Below are positions 1 through 64,000 of a DNA stretch of 64,000 bases, one piece after another; the first letter of the stretch is position 1; each line of letters begins with the position of its first letter. The DNA is from Leptodontidium sp. MPI-SDFR-AT-0119 (taxonomy: Eukaryota > Ascomycota > Leotiomycetes > Helotiales > Leptodontidiaceae), in NCBI GenBank assembly GCA_020726505.1, contig JAHLEZ010000012.1:1116001-1180000 (forward strand). The letters are read 5' to 3'. The notes under the pieces were generated by a model. That model made no database searches and was not told the origin of the DNA. It saw only the letters and a list, made by a program, of their open reading frames with translations. A program made the translations under genes and the position numbers.

Positions 1-1114
1 ATTTCAACATCAAGCTTGCGGACCAAGCAAACCTCGAAGCCAAGACTATGTTCTTCTGTGTTAAATACACCGTGAACGGCGAGGATTTCTGGGACAACAA
101 TGAAGCAACCAATTATCAAGTTGACTTTCGAAAGAAGGCCAAGCCACAGAATGGAAAGAAGGGCATGCCCGGTGCCGCATCACGACCGGCCAACTCTCTT
201 CCAAGAAGCAACAAGAAATCGCCTCCTGCCAGCGGAAGACCAAAGTCTATGCCTGTTGCTTTTGACGACTTTGCTGATGGCTTCGATGCTAAATATCAGT
301 TTGACGACTTCAAGCAACCAGTCAATGATTACTTGGGCGAGTCAGGTACCTCTGTTCGACTAAAGGGTGTGAAGTCTGCTGTCAGCTTGGGTTCCGATAA
401 CCTAACTCGCCGTGCACCACAACCTAATGGACAGGCATTCGGGAACCGATACGACTTTGGTGCTTCACTGTCTGCTGCCATCCAAGCCGCCAACACCGTC
501 CTTGGTGATAAGTCTGGCTTGACCATGAAGTCAACAGCAAAGAAGCAAGCTCCTAAGAAGTTCATCACCGGCCCTGATGAGACCTCATCGCCCATCACCA
601 TGGCCATTAGGCGATCGGTGCAGAAGCCAGCACCAGCGGTCAAACCTTCCCCCATACAGGCATCTGCTTCTGGAACGGACTCCCCTCGCCCTGCCGGTAC
701 CGAAAAGCCCGCTTTGGCTTCACAGTCTTACAATGAGTTGTTGGACAAATACTGCTTTGTACGTACCAACGACCACCACTGGACCGGATAGGACAGAAGC
801 TAATTTTACTATAGTTTGGATCCTCCAAGACTTCTCCACAGTTGAAGGATGGAACCATGCGGTCCGGTCAATACGACGGCGCCAACGACGATGTTTACAT
901 CCTTGGATCAGCTGATTCTACTGCCGAGAGCTCGCCCTTGATGATGGAGAGGATATCAGCACCGCAATCCCAGAAAGCAAGCACGCAGGCGTCTCGCTCT
1001 GCTTCGCCAGCCCCGATGACGGGCTTCGTTTCGGGTACGTCTCCGATGTACCACAACTTGCATGCTGGTTTTCCGTTCCACGACGCTCATACAGCGACAG
1101 CTATAAGGGGTTGA
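1..1114 (+). CDS. Glycogen-targeting PP1 regulatory subunit, CBM21 (3' part)
   Basis: The reading frame is open from base 3, so the 5' end lies outside the window. The first visible residues (FNIKLADQ, then FFCVKYTVNG and EFWDNN-like FWDNNEATNYQVDF) are the end of a CBM21 carbohydrate-binding module, as in yeast Gac1/Pig2-type proteins that bring protein phosphatase 1 to glycogen synthase. After it comes a long low-complexity basic, Ser/Pro-rich tail. One intron is placed at 759-814 (GTACGT donor, GCTAAT branch-like site, CTATAG acceptor), which joins in frame to an exon ending with the stop at 1112-1114. The CBM21 assignment is by motif recognition. The phosphatase-binding RVxF region would be upstream and cannot be seen here. 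Confidence 0.8.
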
Positions 1115-4094
1115 ATTTGACGTTTTCAGCATTCTGAGCGATTTTCGGTAGCTACCGGGCGATATTTTACGAAACGACGATACGAATAATTCTTTTCGGC
1201 ACGATGAACGGGCGACGTCTGGTCAAAGTGGTGATCTGGTATCCAGATAACGGGAATTGTTTCGATTACCTCTTTGCTGAGCGTGGTCATCAAAAATTGG
1301 AGAAGGGGTCTGGTCGCGAGTCTGGCTCGAGAAGATTCGGATCACACCCATTGGTTCTCAGGCGTCTTCAGCCGAAACGTCTTTAATGCATTTCTGCGCG
1401 GGGACATCATTCATGATTGCTTTGCTCGGAGTTTCTATTCTTTCTTGTACTTTTTGAGCGTTTCTGCATATTCCTTTATCCGGCTGGAGTCATCAGTCTA
1501 CGGCTTCTCAACTCCTTCGTACATAGACTGAGTTTTAATATTTTACGGATTCAGCACTTCCAGGTTGGGGGAGGAATTGGTCGTCACGAGGCATTTTTAA
1601 CGGCTTTCCGACTTTTTTGCGAAATTGAGATTGCGACGCTTGGTTTATTTTGGATTTGGGAAAAAAGTTGTTCTTTTGCGCGGGATCCTGAATTGGCAGG
1701 ATGGGAAAGGAGGTTCGAGAAGGAAAATCCCATGGGTACATATGAGGAAATGGGATAATCGGTGGGATGGTGGGCAAACTGGGGTGGGAATAGACAGGAA
1801 CCTGGATCGGATCGGAATGGAATTAAAGGGCCGGACAAACCAAACAACACTTGACACGATTAAGGATGCAGGAAGAAGGCGAGACTTGTGGTGAGGGATG
1901 ATGGATGGTGCGTGGAAAGTGAGGGGAAACGAAAGAAGTGGTGCTTTTTGTGCGAAAGCCCTTTAATCTGAATTCTCTCTGACTGGCTGGCTATTCTGCT
2001 TTGGCTTGCTTGCTTGCTCGCTCGCCCGTCTGCCTGCGCTGGTATGGTAGTCTTGTGGGATGCGACGCGGATGCGGATGCGGATCCTGATTAACTACTTT
2101 TGAATGAATGAGAGACGGTTGATTGATGATCTTGATATTTTTTGGTTCCCTTCTATGAGATTTTTTTTGGCTGTGACTTATTAGTTGTGAGTCTAAATTG
2201 GCTTGTGATTGTGCATGCATGCTATCATAGAAATGATCCAATAGGAACAGGTAGGTACAGTAAGAGCACGACTCGTACGTAGATGTAGGTTCCCTGACTT
2301 GGAAAATTTTGTTGCAGATGACCACAGCGGATGATCTGATCTATCTCACATCCAAATTTTATTATTATTTTAAACTTTGTGAAGTTCCTGGGGGACCATG
2401 AACCATAGCCTGTAGCTTTAAATACCGTGTCATGGGTGCATAGTGAGAGGTAGAGAATGTTACTTACTTACTCACTTACTTGCGCCGCCGTCACTGTTCC
2501 TTGATTTGCGCTCTTTTGAGAGATCGTGTGTTTGTGTGTGTGTGTGTGGTGTGGCTGATTCGCTAGAGGGATGGGGGCTCTTGTTTACTTTTAACTTTTT
2601 TTGTGTCACCAAGTGAGTACTTGGGGGAGCTTTTGGAATCTAAGGATGGGATGGATATGATGTCGCCTCTAGTTTCGCAAATTGTAGTTGTGGTGGTATT
2701 GTTCGCTATCTAAGTGCATTTATTTTTATTTTTTTCCCTTTTGAACTGAGTGTGTTTGACTTTTGTTAGGTTAGTGGGTTGGTGGTGTATAACTGGGTGG
2801 TGAGGCTGTGAGGTACAAGTCATGAATGCGTTCTGATTCTTCAGAGAGGGAGTTGGGGGTTTGCAATGCTCCACTGTATAAGCCTCGCCTTGCATTTTTT
2901 GGATGATCTGATGTAATGCGATGTGATGCGATGAGATAGATGCGCGGTGGGCTTGGTGGGTGCTGCTGGTCTGGTGGAGCGGTGAGGATATCGTGAGGAC
3001 GGAGGGCGGTGGATCCCGGTCTGTCTGGAATCTGAATATGGGTACCTAGGTATGCCGGATCGGTGGTTAGATGTGGATTCCTTGCGTGCTTTACTGTATC
3101 TACCTAACTTGGTTATCTTATCTTTTTCCTAGAAAGAAATTTGATGGAGCCTGTGGAGCGGTGGAGACGGTGATGTAGCCTTGATAGGTATATGAACTGT
3201 TTCCATGTTTTTTTTGGGGTTCGGTGGATGTGGTGGAGTTTATGAGGAAAGTGGAGGTTAAGATAGTGTATGTAGGATGATGGGTCTGAATCATGTCTCT
3301 GGTACCTACCTAGAGTAGAGTGGGAAGGCAGGCGGCTTTGTGGATATTATGTACTGTAATGTACGGAGTACAGTAATGACGATCATGTGGATCCTTCTTT
3401 TGCTTTTGTCAGATATTGAGTTTGGGATCGGAGATCGGGAGTTTGTCGAAAAGTGGGAGGAGGAGTTGCTTTTTTGGGAAGTTGTAATTAAAATATTGGT
3501 GAGAGAGGACGAGGGAGCGAAGTGGAGTGGAGTGGAGAGTGAGACGAGCGATGTGGCTGGTGAGGTCAAGTGAAGAAGTGGAGTCGAGGTGTGTTGTTCA
3601 TTCATGTGTTGTTCGTATGAACGGAGAGTCTAAAGGGGGAAATTCAGGAAATGTATATAAGTATATAGTAAGGATCCCTTCCCTAAGACTCCTCTGAGCT
3701 TTGACATGGCGAAGTTCGAAGAGGGAGACGAGGATGCTGGACTTGTGGCAGTCATGTGACTGTATTCCATTTGGTAAGCAAGGCTGGCAGCTTGACTGGC
3801 TTTGAAATTCCTAGCCGAGGATTGGTGATGGTGATGGGACGATTTATTTTCGAGCTCCGAGCTTGGACTTGAGTTCCACTTCAACTTGAACATCACCTCA
3901 GACGACAGGAAAAGAGACAATTAGGGGCTTTGATCGACGACGGCGCACCTCAATTACCTCCGCCATCTACCTATATACTCCTTCCATCTCAATCGCCATC
4001 TATCCATCCATCCTCGGCTTGACGCCACGGCTGCATCATACGAGAAGGAACCGGAGCGGACCTTCAAGGAAAAGACGGAGCAATACAACACGCA
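1115..4094. other. Long gene-free interval
   Basis: No credible coding region was found in about 3 kb. The first few hundred bases probably hold the 3' UTR of the Gac1-like gene. The rest is G/T-rich on the plus strand with short simple repeats, for example a GT run near 2528-2550 and ACTTACTTACTC-type repeats near 2462-2482. Short open frames on both strands lack codon bias or recognisable motifs. From about 3999 on, a coding-like stretch begins that is described with the BolA gene. Confidence 0.5.
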
Positions 4095-4250
4095 ATGGAC
4101 AGAGCAGCCACAGCAAGTATGCGGAGGTGTTTAAGAAGTGGCAGGGCATTGAGATGTGCCACTTCAACGACTACATCTCGATGCGTCGCAACAGCAATCT
4201 GTCCTGCACGTTCCGTCGCCACGACTTCGATATCAACTTCAACGACTACC
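3999..4250 (+). pseudogene. Coding-like stretch in two shifted frames upstream of BOL3
   Basis: From about 4020 to 4112 one frame reads smoothly (SYEKEPERTFKEKTEQYN and onward). At about 4110 the protein-like reading moves to another frame (KYAEVFKKWQGIEMCHFNDY and onward) to about 4250, with nearly every codon ending in C or G. No donor or acceptor fits the switch, so a frameshift in an older exon is the simplest reading. The protein family is not recognised. The second frame overlaps the first 50 codons of the BOL3 call. Confidence 0.35.
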
Positions 4251-4622
4251 CTCCCCAAAACCGGACGTCAACCCACCTCCCTCCTCCACAAACCCACCTC
4301 CCTCCGTCGAGGATATAGCACACCGTCCCCCTCCACCTCCCCAGAAACCGCACCCTCCCAATCAACCCTCGAACCGCCCTCTCACCTCAACGATAAAGAG
4401 CGACAGATCTGGGAGATGCTGATGCGGGAACTACAATGCACGAGTCTGGAAGTGCAAGATATCAGCGGTGGGTGCGGGAGTATGTACGGTATCGATGTTG
4501 TGAGTGAGAGGTTTAGGGGTTTGGGTATGTTGAAACAGCAGAGGTTGGTTAATGAGGTTCTGGGGGAGGAGATTAAGGGGTGGCATGGCGTGCAGTTAAA
4601 GACTAGGGCGCCCGATGGGTAA
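4095..4622 (+). CDS. BOL3: BolA-like protein, mitochondrial Bol3 (Aim1) type
   Basis: The C-terminal half is a clear BolA domain, about residues 99-172 of 175, with the characteristic stretch LEVQDISGGCGSMYGI, a conserved Cys, and the ending VNEVLGEEIKGWHGVQLKT. Bol3-type proteins act late in mitochondrial [4Fe-4S] cluster delivery to enzymes such as lipoate synthase. The segment before the domain is rich in Arg, Ser and Thr (SLRRGYSTP) and looks like a mitochondrial presequence with an RGY-S cleavage site. The ATG at 4095 is the first in frame. The true 5' end is uncertain: the first 50 codons have weaker third-position bias than the overlapping frames, and a neighbouring frame at 4111-4250 looks more coding-like. 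No intron was needed. Confidence 0.8.
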   Translation: MDRAATASMRRCLRSGRALRCATSTTTSRCVATAICPARSVATTSISTSTTTLPKTGRQPTSLLHKPTSLRRGYSTPSPSTSPETAPSQSTLEPPSHLNDKERQIWEMLMRELQCTSLEVQDISGGCGSMYGIDVVSERFRGLGMLKQQRLVNEVLGEEIKGWHGVQLKTRAPDG

Positions 4623-6047
4623 GTTAGTTGCCTTATGGTGGGGTGAGGATGGAAAGGAAGAGAATGGAGAGAGGTTTGAGAACGGGCGATTTGGATGAAT
4701 TGAGAGAGATGGGATAGGATTTTGTATATTTGGGCGGACTGTACTGTACGTTAGGACTAGGGTAACGTGGAATACCTTGTCATATCTTATAATACGAGAC
4801 ATTGTCACACAGACGTCATACATACATACACACACACATCCAGCCAAGATATTACAAACTCTTTCCAACAATGTCGTCGAAACAAGGTTCCACTGCTGCC
4901 ACACCCTCATGCACACAGCGAACGCTCGTCGTCCAAATAAACTTAAAGGACCACCAGATTCTGCACTTCAAATGCAAGTCCCAGTCCCGGGTTATAGGAA
5001 TGCAGAAGCTCATCCCACGCTGCGGAGGTGTCGGTGTTGTTTCTATTACATATTTGTTGCCAGGGCACGAATCGAACGATGCCGAGCTCGGAGCTAGGAC
5101 CCCCATGGATTTTTTTCCTTGGGTGGAGGGACGCTGCATCTGTGACCCCACGTTTGTGGGGAGATATGTAAATGAATTGAAGGGAATTTTTGGTTAGTGG
5201 GTGACTAGAGGGAGATTGAGAGTTCTTTGGGCTTTGTAGTGATTTCTGAGTTTGTTTTGAGTTGCGGGAGTTTACAAGACCGTGATTTGGTGGATGATGT
5301 CCTGATGGCATGTTGAATTTGTTGCTAGCACCGTTGATTGTGAATATATTGACAATCTCCTAGCTGCATTAATGATCTCTATTTCAACTCATGCCTTCCT
5401 TGAGACTTCCCCTCTTTTTTGGAAGTGAGCGAGCCGAAGAGGAGAGCTTTTGTTGTTTACTTGTCGTTTAGACACTCACTGTGGGAGCTGTCTTTTGGGC
5501 TGCAATGAGGGCTAATAAATAAATCCGAAAGAGAAAAAAAAGAGACAAAATTGCTCGTTTTCAATTTGCATTTGAATATCAGAACCAATGACAACGAATT
5601 TTCTGTCAATTGGACTCTGTAAGTCCTGGAAAGTGTCCAGTACCGTAGTTTATTCTGCTTGAATCCCCTCTATAGCTACGTCAATAAAAATACCTAATGG
5701 GGATATGCCATACCATTACAGAAATCTTTCGAGATCAAACCTATCAGCACCTTTGCGTAAGAATCTTCCGCTCTTCTTTCACCATGAGGACGAACTTGTC
5801 CTTCCTCGCCAAAGCCAGAAGATCTCGGCTAACCTTCCGCCAAGTTTAGCGGGGTAAAACGGTCATGGTGGGGTAATAGACAACACCCCACTCTCCGATG
5901 ATCACCTCGACGACAAATAGCCTGAATGCAATGTCTCAGCTATTCCAATATCTCAATCTCAATTTCTAATTCAATCACTTTTCTCTCCTTACACATACTT
6001 ACGAAGTCTGACATAATATCAAAAAGTCCTAATCTCCAGCAAACAAA
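4623..6047. other. Intergenic region with weak ORF only
   Basis: A frame at 4802-5197 on the plus strand stays open for 131 codons (from the ATG at 4871, MSSKQGSTAATP and onward) and has overlapping open frames on both strands. I see no domain and no codon preference, so it is not called a gene. A CATACA/CACACA simple repeat lies near 4818-4838. The last 120 bases before 6048 are pyrimidine-rich (CTCAATCTCAATTTCTAATTC), as usual for the core promoter and 5' UTR of fungal genes, and fit the aldolase downstream. Confidence 0.45.
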
Positions 6048-7200
6048 ATGGCGTCAATGAAAGATAACAAAGCAGTGAAGATGTTGAAGGCGGCGGAAGA
6101 GGGAGGGTATGGAGTTATTGGTGTTGTATCTGTATATATTCCCTTCCATATTTACTCTTCTCGTCATTCTTGCTTGGTCTATGAATGAGCTTCGTGCTAA
6201 TATATCGATAAAGTACAACCTCGAAACCATCACAGCCGTCGTCCGCGCCGCCGAGAAGAAGCGCTCACCAGCGCAAATCCTCCTCTTCCCCTGGGCGCTC
6301 CACTACTCACCCCTCCTCATTCACCTCGCAGCCGCCGCCTGCTCAACCGCCTCCGTCCCAATAGTCCTACACATGGACCACGCACAGTCGGAAGACGAGA
6401 TCATCGCTGCGTCCGAGTACCCCTTCGATAGCATCATGGTCGACATGTCGCACTACGAGAAAGAAGATAATCTCGAGAAGACGGAACGCATCACCAAGAT
6501 GCTACACGCCAAGGGTATTGCAACCGAAGCGGAACCGGGCAGAATCAATGGTGGCGAGGATGGAGTCGCGGATACGGGGGATTTGGAGAGCCTGCTGACG
6601 GATGAGGTTGAGGCGAGGAGGTTTGTGGATACGGGGATTGATTTTTTGGCGCCTGCTTTTGGGAATGTGCATGGTAATTATGGAGGGGTAGAGAATATTA
6701 AGTTAGATTTTGAGAGGTGAGGTTTCGGTGGTTTCTTTTGGACTGAGGGATGGGAGGTCGGGCTTTATTTCGGCTGGGCGGGTCGAGGGTATTGAAATCG
6801 GACCGGATTTCGTTCAGACGGAAAGTTGGGAACAGGGGGACCACGGAGATCTTGAGATTCTGGTTGAGGAACCCAGAATAGATTGTTAAAATTCCTTCCA
6901 GGGGCACTTGCTAACAGCCCACTTTCTAGACTCAACAAAATTCGCGAAGCAATCAAAGGAAAAGCGACACTCGTCCTCCACGGAACGAATACCTTCCCAG
7001 ACGACACGATGCGAGGCTGCATCAAGGGTGGAATGACGAGGTGCAACGTGAACGAGCTGGTCTTGTCAAAATACAACAAATATGTGGCAGAGAATACAGG
7101 CAAAGTGCCGTTGACGGAGTTAATGGGGAAAGGAACGGATTTGATCCAAGAGCTGATTGAGTATCAAATGGACGTTATGGGTTCAACGGGGAAGGCTTGA
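6048..7200 (+). CDS. Class II fructose/tagatose-bisphosphate-type aldolase
   Basis: Three exons, 6048-6131, 6214-6716 and 6930-7200, give 285 aa. The protein is a zinc-dependent class II ketose-bisphosphate aldolase of the GatY/KbaY/FbaA superfamily, which cleaves ketose bisphosphates to dihydroxyacetone phosphate and an aldehyde. Visible signatures are GVVSYNLETI near residue 25, HMDHA at 81-85 (catalytic Asp83, zinc ligand His84), EAEPGRINGGEDG at 134-144, GNVHGNYGG at 179-187 (His181) and LHGTNTFPDD at 212-221 (His213). The usual LHGGSGxP loop is changed to HGTNTFP, so substrate preference may differ from glycolytic FBA. At 285 aa it is shorter than fungal glycolytic FBA (about 360 aa) and closer to the bacterial GatY group. 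Substrate cannot be told from sequence alone. Confidence 0.85.
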
Positions 7201-8066
7201 TTGAGTACATGTGGTAATAAATGAAAGCTTGAATTGGATAATTCTCTTTGCTGCTTGCTGATATACCCATCAATTATAAGTTTCTTCAGCTCCGGTTGAA
7301 GAAGTGGAGGAAAATCGGCTAAACCACGATGTGTATCGTAGCCAAATAAGCGAAATCACATCACCAGTCTACTCAACTGTCTGAAAGCAACGAGACCTGT
7401 GATCAACATGTCCACAGATAATTTCAGGTCCACACTACCGTCAGCCAATGTTCCCATCCAGGTTCATTCAAGACCACAATCCGGGTTGGAGTGCCCAAAA
7501 CCTCTCCTGGTTCCAGGGAGGAAGTTTACTCATTGTTCAGAAACATCAGGTATCGCGGGGTCGGTCTGAGGGAGCACCTCATTCTCACTTGCGCAAGAAG
7601 AAACAAGCAATCAACGAAACATAATCAAAAACACAGATCACCTTCGGCGGAAGTTGTGAAAATTCAGAAACCCAAAAGTAAGCATTTCCCAGTGTGTAAA
7701 ACAGAGGCTTGGCAGCTTGAGTATAATATATATATATATTTTTTTGGCTTTCCCCCCCCAAAGTAACTAGGTCTTGCCACCTGGCCATTCAATCAGCGGT
7801 GCTACACCGTTGGTGTTAAGTGAAGATATGACGTTTCCATCACCCTTCGTTTGTTCAAGAGTTGGAGGTAGGATTTGACGGGAATCTCTTTGATGAAGTC
7901 ACACTACTCAGGGCAGGCAAGTTATCTTGATTGGGAGTATGATGTGCGGGAATCAATCAATTCAATAGTTTATGAACCAATTTATACATATATCTGCGAC
8001 ACATTCCTTCACTGTATTAAATCCTCCGTATATGTCCATCCACACCTGCAATCCAAAGACTGTTGC
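7201..8066. other. Intergenic region
   Basis: This holds the 3' flanks of the aldolase (+) and the GPI protein (-), which converge here. A short TA run followed by T7 and C8 homopolymers is present near 7724-7760. No coding region is supported. Confidence 0.5.
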
Positions 8067-8777
8067 TTACAAAGCCATGACGAGAGCACCAAGTCCTCCA
8101 AGCACCAGAGGGAGCTTATCAGATCCGAGCTTCAGGGCAGCATTTGCAGAGACTTGAATTGGGGTTGAAGAAGCATTTGGTGTTGTTGCGGGGGTGGACG
8201 AAGAAGATGTGCTGCTCGATGAAGTGGTGGACTCAGTGGAGCTCTCTGAGGTTGTGGTGGAGGTGCTGGAGGTGGTGGAGGTGGTAGAAGTGGTCGACGT
8301 GGTTGGCTCTGGGGTTGTGGTCACTTCTTCACTGGTTGTAGGAGTGGCGGTTGGGACAGGGGCTTCGGTCGTAGCAGCAGGAGGGGGGATAACGCTCAAG
8401 GAGATCGTGGCGCCGCAGTCAGCGAGAGGTGTCCCGTTTGGACAACACCCGGCATCAGTGCAGTAAGATCCCGATGGGCAGTATTCTACCTGAGTTAGTT
8501 CCCATCCTTGTACTCCTTATGGGAGAGGAAACTTACTTCCGTTCGAGCAGCAGCTCTCTCCAGCGCTTGGGTTGTAACATGTTGGGAAGCTGATGCACTC
8601 GATGTTTCCTGGACCGCAGGATCTCTCGCATGTCGCAGGAGCAGTAACCGGAACGCAGAAGTCTACCTGGCGCTCAAAAACGCCTCTAATAGCCATCATG
8701 GAGAGTCGTTGGCCAGATGTTGTGGCAGCTGCGGCAGATGCAGCGCCGAGGAGTAGGACAGTGGAGGTGAAATGCAT
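8067..8777 (-). CDS. GPI-anchored Ser/Thr-rich secreted protein with Cys-rich domain
   Basis: Two exons (8777-8537 and 8485-8067; GTAAGT donor, TAG acceptor) give 219 aa. A signal peptide is evident at residues 1-20 (hydrophobic [12 protein letters not shown]). A Cys-rich domain of about 70 residues follows ([17 protein letters not shown], then [14 protein letters not shown] and CCPNG), resembling the cysteine-patterned modules of many small secreted fungal proteins. Next is a Thr/Ser low-complexity stalk likely to be O-mannosylated, then a C-terminal hydrophobic tail ([15 protein letters not shown]) after a small-residue site (NAS or SAN), typical of GPI attachment. The likely location is the plasma membrane or cell wall. 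No enzymatic motif is visible. The function is unknown; it could be a wall protein or a secreted effector-like protein. Confidence 0.85.
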
Positions 8778-8895
8778 CTTGGAGATTGACTTGAAAGTAG
8801 TGCAAAGTACGAGCTGAACGAGTGAATGTTGATGATACTTGGCTGACGATTGAGAGCCTGATGGAGAGAAGTATGTTTTTGAGAGCAGACTTCCG

Positions 8896-8904
8896 CCTTT
8901 TATA
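8896..8904 (-). promoter_or_regulatory. TATA box for the GPI protein gene
   Basis: TATAAAAGG on the minus strand lies about 120 bp upstream of the ATG at 8777. The spacing fits a TATA-driven, probably inducible, gene with a 5' UTR of roughly 90 bases. Confidence 0.5.
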
Positions 8905-9939
8905 CCCCCTTCAAAGATGTTGGGAGTAATTTGAAGATCAGCAGCTCTACCAAGCAGGCCTTCTATTGTTGACTCTCCGTTCCTGAAGGATTGCATGAAG
9001 CTAGAATAGCCTTACCAGTTGTAGATGCTGGACCCCAATGGCTCTGAACGAAGATATTTGATTCGCAGTCAAAAACGCCATAGTTCTCGAAATGTCCAAT
9101 AGGAAAACCTTTCATATCTTAGTTGGGCATCTGGGCTATTCTTAGAAGCCCTTGAGCCTCCACCCACCCGGATGCAAGTTATCGGATGCAATTCGAACAT
9201 GGGTTCCTCCCGTTTTGCAAGACGGGGCAATTCACAAGGCGAAGCTTCAATGGTGTTGTCGGGTTAAAGTTGCGGCGCTTTCCCCAGGTCTTACACCGTA
9301 CCTGAAACAGAGGAGATTGGCATCGGCAAGCCACACATCAGCTGAGGATTTTAGTGCAGCACAAAAAGGTAAGGCCTCTTGGCAGGAGATCAACAACCGA
9401 AGATCGGCTCTCTGACATCAAAAGTCTGCCTTGCCAATTGAGCTGGGATTCTTCGAGCTAGAAAATGATATTTTGAACCGGGAATAATGGGGAAATTAAA
9501 TTCGAGTCGAAGAATTTTGAGGTGGCTGGTTGGGTTGAGCACACAGGTCGCTCCTTTCCCCCTGAAAATTAACCGAAGTTTTGTTTGGCTCACGGACGAA
9601 CACCAGCCACCACACTCATTTGGGTGATTAATTGTCTGCCTTGAAAATGGCCCTTGTGCTTGCAGAGCACCAACATACCATTTCGATCGATGACATTTGC
9701 TCCGCTCTTAGGAGACATACCCGCCAAATGCGCTCAAAGTTTGCGGTTCAGAGGCGGCCTGCATGATTTGATATTATGTCAATTGAAATCAACTTCGACT
9801 CTGTGGTTCATCACCAAAATCTTCGCTCGTAGAGAAGACACAGGCAAGATTAAATCGCCGAAAACTATTCATAGCCCAGTAGTACGAGTAAGGTACAACC
9901 CTTGTGTGTAACGGGCCAGCTGCTGACAGTCCTTCCTCC
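8905..9939. other. Intergenic region
   Basis: Upstream DNA of the GPI protein gene followed by the 3' flank of the 2OG oxygenase. Open frames here are short and overlap without codon preference, and nothing else is recognised. Confidence 0.5.
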
Positions 9940-11201
9940 TCAATCATAGTACTTTGCACTGACACCCTTGATAATCTCTTGCTCGCCATTTTCCTTCGTC
10001 GAATCTCCGGCTCTATTCACATTCCTCGCAACCCGCGCCTTCACCCATTCTCCAGCTGTCAACACTGGTCCATCTGCCTGTTTATCGAGCCCCAGCTGCT
10101 CTAGCAGTGGACTTGGGATGGTCTTCAGCTCCAGGTCATCTTCAGGTCGGACAAAGTACAACACACCTAGTCGGTCTAGGTGTGCTTGGTCTGGGGGCGG
10201 CGCAACAACTCGGTGGATGCTACTCTTCAAATAGCCGTTTGTAAGGAAGGATAAAGAATCTGCTATGTTGACGGTGATACTTCCAGGGTACGGCTTGACG
10301 TACTTCCAGGTTTCTTGCGGCGTCCGTACCTGGAGCGCTGCAACTGGCTGGCGGAAGAGAAGCGTCAAGCTACCGAAGTCGGTGTGACCTTTCACCCAGA
10401 CGTTATTGATGGCCTGGTTCACTTCTGGGGTCCTCGTATGGTACTTCATGTAGCGTAGGTGGCAGTCGCTTTTCTCCGAATAACGATGAGTCTTGAGGAA
10501 GAAATCCTCCGGAAGCTCCAAGATGATGGCGAAAAGAACCAAAAGTTTGGAAACTACTTCTTCATGAATGTACGTCCCGAATTTGGAAATCTCAGCCCAG
10601 TTGTTCTTGATGAGAGAAGGATGCGGCCGTTCATACTGGGGAATGAATTTGGGGATGTTATAAATTTCTGTGTTGTCAAAGTAGCCTTAACGAAGTCAGC
10701 ATGAGAATGGAATGCTCATATCAAGCTGGGTGGGTGGCAAATCGTTCCCTTTTCGACCCTCTCGGGAATAACGGGAAAACTTTACAGCTTACCTGGGGCG
10801 ATTTCTCGAATTCCTTGTGGCTTGTACCCGTTGTAGCCTCCATTCTCCAAATCAGCTCGATATTTCAACTTTTCTTCAACGTCCAGATTGAAGAATTCTT
10901 TGCCAATAGCAAACTGCCGGTCAACCTCTTCTTGATCAAGTCCAAAGTTGATGATGTAGAAGAAGCCTTGTCACGTCAGCAAATACTTGGGTTTGCTTTT
11001 AGTGGAGGATCAAGCCCTACCAATTTGCTCAATGGCGTTTTTGAGTTGCAATGCTAGTGCTTGTTTGCCTCCAGGAGCATTGAAAGTTGACAGGTCGAGG
11101 GTTGCAAGATCCGCCCAGTCAAGCTCATGGCTTGTTTCCGGCACCTGAGTATACAGCGGAACACTGTTTGCTGCAGACGTCTCAACTTGTGTTTGAGACA
11201 T
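9940..11201 (-). CDS. 2-oxoglutarate/Fe(II)-dependent oxygenase (IPNS-like)
   Basis: Three exons (11201-11021, 10966-10793, 10685-9940) give 366 aa. The N-terminal half is the DIOX_N region (GFFYIINFG at 61-69, then NGGYNGYKPQGIREIAPGYFDN). The C-terminal half is the double-stranded beta-helix core with the iron ligands His219 and Asp221 in GHTDFGSLTLLF and His276 in SSIHRVVAPP. Arg290 in RLGVLYF is a candidate 2-oxoglutarate anchor, although the common RxS motif is here RLG. The family includes isopenicillin N synthase, gibberellin oxidases and many secondary-metabolism hydroxylases or desaturases. A divergent MFS transporter starts 700 bp away and could share regulation, which is speculative. 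The substrate is unknown. Confidence 0.88.
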
Positions 11202-11899
11202 AATTGCAAGTAGATGTGCTGGTTAAACTCAAAACCCGTGACTGCTCAAGTGAAAGAGACACCTGAAAGCAAAGTTGGGAAGCTTGAGCTTGTCCTGTGT
11301 ATTGTCTTCCCTCCCACGTCTTGCTCTTAGCCCCCCACTAGCAAGCGGGGTATGTGAGCAAGATGCATAATTCAGGAAACCGATCACAAAACACAGGCAA
11401 GGCCATCCAACTTACTCGGAAGTAACCTTCCACCCAATATTCTTGAAGCCCAAGAATGGATTTGATTTCTTGGACCGCGCAGATGAGATGAAGTGCAGAT
11501 GTCGTGATCGCGGGGGCATATTGCGAATCACGTGCGGGTCTTCCATTCTACCAGATATGGGACGTAGATGCCGTGCTCTGCGGATTCGTAACCGGGTTTG
11601 GCATGTCGCTACAATTGAAGCCAATGAAGAAACCTGTTGGTAAGTGGGATGCTGTGTCAATGTGTTTCTCTTATCTCCAAGGCTTAGTGATGCTTGTCAA
11701 GTTCTGCTCTTAGCCGTTTGAGTGACATCTTGGAATCCACTAAATATTATCAAAAGGCCGATGCAAGTTGAAAATTTCAAATTGGGTACCTGAGAATCCT
11801 AGTTGTGATGCATAGGCGGTTCTCGCTATCGAATAAAGGTGTCTGCTACCCAGCTTCGAGGCCTTCCCATCAATCCATTTTGAACATCACTCGACAAAA
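11202..11899. promoter_or_regulatory. Divergent intergenic region between oxygenase and transporter
   Basis: The 698 bp between two divergently transcribed genes must hold both promoters. No clear TATA box or named operator was recognised. Open frames at 11412-11713 overlap on both strands and are not supported. Confidence 0.4.
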
Positions 11900-13813
11900 A
11901 TGCCTACTTCCAAAACTGATCAAGTTTCTCCTGTCGGCCCAGAAGATGGAAACTTATCCTCGTCATCCTCATATATCCGAAAAGGCAAAGAAGGTTTTGT
12001 AGCCACTGAAGGAATATCTGAGGATGATAAGGGTAAGCTTCATTACGTCCGCCGGGGCCAAGAAATCGACGACCATGACACGGACTTGATCGCTGGCTAT
12101 GAGGCTGATCAAATGAGAGCAAGGGCTCTTCTAACATCTGAGGAAGAAAAGAAGCTCCTTCGGAGAATCAATTGGCACATTATGCCCCTGTGTGCTATTG
12201 CATTCCTGCTCAAGAATATCGACGCCAACAATGTCTCGAATGCTCGCATCATGAATCGTGGTTCCGATCAGAACATCTTGAAACAACTTGGAATGACCGC
12301 AAATGAGTTCAACTTCGTCAGCACTATATATTATGTAAGTTGTCATCATACCCTCAAGTATTGAATACTGACAGGGTTCAGATCCCATATATCATTGCGG
12401 AGGCTCCCTCCAACCTATTCATCAAACGCATGTCACCATCTACGTGGCAGTCCAGGATCATGATCACCTGGGGTATTGTACTCTGTTGTCATGCAGCAGT
12501 CAAGAATAAGGAAGGCCTTTATGCCGCAAGATTTTTCTTAGGACTTTTCGAGGCAGGCTTATTCCCGGGCGTGATTTTGCAGCTCTGTTACTGGTACAGA
12601 CCTGACGAGATGTCCAGGCGTCTCCTCTACTTTTACATTCTCGGTAACTTCAGTACTGTCATCAGTGGAGTCTTAGCTTTCGCTTTCGATGGCGTATCTG
12701 GCAAAGGGGCTCTTTCCGGATGGCAGTGGTAAGCTTCGCTATACTTCCACAGTAAGTCAACAGATGCTAACAAATTTATGCACAGGCTGTTCCTCGTGGA
12801 AGGCCTGGCAACTATTGTATTTGGAGTAGTATTGTTCTTCTGTCTCCCAGATTGTAAGGATTCAGTCGAATTTCTTGGTACATCTCCTAACAAAGATGTC
12901 AGTTCCACCGACCGCAAAATGGCTTTCGGAGAAGGAGAAAGCCTTCGTACAGGCTAGACTGCCAATCAACGCTCCTCGTTCAGCTGAAAGTAACTTCAAA
13001 CTCCGCGAAATCTTCGCGTCGTTGAAAGATACCAAAATGTGGCTTTTCACCCTTTGCTGGGCAACTTTCACAGTTGGCACTTATGGACTCACATTCTACC
13101 AGCCTACTGTCATTGTAAACTTGGGATTCACGTAAGTTCCACGCTCCGCGTGCCCATTGAGCTTCGCTGACGAGGTCAATCATAGTTCGATCGCCAAATC
13201 CCAACTCCTCAACATCCCAACTGCGGTTTTGACCATATCGATCATTGGCATCCTCGGTCTTTGGGCAGACACCGCTCGCTTACCACGCCCTCTGTACCCA
13301 CTCGCTCTGTTGATCGCCATCATGGCGTGCTACTCTGTGCTATACACCTTTCCAAACACGGGTGGTGTCTACGCTGCAACAATCATAGCAGCTTCGTGTG
13401 CGTCCTCTTGGTATCCGATGATGTGTAAGTCAACTTCCCTCTTCTCAATCACACTTCTAACTCACAACCCAGGGCCATGGCGAGTACAAACAACAGAAAG
13501 AGCCACCGGATCTGCTTTTTCTATCGGATTTGTCAACTCATACGGTCAAATCGGCGGTGCACTTGGTCCGCAAATTTTCAGAAGCCAGTACGCCCCTCAC
13601 TACACGGTGAGTTTTGCCATAGCAATGTCCCTAGTCGGCTGTGCTATTGTGATGAATTTGATCACTTGGTATGTCACGCGACGTACGGAGAAAGAAACCA
13701 GAATGTTGAAGTTGGCGATGGTGAAGGCTGCGAAGAGAGGTGAAGCAATCCTTGAGGATGTGGATATTCATGTTGATAGAGGATTGAGACAGAGGCATAA
13801 GGGGGACATATGA
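11900..13813 (+). CDS. MFS transporter, anion:cation symporter (Dal5/Tna1-like) family
   Basis: Six exons (11900-12334, 12382-12728, 12786-12853, 12903-13131, 13186-13424, 13473-13813) join in frame to 552 aa. A hydrophilic N-terminus of about 90 residues precedes the first membrane segment (RRINWHIMPLCAIAFLLKNIDANNVSNARI), a hallmark start of ACS-family permeases such as allantoate and nicotinate transporters. Other family signatures are IPYIIAEAPSNLFIKR, ARFFLGLFEAGLFPGVILQLCYWYRPDE, WLFLVEGLATI and, near the C-terminus, ERATGSAFSIGFVNSYGQIGGALGPQIF. About 12 membrane segments are expected. The likely role is uptake of a small carboxylate, amide or vitamin at the plasma membrane. The exact substrate cannot be assigned. 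Confidence 0.88.
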
Positions 13814-14263
13814 TATGAGTAACAGAAGGGCGAACATAATGATGTCGAAATGTGTCACAATGAGAGGTACACTCGTTTTACGGTATTTTGATTAGAAGAG
13901 ATTTGTTCTAACCAACATCGTTTTTGAGACGTTCAAACGGGATCCGAATTTCTAAACATCCCGAAGGGCAGGCGGTAATTACGACGATGTGATAAGAACA
14001 TCACTACCACTTTCTTATTATTATTATCTTATCATTCTGACCTTGAAGGCGGGCATCATTGAAGAAGCATCAAGCTTATTGGATGGAAGATTTTGATTTC
14101 ATTTCACTATGATGAATATCTGCGCGTTCGACACGGAGAAAAACGTAAGCTACCTCATCACCCTCAAAGCATCAGCGAAATCGTGTGTTTGTCGTGTGTT
14201 TGCCGTAAATATCATAGAATGTTCAACTCCAAAAGTTGGCAAATGTGGAGCCCTGCTATCCTC
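13814..14263. other. Convergent intergenic region
   Basis: 3' flanks of the MFS gene (+) and the GH16 gene (-). An AT-rich stretch near 13988-14036 contains TGATAAG and CTTATCA in opposite orientation around a TTATTATTATT run. Because no gene starts here, these GATA-like sequences are more likely 3'-end signals than regulatory sites. Confidence 0.4.
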
Positions 14264-15477
14264 TCACATGTCCTCACTTCGTTGGTAGATCTTGACCGAG
14301 TTGATCAGCCACTAGTGGAACAAAGGTTTAGTAAACGGGCTGCAGTCTCAATATAGAATCGAATGTAAACCTCAAAAGAACGTACATAAGCATCATCATA
14401 AGCATGAGGATTGTTGGCAACATATTCCTCGCAAGTGGCGTAGCCTGTCTTCACCGAGCAATCCGTCCAGTTTGTCCACGCCTTGCCACCAGCGGCTGCT
14501 CCGCAGAACGTCGAGTCGAAGAACTATTGCCTAAGGGTTAGCTTGGGAATATCTCCTATCTATATATCAAGCACATACGATGGTTTGAGCTTGGAAGCTT
14601 TCGTCCACATCGCAGTGACCATGTCGACTGTCGAAATTCGCATTTGGCAGACCCCACTTTCCTGGATTTGGCTTCCCTGCTATAATGTCTGCTGGAATTG
14701 AGCCTCTTGGGAAGAAGAAGATCTTGATGAACCGGCTTGCCCACTGCAATGCGTAAACACCCCCGCCAAGTTTATTGAAAGAGGCGCCGTAACTGCCTTC
14801 AGGGGCATGAACGCTACAACCGGCAGCAGCAGAGAGGTTGCAATCATAATTATTGTTGTTAGACTCTCCAGTTTGCTTGTTAGGTGGTGATTTGAAGGTG
14901 CAATTGGCGCTCGTATGAAGTGAGATGAAGTTTCGCGTGATGTCGTTGAATCCCTCGAGAATGTCGATCTCACCGTAGACTCCAGGGGAGTTGTAATTGC
15001 GGAAGGTCCAACTACACCCCGTGAGCTTGGATTAAGTCAAACGCTTCTCATACTTACAAAGAAGGCCAGATGCCGCAGTCACTACCAGGCATGTGTTCAA
15101 AGTCTCCGATCAGTAGACCATGTTGAAAAGTATTCTTGCTTTCGAGCCAAATGCTCTTGCGTCCAGTTGATGATAGAGGAATGATAGAGGTGTTGTCTAC
15201 AGTCATGTAGATTTGTTTGCCAATGATCCTGGTCAGGCCAAGTGATAAGGAGTCATTGAGAGACTGGTAGTCGACGAATCCTTTGGTTGGATCTGGAAGC
15301 TGAGAACATGAGCCGGGCAACTGATAAGTCAAGACCTGTACCTACGTCCTCAAAGATGAAGCTAGAGTACCAATTGGTGTAATCGTAGTTGTGAACCAGA
15401 GTATATGTCTCTACGACCTCGCTGTAAAGGACCAAGATCAGTGCGATGACGACAGTGAGTTGATGAAGAGAAGTCAT
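14264..15477 (-). CDS. GH16 endo-beta-1,3(4)-glucanase, secreted
   Basis: Five exons (15477-15342, 15292-15058, 15011-14579, 14523-14386, 14311-14264) give 329 aa. An N-terminal signal peptide (LTVVIALILVLYSEVVE) is followed by a GH16 jelly-roll. The active-site motif is GEIDILEG with nucleophile Glu138, Asp140 and acid/base Glu143. Other family marks are GFVDYQS, MPGSDCGIWPSFWTF, FNKLGGGVYALQW and the closing AYWLINSVKIYQ. The last intron (GTACGT donor, ACTAG acceptor) is needed to recover this ending; reading straight through gives an unrelated tail. The enzyme is expected to hydrolyse beta-1,3 or mixed-linked glucans outside the cell. Endo-glucanase versus transglycosylase activity cannot be decided here. 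Confidence 0.88.
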
Positions 15478-16353
15478 GATCGTGTACTGTGCCTTATGTG
15501 CATCACAAATGGAGATGAATTAACGATGGATCTAGAAGGAACCGGGCTCTCATTTCGCAAAGGTAGGATGGCCAGTCTCGCTTACCCTATCGTGATGACC
15601 CACCTGAGTAAACAAGGAAGGAACAAATAACAGCTTTCCGATCAGTGCTAGTTACGGAATTTGCAGAATTGAAAAGTCGAACGATGAAAGTTATATGGAC
15701 AGTATTATGGCACCTGCGGGAGACATGTCTTGAGAGCCCTAGAGAGAAGGGCTGGGTTTGGATTGAATACATTTTCGGCGCGTTTACTTCTGCTTTTCAT
15801 GAAAAGTAAAGTATTCCGGACATCAATCATGAGAATTGCTAAGCTTCTGCCGGCATGAAAAAAAAGATCGGGAGATAGCCTGGACTAAGAAGTAGCTTGA
15901 GTCGAGGAGAGTTTGACTAAACCACTGCCCTTTCAAATTGTAGAACCATCGAATGCACTGATTCCAAGTTCTTGCTCTCGAGCTCTTGACTTTGATTCGA
16001 ATCATCTGAAACTGTGTGAATAATGATATTCACGTAATCAACGGAACTACGCGAATACGGAGGACGGGTGAAAACAGGGGTTGCAGGACACAGGGAGTAA
16101 TTGAGAGCACTCGACGCTAGTCACTTCAGGACTAGCCCATGGCAAGAGCTCCTTATATAAAGCTCTTGTCGATACCTTAGAGTAGCTCTTTAGACTTGAA
16201 CAAATACATAGAATGCAACCAAAGCTTTGCACTGTGTGATTGAGTCTCAAACCATCAAATTACATTCGTTACTTATTACGGGAGTTTTAGGTAACGGAGT
16301 GTAATCAACAGAAACAATCGGGAACAATATTCTCTTCCATTCAATATCCCAAA
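15478..16353. other. Intergenic region, GH16 promoter side
   Basis: Upstream DNA of the GH16 gene, and beyond it the 3' flank of the membrane protein gene. At 16143-16168 an 8-bp perfect inverted repeat (CAAGAGCT / AGCTCTTG) encloses a TATATAA loop. CTTCCTTCC repeats near 16366-16385 belong to the C-terminal codons of the neighbouring gene. No coding region is supported. Confidence 0.4.
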
Positions 16354-17094
16354 CTATTCCCCCCTCTTTCCTTCCTTCCTTCCCTCCTGCGCGGCTATGT
16401 CTGCTCCATCGAGAATCTTGGAGAATATGGTGGCAGGGATTATGTAGGCAGTCCAGAATCCTGCAGTCTGCACATAGCTCAAGTAGTTGCCGAATCCATA
16501 GGTCTCGTGTATGTAAGCAACGAGACGAAGTGGTGACGTCCAAGGACTCATGAGGAGCGAAAGAATTCCCAGAAACACACATGCCCTGCTTATATCCGCA
16601 CCAGACCGCATCAAGCTGATACGAGAAGCCGCTCCTGCAACCACTGCGCACAGGATGCATTCAAGAACCCAAGAAAAGATCGGAAACTTCTCGTACAATC
16701 CGAGTCCAAAATGATAGTTCCCATGTGGGTACAGCGTCAATGCAGTTGACTCCACAACCAAGATATCCATCAACCAGTGCAAAACGGAGCATGCTGCGCC
16801 GAGCATGCTGGCTTCTTTGCTGAACCCCGCGTGATGATGACATACAGCCCAGCCAAAAATACTCGACCAAATCAGCATCATCAGAGCTGAGTGCTCCCAG
16901 TCAATGAATGTGAAGGTCGAGTACATATACGGGCCCCTTGCTGATGATGGAGTGATGACTGTGAGACCCAAGAGAGCATCGAGTCCGCCAATGATGTCGA
17001 GGAATGATGATCCCATCATGGCCGGCCAAGCTGGAATTGAGGGCCCATAGATCGCCTTGAGAAGTAGGCCAGCCGCGAAATGTCCATGGAACAT
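16354..17094 (-). CDS. Polytopic membrane protein of unknown function
   Basis: A single exon encodes 246 aa with about six or seven hydrophobic segments. Polar residues recur at segment edges: HGHFAAGLLLK at the N-terminus, FIDWEHSALMM, AVCHHHAG, SVLHWLMDILV and YPHGNYHFGLGLYE. The pairing HWLxD followed by P-GNYHFGLGLY recalls a family of bacterial inner-membrane proteins often labelled putative membrane-bound hydrolases or permeases; this is from memory and tentative. The C-terminus is short and charged (EGRKEGKRGE), built on a CTTCC repeat in the DNA. There is no intron and no clear targeting peptide. The function is unknown. Confidence 0.7.
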   Translation of the reverse strand: MFHGHFAAGLLLKAIYGPSIPAWPAMMGSSFLDIIGGLDALLGLTVITPSSARGPYMYSTFTFIDWEHSALMMLIWSSIFGWAVCHHHAGFSKEASMLGAACSVLHWLMDILVVESTALTLYPHGNYHFGLGLYEKFPIFSWVLECILCAVVAGAASRISLMRSGADISRACVFLGILSLLMSPWTSPLRLVAYIHETYGFGNYLSYVQTAGFWTAYIIPATIFSKILDGADIAAQEGRKEGKRGE

Positions 17095-18102
17095 TGTTGA
17101 ATAGAGCTGATAAACTACTCCTTGATGAAGATAAGAGCTAGTGTAGATTCTGGCGAGTAGCTCGAATTGGCCTTGAGTGGTAGATTATTGAGTGCAGGTG
17201 GAATAAGATTTCAGATGTACTTAGACTTTAGCATGTAGTTCGGGAGAAGGAAAAATGGAAGGAAGTAGCAGTAGGATCTGGCACGCGGAGAGCTGACTAA
17301 CCAAGCTGCACTGCCTAGAAGTAAATACCTTTTAAGTGTTTGTTTCCTAGCAGATCTCTCATTCGCATCAAGGCTAGGAGTTTACAGGCTAGAACGACAG
17401 ATATTAAAACCCATGCTACTTATTTTCTACGTGTAGCCTAATCTGCTTCCTCAAGCCTACCTAGGCAGTGGGTACTCATTGTTTGGCAGACTCGTTTGTT
17501 TGATGGGACGAGTTTATTCTTTCAATATTTTCCTGGCTAATAAATATTGCCTGAAATTTTATTTTATTAAAGGACATCAAGATCCCTCCATTCGAAATCT
17601 TTGCAGTATCTTGGCTTTCCCGGGGAAATTTCAACAGAGTCAGCCCTCAACATCTGCGAAGCAGAACCCCTGGAAGTGGTTCATGTCATGTGACCAGAAA
17701 TGCTCAGCGACCTTGCCCCAACCTAGCGTACCTTGTTCGAGCATTGTTGATTTAGATTGTAGGGTTCAGGCAAAGATAATTCAATTTAAAACTCTTGGAT
17801 TTGAGACGTGTCTCAATTTTTGTTCTGTTGATGTTTACAGTCACCGAACGCCACAGCTTTAGCTCAGCCTCATTTTGAAAGCCTCGCCAAAATATGGGGG
17901 TTGGCGCCTAATCACAACCACGACTTCCTTCCGAGCGACAAAACTACAAATACATTTCAATCACCACCGAGAGCAGCGTTGAATCTCACTTTCTGGCCAA
18001 TTCACCGACGCAAGGAGAGAGTAAACGGTACTTTTCTACGACCAAGGAAAGTGAATACACCGACTAGTACATCACCTCTCGGTGAAGCAGACTCGATATC
18101 AG
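17095..18102. other. Divergent intergenic region
   Basis: About 1 kb between the divergent membrane protein and first Nudix gene. The open frame at 17479-17862 has no recognisable domain. Local AT-rich stretches (near 17520-17580) are seen but no mobile element. Confidence 0.4.
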
Positions 18103-19132
18103 ATGTCCCGCAGAAGCTCACGCCTTGCCAAATCCATGTTACCTGCCTCGAAGAAAGTTCGTATGAGCACCATGGACACCTTCAAGCTTCCGGGTACCGA
18201 TGTGCCCGTCAAACTGGTCGATGATCTCTGCAAAGAGGAGGTGTTGGAATTTCCAGCATTCAAAGTAGGCTCTAGCCTCACTTCTAGCATTGGCTAATAC
18301 TGACAATCTCAGAACTGGATCTCAAGCCTACAATCAAATATGGCCCTTCAAAACAATCCCAAACATGTCTATTACAACTCTCCATATGTCCTGCGAGACA
18401 TCAAGATCCAAGCTATCGACCGTTTCGGCAAGCGCATCGGGTTCATGAAGATTGTGGCAAACATCACCAACTCCAAAGGCGAATTCCTACCTGGTGCCAT
18501 ATTCCTACGAGGTGCCAGCGTCGGCATGCTAGTGCTTCTTCAGCCAGATGACTTGCCAGCAGGCAGTCATGACGAGAAGCACGTGATTTTGACGGTGCAG
18601 AGCCGTGCTGCGACTGGAGGTTTGCAATTTGTTGAGCTACCAGCTGGAATGGTGGACAACGGATCATTCTCTGGAACTGCCGCAAAGGAGATTCAAGAAG
18701 AGATTGGCCTGGATATTCCCGAGGACGAGCTGATCAACCTGAGCGAGTTGGCGATCCCGGCTTGCGCTGACGGAGAAGAGCAAAGTCCAAGAGCTATGTT
18801 CCCGAGTCCTGGCGGATGTGACGAATACATTCCGATATTCTTACATGAAAAGAGGATTCCTAGAGAGCAACTGAAAGAGTGGGCTGGAAAGTTGACGGGT
18901 CTAAGAAGTGAAGGCGAAAAGGTCAGTGACTTGTGCAATTTTTAATTTTGTCGCTCAATAGTTATCCGTCGATTACATCATCCGAAAATGTCAGCGAGTC
19001 ACTAATTTTACAATATAGATCACTCTGAAATTGGTCAAGCTGGAGGACTTGTGGCTCGAAGGTGCACGAGATGCGAAAGCCTTGGCTGCATGTGCGTTGT
19101 ACGAAGGTCTGAAGCGGAGTGGAAAATTATGA
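18103..19132 (+). CDS. Nudix hydrolase, NUDT14-like ADP-sugar diphosphatase type
   Basis: Exons 18103-18264, 18313-18921 and 19019-19132 give 294 aa. The Nudix region contains FLRGASVGMLVLL, FVELPAGMVDNG and the catalytic helix AAKEIQEEIGLDI, followed by FPSPGGCDEYIPIFLHEK. In the Nudix box the usual Arg of REUxEExGU is Lys and the first half is one residue short, but the metal-binding EE pair is kept. Sequence style matches plant NUDT14 and related enzymes that hydrolyse ADP-ribose or ADP-glucose. The N-terminus (MSRRSSRLAKSMLP) is basic and could be a mitochondrial presequence. ATG 18103 was chosen as the first ATG in this frame. A paralogue lies tail-to-tail 356 bp downstream. Confidence 0.85.
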
Positions 19133-19488
19133 TTGCTATATCTAGGAAAGTATCGGGTTCACTATCTGGCATGATGCAAATTCATCTCTTCGATACTCTC
19201 AGGGGTTGTGATAGGTTCTAGTCTCTTTCCTCTGAGATTCTAGTCTCTTTGTCTCATTGGCAAGAATCTACGTTGCTCGATTGCAAGACCATCACCCTTC
19301 TGTCTCGGTTAGACCCATTGTGACCACTCGTGGCAGCTCTATGATAAAGAATCAGATAAATCTTTTGTCAAGTGTTCGCAATAGATGCTGAAGCGAGTAA
19401 TGAAACACCAGCGTTACGGCATGAGAAACGACAGAGTAGTATTGAATTCACCGTTCGTTTACATGAATTTACTCGATGATACCCTCAG

Positions 19489-20367
19489 CTACCACGATTT
19501 TGTATCACGCAAAGTCCGTGACCTCTTCAATGCCTCATATAGAGACCACGCCGCAAGTGTCTTTGCATCTCTAGCCCCAACCTTCCAAAGATCCTCATAA
19601 GGCAAAATTCTGACCGTTATCATCTCAGACTCTCCAGTCGTCTTACCACTCAATCTCCCTTTCAGCGATTCGATCTCTTGTCTCTCAAGCACTTTCTCCC
19701 ACAGAAATATTGCGATAAACTCGTCACAGCCACCTGGGCTCGGATACATTCCAATCTGGAGATCCTCCTTGGATTCCAATCCCTCGATTTGACCCAAGGC
19801 AAGCTTTGTCAAATCCTGAAATTCGTCTTCATGCACTGTGAGGCCCGTCTCCTCCCAGATTTCCTTCGCTGCCGCACCGCTGAATGTTTTGTTATCGTCA
19901 ATCATTCCGGCTGGGATCTCCAAGAAGCGGAGGCTTCCCGATGGGATGCGTGGCTGTTCAGTCATAATAACCCATCTCTCCGTATTCGAATCGCTTGGCC
20001 GGAGAATCATGAGCATGGCAACACTGCCTCCTCGTAGAAACGCAATTCCGGGGAGCGTAGAAATCTTCCCGTTCTTGTCAGCCCCACTCCGGACATCTGC
20101 TTTGAGCTTTACAAAGCCTACAAATCTTTTGCTGTCTGGAGTGTCTCTTCCAAACCAATCCACGGACTGGATCGTGACGGATTTGAGCTTATACGGGTTT
20201 TCGTGAAACGGGTGGTTGGGGTCTCTTTGGCCTTCGAGAGAAGTCTTGAGTGTCATCCGCCAGGTGATGAACGCAGGGAATTTGACCAATTGATTTGGTG
20301 TGATATCTGCCCCAGTCTCAAAAATGACATCAACAGGGTCTTCGAAGTCTTCGAGTTGAAACGGCAT
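19489..20367 (-). CDS. Nudix hydrolase, NUDT14-like paralogue
   Basis: One exon, 292 aa from ATG 20367 (MPFQLEDFEDP); an in-frame ATG at 20430 would add 21 residues. It parallels the neighbouring Nudix gene throughout: FLRGGSVAMLMIL, LEIPAGMIDDNKTFSGAAAKEIWEETGL, YPSPGGCDEFIAIFLWEK and the closing LWKVGARDAKTLAAWSLYEALKRS. The Nudix box has Lys instead of the first Glu and Lys instead of Arg but keeps EExG. The gene is intronless while its paralogue has two introns, so either introns were lost here or the copy arose from an intron-poor ancestor. The likely substrate is a nucleoside diphosphate sugar. Confidence 0.85.
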   Translation of the reverse strand: MPFQLEDFEDPVDVIFETGADITPNQLVKFPAFITWRMTLKTSLEGQRDPNHPFHENPYKLKSVTIQSVDWFGRDTPDSKRFVGFVKLKADVRSGADKNGKISTLPGIAFLRGGSVAMLMILRPSDSNTERWVIMTEQPRIPSGSLRFLEIPAGMIDDNKTFSGAAAKEIWEETGLTVHEDEFQDLTKLALGQIEGLESKEDLQIGMYPSPGGCDEFIAIFLWEKVLERQEIESLKGRLSGKTTGESEMITVRILPYEDLWKVGARDAKTLAAWSLYEALKRSRTLRDTKSW

Positions 20368-21188
20368 GACGGCGACTGATGTATGACTTCGTGAAGGGAA
20401 GGATAGAAGATGGTGACTCAAGACAAGCACACAAGCACGAGAGGCTGCTTTTTCGAAGGATGGATTTTCTTCACGATAAGCAGAGTCCGCATTTGGATTT
20501 GATCCGAAGAGATAGTCACTGAGGTCAGAGGGTGTCTTGCCCCCTGAACGTCATGGTAGCACTAGCAAAACTGATTGAGGAAGGTGGTACAGGACTAGAG
20601 ATGCGGAGCCACGACGCAGTGTTACGGCGCGATGGACCCCAAATTTGACAATGACAAACCGAATAATTGGGAGTGACAGCGTAGGTCTGAATCACTGGAA
20701 AGGTATTGGAGATAGCAGAGCAAATTGGAAGCCACCTCTGAAGCCTCTTCAGAAACTGGGGAAGCACCGAAACCTCCATTGTGGCCTGTTGCTGGCAAAA
20801 ATCACACCATGAGGCTCTTTTGCTTCTTGGATGGTGTGTGAAGCTCGGCGGTGGTAGGTCAAAATTCGAGGACAAGATGAGAAGCTGCAAACTAATGGTG
20901 TGACTGCTTCGTCACATAATTGGGTTAGCTGTATTGTACAAGGATGTTGTAAGGCGGAACGGAGCTTCCGTTGCGGGATGTCAGGGGCGAATCAAGTGTG
21001 TTATCGGACACGATTCCCCATTGAGGGTGGTTGCACCACTGAAAGCCCACTTTACTTACTAATACTCGAAGGGTGTGGAGGAGGTTGCGGGTTGCAAACA
21101 TATTCTCCCATTTTCTTCTTTGAATTTGTCGTAGTCGAAATTTTATCCATAAAATACAGCCTGAGCAATCAAATACGCCATATTCAGA
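20368..21188. other. Divergent intergenic region
   Basis: Upstream DNA for the second Nudix gene (-) and the HET gene (+). The open frame at 20525-20890 (-) has no recognisable features. No further gene is supported. Confidence 0.4.
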
Positions 21189-23836
21189 ATGTTATGTGCT
21201 GTTTGTTATGGTGTATTGAGAGGGCATCAAGGAAGTCAATGGCGAGGAACATTTGACTTACATTTTGACCACCAATCAGACGAAGCCGCATTGGAAAAGT
21301 CAGCTGCAACACCAGTCAGCTGTTGCATATGCCGGAGCATACTAGGTGAATTATCTCTTGTCGAGAAGAAAAGGTTGAAACCACAGGACAATCGTATCAA
21401 GGCTCTGAGCGGATTGTACAAATTATTTGGTAGATGGGTCTGGGGGAAATCGCTTCAGCCCAACACAATTAAGACGAAAGATCGGGCTGCATTCATCAGC
21501 GCATATCTCTCTGAACTTCCGGGACTTGAAGAACGGTCAAGAAGGGTAGCAGGCGCTTTCATTCCAAAGATCTACCGTCTTGACTTCAAGCTACGGGACT
21601 CTGAGAGGGTAGGGACATTTGTTTTGGAGCAGATAGGTAATTGATCAACAACATTATTCTCTGCGGATCTCTTTTAACACCAATGCAGGAGATCGATCCA
21701 GCAGGCAGCTTCATACACCGTTCTCTACTAGTACATCGTCAGACGAAGTTCTTGAGGTTGCAAAAACTGTCAGTGCATGTGTTCTTGGTATCCGTGTCAA
21801 TCCCGTGTGAATCTTTGCATTCTTGCAACCTTCTCACAGAAAGGCTTATTTCTCCCTCACTAGAGCAGAGCTAACATAGTTCAAGTGGATCAATCGTTGC
21901 ACAAGTGAAGAACATCCTGAGTGCCCATGTGAACCGTCCGAAGACCCGGAATACTACCCGAGCAGGTTAATTGACCTGGGGAACATGGTCAAAATACTAG
22001 GCCACAAAGAGGTCCGCGACGACCCACCACAAATCGCGGGAAACCTGGACAAAAAAAGGCGAGAAGACAGCAAAGAAGACTCTGAGTACATACGCCTAGT
22101 CTCTAAAGACGAAGAACGCCAGATGATGCGGGGCTTTTATGTGACGTTGAGTCATTGCTGGGGTGGAGCAACGTTTGCAAAACTTACCGAAGACAAAATG
22201 GCTGAATTCAAGCGAGGAATCCATTTGAAAGATTTACCAAAAACCTTCGAAAATGCCATACGCTTTGCGCGTCGCCTGGGACAGAAACCAGGCCAAGTGC
22301 GATACATTTGGATCGACTCCTTGTGCATCATACAAGGTCAGTATAATCCGCTTTCCCTTTCGGCTTCTGTGATTCTAAGATAGATCAATGCTAATGTATC
22401 ACGTAAGCTGCACAACCCAAGAAGCCAACTGAAACCGAGAAGGCTGACTGGCTGAAGGAATCTGCGGAGATGCACTTGATCTATAACAACTCATACTGCA
22501 ATATCTCGGCAACCGCAGCATCAGATAGCACCAAAGGCCTTTTCCTCCCAAGGGAGCCACACCTGCTGTGGGAGGACGAGATCAACCTCAACACAGAAGG
22601 AATTCCGGGATACAGCTCATCTGAGCTCATACAAAGATGCAAGATAGTTGATCTTTCATTTTGGGAACGACATGTAGACGATGCTCCAGTGAACAGGCGT
22701 GCGTGGGTGTTGCAGGAGAGATTGATGGCTCCTAGAGTTCTCCATTTCTGCCAAGACCAGATTGCATGGGAATGTCGAAGGGTCGATGCCTCGGAGTCGT
22801 TTCGCGATGGCATTGCAAGTTTCCGATTAAGAGCAGGGGAAATAGAGCGAGCAGAAAGACTGAAAAGTTTCGTTCCTTGTGGCCCATCCAACTTTGGGAA
22901 TCTCCAGGGACGTTTAGCTACGTATCATCAGTAGGTTTCCACCAATCTCCTATTCCTTCATCACAAAGTCTTAGAGATTCAAGACCCCTCATGACCACCG
23001 ATCCATCGTCTTCTCTATACATATTATTTCAATGCGCTATTACTGATTTTGACGTTTCCCACAGCTGGAAAGCTGTAGTTGAAAGATACTCTAAGACGAG
23101 ACTTACGAACCCTGGCGACAAGCTGATCGCACTGTCGGGAATCGCCAAACTGACGTTCGGTGAACTTCCTGATGTCGAGTATGTCGCGGGACTATGGAGT
23201 GAATACCTGGAGAGCCAACTCCTCTGGCGTGTGGACCCAGTTTTTGAATACGGAAAATTCTCGTTTCCATCATCACGTCCGCCAATTTACCGATCCCCAT
23301 CTTTTTCATGGGCTGCGATCGATGCAGAGAGGGGCATAACATATGGCGAATTCACAACGGAAAATCTTCTGATCGCCATTGAGAAGTTTGATATGTCTCA
23401 GGAAAAGGACGCCGATAAGTTTGGCTTGGTAAAGGAAGGGTGCTTCATTGAGCTCTCAGGCGTTCTTAAACAAATCACTCTGGAGAAACGCATTGATCAA
23501 AGCGGGATCCGGTATTGTTGGGATTTGACAAAAAGTGCTCCTGAACCAGCAGGAGATTCTCGAAAGTTGGGGGACGAATATAGTAACGTCTACTTGGATA
23601 GTCCTCAGGACGATACAGATATCCTCGGTCAAGCAGGCAGGATGTACTGTTTACCAGCTCGGCAGGACCACAACGGCTACTTAATTTGCCTCTTATTGCA
23701 AAAAGATCCGAAGCAAGGGAGTCAATACCGGAGGGTCGGGTTAACGAAAATCCCACGATATGACGAAGTGGGCCAGAAACGAGTCTATGACCCTCAGCGG
23801 CGGCAAGACGTGCCTGTATCAATACGGCTTGTGTAG
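21189..23836 (+). CDS. Heterokaryon incompatibility (HET) domain protein
   Basis: Five exons (21189-21636, 21689-21768, 21880-22336, 22408-22930, 23065-23836) join to 759 aa. The start MLCAVCYGVLRG with CxxC and a later CCICRSIL resembles the short N-terminal cysteine motifs often seen in HET proteins. The HET domain follows with its three signature blocks: YVTLSHCWGG, then IRYxWIDSLCII-type RYIWIDSLCIIQ plus MHLIYNNSYCNISATAASDS, and RAWVLQERLMAPRVLHFCQDQIAWEC. The C-terminal third (YSKTRLTNPGDKLIALSGIAK, then FSWAAIDAERG) is the typical HET companion region. HET proteins trigger or modulate cell death after fusion of unlike mycelia. Partner and allelic state are unknown. The second intron donor (GTCAGT at 21769) was chosen because it alone keeps frame into the WINRC motif. 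Confidence 0.88.
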
Positions 23837-26119
23837 CAGACAAAAAAGAATGCACATATTCAGGGTGAAAATCTGACGAAAACCCTTTCCGAGACAGAAG
23901 TATGCTTCATCCTTCCGCTTCTAGCGTTCAAATCCAGAGCTTGTTTCCAGCCATGCTAATTCAAGTTCCTTGCTGTAATCTTGGGGGTGGGGGGAGCAGT
24001 CCTGACGATCTGACCAAGATAGATCCTTGAATTTCTAATTGAGAAGCCAACTCGATTTGGGTTCTATTGCGATCTGCTTTATTACATGGTTTCAAACTTG
24101 GATATTTTCCAAACATCTCAAGTTGGTTCCTTTTGGGATTTCTTCTAGTCCTCGAACTCAGAAATAATAAAAAGATTTGATCCACGTCACTGGCGCCTGG
24201 TGTTCTCTTGTCGTACCAAATTAGCCGTCATGACCGCTATCCATTGAGGATAGCATGTTTCACGTTCGTTTAAACCAGGCAATACTTTACTAATTTGCAT
24301 TTACTGAGGTGGTAAGAGAGACCCTCCTGTGCGGATGTGCCATGCCTTTGCCTCCTCAATCAACTCAAATACTACACCATTGTCGTAAACGAAGCGGGGC
24401 CACGACTACACCGCATTTATCTCTCACATGCACTTAACAAACAGCTCCCGATTCCATTTACAATGATTTATAGCGAGAGCAGCTCCATTTGTCTACCCAA
24501 TACGCTAAGACTCGGTTAACTTTTAGTGCCTCTTAACTCCCTTCCCACAAGTAAACAAATGTTTTAGTGGCATTAGAGCAACCACGAGATGGCTTGTGTA
24601 GCTCCTAGCTATTATTTTGGGCAAACATGAAATCGCCACTACAGGAATCTACTTTGATTTCGCATCCGCTCATTTTCGCATCTCAAATTGCACTCATCGT
24701 TAATGATCACAAACTGTTTCCCAGGCTTCTGGATTTGACACCAATCAAATAAAACCAGGGAGCTACATTCTTCACCAATTAAGAGTTAGATGAGACTAAC
24801 TACTCGCTTGGTTTAAGTATCATTGCCTAAAATAATTGTGTAAGCGCCTTGTAAGGATTATATTTCCCCGGAGAGGGGTCCGAAGTAAAGTTTTCAACTT
24901 GGCCGAATGTAGAAAAGCGCCAAAGATCCAGTTTAAGCTCGTGGCGAAGCTACCTCGTAGCCGGAAGAACTGCGGAATCTGAAATCTGAAATATGTCAAA
25001 GTTTGACATGACAGGCGAGCTAATATCCCTATAAACCTTAACGATTGAATTTCGGCTGATGTTGAACGCGAACTTCATTTAGTTGAAGCATCGCCACTGA
25101 AAAAGGAGGATATGAGAAATATCTCAGTTTCAATTTCTAAAATATGAATCAGTGAATGATGCACTCGATCTAGTCTGTTGGATTCTGCTTTGGTACTGCG
25201 CTTGCACTGTGCCAGGATTGACAAAAGAACCCAAATTCCCGAGTCATCCGGTATCTGGCTTAACCTTGAGAGTTTTTGGACTTTGGATGACAATTCATGA
25301 CATTCGTCGTCTTAGCTATCAACGTCGACAGGTCATCCCATGCTCGACGGAAGTTTTGAGATCGGTTCCTCCGTGCTGGGGCTCTTGCCATCCACTCTGG
25401 TTTGATTAGAAACTTTGTTCTACTGACTAGTCCTGTCAATAATACTTTTAAGTGGGACAACTCTGATTCAACGGTGTCCCAGAATGGTGTCCTTGTAACA
25501 CAAATGGACTATCTACGTTACTAGAAAAGATATGCTGCCATTCTGTCGCTAGAATATGACCTGAAGGTACTTCACATCCGGCGAGATGAACCCTTCTGTT
25601 TTGATACAAGTTCAGAGTAATCTTTAGGCTAGATGTCGTTCGACAAGCAATGCTTCGTATTTATAAGCCAGTACTAAATTTACTTTACAAACATGACTCG
25701 CATTTTGATACAAGATGATACTTGAGTCCTTGAACCTGGTTATGACTTGGCCGGACGACATATTCCGTGAAGTTTCAACCCCACGCTGCTCTCCTTCAAT
25801 GCCCCAAAATCCGTCCGTTCTTATGAAGCAAAGTTCAACATCGTTGTAAGTAAGGACCCACAAAACTTGCCTTCAAACTCTCTTAGAATGAAAGTTTGTT
25901 CATCTCCGAAAATGAGAATGAAAGGCCGACTTTGGTAGGTTGAGTTTCTAGTAGATGAGCTTGTGGCCGTTTAGCGTGCAAGAGAGGAGCCTCTCTTACG
26001 TCCAACATATCGTCAGATCTGAGAGAAAAAGATATGTCATATTTGACGAGATCGACTTAAGCAGACATCTCAAATTGCTCGCCGACATAAATACCGAGTA
26101 GGGATGACGAGCATCAGTG

Positions 26120-26161
26120 GGAGGCAGGAGGCAGGAGGCGGGAAGCGGGAAGCGGGAAGTT
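26120..26161. repeat. Six 7-bp tandem units
   Basis: Six units of GGAGGCA, GGAGGCG, GGAAGCG and GGAAGTT type follow each other directly in an intergenic stretch. A G-rich strand of this form is typical of replication-slippage minisatellites. Confidence 0.6.
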
Positions 26162-26783
26162 GGTGGAGCAGGACAAGGAATTTACGGAACACCTCCTCCA
26201 TGGGGGCGATTCCACTTTCTATAGACCCGATTATATCCGCAGTGGGTTTCCAAGGGAATTTCGGTTGGCATTGGGCTGTTTTGTTACTGCAGTAGGTTCA
26301 AACCCAAGCAGACGACGAGTCGTGAAAATGAGCACAACAGGTTGATGTAAAGCTCGATGAGACTAACATGCTCGACGAGAGGTGTTCAGCAGCGCAGTTG
26401 AATCTCACCGCTACAAGTTCCAAACATCAAAGTTTCGAGCCCTAGAAAGCTCATAGATACTATTCTGCTGACGGAGGAGGCAAATCGATTAAGTGTTGTA
26501 ACCCTCGTCTTCTACAGTGGCAATACTACCGGTACTTCACCTGTTCAAGAAGTAACCGAACTTTCAATTTGGTGTGAGAGAGTCAATGAGAGTTATACCC
26601 CCATGTCGGTAAGGGTTGCAGCAGTTAATTGTTATGCTTCCGTACTCTAAAAGTCAACATGCTGGAGCAGACACAATATGCATCAATATTGTAAGGTCGA
26701 AAGTCAATGTAATGGACTTAAGACCAAATCCGAGCCGAAGAGACCATATTCGAATCCTCCAAGGGAAGAATTGCTCCGGATCT

Positions 26784-26795
26784 GAGTATATATAT
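26784..26795 (+). promoter_or_regulatory. TATA box for the EFE-like oxygenase gene
   Basis: A GAGTATATATATC sequence lies about 60-70 bp upstream of the ATG at 26854. Transcription would then start near 26815-26825, which argues against the upstream in-frame ATG at 26812 and for 26854. Confidence 0.5.
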
Positions 26796-26853
26796 CTCCC
26801 GTTGGGGGGCTATGGTCTTGTTGAAAACCATCAATTCACAAAAGCCCTCCAAA

Positions 26854-28201
26854 ATGTATTTCTCTACCATGATTTCAAAATCTGTACGAGCTAGTCCACG
26901 GCTGCTACGCACTTATAATTCAAGCCATACCCTTAAACTGACTCGATCCATCCCTACGATCCCTACGATCTCTTCAGTTGCCACATATGCCGCCTTCCAG
27001 AGGCATTCTATGGCAACGGTATCTGAGCCACCCCACCCCAAGATGCCCCCGTTCCACAAAGCGACCCCAGGAAATCTACGGACATTTGTCCTCCCAGATA
27101 CAGTCAATGCCAATGACGAAAGCACGAGCATGGCCAAGGCCATGATCAAAGAGTGGAGAGAAACCGGCATATTCCAAATCCAGATGACCCCCGCTCAGCA
27201 AGCCATGCTGACAGAGTGCTTCGAGACGTCAAAGGAGTTCTTCCGTCGTTCTCATGAGGAGAAGTCCAAGCATGTCGACGATCAGAGCTTTGCTGGATAC
27301 ATTGCATCTGGTGAAGAAATCACCGACGGCATTGCGGATTACTCGGAGATCTTTACTGTTACCAAGGACCTCCCATCATCGGATATCCGTGTTCAGGAGA
27401 AGTGGCCTTGCCATGGGCCTACACCATGGCCAAGCAAGCTTTACAAAGATCAGATGGACCAGCTGATGAAGCTTCTCGGGGATTCTGGGGAGAAACTCCT
27501 GAAACTTGTGGGCTTGGGACTGGGACTCAAAGACCCTGATGCCTTGCTCAACCTGACTGAGGACGGATGGCACCACATGAGAATTCTACGATTCCCACAC
27601 GTTGAAAAGACAAACGGGAAGGGTAAAAAGGGCCGTGGTATTGGCTCGCACACGGATTACGGGCTACTGGTCATCGCTGGTCAGGATGATGTCGGTGGAC
27701 TGTTCATCCGACCAAAGATCCAGGGGGAACATATCAAGAACTGGAAGAGCTCTGCAGCTGGATTGAATGAGAACGACGACAAGTGGTTGTTCGTACCTCC
27801 AGTACCCAACACGCTCACAGTATTCCCAGGTATGTGAACCCTCAACCCAATGTCTTAACTCTCGCTGACGATATCCCAACTTAGGCGACATGATGCAGCT
27901 CATAACAAATGACTATCTGCCATCCACGCCCCATAAAGTTGGTCTCAATTACGATGAGCGTTACGCATTTGCATATTTCCACGAACCCAACTTCTCCTCG
28001 GTCATCAAGACTTTGCCCGAATTTCAAGATAAGGCAGAGAAGGTCGACAAGTCTGAGATGATCCACTACGGAACCCATTTCACTGACATGTTCATGCGAA
28101 ATTACCCAGAACGGATCACGGCAGATAGGATCCGTGAGGAAGGCAGGTTGGACATTTTGGCAGGACTAAAGAAAAAAGCAATGAGCAAAACAGTCTTGTA
28201 A
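26854..28201 (+). CDS. Ethylene-forming-enzyme-like 2-oxoglutarate oxygenase
   Basis: Two exons (26854-27829, 27885-28201) give 430 aa. From about residue 74 it aligns end to end by eye with the bacterial 2OG-dependent ethylene/succinate-forming enzyme (EFE, about 350 aa), which makes ethylene from 2-oxoglutarate with L-arginine as co-substrate. Iron ligands are His266 and Asp268 (GSHTDYG) and His342 (STPHKV). The 2OG-binding Arg is Arg351. Counterparts of EFE arginine-site residues are Glu155, Thr157, Arg243, Tyr269 and Arg397. The pocket residues matching Val196, Ala198, Leu206 and Phe283 of EFE are kept (Val273, Ala275, Leu283, Phe357). EFE Cys317 is Asn398 and Val85 is Ile156. The first 60 residues are basic, acid-poor and rich in Ser/Thr, a mitochondrial-type presequence that bacteria lack. 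Without assay, succinate formation with arginine hydroxylation or another 2OG reaction is also possible. Confidence 0.85.
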
Positions 28202-28586
28202 TAGTTAGAAATTCAGGATAAATGGAGTTTTGATGGAGTTTTGAATCAAATTGTCAAACATTCTCTCTGAATATAAGCTGCGCTGTGAAAATTGACCAGA
28301 AACACGGAAGGAAAACACTGAAAGCAGCTTCCACCTTGTGGAGGCTTGAGCCAGGAGACTCAGCGACGACACAGACGACAGAGGTCTCCGAGAATGAAAT
28401 TTGGATGTGCTTCTGCATGGAGAGTAGGATTAACAGTAACATCAGAGTGCCTTCAATCTCGAGGGACTGCAGACATACAGAGCCACACAAGGTGGTTGTA
28501 GGTCTTTCATTATTTACTTCAATAGAAGGCTTTTGATTGCGTCAAGAATCGTGGTATTGTACATCCCAGCGCCTCTAATGTAACAT
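28202..28586. other. Convergent intergenic region
   Basis: 3' flanks of the EFE-like gene (+) and CCT8 (-). The overlapping open frames at 28254-28536 show no support. Confidence 0.45.
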
Positions 28587-30374
28587 CTAATCTTCATCCC
28601 AGTTCTGTGCTTATTAGTTCAGCTCTTCAACACAGGATATGGGTACTCACAGGGTTAGGTCCAGGTGGCTTTGGTCCACCAGCTTGTCGAGCAACAATGA
28701 TCTGGTCTACGGAAAGAACAGTTCGGGCAGCCTCAGTTGCAAGCTTGATAGCCCAACTCTTGGAGATCATAAGATCCAGAATTCCCTCATCCTTGGCGTC
28801 AAGAATGCCGGTATTATCCTCATTCTGGAGATCGTCAGTTGAATCCACACACGCAATGTAGATGTACTTGCCTCAATGTCAACGCCAGTGTCCCAATCAT
28901 CTTTCTTATGGTGTGCAGTGTATAGTCTGCTCAAAACTTCCGTAGCATCAAGACCTGCACTCTCTGCCAGAGTTCTAGGGATGACCTCAAATGCCTCGCC
29001 AAACTTTCGGATAGAATACTGTGCAAGCCCAGGGGTCTTGTCACCGAAAGCTTGTATCCGCTCGACCAATTGCATCTCTGTTGCACCTGCACCAGGAACC
29101 AATCTAGGATCTCTTGTGATCGCCTTCACAACATTGACTCCGTCATCAACAGCACGTTCAATGTCGTCAAGGTGGTTTTGTGTGGCGCCTCGAATGACAA
29201 GAGTGGCCGTTCTTGTAGTCTCGTTCTCTTGTCTGAAGACTGTGACCCGGTCGCCTCCGATCTCCAAAGTCTCTACAATATCAACACTTCCCATCTCGTC
29301 AGGCATGGGTGCACCAAGTCGAGCTAGAGGTGTAGCTCCCACGACTCTGCATAACCGGCGAAGCTCGAATTTGCTCAGAATACGGATGACCAGAATGCCA
29401 AAGCGGTTGAGGTAGTGCATAGCAAGTTCTCCAACAGTAGAACCAGCAACAACTACACGCAGTCCAGAATCGTACAACTCCTTGATATGTGCCTCCAGTT
29501 GCGTTTCCTCTCCCTTGGTGAAATCCATCATTTCCTTAGCATTGTGTAATAGAACCGTGCCCTTCGTCTCCGTTTGACTGGTATCGATTGGACACGAAAA
29601 AACACCGACTTTGGCTCGGACTGCCTTCTTGACGGATCCATCAGGTTCCCGACCAAAGACCATACCCTTAACTACTCGGCTCTGCTCAAGACTTCCTCCC
29701 ATAATCTTGACCACACGGATGTTGTCCACATTGAAGTTGATGGGGTTCTTGGGGAGAACTGCGAGGACGGCCTCGGCGACCATATCTGCGAGGAATTGCT
29801 CGCTGCCGCTCTGCTTGCTAGCAACAACCGTTCGAATAGCCTTGCTGAGTTCTGACTGTGACCGAATATCTTCAACTTTGTCTACAACCAAATTCTCAAG
29901 CTCCTCAAGAGCGAATTTCTGTGCCAGTTCATATCCTCGAATAACATCGCTGGTCTTCAGGCCCATTCGCAGCAGATCCTCAGCTTTCTTCAGAAGCTCT
30001 CCCGCAAGCACAATAACCAAATTTGTAGCATCTCCCATCTCGGCTTCTTGTTGCTGACTTGCCATAACGACAAGCTTTGCTGCTGGGTGTACGACATCAA
30101 GTTCACGGAGGATTGTGGCGGCATCAGATGTGAGGATCATCTTCTGCAGATGGTTGATGACAATCTTGTTTCGGCCATAAGGTCCCAGGGAAGTCTGTAC
30201 AGTTGAAGCAATCGTACGGCAGGCATCGATATTGCGAAGAACAGCTCCATCTTCAGAATCGTAGCTATGAATAGTTAGCTGCTGGCACAGCAGCAAAGCG
30301 CAGCAAGAGACCTACGTATTGTATCCCTGTTTGAACAAACCTGCGTTTGGCGCGTTTGGGATATTAAGAGACAT
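28587..30374 (-). CDS. CCT8: T-complex protein 1 subunit theta (CCT8)
   Basis: Four exons (30374-30316, 30264-28872, 28824-28651, 28604-28587) give 547 aa, the normal length. The N-terminus (MSLNIPNAPNAGLFKQGYNT) and DACRTIASTVQTSLGPYGRNKIVIN identify CCT theta. GDATNLVIVLAGELL is the theta form of the GDGTT nucleotide-binding motif, and VPGAGATEMQLVERI is the later group II chaperonin signature. It is one of eight subunits of the cytosolic TRiC/CCT ring that folds actin and tubulin. The second intron (28825-28871) has a GC donor (GCAAGT) and the last exon encodes only NWDED plus stop; both are needed to give the conserved C-terminus. Transcribed divergently from 30,729 onward. Confidence 0.95.
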
Positions 30375-30728
30375 CTTGACAGAATCGCTGTGGGTATGAG
30401 CTTGTCAAGTGGTTTGCTGTTGAGAAGTTGGGAACTTTAACACTGTCGCGTCTTCCCTCAAAATTCAACAGCACACGCGAATTTTTGGGTGTCTTCCTGC
30501 TGCGTTATGCCCTTGTCGCGGAGACGGCCATTTGATTATCCGACAGATAAGCGCCGCTAAGCGCGTGACGTGAGGCGCGCATTTCACTACCGTTGTCAAT
30601 GACGGAGAATGCGCCAAAGCTGATATCCCTCAATTGATTTGGCGCTATCTCTCTGCTGTTTACCAGCTGGATCTATTCTCACAGAACTTCCTCTTGTCGG
30701 CATCCTGCTGCTTTCGCCACTCATCAAG
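30375..30728. promoter_or_regulatory. Promoter region upstream of CCT8
   Basis: The 354 bp upstream of CCT8, also upstream of plus-strand genes, probably act as a bidirectional promoter. It contains GCGCGTGACGTGAGGCGCGC near 30559-30578, where TGACGT is a possible CRE/ATF-type core, and several GCG-rich patches. No TATA box was recognised, as is common for housekeeping genes. Confidence 0.4.
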
Positions 30729-30900
30729 ATGGCCCCTCCCTCTGGTAAGTTCATGGTCCTTCGTTCTTTCCCTTGGATGTTTGAAGCTCCTGTCCTTGTT
30801 CTTGATTCCCTGGGGGCATGCCCTCTGCATCGCAAGAAGCTCCTCTACTCCCAGTTCTTCCGCGTTCCATATTCAATCGAATTCAATCGGCACATTTATC

Positions 30901-31413
30901 ATGTCTGGTCTACCTCCGTCCTTCACATGGGTCTACCCACCAGCGCCGCCAGCTGAAGATCCAACCCCTCGGCCTCCGATACCCTCTCTGCCTATACACC
31001 CTTTACCTATATACGCCGAAAATCCCGGGTACTATGTACCACTGTATCCTCCTTCATATTTCTTTCCACGTTACCCTCCGGACTGCGGCCCTTGCGAGAC
31101 CTCTTTTGCGACAGGGGGTCAGGAACAGGCGCGATACGCGGAACAGGAGTATGATGAGATACAGGCAAAGGCTGGTAAGACTGCGACTGGTATGAACGGC
31201 CAGTCAGCTGCCTCTCCTCCATCAGGCTTTTGCCCACAGAGAGATGCCTTTGGAGTGGGTTTGGATAATCGCGGCCTAAAGTACTATACGATCCCGGACT
31301 ATTTCATTTGTCTAAGAGATCTGTCTCAGAAGACTGAAGGCCATACCATCTGGCCATGTCCTAAAAGCTCTCCAGCGTCTCACCAGACTCGTGATATTCC
31401 GCGGCCCAACTGA
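30901..31413 (+). CDS. Hypothetical Pro/Tyr-rich protein
   Basis: An open frame from ATG 30901 encodes 170 aa. The first 70 residues are very rich in Pro and Tyr (WVYPPAPPAEDPTP, YYVPLYPPSYFFPRYPPDCG), followed by a more charged Gln/Glu segment. An alternative first exon with ATG at 30729 (MAPPS, GTAAGT donor after 30744) could splice into this region. An intron from the GTAAGA at 31172 is also possible. No family is recognised. It could instead be 5' leader DNA of the Nhp10-like gene that starts 64 bp downstream. Confidence 0.3.
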   Translation: MSGLPPSFTWVYPPAPPAEDPTPRPPIPSLPIHPLPIYAENPGYYVPLYPPSYFFPRYPPDCGPCETSFATGGQEQARYAEQEYDEIQAKAGKTATGMNGQSAASPPSGFCPQRDAFGVGLDNRGLKYYTIPDYFICLRDLSQKTEGHTIWPCPKSSPASHQTRDIPRPN

Positions 31414-31476
31414 AGCAGCTTCTGGGACATCCACAGCACAGCGCATCTTTCATCAAGTGATTACATATTCTCTACA

Positions 31477-32448
31477 ATGGATAAGCTAACAGGAATCCCA
31501 GGATCCATCCCACCCGAACTCCCTCCAACTGTTGAGGAGGCCTATAGGAGAAAATGCATTGAGCTCAAGCAACGATTGAATGAAGTAGAGGCAGCCAATG
31601 ATGCACAGCGCCTGCGAATCGACCGCGCCCGCCGCTCAGTCTACAAGATGCGCCTCGAACGTGCATTCCTCCTCGAACAACTAGCCAAGCGGACAAGCAC
31701 AAATGTTGAAGACTCGGAAGGAAGCCCTAGCCCCCCACCAACAGTACGTTCTGCTCATTTAGATCATATATATTGATTATGATAGACGAGCTAACGCTAT
31801 TCCTCTTAGCCAAAAGAGAAGCCGCTCCGAACCAAGCGTGGTCACCGCAAACCAGACTTTCTTGCTACAGAACTGAGCGAAGGTCGTCCTGGTAGCCACT
31901 TCATACAGCAAGGGCCTGCTACGCTCTCGCCTTCCTCTGAAGCATTCTCTCATACTCAGACAACGCACACACACCCTGATCCTCTACGCAACTCCACCCC
32001 ACAAGCACAGAATATTGCCCCAAAGCGTTCCCTCCCTACAAATGGCACTTACGCAGCAGCTGGTCCTAGCTCGGTTCCATCTCAGCCCCGTCTCCCCAAG
32101 AATGTCTTCGAATTCTATTGTAATGAGACGAGACCCATCTTGGAGAGTGAACATCAGAAGGAAATAGCAGAAGACAATTTTAACATTGAAGGTGTTCTTG
32201 CAACTGGTTGGAGCTCTCTCGATAGCGACAAAAGGGAGCAGTTCACTCAGCGCTTTGAGCAGCTCAAGAGAACTACCGACTCGGAGAAGGAGGTCAATGT
32301 GCTCGCTGGAGCCACTGTACCTACTGTCTTGGACGGCGAGACTAGACCTGCTGAAGATGCCGATCAGGATACCGAAATGGCTGATGATACTGGCACACCT
32401 GGGGGAACAGCTGAAGTTGGAGGTTTCACAGCTGTCAATCGAACATAG
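31477..32448 (+). CDS. Nhp10-like HMG-box protein, putative INO80 complex subunit
   Basis: Two exons (31477-31743, 31810-32448) give 301 aa. Residues 20-75 form a coiled coil (EEAYRRKCIELKQRLNEVEA, then RRSVYKMRLERAFLLEQL). A conserved basic block PKEKPLRTKRGHRKPDF spans the splice junction. A degenerate HMG box follows at roughly 198-260 (PKNVFEFYCNETRPILESEH, then LATGWSSLDSDKREQFTQRF), and the tail is acidic. The order coiled coil, PLRTKRGHRKP block and divergent HMG box is that of fungal Nhp10, the HMG subunit that helps INO80 bind nucleosomes and DNA ends. It is nuclear by role. Other HMG proteins of the IEC type remain possible. Confidence 0.75.
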
Positions 32449-32937
32449 TGTCTTTCGTAATACACGTTGGCGTTGGGAAGTTTCATAGCTAAGGAGTGAA
32501 AAGTCTTACACAGTGCGTTTTCGGGCTTTCCTGCGGTGCTCTTGGTGGATCATTGGCGTTACGGGAGCGAAGCTTTGGCCGGGCATTGCTGGTGTACAAT
32601 AGTCCACTGATTGGTTTGGGCCGGAAAAGCACATCGAGCAAAACACCCAGATTTGATATTAATCAACCCTTTAGAGGGTAGTACTCTTAGAGAGCATCGA
32701 AAAATAATTTATGGCCATACCTCTCATCCTACATGTGATCGACTACACTACTTTTCTACTTCTTAGGCTGCTTGCCGGGTCCCTTGGTTTATTTACAAGC
32801 CAAATCTTACTATTCAAACTCGATGCAAGTCGCTAAAAGAGAACCTGAACGCCATGCGTACAAAGTACGATTACAGAGCCCCTGTTCACAAGTCAAAAGG
32901 AAGCAGACGCATAGAATAAAATCAAAGCCGAAATTGT
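32449..32937. other. Convergent intergenic region
   Basis: 3' flanks of the Nhp10-like gene (+) and the RMD1-like gene (-). Open frames at 32496-32681 and 32772-33014 have no support. Confidence 0.45.
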
Positions 32938-34656
32938 TCAATCGACGCCAGCATACACATCCACCAGGATATTTACGCCTGCTACCACGATCTCAGCCGC
33001 GATTAGGACGATAACTGTTGTGCTGTTAGTTCCGGCTTTGATTATGATAAAAGATGGTTAATGAAGGAGGGGCAGGACTTACCAATCCACTCCAGCATCT
33101 CGCCATGTCCATGACTTAACTGATCCTTCAGAACAGCCAATAAATCCGCAATGACATCCAACCTCTCAGTCAGCAGACTGACTCTCTGATCCATCTCCAA
33201 ATAGCTCCTCACGGCCTGATACACAGGTTCTAATTGCGGCTCCACCCAGAAGAGTTCGGGCGTGTCCAGTACGGACCCGTTCAAATGGATATTGATGCGG
33301 AGGATGAAGAGCTCGCCGATTTGCATATTAATCTGCTTGCGGTTGAGAGCTATCTTTCCGGTTGTAGCGATTTGTGTAGGGATGTCTTTGCAGGTTTCGA
33401 TTGTGTTGTCGACTAGCTCTTCGAAGAGAGATGTCTTGTTTTCCATGTTAATAATCATTTCAGTGAGGTGATTGAGAGTACCAGCTTACCTTCACACTCT
33501 GGGCCAAGGCATGCGAGATTGCAAGCTTGGTCATGTAGTTCCCCTTCTCTCTCAATGTGATGAAATCATTGTATATCCGCGCCTGGTACTCCCGGGTATA
33601 GTAGAAATTGAAGCACTCCGTCTCCACGTCGTCCGCGGCCAACTTCTCGCTCTCGAATTTGGCAATCTCTTTCAGAAATCGCTGTTCATGTTGTAAAGAC
33701 ATGCCCCAGATAACCACAACGCCGTAATCGAACAGGAAAACCTCGGGGGTATGCACTTGAGTATCGAAGTCTAGATTGCTCGCGCTCGCAATATTCTCGT
33801 CCCTTAGTTGGCTCTCCACGATCGACGAGCGCATGTGGGGGATCTCGTTTTCACCATTATTCAATGATGTGTCTCCGCCTTCGGTATGCAGGTCAATCAG
33901 ATCTTCTCGGCGCTGCTTGTTGTTGTCCTCCACCTCAATGGCACTGTCCGAGTGCCTCCTCTCTCGCATCTGCGCTGGCATGGACTGTACCTCCATCATC
34001 CTGCTTGCTGCTCGTTCTGATATCCTGCCATAATGGTATGGAGTATATATGCACTCGTCGAATTGTTTCGGGTTCGCACCCTTCGCTTTCCCTCTGCCTT
34101 TGAGGAAGCGCATCAGGTTGTCCAGCTGGTACTTGTTCGCTGTGCAGTATGCTGTGACTCGTGGCAATCGATCCCGATCCGCTTTCCCCAGTCTCGCAGC
34201 ATCTCTTCGTGCAGTAGGATCCTTGATTCTCGTGTATTGGGAATAGACATCTCGTCCGCTTTCCTCATCTGGGCCATCGTCACCAAAGTCTGGATTGGGA
34301 AGCAGCTTGAGTTTCTGGGTATTCTTCGTCGTTCTCTGCGGTCCGATTTTCGAGACGGGTGCAGTGGACATGGGCATAAGAGGTGAGCCAGAGCTGTTTC
34401 TGCGACGTAGTCTGCTGTTCAATGCTGAGAGCATGGGCTGCTGTGAGGCCTGGAGGGAGGCATTTCCAGGTAGGATAGAGGATGGAATAGCTGGTGTAGG
34501 GCGGGGGACAGAGCTAGTGCCGTTGTCGATCGAAATCACGGATGGGTTCGGATTGAAGGTTACATTTCGACCTTTTCGTTGTGTATCCAGAGAGCTGGGA
34601 GCTGCTGCAGCTGAGGGGAGGAGAGGGGTGCTCTCAGTCGTACTTGTGGAAGCCAT
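32938..34656 (-). CDS. RMD1/RMND1-family protein (DUF155)
   Basis: Three exons (34656-33490, 33434-33083, 33014-32938) give 531 aa. The N-terminal 110 residues are low-complexity Ser/Pro-rich. Then come RVTAYCTANKYQLDNLMRFLKGR, a disordered Ser/Glu insert, and the DUF155 core (VFLFDYGVVVIWGMSLQHEQRFLKEIAKFE, DVETECFNFYYTREYQARIYNDFITL, GKIALNRKQINMQIGELFILR, WVEPQLEPVYQAVRSYLEMDQRVSLLTERLDVIADLL). A single C-terminal membrane segment (VIVLIAAEIVVAGVNILV) is encoded by the last small exon. The family covers yeast Rmd1/Rmd8 and human mitochondrial RMND1. The N-terminus here is not mitochondrial in look, so the cytosolic Rmd1/Rmd8 type is likelier. Biochemical function is not established. Confidence 0.88.
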
Positions 34657-36151
34657 TGGAAATCAATTGGAAGGGCAGAGAGTTCCTCGCAGATCATAGG
34701 TCTGACGGATCCGAAGCCATGAGCTTATATTGATGCTTCGTGATGGTCGAAGTAGAAAGGACGGATTTCTTCAACTGCAGCGCGGCCTGTTCCTCTTTCT
34801 ATGACGTCCAGCGGACTTTGCTCGACAGGTCTTGACTCTCCACTAGTGCCCGTTTTTTGGGTGGGCCACATGCAAAGCCCAACGTCGCTCGGTCGAAATC
34901 GCTATCGATCCAGGAACAAGTCAAATCACATTTATTCCTCTGGAGCATTTGAGGTGGAAAATGAAAATACTGAAAGGGACTCACGACTCTCAGCTCACGA
35001 GAAGATGACTTGTACTTTTCTTTAGGGCAGGCAAGGTCATAGTCTCTGTGCTGTGCGAATTCACTTGATATTAATTCTTTGTTTTTAATTCATTTATCTG
35101 AAGGCATCTCTCTCTCTCACTTTGAATATTGTTAGTTCATGACTTGACATCTGTCTACTATGTAATTCTAGGCTCGGTGCTGTCCTATCTGCGATTTACT
35201 TGGACGGCCATCGACTCGGAAAACTAGCTTTTACATGACGGAGCTTTTCAGTTCTAAAACTTCCTAAATCGCGAGGAGGGTTTGAAATACTTTTTGAAAA
35301 AAAAGTGGCAGTGTCCATTTTCTTTAGTTCAAGAGTTTCAGCAAGATTTCGTTTGGAGTAGTTTTCTTTTTCAAAACGATACATTACCATAAAATATATT
35401 GTTTGCCTCCCGCCGGGGAATATTTGGAAGAGAAGATAGAACTTACGGTCTTGGTTGTTTTGGTCCCTTTTTGGGGATGTTTCATGACGTTTACCCAATG
35501 AAGGGGACGTCGGGTCATGGGCGCGCTGGGTTATTGCTGTTAGACAGCTTTGGTACAGCTGATTCGTTTCGTTCATCTGGTTTCATTTCAAACGCTGCGG
35601 CGAATGAAGTTGTTCTCGGCTCGGGAGTGTTGTACACTGTGAGCGTCGGTTCTGGACATGTTAGCCAGGACGTCATGATGATTGAGGAATTGTGTTCCTC
35701 GGTGGCAGCAGACAATGAGGAATGTTGAGGACTTCTCGCTTATTTGGTTACATAACATGCCCAGCGGACGACCAGGCTGATGGGCAGGTATCCCAAAAAG
35801 TTGCTCCTCTGCTTTACTCAGTCCTTTTTGAGCCAATGTGCGTGTTTTGTTACAGGTGATTCATGTACCCGGAATTTGGATAAGGTCACTTGTCAACTCG
35901 GCCAGTTATATCATCGTCGGTTCATCAAAGCCTGCTTGAATTCAATACTAACGCCTAAAAGACCCTTTTACTTTCTCATTCTGTCAGCAGCGCTGCAAAG
36001 GCGCGGTCAAATACCATCTCTCCCGCCCTCCGGATCATTCGAAAGGAGCAAGTTCTTGAGGGTATCGTGGATTTCGCCCGTCGTCAAGCTCGCATGTAGA
36101 GCGATCAGCTACTGCGTCTCCGCCAGTATGTATGTCCTCTTGGTCGCTTAA
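34657..36151. other. Intergenic region
   Basis: About 1.5 kb holding the promoter of the RMD1-like gene and the 3' flank of the F-box pseudogene. Open frames at 34801-35025, 35196-35576 and 35399-35728 lack domains or codon bias. Confidence 0.45.
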
Positions 36152-38359
36152 TTATTCTTCACCTCCAGGTCCTTGAAATTCTTCGGGGGATTCATTAGTC
36201 GAGCCTCCATCACTGTCTTCATCGTCTCCGTCATCGTCTCCGTCATCGTCTTCGTCATCGTCTTCATCATCGTCGCGAGCAGCGGCTTCATCAAAGTATG
36301 CCCAATGGCAATGTGGGTCCTCATCTTCAGATGAGGATGGATAGGAAGATGGATGGGGGAGTTGCAGCGATGGCCACTTAGCCGTACGTCTCAAACTACC
36401 CCGCTGTTCGTACTCCCCATTATGGCAGCATATTCCAGCTTGTGCTTGCGAGATGAGAACTTCCTTACAAGATGATCTTCAAATGGATCGTAGTCTTCGT
36501 CTGTACTGCTTGGAGGACGCTCGGACCCTAGATGACAGTGGAGTTACCGGTCATTATGAAATTGACATGATAGCAATATTATGAAAGAATAAGCAAGAAT
36601 ATTTCAGGATGGTCCTGAGAAGAGTTGAAGGGTCGGTTGGCCCCATCGATACTTACAGTCATGAAGGTGAATCTTAATCTTGTTGTACGGGTGACCCATC
36701 TTCTGTTCGTGCAGAGGCTTCATTATTATTGCCACCCCATCATATTCAGGATCGATACTGTCATCCTCCACACCGCCAACAGGAAGAATGTCCGTAGCAT
36801 AAAGAGTCAAATCTTTCAGCTCTCTGGCTCCAGCTAATTCAAGGAGGAAGTCAGAGATCTGGGTACAGGCGTCAGCATTTTGAACGAAGTTGTCAAGCAG
36901 CCGAGCTAAATATGCTCTTAAAACTCTGATTACTTGAAAAATTTGCTCGCATCTCTAGCACTGTGTTCACAGGACGATGGTATATCTACTGTAAGATCAA
37001 CAATACTGGGGCATACCCGCATGATATCTTTTCGAAGCGATGGAGACATCGGGTCGAGGAATTTTATTTTGGCATGATTTGTCAATCTCAGCTTTCGTAG
37101 TCTGCTGCCAGTTTCATAAGCTCCCTTATGTCCACAGATTGTTGCCATGCCTCCTGTTCAATCTTGAAGCTAGACAACTCTCGGCATTCTTAGAGAAGAG
37201 ATGTTATCTACGACCTGGGCGCCCTTTTGTACACGGATAACTTATAGTCGAGCTTGATAGTTCGAAGGCGGGACAAGTTTTGGATGGGAATGTTTAGGTG
37301 GAACTCTTTGTACTTGGAGGGGCAAATACTCAGGGAGCGAAGGTTTGAGAAATCCCACATCTGGTTCATATCTTCCTAGACTGTTGTTAGCAGTGTCCTA
37401 TCCCAGTCATCATGGGAGTGCTATGAATCGAAGGTACAGCACTTACCGCTGTGTATGCCCAAATCGCCTCCTCAAGTATGAACTTTTGCATTGGGGGATA
37501 CTTTCGGCCAGTGGGCACAGGTCCCACAGTTATTGAACTGGTGTTACCAGTGATACACAAACTAGCCAAAATGTTGACAGGGAGCCCTGGCGGCTCTAAT
37601 CCATGGCTAGTATCGTAAATGGTTCCGTATGCAGCCAATGCTGATTCTTTTTCAGGTACTCCATTGGGCATTTTGCAAATGCGTTCTGACTTTAAAAGGC
37701 CATATGGCAATCGGTCAATTGACATGAATGATCCAAAAAGATCTTCGGAGAATGAACATGATGCTTGTGCCTTCTGACCATGAAGAAATGCATTGCAAAG
37801 TATCGACATTTCGAGTGAGCGCTGTGCTACGCTAACGAAACCGTCTGGGGTTCGATGGGCCCACCTATTCGCTCATCAGCCTTGGCCGTCACTCTGGGAA
37901 ATCTCAGCAAAACCCTTGCCCAAAGTATTCTAGAACTCGAGAACTCTCCACAATCGTTGCTAGCTTATCTAGAGCAAGCTGTTTCTTTATGGAGTAGACC
38001 TGGATCTCTCTTGTGTACTGACGCATACATTGTTGGAAATGATCTGCTGCAGCTCCTTGCACACCTGGAAGTGCTTAGAATGGCCCAACAGACGATATGT
38101 CCATATCCAGTAGGCAAGAGGGGTGATGATCTCGTTGAAAGTCTTTGATACAAGTCGCAGGGATTGGAACCAGGCTCGCAACCTTCTCACATAATCTTCG
38201 TTATCAGTTAAGTTGGGTACCCAGAGCTGGACCTAAATACAAAACAGGGTCAGCACAATCTGAAAGGCAGGGAAACTGTTAGAATGATCTCACCTCATTG
38301 AACACCATATACCAAATATCGCTGATGAGAGTAACGAATTTTGGGCCAGGGGTCTCCAT
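36152..38359 (-). pseudogene. F-box/LRR-type protein, disrupted by several frameshifts
   Basis: The first exon (38359-38294, METPGPKFVTLISDIWYMVFNEV) and the next one from 38232 (LWVPN, then RLRAWFQSLRLVSKTFNEI and PLAYWIWTYRLLG) have the pattern of an F-box plus start of leucine-rich repeats. Downstream pieces fit the same protein: REIQVYSIKKQLALDKLATIV, LSMSILCNAFLHG, WDFSNLRSLSICPSKY, LRLTNHAKIKFLDP, DFLLELAGARELKDLTLYA, and an Asp-rich C-terminus. Introns with good signals connect several pieces, but the reading frame also jumps without splice sites near 38005-38040, 37085-37110, 36930-36955 and 36415-36450. Few or no in-frame stops occur apart from these. A recent pseudogene or consensus errors could explain it. 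F-box proteins recruit substrates to SCF ubiquitin ligases. Confidence 0.6.
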
Positions 38360-38396
38360 GGTTCGATGCTATTGTGCTGGAGAAGTGGAGAGCGAG

Positions 38397-38433
38397 TTGA
38401 TTGCTGCTGCTGCTGCTGTTGTTGTTGTTGTTG
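38397..38433. repeat. Trinucleotide repeat (TGC/TTG)n
   Basis: Uninterrupted TGCTGCTGCTGCTG then TTGTTGTTGTTG lies just upstream of the F-box pseudogene start at 38359. In one minus-strand frame it would encode a Gln run, but it is 5' of the predicted start, so leader DNA is the better reading. Confidence 0.6.
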
Positions 38434-38638
38434 TTGAGGGAAGAGAAAAAATATGAATGTGGGCAGGAAGCAACTGTCTTTTATCTCTGAAATTAGAGCA
38501 CTCCTGAATGCAGCCACTAGTCCGAAGTCATAGAATCGAATAAGGAGAAGGTGTCATTCCTGCTAGACTGCGAACGAAGCGGGACGGCGCTAGCTAAGCG
38601 ACCTCTGAGTAGACACGAACGACTGCAAAGGAGATTTA

Positions 38639-39101
38639 CGAACCTAAAAGCACGGGTCCGTGTTCCACAGGGCATTTTGCCGAATTTTCAGCCCTGAACC
38701 TCCAAATCACTAATTATGACTACAACACCCCGCCTCGACGATTAGCACTATATAAAAGGCTTTTAAATTACTACGAAACATAAGGAGACTATGCTTTAGT
38801 TACACTAGTACGAAAAAGACCCGATTTGCGTTCTTTAATTGCGATATAAGAACCTTGTTACAGGTGAGCCTTTTTCTAAGAGTTTGATTCGCAAAATCCT
38901 TGGCTACGTAGTAGTTGAAGAATAAGAGGCTATGCCTTAGGATTAGATTAATTAGTTAATTTTGAAGCAAGAGCATTAGGTAACTGTACTTATATAGCGC
39001 TATAAGTGATTTACTCCTAATTAAATTCTACTTTAGTACGTAGCTTTTATGAATATGCTTGAAAATGCCCCGTGGAGCACGGACCTGTGCTTTCAGGTTC
39101 G
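38639..39101. mobile_element. MITE with 40-bp TIRs, PIF/Harbinger-like
   Basis: The segment is 463 bp and has no coding capacity. Its ends are 40-bp terminal inverted repeats: left 38639-38678 (starts CGAACCTAAAAGCACGGG) and right 39062-39101 (ends TTTCAGGTTCG). They match at 36 of 40 positions, and all four differences are transitions. The element is flanked by TTA on both sides (38636-38638 and 39102-39104), which fits the 3-bp TWA/TTA target duplication of PIF/Harbinger elements. The interior is AT-rich. A parent transposase is not in this window. Confidence 0.75.
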
Positions 39102-39104
39102 TTA

Positions 39105-40490
39105 GATGGAACATCAAAGTAGCAAGAAATTGGCCAACGTACCTTACCAGTGTAATTAAACTATGCGACTTTCGTTGTATCCAGCCTCTTCGCATTAAAA
39201 AAACAAGAAAATGCCGTTCAACTTTTAAGCGATTAACCGAGGCGGGCATATTTTTTTCTCAGCGTTCAGGGGCAGAAAGACCGAAGAAAATAGTAAACGT
39301 GACTTCAAATAAAGGAAAAGCCACACAAAGAAGCAAAAGGTGGCAACACGAAATTCACATTGGACCTTCTGACCTTTGAAAATTTCTACAAGTTTCCAAG
39401 CCCCAGTAGTTCAAATGATAAAATGCTGATATCCAGTCCAGCCGTGGAACGTGGAACGGTGGAAGCCGCTCTATGTTCATAGAACATCGCCGAAGTAGAC
39501 TAAATCAAGAATACGAAATCGTTTAGTAACTCAATTAAATGCTTTTTGAAATATTTTATTTAGGTATGTTTGCCCTCATATATAAAAGAAGGGCTTTCTA
39601 GCGCTCAGTCGTAGTGCATTTATTCTTATTATTTAATTATGAAAATGCGCTACTCGCTGCTACAAAGCTTGCAAATTATTCCTTTTGCTCTCTAGGTTGA
39701 CTAAACAAATCAAAGTTGGCAATTCAGGCATCGTTTAGAGCAAAAACAAAAATAATTTGGAGGCTGTCGAGGCCGGGGCGGGGAAGAGGATTATGCTTAC
39801 CTTTTTTTTTTTTTTTTTTTTTGATATTCTTCTTCAATTGTTCGTAATGCTTGCAGAAAGCGCACACAAGATTTCCTGAGGATTGACTACCAACTTTCAA
39901 GAAACCGGCGAATTCCGCTTGGATGGGACAACGCCCTTCTGAACAGATCCGGAAACTCAATTCCGGGGCTCTCATCACAGGATGGATATCTCGTGGGAAA
40001 ACTACCACAGTTTAGCGTAGGCTACGGGTGCTGGCTGGCACGCAGTGGTGGTTTGCAAGTTGTGAGTTTTTTGAATTTTTTTTTTGACTGGTTAGATTTG
40101 CTGCGGCCATTTGGAGGGCTCCACAGCAAGGCTCATGAGTGTGTTCGAAATACTCGGGAAAAGAGGTTTGGCGGATTCTAAACTTGTTATTTAGCAAGGG
40201 AAGCTGATCGAACATGTGTTCTAGGCCTCGGCAAGCCTCCGAATGATTGGTTTGTTGACAGAAAATTCGCGTATGTCAATCTATAAGGTGCCTGTCCAGT
40301 AAGAGCCGGGTTAAGCCGGGGATATCAGGACTAGCGGAGTCGATTCGCTTGAGCAGGCTCTTCATATGCTTCAGCATCTTTCCAAATATTCATATATTCT
40401 TCTCAGAACGAGCAGGAATTAGTGGGGTGACAGGATCTCGGCTTGCATGAAGACAATCACGCATGAAACTTCAAATCCTAGATTCAACAA
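39105..40490. other. Intergenic region with poly(T) tract
   Basis: AT-rich at 39500-39660. A run of about 24 T lies near 39800-39823 and shorter T/A runs near 40070-40086. No gene or complete element is seen; the open frame at 39059-39379 starts inside the MITE terminus and has no support. Confidence 0.45.
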
Positions 40491-41422
40491 CTAAAGAGGC
40501 TTGCGACCCCAGACGCAAACCATCGGACCTTTTGCTCCCACCTCAACCAAGTACTTCTCAAGTCTGTCTGGCAGAGTTTCAAGTTGATCATTCGTAAATC
40601 CCTGAACCTGAAGCGCTATACACCATTAACATTGGCTTTCAGCACAAGCAGACATGAACCTTGACTAACCTTTCGCACCAATACAAACAGCCTTGGCACC
40701 CAGCACAAAAGCGTAAACACTCTTCTTCGCAATATCCCCGTCCACACATGCCTTTCCATACGGCACATCAATGACCTTGACCTCCACATCCACCAAGCCA
40801 GCTTCAACCAGCCACTCTTCCAACTGACTGGCATAACCCCAATGCGCACCCACTGCAGAGAACATTGCGTCCAGCAGGTCAGCAAGCTCATGCAAAGCTC
40901 CTGGGATATCTTTCACCCTCTGAAAATCCATTTCTTCAATTTGAATCCATCCTCCTGGCTTCAGCAAACCGACAAGATTCTTCACGGCTTCCGAGACTGG
41001 GAAAGCACCGCAGCCTGCAAGTCCGTTGCGGGAATGAACGAGGGAGAATTCCCCAGCGAGTTCAGCAGGCCAGGGCTTGGTGATATCTTGAACCTGGAAA
41101 GCGATATCCTCTGTCGGAGAGGCGGGGAAGACATTGGGGTTTATATCCGTTCCGATGAAAGAATGCGGGGTGGCTACAAGTGATTGAATATCGCGAAGCC
41201 AGAGACCTTCCTGGTTAGCTTGTTACAGAACAAAGACTGAGGGGTCATACCATCTGCTGTTGCGGAATCAAGAATCTTCAAACCTGGCCGAGAGAGGTCG
41301 ATTGGTGCTAGAATAAGAGATGGGAAAGCTGATTTCATAACTTCATGCTGGATGGCCAGACGGTGGATCTCTTGCTCGTCGGAACCAAAATCAATTTGCA
41401 GTGGTTTCTCTGTGGCGTCCAT
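40491..41422 (-). CDS. SAM-dependent methyltransferase (LaeA/UMTA-like)
   Basis: Three exons (41422-41251, 41206-40670, 40615-40491) give 277 aa. Class I fold motifs are visible: motif I ILDSATADGLWLRDI (about 50-65), FIGTDINPNVFP (acidic residue binding SAM ribose), VQDITKPWPAE, FSLVHSRNGLAG and LLKPGGWIQIEEMD. In motif I the usual glycine-rich GxGxG is DSATADG, as in many fungal UMTA-type methyltransferases. The first intron is only 44 bp (acceptor GGAAG), chosen to restore DGLWLRD. Substrates in this family are usually small secondary metabolites, or unknown. It neighbours no recognisable biosynthetic backbone gene. Confidence 0.85.
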
Positions 41423-42697
41423 GTTGAATAGGTATCGAGACGGGATTCCTGAAAATATGAACTATCTGGAGGGGACTTGGAGAACGCAACGTTCATGGAC
41501 ATACTACTTGATATTTGCTGCTTAAATGTCATGAGAACATAGGGTAGGGAATGACGACGATCGCTCCCCGGGGATAGCAAGTTTGATAGGTAAGTCTTAT
41601 TCGTCTTACGAATTAACAAATCTGGTTGGCTGGGATACGATTGTCAGCAGCCTGCCATGGATGTCTTGACATTTTCATCTTTAGCGAATCAATCAGCAAT
41701 GACACCCCGTCGACTTTAAGACGGTTTTGGGAATTAATTACGGACAGTTCTGGGACAAACGGCATTCATTCAAGCTCCCCAACTCATTCTCATTCTATCC
41801 CATGGCAGCCGAATTCCCCTCAACTGTGGAGAACCCTCACCTTTTCTTTGGCGAGATTTTATTTTCAACTCTAAACATTCTTCTTGACCACCTTCAACAC
41901 AGAAGCTTCAGCGTCGGTGTACATCCAATGTTTAAGGTTCAATACTTCCTGTGCGATATGTAGGAGGGTAACATGAGCAAGGTCAATACTTGAGGTCCTC
42001 CACTCCCCCTTGAGTTGACCCAGCATGACCCAGCATGACCCAGTGTGACCCAGTGAGCAACGGGTACAAGTGCACCGCGTGTAACTTCTTTCCCAACGAG
42101 GAGCGATCTTCAATTCGCATTTGCCTGAGGCACAATCCTCACTTTGTCGTACAGGATTCCCAACGGCGGGTGGGTGTAGATGGTGGACGCAGTGGTGGAT
42201 AACCTCAGCCCTCTCTGGACGTTTCGCTAAGCCGTCCACCCCAGCATTCGTCCCATCAAACGAAAAAGACTTTCTGATCAGATTCTTGTCTAAACTCTAT
42301 TTTCGTTTCTACTTCTTGTTTTAGTGAATATAAGGAGCCTCAGTCTGGGTCTTCTCCCTGTCTAAACTATTCGCTAGAATATTGGGATGGGGAAAATCGG
42401 AGTTGCATTCTTGATAACGACCAAGGAAATGCAACTTGTTGTGGATGGGGATTCGTAAGCATCGACATTGAATTTTTTGACAGACCGAGGAGGCCTGGAA
42501 GTGGAACCGCCAGTGATATGCTGTTATGCTGTGTTTTGACCACAGGGCTATAAGTGTCACTGCATTCCTCGATTTCTTGTCTTCCGTTCTGTATTGCAAT
42601 TGTCTTTCGTGCATCACTTCCCGTTCATCCATTATATGGTACTGCCCTGTGTCGAGGACAGTCGTTACTCCATCGATCTTTATTAATATTGCCCATC
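41423..42697. other. Intergenic region with 10-bp tandem repeat
   Basis: Promoter side of the methyltransferase gene followed by 5' DNA of the tyrosinase pseudogene. Overlapping frames near 41626-41963 and 42321-42632 have no support. The tandem repeat at 42016-42055 is listed separately. Confidence 0.45.
42016..42055. repeat. Four 10-bp tandem units
   Basis: TGACCCAGCA occurs twice, followed by TGACCCAGTG twice, giving four contiguous 10-bp units in phase. It is intergenic. TGACC resembles half of several nuclear-factor sites, but no role can be stated. Confidence 0.7.
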
Positions 42698-43958
42698 CCT
42701 CGCAAAACTATATTCTCTCTCCCTCCTCCTCAGTTTAGTCTCCGTCACAAGCGCAGCTCCACACAGAGCACGGAACTGCAACAGCAGCACATCGTACAAC
42801 ACCACATTCACCAACACAACTCTCCCCGGCCACTACCTCCCGGCGAACATCACCAACCGAACATTCTTCAACAAATCCTGTACAGCAGACACAGTATCAA
42901 TCCGAAAAGAATGGCGTTCACTCACATACGAAGAGAAGATGGCATTCATCAATGCGGAACTGTGCTTGATGGCTCTACCGAACAAAACAAGCTTACCTAG
43001 CACGACGACGAGATTTGATGATTTCCAAGCTGCAGATCAGCAGCGTACTAATGATACTTATGGAGATATTATTCATTATACTGTAGCCATCTTTTCCTAT
43101 CGAAAGACTCCAAGATAAAGTATCGAGGAGCTTAGGAGGGTTTGGGTCAGCTGATGGTTGTGACTTCACTAGGCCCATTCTTGCCATGCCATAGACTGCA
43201 GATACAACGCGTACGAGACAGTCCTGAGAACAGAATGCAACTACACCGGTACTCTCCCATGGCGGGACGAAGCACTCGATGCCGCATCAGGAGATTTCTT
43301 CCAATCCCCAGTCTCTTCCATCCAAAAGAAACCCTGTTAATCCTTCTTCAAAGTGTGGTCTGATACATATGTTGGGGGGAAACGGTTCCTCGATCGACAA
43401 TTGCGTAACAACAGGCCCTTTCGCAAACAGGACAGAGCATATTTGACCCCTTGAGCAGACGACTGACTATTGCTTTGCGCGCAAGTTCAACCAGTCGAAA
43501 GGCCTCGCTTATGGCGCGAGAGCAAATGTTGGTGCTTGCTACGAGTACGGCAGCGTAGACTTCGAGTCTTTCTATGGCTGCATGGCGTACTTGCTACATA
43601 TCGCTAGACATCAAGCGACTAGCGGCGTTGTACGTTACTCTTCTCTTCAAAGGCAGAAGATATGCTAACCATGAGCGTGAATAGATGACCGATGTGCATT
43701 CCTCGCCTGGAGATCCAGTATTCTACTTCCATCACAACTACGCCGATCGTCTGTACTGGCAATGGCAACATATCAACGCCACCGACAGGATGTATGCCAT
43801 TTCAGGCAATACTACCGTGACTGAGCCAGCGACGGGGTGGTAAGCTCTCACGCTGGATTATAAGTTGGATGGATATGTTTGGCGCGGCGGATAATGCTAA
43901 GATTGAGGATGTTATGAATATCCAAGGCGGCTTCTTGTGCTATGCTTTTGACTATTAG
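42698..43958 (+). pseudogene. Tyrosinase-like protein, decayed
   Basis: Segments of a secreted fungal tyrosinase can be followed in order: a signal-peptide-like stretch without ATG near 42704-42750 (LSLLLSLVSVTSA), SIRKEWRSLTYEEKMAFINAELCLMALP, RFDDFQAADQQ, an intron (about 43080-43172), then AYETVLRTECNYTG, VTTGPFANRTEHI, DFESFYGCMA, MTDVHSSPGDPVFYFHHNYADRLYWQWQ and the ending GGFLCYAFDY. The CuA motif, normally HWHRxY, is altered (HAIDCRY). In-frame stops interrupt after FANRTEHI and after EPATGW, and a frameshift precedes the last 30 residues. The CuB region keeps HxxxH-like and FHH histidines. Functional tyrosinases oxidise phenols. This copy cannot make an active enzyme. Confidence 0.75.
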
Positions 43959-43999
43959 ACCTAGGAGGATTGAAGAAGTGTAGTTCGGAGTGTGCCATC

Positions 44000-44218
44000 T
44001 GTAATGGCACGTGCCCTAGCGCTTACTCCCTGTATATATGCGTGTAGAGTGGGGAAGAGATAACCTTCCCTCCTTAGTAATTAGCTTTTATATCATACAA
44101 CATCACTAGCTATTATTTAGTGCCTCTCTAGCTATTCTATTATGGCAAAGTCACCTTAGCGTGCTAGTGATTATTACATTCTAATTGCTTTTCTCTTACT
44201 ATTGGCCTGACTATTACA
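44000..44218 (+). repeat. Putative 5' LTR of element C
   Basis: The AT-rich block begins with TGTAATGG, 41 bp after the tyrosinase pseudogene stop, and the sequence reaches ATTACA at 44213-44218 (or alternatively 44173-44178). TGTAAT...ATTACA would be the inverted ends of an LTR of about 219 (or 179) bp. The partner LTR is outside the window, so the call rests only on the termini and position upstream of gag. Confidence 0.4.
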
Positions 44219-46639
44219 CGATAGTTTAAGCTAGAGAACCCTTATCCGCGGCGCCCAATAGCCCTAAACTATAGGCAACCCCTCTTATAAACTAGAGAAA
44301 GTCTAAAGATATGCTAACTACTAATCTACAAGTGATATAAGAGTAGATTAAGACTCTTAGGAAAAAGAACGATGCCCTCGACAGCCTTATTATCGAATAT
44401 CGCCGGATATACGGCGATGACTTTAATTAATACCCCCCGAACGTGAGGGAAAGGGCACAGCGACTTTAGTAAATGAGACTTAAAGGCAGTACGAATACTA
44501 CAGAAGATCGCCCGCTAGTCGCTAAAGAGTCTCGGGCTCCCCGTTAAGATAAGGGGAAATATATAATACTATCGAAATACAAAGGGAAGAATTAGTGAGA
44601 GCTAATAGAATATTTATAAGCCTATAATCGTGTCTTTAATTACGATAGTGAAAGGTTCCTTACTAACACAGTTAAGATTAAGTAAGTAGCGACATTACTC
44701 TGTAAAGAATTAGCGAATACTTAAGAAAGGTTTAAAAAGTATAATTCTAATACCCTTAATATAATAACTTAAGAGTCTTATAAGGAGTTTCTAGTGAACC
44801 TTTAGTTACTCCCTGTCTCGAGACAAGTAACTAACTCTCACGCTTATAAGACAGCTCGACAAAGACTTAATTAACTTATCTTTGAATTTATTAACTATCT
44901 CGAGGGAAAGGAAAAACAACTTAAGTTATTTACTTAACGTTAATTACGAGATATCTTCTTTAATAAGATTTAACTAAAGATTTACTAGAGAATCGTTAAG
45001 AATAAGTAAGCTAATAAACTATAAATAAGAGAAGATATTATTTTAGTAATAGCCCTTTAAGAAGTATATACTTTACTTAAGGGAAACAATAGTAATAAGA
45101 GACTTAAAGAGCTAAAAAATAAAAAAGAAGAGTCCTCTTAAAAAGCCCTACAAAAGACTAGCAATAAGTAAGAGAGTCCTCGCCTTAATCGATCCAGATT
45201 AAGAAGGGGCAACCCTAATAAGACCTTAGTACGAGGGAAATACTAAGGGTTTAATAAGTCAAAGACTTAATACTTTAAGTATTAAGAGCTTAGCTACTAC
45301 GCTAATAAATGCCTTAAGGTAAATAGTAAAAACTCACTAGACAAGAACTAGAAGAACGCCTAACTCGTAGTTACGTCTAAGTCTCCCTTAAGATTATTAA
45401 GTAAAAGAATAGAAATCTAGCTAAAGATATTAATAAGTAGAGAGTAAAAAAGCCTCACTGCCCTTATTAATAATAAGGCGGAAGACAATTTTGTCTTAAG
45501 ACTAATAATAAAAGAGTACGATTTATAACTTATTAATAAAAGGCTAAAGATATTTCAGATATTACTTAGGAACAAAGGTATTATCCACGGCACCGCGCTC
45601 GCCTAAGTAGAGATTACTAATACCCTTAGACAAACTAAGCTAAATACGCTCCGGCTAAAGGTCATTAATATACTAAGTATTAATTTAATTTTAAGGTGGC
45701 CTTAGTTAGAGGATATTAATCCTTAGATTAGTTTCAAAACAAAACAGTAGAAGTACTTATATTAGTTAAATAATACTTATAATCTTAGTATTATAGAGCT
45801 ATATAAATTCTCTTAACTTATTTAAAAGAAAGAGTCCCTTACGTATACTATAATACTTAACTTAAATATATTACGCCTATTAGACGCCAATAATACACTT
45901 ATTATCCCCTAAGAGTACTGTGAATTTAAAGATGTCTTCTTTAAAGAGAAAGGGAATTAATTACTCCTTTTAGAAAGTCGGCAGTATATTATTAACTTAG
46001 AGCTAAATATAAGACTATTATACTCCCTTATTTATAACCTCTTTAAAATAAAATTAGAGGTTTTCTAAGAATACTTTAAGTCCTCTAAAGTAAAAGGATA
46101 AATACAGAAAAGTAAGAGCTTAACTAGCGCCCCGATTCTCTTTATATTAAAGAAAGATAGTAGCCTTTAATTATATATTAACTATTAAGCTTTAAATAAG
46201 ATTATAGTTAAGGACTAGTACCCCTTATTTTTAATTAACGAAACGTTAGATAGACTCCGGGATAACAAGGTCTTTATTAGCCTAGACTTACGGAATATAT
46301 ATTATTATGTTAGAATTAAGGCGGGAGATAAGTGAAAGACTACTTTTCGCACTTAATACGGGTATTACGAGTATTAAGTTATATTATTTAGGCTATTTAA
46401 TATACTAACGACGTTCTAAGTATATATTAACGACGCGCTAGCGGGACTTATAGACGTTATTTGTGTCGTTTACTTTAACAATATCTTTGTGTACTCGGCA
46501 GACTTGACTTAGTATATAAACTATGTCTACTAGGTCCTCGAAAGGCTACGACAGGCAAATCTCTTTATTAAGCTGTCGAAATACTCGTTTAATACTAAGA
46601 GTATAGAGTTCTTAGGCTATGTCGTATCCCTTACTAGGG

Positions 46640-46886
46640 TGTGACGCTTGCCCTAGAAAGACGGCAATCACGTGTAACTGACGCCTCATATATTAACACA
46701 AGACATATAACAATACTAAGTATCAACTTAGAATCTACAATTATAAAGGAAAGAAGGTAAAGAAAGAATAAATCTATATATAAGAGGTTAGTTTACTTAG
46801 TATTATAGTAATCTCGGTACGTCCCGATTAAGCAGTACTAAGTAGAGTTAGTAGAAATAAGGCTCTAGACAGCGACAGTCGTCACA
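46640..46886 (-). repeat. 3' LTR of copy A
   Basis: 247 bp, plus-strand start TGTGACGCTTGCC and end GTCGTCACA. It matches the other three LTRs with differences that are mainly transitions. Confidence 0.85.
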
Positions 46887-49800
46887 CTACCCCCCCCTCT
46901 AGAAAAAGCTCGTCCTTAAGCGTTAGTCTATCTCCTTGTCACTATCGAGGTCGTCGTAGTCGTTAATACTATCCTCTTATACTTTAATCTATTTAAGTAG
47001 CTTAGTAAGGGGTCTTACTTATTTAAAGTAACTAAAGTAAAAATCCTTAACTTTGTATAAAGCGTACTTAAAGTTAAAGGCATTATATTAGTCTAAGTCA
47101 ACGTCTTAATTAAGTTAAGTAATATAATAAGACAAAGTTTTACTCTTCTTATAATAAGTAAGCACTTCTTTTAGTTCTTACTCGTCGTCGCTTATAATAT
47201 TAATCGGCGGGGGGGCATCTTACACTTAGTTTAGTAAGGGGTCGTTAAGGTCTCGGCGTAGCTTATTAACTAAAAAGACGTTATAGACCTTTATATTCGC
47301 TAGTAATTCTAGGCGGTACAAGTGTCTTACCTTCTCGAGTACTTTAAATAGTCTATTAGTCGACATATCTAACTTCTTAAATAGACGGAGTATCTTAAAG
47401 TAACGTATATTAAACTAAACTAAGTTGTCTTTATTAAAGTCGATATCGCGGCGAGAGGCGTTATAAGACTTAGCTATTTTAACTTAGGCTATAATAAGGT
47501 TTAACTAAGCTATATCTTATACTTTCTTATAGCGTTAAGTATAGTTAATAACTTATTAAGTGTTTAACTTATTAATAGGAGTAATTAAGTTTAATAAGTC
47601 GATTTTCTAGTCCTAATTTATACGTAATACGTATTTATAGATTACTTTAAATAAAGAGAGTCTCCTTAGGGAATCGTATAAAAGGGACATTTAAGTGTAG
47701 TCTATAATAAGGAGGTACTTTAATTAGTCGTCTTAGTAATACGTAATAAAAGGTTAGAGTCGTTTTTATAAGTATTAATTATATACTTTAGTCTAGCCGT
47801 CTATTTATAAGTAGTTAGTAGCAAATAACTGTCTCTTAGTTCCGAGGATCTTACTAAAGATAGTCTAAAACTTAAATATAAACTAAGGACCTTTATTAGA
47901 AGTAATAGTTAATAGGGCTTTAAAGTAGTAATATATATAATAAATATATATAATAGCTAACTTTTAAGCATTTATCGTCTTTTAGTAAGGGATACTAATA
48001 ACTTATTTACTAAATTTATTAATAAAGACAAAGACGTTATCGAATTTATACTTGTTTTTAATAAAGGAGTAATAGTCTATAGTAATATATTCTTATAGTT
48101 TAAATAAAATAAGGAGAAGATAAAAGAATCTAGGCTTTTTATCTTAAGGAACTTAAATTCGTTAGTATATATAATAATTACGGTAGTACTATTAAATTAT
48201 AAACGTAATTCTATATTACTAGTACTAAGAAGAGAATATTTAAATCGTCTTTTTAGTACTAAAGTGTACTATAGTAACTTAATTATAGACCTCTTATATA
48301 AAGAGAGTTTAAAAGTAGTCGACATTAGGGACTAAGAGGCGGCCGTCGTAGAGTAAGAGGTTACCCACTAAGCTAAGTTTACTTAAAGAACTTAATACAA
48401 CTTACTTACGTAAAGCCTATAAAGAAGGAATAATGCGATTAGTTTCTAGGATTTATTATATAATAGAGAATATTAGTGTGAAAGTAACGAGCTTAACGTC
48501 GGCTACTAACGCGTCGGCGTCGTTAAGCGGCCGCAACTCTATAAATAATAAGCTAAAGTTAACTTAATCTTAGCGTAAGAGTTATTAAAGGCGTTAAGTC
48601 TTTTTTGTAGAGTTTTATTAATTTAACTCGTTTAACTTATAAAAAAGTACGTCTATTAAGGGGTTATAGATTTTAAGGCGGTATATAATTATGAAATTAT
48701 AGTTTACTAAGAGCTTTACTTAGAGGTTATAAAGTATTTTAAGGCCTTATAATTTGTTATAACACGGACTTAGTGGGGGGCTCTTACTAACTTAGTATGT
48801 TAATGCCTAAAGGATTTAATAATAGCTAGTATCTTTTTATTATATATTATATAGTTGAGCTTAATAAGTAATATAGTCTTTAAAAAGAAAGTAACGGGGA
48901 ACTAATCGTCGCTATATTATTAGAAAAGGACTCCGGCTATAATATTATTACTAGTATTTGTTTTTAAGAGGCAGGGTAAATCCTATTAATAGTGTCTTAA
49001 AAGAGGTACAGACGTGAGAGTATATTTAAAAAGGTCGAAGGTATCTTTATACTTTATAATAAAGCGGAAGGGAACGTTATTTTTAGTTAATTAAATAAGG
49101 GGTTTTACTATAATATTATAATTATAAATGAATCTTTAGTAAAAGTTATAAAAACTAAGAAAAGATTATATACCTTTAATAAAGTTAAAGTAAGTTTATT
49201 TACGAATAATAAAGACCTTTTTAAGATTAACTTTTAAGTTAGAAGTTAATATAATAAATCTTAAGTACTTGATTTATATTACTTTAAATTCACACTTCTT
49301 TAAGTTAACTTATAGCCTAACGTTATTAAGACGTTAAAGTACCTTTTTGACGTGGAGTTAGTATTATAAGGGGTCCTTAAAGTATATAAGAATATTATTT
49401 AAGTATACTATATAGAAATCATTAAGGTAATTAAAGAGAATATTATTTATATAGCGCTAGTAAGTGGTAAGGCTATTAGTTAAGCTAAATAGAAGAACGT
49501 TATATTTATATACGCTATATCTTGTGCGGAAAGTAATATATTTCTTTAATACTAAGTCTATTTGGATTTAATAAAAGGCTTAACGAATGTTTAATTTAGT
49601 AAAGATATAAGTATTAATTATACGAGCTAAGGTCTTATTAATTAAAAGTAAAGGGTATTAGTCCTTTTAAGTAAGGGAATTTAGTACTCGAAAGTTAATA
49701 TATAACTATAAGGAGTTATTCGGCTTCTTAATAAAGAAAATAAAGGTAGTAAATAATACTTAAGACGGCTTAATAAATCCTTTATTTAAGTTATTTGTAA

Positions 49801-50696
49801 TATATTTTTTTAATAGCCTTAAGTTCTTTAGTCGACATTTTATATAATAGCGAATACTTAAGTACTTTTTTACCCTTTCCTTTTAGCTTAATTTTGTGAT
49901 TATATAAGTAATAAGGGGGAAGAATATTACTTTTTACCTTAAAGAATACGTGAGTTTAATTAGCGTATTTTAAGGGAATTAATAATTTAACGTCTAACTC
50001 TTAAATAGAAAGTGTAAATTATATAATTAACTAGCGGTAGTGAGTGAGTTCGATAGTTAAGGCTACTATAATAGCGGCTTTTTCTCACTCTTAGTTTCTT
50101 TAATTAATTAGAGTATTAATCTCTTAAAAGGTTATTATAAATATCTTATCTTTAGACTTTCGTTTTATTAATATATAAAATATTATAACGCTAATTAAGA
50201 AGATCTTAATAATTAGACGTTAATAAACTTTCTCATGTTACTTTATAATTAGTAACTTATCTCGTAGTTAAGGAGAAGAAGTTAAAGAAGAAAGAGCTTT
50301 TGTAATTAAGTCGTATATGAGAAAAAGTTACGTTTATATCTTTTAAAGTAAATTAACGTAATCTTTAGTATATATTTTACGCGTAAAAGAAGTAAATTAA
50401 GGGGAGTTAGTTTAGTCTCGAGGGTATAAGAGCTTAGCGGTTCCGCTCTTTAACTTAATAACTTCTATTTAAGCTAGTTTAATTAAGATATATGTATTAT
50501 CTAATCGTAAGGACTATTATATATATTAACTAAGCTAGTTATTTAATATACTTTTTAGCTAAAGTAAAGGACTATTAGTAATAGAGTACGCGCGCTCTTT
50601 AGGCTTTATTATATATTATACTTATTAATACGAGAGCTTTACGGTATATAAAGTATTAATAATAGAAGTAAGTTTAATAGTAGTACTAGTATTAGG

Positions 50697-51105
50697 GATT
50701 GGCTAAGGGCAATATTATATACCTGAAAGGCGCGGATTTAAGTATTTCTAACTCTTAAAGATTAATATAAAATTTATTATTAGCGTAGCTTTTCTAATTA
50801 ATATAATAGCGCGGCTATTTCCAAAGGCTACTATATATTTCGAAACGAAGTATTTATTAGAAGGTGTAATAAGAGAAGAAAGTAAGGAATACGTAAGGGG
50901 TTTTATACTTAAAATAAGAAGGAAAGAAGAAGTAGACGAAGTATTAAGTATTAAAGAGACAGGGGGGTGAATTTCCTCCACTAGCGCCGTGGGCTCGATT
51001 CTGGGGGGGTATAAATTCTCGACTCTACACTTTTAGCACGACTATAGCGGATTTCCCTGATCTTTCTTTCTATGACTTACAGTAGTTCCGTGGTTAGAGA
51101 TTAGC
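50697..51105 (-). other. Segment of copy A missing from copy B
   Basis: Copies A and B align on either side (around 59,265-59,285 in B), but A carries about 375-400 bp more. The extra segment is less AT-rich, contains G- and C-runs near 50961-51012, and holds the only longer open frame of the AT-rich zone (50981-50748, 77 aa, minus). That frame reads in the sense direction of A, in the gag-to-protease interval. It may be original retrotransposon sequence deleted from B, or an insertion into A. Confidence 0.5.
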
Positions 51106-53811
51106 TATAAGTGTAGACTCGACAACTATATATTTATAAAATTAGTATCTTTAGTATCTAATATAATTCGATTATATTACGCGGGATATTAGGTTTAATT
51201 TTCTATTAATATAATCGCTAGTTTTTTAGACTTAGTAATAATTAAGGGATTAATAATAATAAGTTCTAAGGTTATTAAGAAAGTAAAGGAGTAATTAACG
51301 TGTATATCGAAATTTAACTTAACGCGCTAATTAAAATTAATTATAAAATTAAAGTGTAACTTAAGATTTAGAAAAAGGGTAGTTACTCGACTTCTTCTTA
51401 TAAACTTTCTAGTAAACTTTATTAATTATAGTTAACTTAAGAAAGAAGTTAAGTCTAAGGTATTTATACTTAGCGCAAGAAGTAAGTATAAATCGACTGT
51501 CGAAGTCGACTTCGTAAATTAAGTATTATAATAGCTTTAAAATTCACGTAACTTAGCGTCTTTATACTTAGCGTCACGCTAGTAGCGTTAGTGAATCTTA
51601 TATATACGTAAGTCTCAGACTTTAATTAGTTTATTATAACTTATTATTAAAGAGTAATCTAATAGCTAAATAAGCTGTCGTTTAATAATATTTAAAAGTA
51701 CTTTATAATACTTTAGTTATAACTTTCTAATAATTATTTTATAGTTTCTTAAGTAAGTAATTAAAAAAGGAATAAATAATTATAAACACTTATTGACTAT
51801 TAAATTTAATATAATATAATAGCTAATAGTCTAATTAGTTCGACTATTAAATCCTTTAATAAGGACAAGTAAAGGCAGTAAGTAAATTAAAGGTTTTAAA
51901 AAGAAAGAAAAAGACTTTAAAAGAAAGTAATTAATAAAATAATAATTATTAACTTTAAAATTAAAAAGTATAAGTAACTTATACGTAAGTTTATTCTTAG
52001 AGAGAGTAATACGAGTAATAAGTATTAGTTCGCTAAGAAGCTTCGTAAAGTTAAGATGTCGTATATCTCGTATTATACTTAAAAAAGAGCCTTTTCTTAA
52101 GTTAAGTTTTTTATTTATAAGGTAAGTTCTTTTATTAATAAGTTATTGTCGTTTATAACTTAACTATTAAATATAAGACCGCCGTCGTCGGCGTTTACTT
52201 CTATCTCATTAATATAAGAGGCATAACTACGACTAAGGGGCCGTTAAGCGAAATATTATAAGGTATTTATTAGTGTTTAGGCACGAAGTATATTGGCTCG
52301 TATAAAGATTTATTGACTTAAGGGCTGACTAGTCTCTTATCTTTAGGACGAAGAAGTAATAGAAGCTTAAAGTGACTTTCTTGTAGTCCTTAAGGAGATA
52401 TTAACTTAAGACTAAGGGTGGGAATTTATACTTGTCATTAAGGGACTAAAGTGATTAGCGTAAATAATATTCTTTATAATTTATTCTTAGTCTTTAACTT
52501 AGACTACTTTTATATACTTTTTTAAAGTTTTAACTTTTTAATACTTATAGAATAATTACTTACGTAGGCGGGATAAGAGCTTATCTTATAAGTTTATTTT
52601 AAAGATTAACTTATTAGTTACGTTACTTTAATTAATAAGAATTCTAAATTATTAATAGAAGTCTTAAAAGGTTTATCTTATAGCTTTTATTTTTAATATA
52701 AAATAAAAGTTACGTGTTATTTATTATTTATAAGAGTTAATTAAGAATTTAATTACTTAGTTAATTAAGTTAAGCGTATTTATTAAGTTTTCGTTTTTAT
52801 TAAGTGTTAAGAATAAAAAGGAGGGTTTTAGGAACGTATAAGTTATTCTTTTTATTTATATAAGTAATTAGTCTTTCTAGTAGTCGTCGTCGACGAAGTA
52901 TTTATTATACCGGCGTAAGGTGTTTTAGACTTAGACTTCTTATAAACGTAGACTATAGTCGACGCCGTTCGAAAGCTTATTATTTAAGTTAAGAATCTTC
53001 TCGATTCGTAAGGCCGTAGATATTTAAAATATCTTAAAGAAAGATAAAGAACGATAATATAAAATACAAGGAAGTTAATAGTCGTCTTTATTATTATTAT
53101 TTAGTAGTCCACTAAGATTAAGAGTACTTTATACTTTACCTTTGCCTTTATTTAACTCAGGGGCAAGAGTTTTCTTAATTAAGGGATAAAGAAGTATGTC
53201 TCCTTCTTAAAAAGTTATAAATCTTAGGGCAGATTTACGTAATAAAGGCTCGTCGGTTATAAGTCGCTATTATTAAAGAGATAACTTTAATTATTAATTC
53301 TTTATACGACTTTCTACAAGTTACTTTTTTAAGATATAAAGTCGGCTTTTTTATAGTGTTTCTCTTATATATGTCTTTATAAGCTTTGTACTACTCCCTG
53401 GCGTATTAATAGAAGTATTAATTATAAGATTATTAGTATTAGGAGAATTAGGTAAGGGGACAAAAGAAGAGGCAAACGATATATTAACGTCGTTTATAAT
53501 AAGTCGCTTTATTAGAAAAAGGACGACTTTCGGCTTAATTTAATAAGTTAAAGGGAGAGGTCTAGCGAAGAGAAGGTTTTAGTTTTGTCGTGTAAAAGCA
53601 GAAGTCGAGGAGGAGAATAAGGGTAATAATAACAAAGTGAATATTGACTTTACTATTAGTAAGGGTTTTAATACTACTATTTGTTAAATTATAAAGCTTA
53701 GTATAGGCCTTTCTTATATTTGAGCTTCTAGGCTATAATTACTTACAAGAGAATTAGGGGGCGAGGGATATTTATTATCTTTTTAGATGTAGAGAAAAGA
53801 GTTGTAAATAA

Positions 53812-54058
53812 TATAACACTTGCCTTAGAAAAACGGTAATCACGTGTAACTAACGCCTTATATATTAATATAAGACATATAACGATATTAAGTATTAACT
53901 TAGAATTTATAATTATAAAGGAAAGAAAGTAAAGAAAGAATAAGTTTATATATAAGAGGTTAGTTTGTTTAATACTATAGTAATCTCAGTATGTCCCGAT
54001 TAGGCAGTACTAAGTAGAGCCGGTGGAAATGAGGCTCTAGACAGCGACAGTCGTCACA
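53812..54058 (-). repeat. 5' LTR of copy A
   Basis: 247 bp. On the plus strand its start is TATAACACTTGCC where the partner has TGTGACGCTTGCC, three G-to-A changes at the terminus; its end GTCGTCACA is intact. Confidence 0.85.
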
Positions 54059-56307
54059 TAAAGTATTAATAAAACAAAGCCGAGTAAATACTATTAGGGA
54101 ATAGTTAGAGCCCGAAAGTATTAGAAACGTTTAAGTTTTTATTAAGTTCGTTAACTTTTATTAGCGCTTTATTATAAGTTTCTTAGTAATTGCCTGGCTA
54201 TTAATAAGTTTAATAAGAGATAAAAAGAAAGGGCAATTTACTCTTACCTTTTACTAGGGAACTACTAAGTAAGAGGCTTTTAATATATTAAAGGATATAT
54301 TTATATTAGCCCCTTTTCTTATATACTTTAACTTAAAGAAGTTTATAAGGCTAAAAGTAAACGCCTTTAGGTTTATACTTACGGGGATTTTGTCTTAGCC
54401 TAAAGATTAGCCGGCGAGTAGTTAAATAAAGCCTATTTAATACTTAATTACATTCTTTAGTAAGAAATTAAAAGGTATAAAGTTAAACTATAAGGTTCAC
54501 GATTATAAGCTTCTTGTAATTATTAAGTACTTTGTTTATTAGAGGTATTACTTAAAAGGTAGTATAGCCCCTATTAAGGTATTATTAAATCACAATAATC
54601 TTCGTTATTTTATAAGTACTGTAGTATTAAGCCGGCGATAGGCTAAATAAGCCTTAGAGTTATTTAAGTATGACTTTATAATAGTTTATAAGCTAAGGAA
54701 AAAGAACTTAGTAAATAGACCTTCGTGTAGGCCTGATTATAGGCCGGCGGAGAATAAAGAGAATATTATACTCTTTACTTTATAAAATAAACTACGAAGT
54801 ATAATTTAGAATAAGTTAATTCGCGTCCTTAATATAGTCAGTAATACGACGGCAAGTATCCGGCGAGAAGGCGATAGTATATTGTGCCGGCTAACTTAAG
54901 TTTCTTAACTTACTAGCGATAATATAATATGTGAGTTGTCGACTGAGGCCATAGTAACGACCTCTACGCTTAACTAGTAATATGTACTTATGTAACTTAG
55001 AAGTTTATAGAACTTTAATTAAGGTTTAAATAACTTCTTACAAAACGCTAAAGAGAAGTATAACGCTAACTAGTGTAGTTATAAATATATTATACTATAG
55101 TTTTTTATAGTAAAAGTTATAGAAGCCGAAACGGCAAATACTATATCGAAATCGCTTCTTTTGTTACTCTTAAAGCTATAGTAAAGGGACGCCTTAATTA
55201 TAAAAAGGCGTGCTCGATTATAAGATGCCGGGGATATAAATTAAAGTATTAATAGCGACAGACTACTAAGATACTAATAAATAGCTTACGTTCTATAAGA
55301 CCTTATTATTTGTGCCGAAATTATAAAGATTTACTATAATAATTTAATTACAAGTTATTTTAGTTATAATAAAACACTAAAGCTTGTCTAGTAGAAGTAT
55401 TATTAGCTTAATATGTCTAGTGATATTAAAGTATACGTCAAGAGTTATAATATTTATTAAAAGATAAAGGTGAGGCGTATAAAGAAAGTTAGCGAAATAT
55501 AAGCTCTTAGTTAGTTAAGTAAGCTATTTAAGTCAATCTTAATAGACTTTATTACAGATTTAGTACTTTATAAGAGTAGTACTATTAGTAAAGTCGCCGA
55601 CTACTTACTAATAATTGTCGATAAATACACTAAAGATATTAAGTATATCCTTTACTTAAAAACTATTGACGCTCTATAGTTAACCCGTCTTTTTATTAAC
55701 TACTAGTTTAAGGACTATAAGTTACCGGCATTAGTTATTATAGACAAAGGCTTTGTGTTTACTTCGAGGTTTTAGAAGGAGTTATGTTTCTACCTCCAGA
55801 TAATAAGAGGTCTTTTAACGGCGTTTTACTTACAAATAAATAATTAAACTAAACGGCAAAATCAGGCCTTAGAAGTATAACTAAGGTATTACGTTTATTA
55901 CTTACAAAATAATTAAGTAGATCTCTTACTTTTAATAAAGTTTATATATATAAATACTTACTACGAGTTAATCGGGATGTCTCTAAATAAGGCTAAGTAT
56001 AATATATTATTAGACTCTTATTAAGGTATTAAGGACGATTTTATAAGAGGGGAGATATTAATTACTAAAGAACGAGTAGAAGAAGTTATTAAGAAACGCT
56101 AAGAGTTAAAAAATAACTAGTAAAGGACTAAAGAGAACTAAGTAAAGTAGTATAATAAGAACTACTGCCTTATAAAGTTTAAGGTCAAATAATAAGTTTT
56201 ACTTTTAGCGAAAAACATTAAGATAATTCGTTTTAATAAGAAATTAAACTATTAATTCCTAAGACTATTTAAGATTACTAAATAAATTAAAAAGTAAGCG
56301 TATAAGC

Positions 56308-56554
56308 TGTGACGACTGTCGCTGTCCAGAGCCTTATTTCCACCGGCTCCACTTAATACTGCCTAATCGGGACGTACCGAGATTACTATAATATTAAACA
56401 AACTAACTTTTTATATATAGACTTATTTTTTCCTTACTTTCTTTCCTTTATAGTTATAGATTTTAAGTTAATACTTAGTATTATTATATATCTTATATTA
56501 ATATATAAGGCGTTAGTTACACGTGATTGCCGTCTTTTTAAGGCAAGTGTTATA
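56308..56554 (+). repeat. 5' LTR of copy B
   Basis: 247 bp, starts TGTGACGACTGTCGC and ends GCAAGTGTTATA, where the partner ends GCAAGCGTCACA; the end differences are C-to-T or G-to-A. Confidence 0.85.
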
Positions 56555-59500
56555 TTATTTATAACTCTTTTCTTTACGTTTAAGAAGATAATAAATATCT
56601 CTCGCCCCTTAATTCTCTTGTGAGTAATTACGGCCTAAAAGCTTAAATATAAGAAAGGCTTATACTAAGCTTTGTAACTTAATAAATAGTAGTATTAAAA
56701 CCCTTACTAATAGTGAAGTTAATATCTACTTTATTATTATTACCCTTATTCTCCTCCTCGACTTTTGCCTTTATATAACGAAGTCGAAACCTTCTCTTCG
56801 CCGGACCTTTCTCTCTAACTCGCTAAATTAAGCTAAAAGTCGTCCCTCCTCTAATAAAGCGACCCACTATAGACGACGTTAATATATTATTTGCCTCTTC
56901 TTCCGTCCCTTTACTTAACTCTTTTAATATTAATAATCTTATAATTAATATTTTTACTAATACGCTAGGGAGTAATATAGAGCTTATAAAGATATATATA
57001 AGAGAGACATTATAAGAAAGCCGACTTTATATCTTAAAAGAGTAACTCGCAGAGAGTCGTATAAAGAACTAACGGTTAAAGTTGTCTTTTTAATAATAGC
57101 GACTTATAATTAATAAGCTTTTATTACGTAAATCTACCTTAAGATTTATAACTTTCTAAGAAGGGGATATACTTTTTTATCTCTTAATTAAGAAAACTCT
57201 TGCCCTTAAGTTAAATAAAAGTAAAAGTAAAGTATAAAGTACTCTTAATTTTAATAGACTATTAAACGACGATAGTAAGAACAATTATTAACCTCTTCAT
57301 ATCTCACGTTATTATTCTTTATTCTTTTTTAGGATATCTTAAATATTTACGGCTTCACGAATCGAGAAGATTCTTAACTTAAATAATAAGCTTTTAAACG
57401 GCGTCGACTATAATCTATATTTATAAGAAGTTTAAGTCTAGAACGCCTTACGTTAATACGACGAATACTTCGTTAATAATAACTATTAAAAGGACTAGTT
57501 ACTTATATAAATAAAAGAAATAACTTATATATTTTTAAAACCTTTTTTTTTATCTTTAATACTTAATAAAAACAAAAACTTAGTAGATACGCTTGACTTA
57601 GTTAATTAAGTAATTAAATTCTTAATTAATCTTTATAAGTAATAAATAGCGCGTAACTTTTATTTTGTGTTAAAGATAAAAGTTATAAAATAAACCTTTT
57701 AAGACTTTTACTAATAATTTAGAATTCTTACTAATTAAAGCGGCGTAATTAATAAGTTAATCTTTAAAATAGACTTATAAGACAAGCTCTTATCCCGCTT
57801 ATATAAGTAACTGTTTTATAAGTATTAAAGAGCTAAAACTCTAAAAGAGTATATAAAAGTAGTCTAAACTAAAGACTAAGGATAAATCGTAAAGAATACT
57901 ATTTACGTTAGTCGCTTTAGCCCCTTAATAATAAGTATAAATTCCTACCTCTAGTCCTAAGTTAATATCTTCTTAAGGACTACGGGAAAGTCACTTTAAG
58001 CTTTTACTACTTTTTTGTCTTAGAGACGAGAGACTAATTAGCCCTTAAGTTAATAAATCTCTACACAAGCTAATATATCTCGTACTTAAATACTAACGAA
58101 TACCCCACGGCATTTTACTTAACGGCCCTTTAGTCGTAGTTATGCCTCTTATATTAACGAAATAAAAGTAAGCGCCGACGACGGCGGTCTTATATTTAAT
58201 AATTAAGTTATAAACAATAATAACTTATTAATAAAAGAACTTACTTTACGAGTAAAAGACTTAGTTTAAGAAAAGGCTTCTTCTTAAATATAATATAAGA
58301 TATATAATATCTTAACTTTACGAAGCTTCTTAGCAGACTAATACTTATTACTTATATCGCTTTTTCTAAAAATAAACTTACGTATAAGTTACTTATACTT
58401 TTTAATTCTAAAGTTAATAGTTATTATTTTATTAATTATTCTTTTTTAAAGTCTTTTTCTTTCTTCTTAAAACCTTTAATTTACTTATTACCTTTACTTA
58501 TCTTTATTAAAGGATTTAATAATCGAACTAGCTAAACTATTAGTTATTATATTACGTTAAATTTAATAATTAACAAGCGTTTATAATTATTTACTCCTTT
58601 TTTAATTACTTACTTAAGAAACTATAAAGTAATTATTAAAAGGTTATAACTAAAGTATTATAAAGTACTCTTAAATATTATTAAACGACGGCTTATTTAG
58701 TTATTAGACTACCCCTTAATAGTAAACTATAACAAATTAATTAAAGTCCGAGACTTACGTATATATAAGATTTACTAACGCTACTAACGCGACGCCGAGT
58801 ATAAAGATATTAAGTTACGTGAATTTTAGAGCTATTATAATACTTAATTTACGAAGTCGACTTCGACAATTAACTCGTACTTACCTTCTGCGCTAAATAT
58901 AAATACCTTAGACTTAACTTCTTTCTTAAGTTAATTATAATTAATAAAGTTTATTAAAAAGTTTATAAGAAGAAGTCAAGTAACTACCCTTTTCTTAAAT
59001 CTTAAGTTACACTCTAATTCTATAGCTAATTTTAGCTAGCGCGCTAAGTCAAATTTCGACATATACGCTAATTACTCCTTTACTTTCTTAATAACCTTAG
59101 AACTTATTACTATTAATCCCTCGACTATTACTAAGTCTAGAAAACCAGCGATTACATTAATAGAAAATTAAACCTAGTATCTTACGTAATATAATCAAAT
59201 TATGTCAGATGCCGAAGATACTAATTCTACAGATATATAGTTGTCGAGTTTATACCTATAGCTAATCTCTGATGCTAGCACTGCTGTTAAACTTACCTCT
59301 ATTGTTAATACTTTGTGTACCGCAGAGCTCTCGTATTAATAAGTGCGACATGTAATAAAGCTTAAAGAGTACGCGCACTTTACTATTAATAGTCCTTTAC
59401 TTTAACTAAGAAGTATATTAAATAATTAACTTAATTAATATATATAATAGTCCTTACGACTAAATAACACATATATCCTAACTAAACTAGCTTAAATAGA

Positions 59501-62500
59501 AGTTACTAAGCTAGAGAGCGGAACCGCTAAGCTCTTATACCCTCAAGACTAAACTAACTCCCCCTAATTCGCTTCTTTTACGCGTAAAATATATACTAAG
59601 GACTATACTAATTTACTTTAAAAGATATAAACGTAACTTTCTCTTATATACGACTCGACTATAAAAGCTTCTTCTTCCTTAACTTCTTCTCCTTAATTAT
59701 AAGATGAGTTACTAATTATAAAGCGACGTGAGAAAGCTCATTAACGTCTGATTATTAAGATCTTCTTAATTAGTGTCGTAGTGTTTTATATATTAATAAA
59801 ACGGAAGTTTAAAAATAAGATATTTGTAATAACCCTTTAAGAAATTAATACTTTAATTAATTAAAGAAGTTAAGAGCGAGAAAAAGCCGCTACTATAATA
59901 GCCTTAACTGTCGAACTCACTTACTATCGCTAGTTAATTATATAGTTTATACTTTTTATTTAAGAGTTAGACATTAAACTACTAATTCCCCTAAAATATA
60001 TTAATTAGACTCACGTATTCTTTAAGATAGAAAGTGATATTCTCCCCCTTTATTACTTATATAATTACAAAATTAAACTAAAAGAAGAGAGTAAGAAAAT
60101 ACTTAAGTATTTACTATTATATAAGATATCGACTAAAGAACTTAAGGTTATTAAAGAATATATTATAAATAACTTAAATAAAGGATTTATTAAGCCGTCT
60201 TAAGTACTATTCGCTGCCTCTATCCTCTTTATTAAGAAGCCGAATAACTCCCTGTAGTTATATATCGACTTTTAAGTGTTAAATTCCCTTACTTAAAAGG
60301 ACTAATACCCTTTACCTTTAATTAATAAGACTTTAGCTTGTATAATTAATACTCACATCTTTACTAAATTAGATATTCGTTAAGCCTTTTATTAAATCTA
60401 AATAGACTTAATATTAAAGAAGTACACTACTTTTTATACAAAATACAATATATATAAGTATAAAGTTCTTTTATTTAGCTTAACTAATAGCCTTATTACT
60501 TATTAGCGTTATATAAACGATATTCTTTTTAATTACCTTAATAATTTCTATATAATATACTTAAATAATATTCTTATATACTTTAAGGACCCCTTATAAT
60601 ACTAGTTCTACGTTAAAAAGGTGCTTTAACGTCTTAACGACGTTAGGCTATAAGTTAACTTAAAGAAGTATAAGTTTAAAGTAATATAAACTAAGTACTT
60701 AAGATTTATTATATTAACTTTTAGCCTAAAAGTTAATCTCGAGAAAGTCTTTGTTATTTATAAATAAACTTACTTTAACTTTATTAAAGGTATATAATCT
60801 TTTCTTAGTTTTTGTAACTTTTACTAGAGATTTATTTATAACTATAATATTATAATAAAACCTCTTATTTAATTAATTAAGAATAACGTTCCCTTTTACT
60901 TTATTATAAAGTGCGAAGATGTCTTTAACCTTCTTAAATATACTTTCACGTTTGTACCTCTTTTAAGATATTATTAATAAGATTTACCTTGCCTCTTAGA
61001 AATAAATACTAATAATAGTATTATAGTTAGAGTCCTTTCTTAATAATATGGCGACGACTAGTTCCCTGTTACTTTCTTTTTAAAAATTATATTACTTACT
61101 AAGTTTAATTACATAGTATACGATAAAGAGATGTTAATTATTATTAGATCCTTTAGGCACTAGCGTACTGAGTTAGTAGGAGCCCCCTACTAAGTTCGTA
61201 TTATAATAGACTATAAGGCCTTAGAATATTTTATGACTTTTAAGTAATTAAATACTAAGTAAGCACAATAAGTAAAGCTCTTAGTAGATTATAATTTTAT
61301 AATTACGTACCGCCTTAGAATCTATAACCCCTTAATAAACGCACTTTTTCGTAAGTTAAACGAGTTAAATTAATAGAACTCTGTAAAGAAGACTTAACAC
61401 TTTTAATAACTCTTACGCTAAGACTAAATTAACCCTAACTTATTATTTATAAAGTTGCGGCCGCCTAACGACGTTAACGCGCTAGTAGTCGACGTTAAGC
61501 TTACTGCCTTTACACTAATATTTTTTGTCGTATAGTAAATCTTAAAAGTTAATCGTACTACTCCTTCCTTATAAGCTTTACGTAAGTAAACTATATTAAG
61601 TTCTCTAAGTAAACTTAACTTAATAGATGACCTCTTACTTTATAACGGCCGCCTCTTAGTCCCTGATGTCGACTACTTCTGAACCTTCCTTATATAAGAG
61701 GTCTATAATTAAGTCACTATAACGTACTTTAGTACTAAGAAGACGATTTAAATGCTCTTTTCTTAGTATTAATAATATAGAATTACGTTTATAGTTTAAT
61801 AATATTATCGTAATTATTATATATACTAACGAATTTAAGTTCCCTAGGATAAAAAGCCTAGATTCTTTTATCTTCTCCTTGTTTCGTTTAAATTATAAAA
61901 ATATATTATTATAGACTATTACTCCTTTATTAAAGACAAGTATAAATTCAATAACGTTCTTGTTTTTATTAATAAATTTAATAAATAAACTATTAGTATC
62001 TCTTATTAAAAGACAATAAATACTTAGAAGTTAGTTATTATATATATTTACTATATATATTATTACTTTAAAGCCCTATTAATTATTACTTTTAATAAAG
62101 GTCCCTAGTTTATATTTAAGTTTTAGACTACCTTTAGTAAAATCCTCGGAACTAAGAAACAGTTATCTACTACTAATTACTTATAAACAAACGGCTAGAC
62201 TAAAGTATATAACTAATACTTACAAAAACGACTTTAACCTTTCGTTACGTACTACTAAGACAATTAATTAAAGTACCTCCTTATTATAAACTACGCCCAG
62301 ATGTTCCTCTTATACGATTCCCTAAGGGGACTCTTTTTATTTAAAGTAGTCTATAAATACACATCACACACGGATTAGGACTAGAAAATCGATTTACTAG
62401 ACTTAGCTACTCCCGCTAATAAATTAAATACTTAATAAGTCATTAATTATACTTAACGTTATAAGAAAGTATAAGATATAGCTCAGTTGAACCTTATTGT

Positions 62501-63104
62501 AGCTTAAGCTAAGATAACTAAGTCCTATAACGCCTCTCGCTACAATGTCGACTTTAATAAAGACAGCCTAGTTTAACTTAATATATACTATTTTAAAACA
62601 CTCTGTTTATTTAAAAAGTTAAATATATTGACTAATAAATTATTTAGAGTACTTAAGAAGGTAAGACACTTATACTGCTTAGAATTACTAGTAAGTATAA
62701 AGGTTTATAATGTCTTTCTAATTAGTAAGTTACGCCGAGACTTTAACGACCTCTTATTAAGTTAAGTGTAAGATGCCCCCTCGTCGATTAATATTATAAG
62801 TAACGACAAGTAAGAACTAAAAGAAGTACTTACTTACTATAAAAAGGGCAAGACTCTGTCTTATTATATCACTTAGCTTAATTAAGACGTTAACTTAAAT
62901 TAATATAATACCTTTAACTTTAAGTACACTCCGCATAAAATCAAGGATTTTCACCTTAATTACTCTAAGTAAATAAGACCCCCTACTAAGCTACTTAAAT
63001 AAATTAAAGTATAAGAGGATAGTATTAACGACTACGACGACTTTAATAGTAATAAGAAGATAAATTAACGCTTAAGGACGAGCTTTTTCTAGAGAGGAGG
63101 GTAA

Positions 63105-63351
63105 TATAACGACTATTGCTATCTAGAGCCTTATTTCTACCGGCTCCACTTAGTACTGCCTAATTAGGACGTACTGAGATTACTATAATACTAAGTAAAC
63201 TAACCTCTTATATATAAACTTATTCTTTCCTTACCTTCTTTCCTCTATAATTATAGATTCTAAGTTAATACTTAATATCGTTATATATCCTATATTAATA
63301 TATAAGGCGTCAGTTATACGTGATTGCCGTCTTTCTAGGGCAAGCGTCACA
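63105..63351 (+). repeat. 3' LTR of copy B
   Basis: 247 bp, starts TATAACGACTATTGC where the partner has TGTGACGACTGTCGC, and ends GCAAGCGTCACA followed by TAAGC. A GAGGAGGG remnant of the polypurine tract lies just before it. Confidence 0.85.
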
Positions 63352-64000
63352 TAAGCTAGAGTTACTTCCTAAGTATAATAAATTACACAATGTCTTTTAT
63401 ATATCTTTATTAGAGTTATATTAATAAAGGCCTAACGAATTACTAGAGGTAATTTAACTTAATCTCGTAAACAGAGAAGAGATATAGTTAGTCGAGACTT
63501 TCTTAGACTAACAAGTGAGACGAGGAGAAGAATAGTACTTTATTAAGTAGGAAGGACTAAGACTAGCGTATAATTCTTAAGAACTAGAGAAAAACCTTAT
63601 AAACTTTTAAAAGGAGATTAATATATTAAAGGCGTAAAACGTTATTAAAAAGGCGGCGAAGCGTCGGCGAAGGGGATAATTAAGGCTCCTTGTTTCTCCT
63701 TATAAGGTCCTTAAGACAGGAGTCTAACTACTCTTTAAGCTTTTGCCGACTAATCGTTAAATAAGATGTAATATTACGTACCTTTTTACTTTTTCTTATA
63801 AGGTTTTATAATTATAAACGTATTATACTTTTTAACGTTATATACTTTTCTACTTTTACTTATAAGGTTTTATAGTTTTAAAAGTACATTTAAAGTCACA
63901 ATTTAAATAATAATACTTAAGGGAAAAGAGAGTTATATTACTTAGTTATATTATAAACCCTTTATTAATTACTTTCGCCGGTTAAGTATTAGTACTTTAC

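What the first reader, a model, noticed from the sequence alone, without database searches (positions are those of the whole stretch)
26854..28201. Fungal ethylene-forming-enzyme-like oxygenase with mitochondrial-type extension
The protein keeps the iron triad (His266, Asp268, His342), the 2OG Arg (Arg351), and counterparts of nearly all residues reported to matter for ethylene formation in the bacterial EFE, including the arginine-binding Glu155, Thr157, Arg243 and Arg397 and the hydrophobic 2OG pocket. Most 2OG oxygenases lack this set. It differs at Ile156 (Val85) and Asn398 (Cys317) and adds about 60 basic residues that bacteria do not have. EFE of Penicillium digitatum is known, so the family in fungi is not new, but a mitochondria-targeted form would place ethylene production next to the 2-oxoglutarate pool.
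Basis: partly seen in the sequence, partly recalled or inferred. Interest (0 to 1): 0.75.

Follow-up and report, generated by a model that had tools for sequence, protein, structure and literature searches.

The report
Fungal mitochondrial ethylene-forming enzyme relative
This is a fungal gene for a relative of the enzyme that makes the plant hormone ethylene, with a front piece that probably sends it to mitochondria; a fungal enzyme of this kind is already known, and whether this one makes ethylene is untested.

Summary
A two-exon gene (26854-27829 + 27885-28201) encodes a 430-aa ethylene-forming-enzyme (EFE) family protein. Its best solved relative is the Penicillium digitatum Pd1 EFE (E 4.7e-146); 212 of 357 aligned body residues match P. 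digitatum P0052. The iron, 2OG and L-Arg residues are kept, it lies inside the fungal EFE clade (100/100), and one such gene was found in the genome. The N-terminal extension is presequence-like and conserved in a relative (27 of 49 residues).

The novelty claim fails. A mitochondrial presequence on P. digitatum EFE was reported in 2014 and the presequence-free form crystallised in 2025. Ile156 and Asn398 are also in P. digitatum EFE.

One caution was missed. At ten positions that separate active EFEs from the ethylene-negative P. chrysogenum homologue, this protein has the negative letter at five, including Gly for Ala199, a change that lowers ethylene in the bacterial enzyme. Ethylene formation is likely, not assured. 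New member of a known kind.

The parts
26854..27829 (+). Exon 1: presequence, DIOX_N domain, start of the double-stranded beta-helix, with His266/Asp268 of the iron site, Glu155, Thr157 and Arg243
27830..27884 (+). 55-nt intron, GTATGT...TTAG, inside the FPG|D stretch. Read-through inserts (8 of 120 listed homologues) or early ends (9 of 120) sit at the same place in public models
27885..28201 (+). Exon 2 with stop: His342 (iron), Arg351 (2OG), Arg397/Asn398 (L-Arg site), C-terminal part
26854..27009 (+). N-terminal extension, codons 1-52, basic and without acidic residues: putative mitochondrial presequence
   Evidence: composition, best hydrophobic moment 0.67; 27 of 49 residues identical to relative P0121
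27001..27009 (+). Arg50-His51-Ser52: candidate R-2 type cleavage site, about 12 residues ahead of the MPP motif; the Pd1 construct began at Leu37, 13 residues ahead of its own MPP motif
   Evidence: inference from the alignment and the passages; the R-2 rule is recalled
26787..26792 (+). TATATA, 62-67 nt ahead of the ATG at 26854: possible TATA box
   Evidence: a consensus match only
27679..27681 (+). Gly276, the counterpart of Ala199 of the bacterial EFE; Gly is also the letter of the ethylene-negative P. chrysogenum homologue
   Evidence: effect of the change in the bacterial enzyme: PMC4202696

Best explanation
The gene encodes a fungal ethylene-forming-enzyme orthologue. The protein is made with a presequence, imported into the mitochondrial matrix and trimmed near residue 51. 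There it binds Fe(II), 2-oxoglutarate and L-arginine, cleaves 2-oxoglutarate to ethylene and CO2 as the main reaction, and as a side reaction hydroxylates L-Arg to give guanidine and pyrroline-5-carboxylate plus succinate. Shown here: gene structure, family and clade membership, conservation of the catalytic residues, a presequence-like N-terminus conserved in one relative. Inferred: import, cleavage site, ethylene formation and its rate.
For: Best PDB hit is Pd1 EFE, 9eir, over residues 49-417. The core set E84 T86 R171 H189 D191 Y192 H268 R277 R316 (bacterial numbers) is intact, as in 107 of 120 listed homologues (9 are cut short before the last three columns, 4 differ at one or more) and 36 of 37 bacterial rows. 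Pocket letters L173 F175 V196 A198 A279 A281 F283 and loop Glu215 are kept. The protein sits in the fungal clade, 100/100, beside the bacterial clade that holds P. savastanoi EFE; P. digitatum EFE lies in the other fungal subclade, so active enzymes bracket it. Ancestral proteins 253 and 326, with the fungal Ile, Asn and Phe, form ethylene (PMC12329707). No acidic residue before position 58; extension conserved in P0121. One such gene was found in the genome.
Against: Five of the ten positions correlated with ethylene formation have the P. chrysogenum letter: 22, 199, 235, 254, 278. A sixth, 213, is Gln where the active enzymes compared have Asp or Glu. A199G clearly lowers ethylene in the bacterial enzyme. 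P. syringae EFE placed in yeast mitochondria was inactive (stated in PMC4202696). Body identity to P. digitatum and to the inactive homologue is equal. No assay of a helotialean member showed in the titles and abstracts of five listings. Hydrophobic moments of the extended relatives vary widely (0.18-0.77), and no trained targeting predictor was run.
Confidence: 0.6

Rival explanations
1. An EFE-family enzyme that makes little or no ethylene and works mainly as a mitochondrial arginine 5-hydroxylase or uncoupled 2OG decarboxylase, giving pyrroline-5-carboxylate and guanidine or simply succinate, as a relative of the ethylene-negative P. chrysogenum homologue might.
For: Five of ten ethylene-correlated positions match the ethylene-negative protein. 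Body identity to P. digitatum P0052 (212 of 357) and to the P. rubens/chrysogenum homologue P0069 (214 of 355) is equal. Gly199 occurs in 12 of the 23 rows of its own subclade. Ancestral proteins 253 and 326 made 5.5-6 times more succinate than P5C (PMC12329707).
Against: I304 and I322 keep the active-type letters and 172 is Ile as in P. digitatum. I304N was the strongest change, and the window does not have it. Changes at 22, 235, 254 and 278 had no significant effect in the bacterial enzyme. In the active reconstructed enzymes the two reactions go together (PMC12329707, abstract and passages). What the P. chrysogenum protein does instead of ethylene was not seen in the text read.
Confidence: 0.3
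2. A cytosolic EFE: translation starts at the downstream Met53 or Met64, as in several public gene models of relatives, and the upstream stretch is untranslated leader.
For: Public models of P0001, P0002 and P0009 start at the counterpart of Met53, and P0003, P0004 and P0052 at that of Met64. G+C at third positions is 0.42 in the extension, 0.60 in the rest of exon 1 and 0.55 in the in-frame stretch further upstream.
Against: The extension stays in frame and 27 of 49 residues match relative P0121, whose first Met aligns with Met1, with one 3-residue gap within it. Met53 has T at -3, Met1 has A at -3 (the -3 rule is recalled). The same short-model error is documented for P. digitatum.
Confidence: 0.08
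3. A general 2OG oxygenase outside the EFE family that resembles EFE by convergence.
For: None found.
Against: Match over residues 49-417 with E 4.7e-146 and clade support 100/100. The seven other matches in the same genome share at most 35% identity, over part of the length.
Confidence: 0.01

Closest known systems
Penicillium digitatum EFE (Pd1 / efeA; PDB 9eir, 9eis; compared here through 9eir and through P0052 of strain PHI26)
   Same: Homology over nearly the whole length, the Fe/2OG/L-Arg set, Ile at 85, Phe at 280 and Asn at 317 (bacterial numbers), N-terminal mitochondrial presequence
   Different: 212 of 357 body residues identical. The window has Met22, Gly199, Ile212, Gln213, Asp235, Met254 and Tyr278 where P0052 has Leu, Ala, Ala, Asp, Glu, Ile and Phe. 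Different fungal subclade.
Penicillium chrysogenum/rubens EFE homologue (P0069), ethylene-negative when expressed in yeast
   Same: 214 of 355 body residues identical; Met22, Gly199, Asp235, Met254 and Tyr278 shared
   Different: The window has Ile172, Ile304 and Ile322, where P0069 has Thr, Asn and Val. That P0069 is the tested protein is inferred from its ten letters (MTGYSDMYNV), which equal the changes listed in the paper.
Pseudomonas savastanoi/syringae PK2 EFE (PDB 5v2t and others)
   Same: Catalytic triad, 2OG Arg, L-Arg-binding residues, hydrophobic pocket, Glu215 loop
   Different: 178 of 340 body residues identical; no such N-terminal extension; Val85, Cys280 and Cys317 instead of Ile, Phe and Asn
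EFE homologues of Cadophora sp. (P0003), Oculimacula yallundae (P0001), Bisporella sp. (P0004), Podosphaera aphanis (P0006)
   Same: In the same subclade; P0003 309 of 350 body residues identical. The P. aphanis record already bears the name ethylene/succinate-forming enzyme.
   Different: Models P0001, P0003 and P0004 lack the N-terminal extension; P0006 has a different one

Membership tests
EFE (ethylene/succinate-forming 2OG oxygenases) | 2-His-1-Asp iron site (H189, D191, H268) and 2OG-binding Arg277 | tested here: met
   H266, D268, H342, R351
EFE (ethylene/succinate-forming 2OG oxygenases) | L-Arg-binding residues E84, T86, R171, R316 | tested here: met
   E155, T157, R243, R397
EFE (ethylene/succinate-forming 2OG oxygenases) | EFE-specific loop (about residues 209-237) with Glu215 | tested here: met
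   Loop present, IRPKIQGEHIKNWKSSAAGLNENDDKW, with Glu at the 215 column
EFE (ethylene/succinate-forming 2OG oxygenases) | Hydrophobic 2OG pocket (L173, F175, V196, A198, A279, A281, F283) | tested here: met
   These seven letters are identical to PK2 EFE. P93, also near 2OG, is Ser, as in P. digitatum and 117 of 120 listed homologues.
EFE (ethylene/succinate-forming 2OG oxygenases) | Groups with assayed EFEs in a tree | tested here: met
   Within the fungal clade with P. digitatum, 100/100, beside the bacterial clade with PK2, 73 rows. The ethylene-negative P. chrysogenum homologue lies in that fungal clade too. No outside family was in this tree; the one outgroup tried had too long a branch.
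Ethylene-competent EFE | Ten positions correlated with ethylene formation (Johansson 2014) | tested here: inconclusive
   Window M I G I Q D M Y I I. Five equal the ethylene-negative protein, three (172, 304, 322) are of the active type, 212 is hydrophobic as in the active enzymes, 213 Gln fits neither. The paper itself found the ten not sufficient.
Ethylene-competent EFE | L-Arg-dependent ethylene release from 2OG | not testable with these tools
   Needs an enzyme assay
Fungal mitochondrial EFE | Cleavable mitochondrial presequence | tested here: inconclusive
   Composition and conservation fit. No trained predictor was available, and import was not tested.

The most novel reading that the evidence does not exclude
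The window's EFE subclade (Cadophora, Oculimacula, Bisporella, Podosphaera, Trichoglossum, Geoglossum and others), with Gly at the Ala199 position in 12 of 23 rows, is a mitochondrial arginine 5-hydroxylase and 2OG decarboxylase with ethylene as a minor product. It would feed pyrroline-5-carboxylate and guanidine into matrix metabolism and would show that ethylene output in fungal EFEs was lost or tuned down repeatedly.
Probability: 0.25. Interest if true: 0.45.

Novelty: new member of a known kind. Interest (0 to 1): 0.22.

Why it matters
It adds a well-defined helotialean member to a family whose only purified natural fungal enzyme, in the papers seen here, is that of P. digitatum. The subclade it belongs to has mixed letters at the ethylene-correlated positions, so one assay would help tell which fungal EFE homologues really make ethylene; several database records carry that name while one tested close homologue made none. 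It would also bear on why fungal EFEs are sent to mitochondria. It does not reveal a new kind of system.

Tried and rejected
The idea that the presequence-bearing form is new was rejected after reading parts of PMC4202696 and PMC12060275.

The idea that Ile156 and Asn398 set it apart was rejected: both letters are in P. digitatum EFE, where the N380C variant had a partition ratio and kinetics comparable to wild type.

The root by the 29%-identity paralogue of the same genome was rejected because its branch was 5-10 changes per column long (83 rows). The tree was rebuilt without it and drawn with the bacterial rows as outgroup, so the bacteria/fungi root is assumed. The alignment held 159 rows: window, PK2, 120 listed homologues and 37 of 38 bacterial loci (L045 gave no usable frame). 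One search used 73 of these: window, PK2, 58 of the 120 homologues and 13 of the 37 bacterial rows. Left out were the homologues under 350 residues (15 of 120), all but seven of those ranked 61-120, P0029 and P0039, and 24 bacterial rows (19 not chosen at the start, 5 for long branches, odd make-up or redundancy).

A search with residues 1-72 alone gave one relative, P0121, of 11 candidates. NCBIfam gave no family. An assay of a helotialean EFE: none seen in the titles and abstracts of five listings, each cut to at most 25 papers; the library lacks most subscription journals. None of the 25 papers listed of 116 holds the word A199G, although PMC4202696 does. PMC9101411 (abstract, and a word search of its main text) describes five new EFEs and does not hold the words fungi, Penicillium or Fusarium.

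What was seen of each paper: PMC12060275 abstract, section 20, passages; PMC4202696 abstract, whole results section; PMC12329707 abstract, section 16, section 19 part 1 of 2, passages; PMC7558865 abstract and passages; PMC11018352 and PMC10467617 passages; PMC9101411 abstract and one passage.

No structure was predicted: the spliced protein is not given letter for letter by the window, so it was not sent.

Full report
What is there. Positions 26854-28201 (+) hold a two-exon gene: exon 1 26854-27829, a 55-nt intron 27830-27884 (GTATGT...TTAG), exon 2 27885-28201 with stop; 430 aa. Pfam finds DIOX_N (2.3e-18) and 2OG-FeII_Oxy (1.4e-14). NCBIfam has no match. The intron place is backed by public models of relatives: at the same FPG|D position eight of 120 listed homologues carry a read-through insert before GDMMQ, nine more end within 18 residues after it, and one (P0099) runs on out of frame.

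Family. The best solved structure is 9eir, the P. digitatum Pd1 EFE (E 4.7e-146, residues 49-417). The P. savastanoi EFE entries follow at 2e-105 to 4.5e-101, then 9ovh at 1.6e-26 (filed under the EFE name; I take it to be the ancestral protein Anc357 of PMC12329707), then differently named oxygenases from 1e-22. Body identity is 212 of 357 to P. digitatum P0052, 178 of 340 to PK2 EFE and 309 of 350 to a Cadophora homologue. The protein database gave 1062 homologues at E <= 1e-3 among 7651 candidates, 120 of them listed; the closest with names are from Oculimacula, Cadophora, Bisporella and Podosphaera. A neighbouring gene, 33460-34662 (RMD1/DUF155), also matches Cadophora best (90%) and then Rhynchosporium (86%), so the window is most likely from a helotialean fungus (the order is recalled). 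In the genome (77 Mb, 69 contigs) one such gene was found; the seven other matches to the protein are at most 35% identical over part of the length.

Residues. In bacterial numbers the set E84 T86 R171 H189 D191 Y192 H268 R277 R316 is intact, as it is in 107 of 120 listed homologues (nine are cut short before the last three columns, four differ at one or more) and in 36 of 37 bacterial rows (one lacks the first two columns). The pocket letters L173, F175, V196, A198, A279, A281 and F283 and loop Glu215 equal PK2 EFE. Ancestral proteins 253 and 326, with the same Ile, Asn and Phe letters, form ethylene (PMC12329707, section 19 part 1 and passages).

PMC4202696 (results section read) compared two active enzymes with the P. 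chrysogenum homologue, which made no ethylene in yeast, and listed ten correlated positions. At 22, 172, 199, 212, 213, 235, 254, 278, 304, 322 the letters are: PK2 LVAVEEIFII, P. digitatum P0052 LIAADEIFII, P. rubens P0069 MTGYSDMYNV, window MIGIQDMYII. The window equals the negative protein at five (22, 199, 235, 254, 278) and the active type at 172 (as in P. digitatum), 304 and 322. Position 212 is hydrophobic, as in the active ones, and 213 is Gln. In PK2, A199G, I304N and V212Y/E213S clearly lowered ethylene; the changes at 22, 172, 235, 254, 278 and 322 did not significantly. C280F also lowered it, but Phe is the letter of active P. digitatum EFE as well as of the window. So the window carries one of the changes that mark the negative protein and lower activity (199), and lacks the strongest one (304). 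The paper also found the ten not sufficient: putting the active letters into the P. chrysogenum protein gave no ethylene.

Tree. With 73 rows (IQ-TREE, LG+C20), fungi and bacteria separate at 100/100. The window sits with Cadophora and Oculimacula (100/97), within a subclade of 23 rows (98/80) whose named members are also Bisporella, Podosphaera, Trichoglossum, Geoglossum, Bathelium, Aulographum, Teratosphaeria and Pseudocercospora (names). The active P. digitatum and the inactive P. chrysogenum/rubens enzymes both lie in the other fungal subclade, close together. Active enzymes on both sides (bacteria and P. digitatum) favour an active fungal ancestor, but the close kinship of an active and an inactive Penicillium protein shows that activity can go fast. 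Position 199 changes at least 13 times on this tree; Gly is present in 12 of the 23 rows of the window's subclade and in 25 of the 120 listed homologues.

N-terminus. The first 52 residues hold 5 Arg, 2 Lys, 2 His and no acidic residue; the first acid is at 58, and the best 18-residue hydrophobic moment is 0.67. Of 122 proteins examined (120 listed homologues, P0121 and the window) the body start could be located in 106; 66 of these, window and P0121 included, have an extension of at least 30 residues. In 56 of the 66 the first 35 residues have at most one acid and at least three Lys/Arg, against 128 of 5300 random internal segments of the same 106 proteins; hydrophobic moments in the 66 range from 0.18 to 0.77. 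A region-only search found P0121, which matches the extension at 27 of 49 residues (body 162 of 176), with its first Met under Met1 and an in-frame gap of three. This argues that the stretch is translated and under looser constraint, as presequences are. Against it, third-position G+C is lower in the extension (0.42) than in the rest of exon 1 (0.60). A conserved FQRHSM may hold the cut (Arg50-His51|Ser52), close to the place where the Pd1 construct starts (inference). That fungal EFE carries a mitochondrial signal is already in print: PMC4202696 gives a MitoProt probability of 0.9491 and a cut after residue 33 for P. digitatum, and the same start-codon mistake in its first gene model; [quoted passage not shown]

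Mechanism. By homology: Fe(II) and 2OG bind, L-Arg binds and is required, and O2 turns 2OG into ethylene and CO2; a side path hydroxylates L-Arg to give guanidine and P5C (PMC10467617 passages; PMC12060275 abstract). In the matrix the enzyme would sit beside the 2OG pool and beside P5C-using enzymes (recalled). The rival, a mainly arginine-hydroxylating or uncoupled enzyme, is kept at 0.3 because of the letters above. In P. digitatum, loss of the gene removed ethylene but did not change virulence (PMC7558865 abstract), so no virulence role is claimed here.

Verdict. Real, correctly read, and ordinary for fungi: a new member of a known kind, with one open and cheaply testable point, whether this subclade makes ethylene.

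Noticed in passing
44000-64000: G+C falls from 0.44-0.49 to 0.26-0.32 with TA/AT 1.7-1.8 and (CA+TG)/(AC+GT) 0.2-0.3, against 0.6-0.8 and 1.2-1.4 in the rest of the window: the signature of repeat-induced point mutation. Whether the block is made of repeats was not tested.
   Followed up: partly
9940-10686 (-): A second 2OG-Fe(II) oxygenase open frame (PF03171), one of 27 PF03171 matches counted exon by exon in the genome.
   Followed up: no
18304-18945 (+) and 19489-20550 (-): Two neighbouring NUDIX open frames in opposite directions that look alike by eye, perhaps an old inverted duplicate; similarity was not computed.
   Followed up: no
28767-30311 (-): A TCP-1/cpn60 chaperonin open frame (PF00118, 4.5e-137) lies tail to tail with the EFE gene. 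Other neighbours are NUDIX, HET (21880-22383) and RMD1/DUF155 (33460-34662); no biosynthetic cluster was seen among the open frames scanned.
   Followed up: partly
P0001 (Oculimacula yallundae homologue): The public protein model runs from the EFE body into a ubiquitin domain (PF00240) and lacks the C-terminal L-Arg site; probably a gene-model error across two genes.
   Followed up: no
P0003, P0004, P0052 (start at MPP) and P0001, P0002, P0009 (start at MAT): Public models of EFE homologues that start at an internal Met and so lack a presequence, probably the same mistake as documented for P. digitatum.
   Followed up: partly
P0051 (record named Austropuccinia psidii): A homologue filed under a rust fungus groups with Diaporthe proteins (100/95): contamination or transfer.
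   Followed up: no
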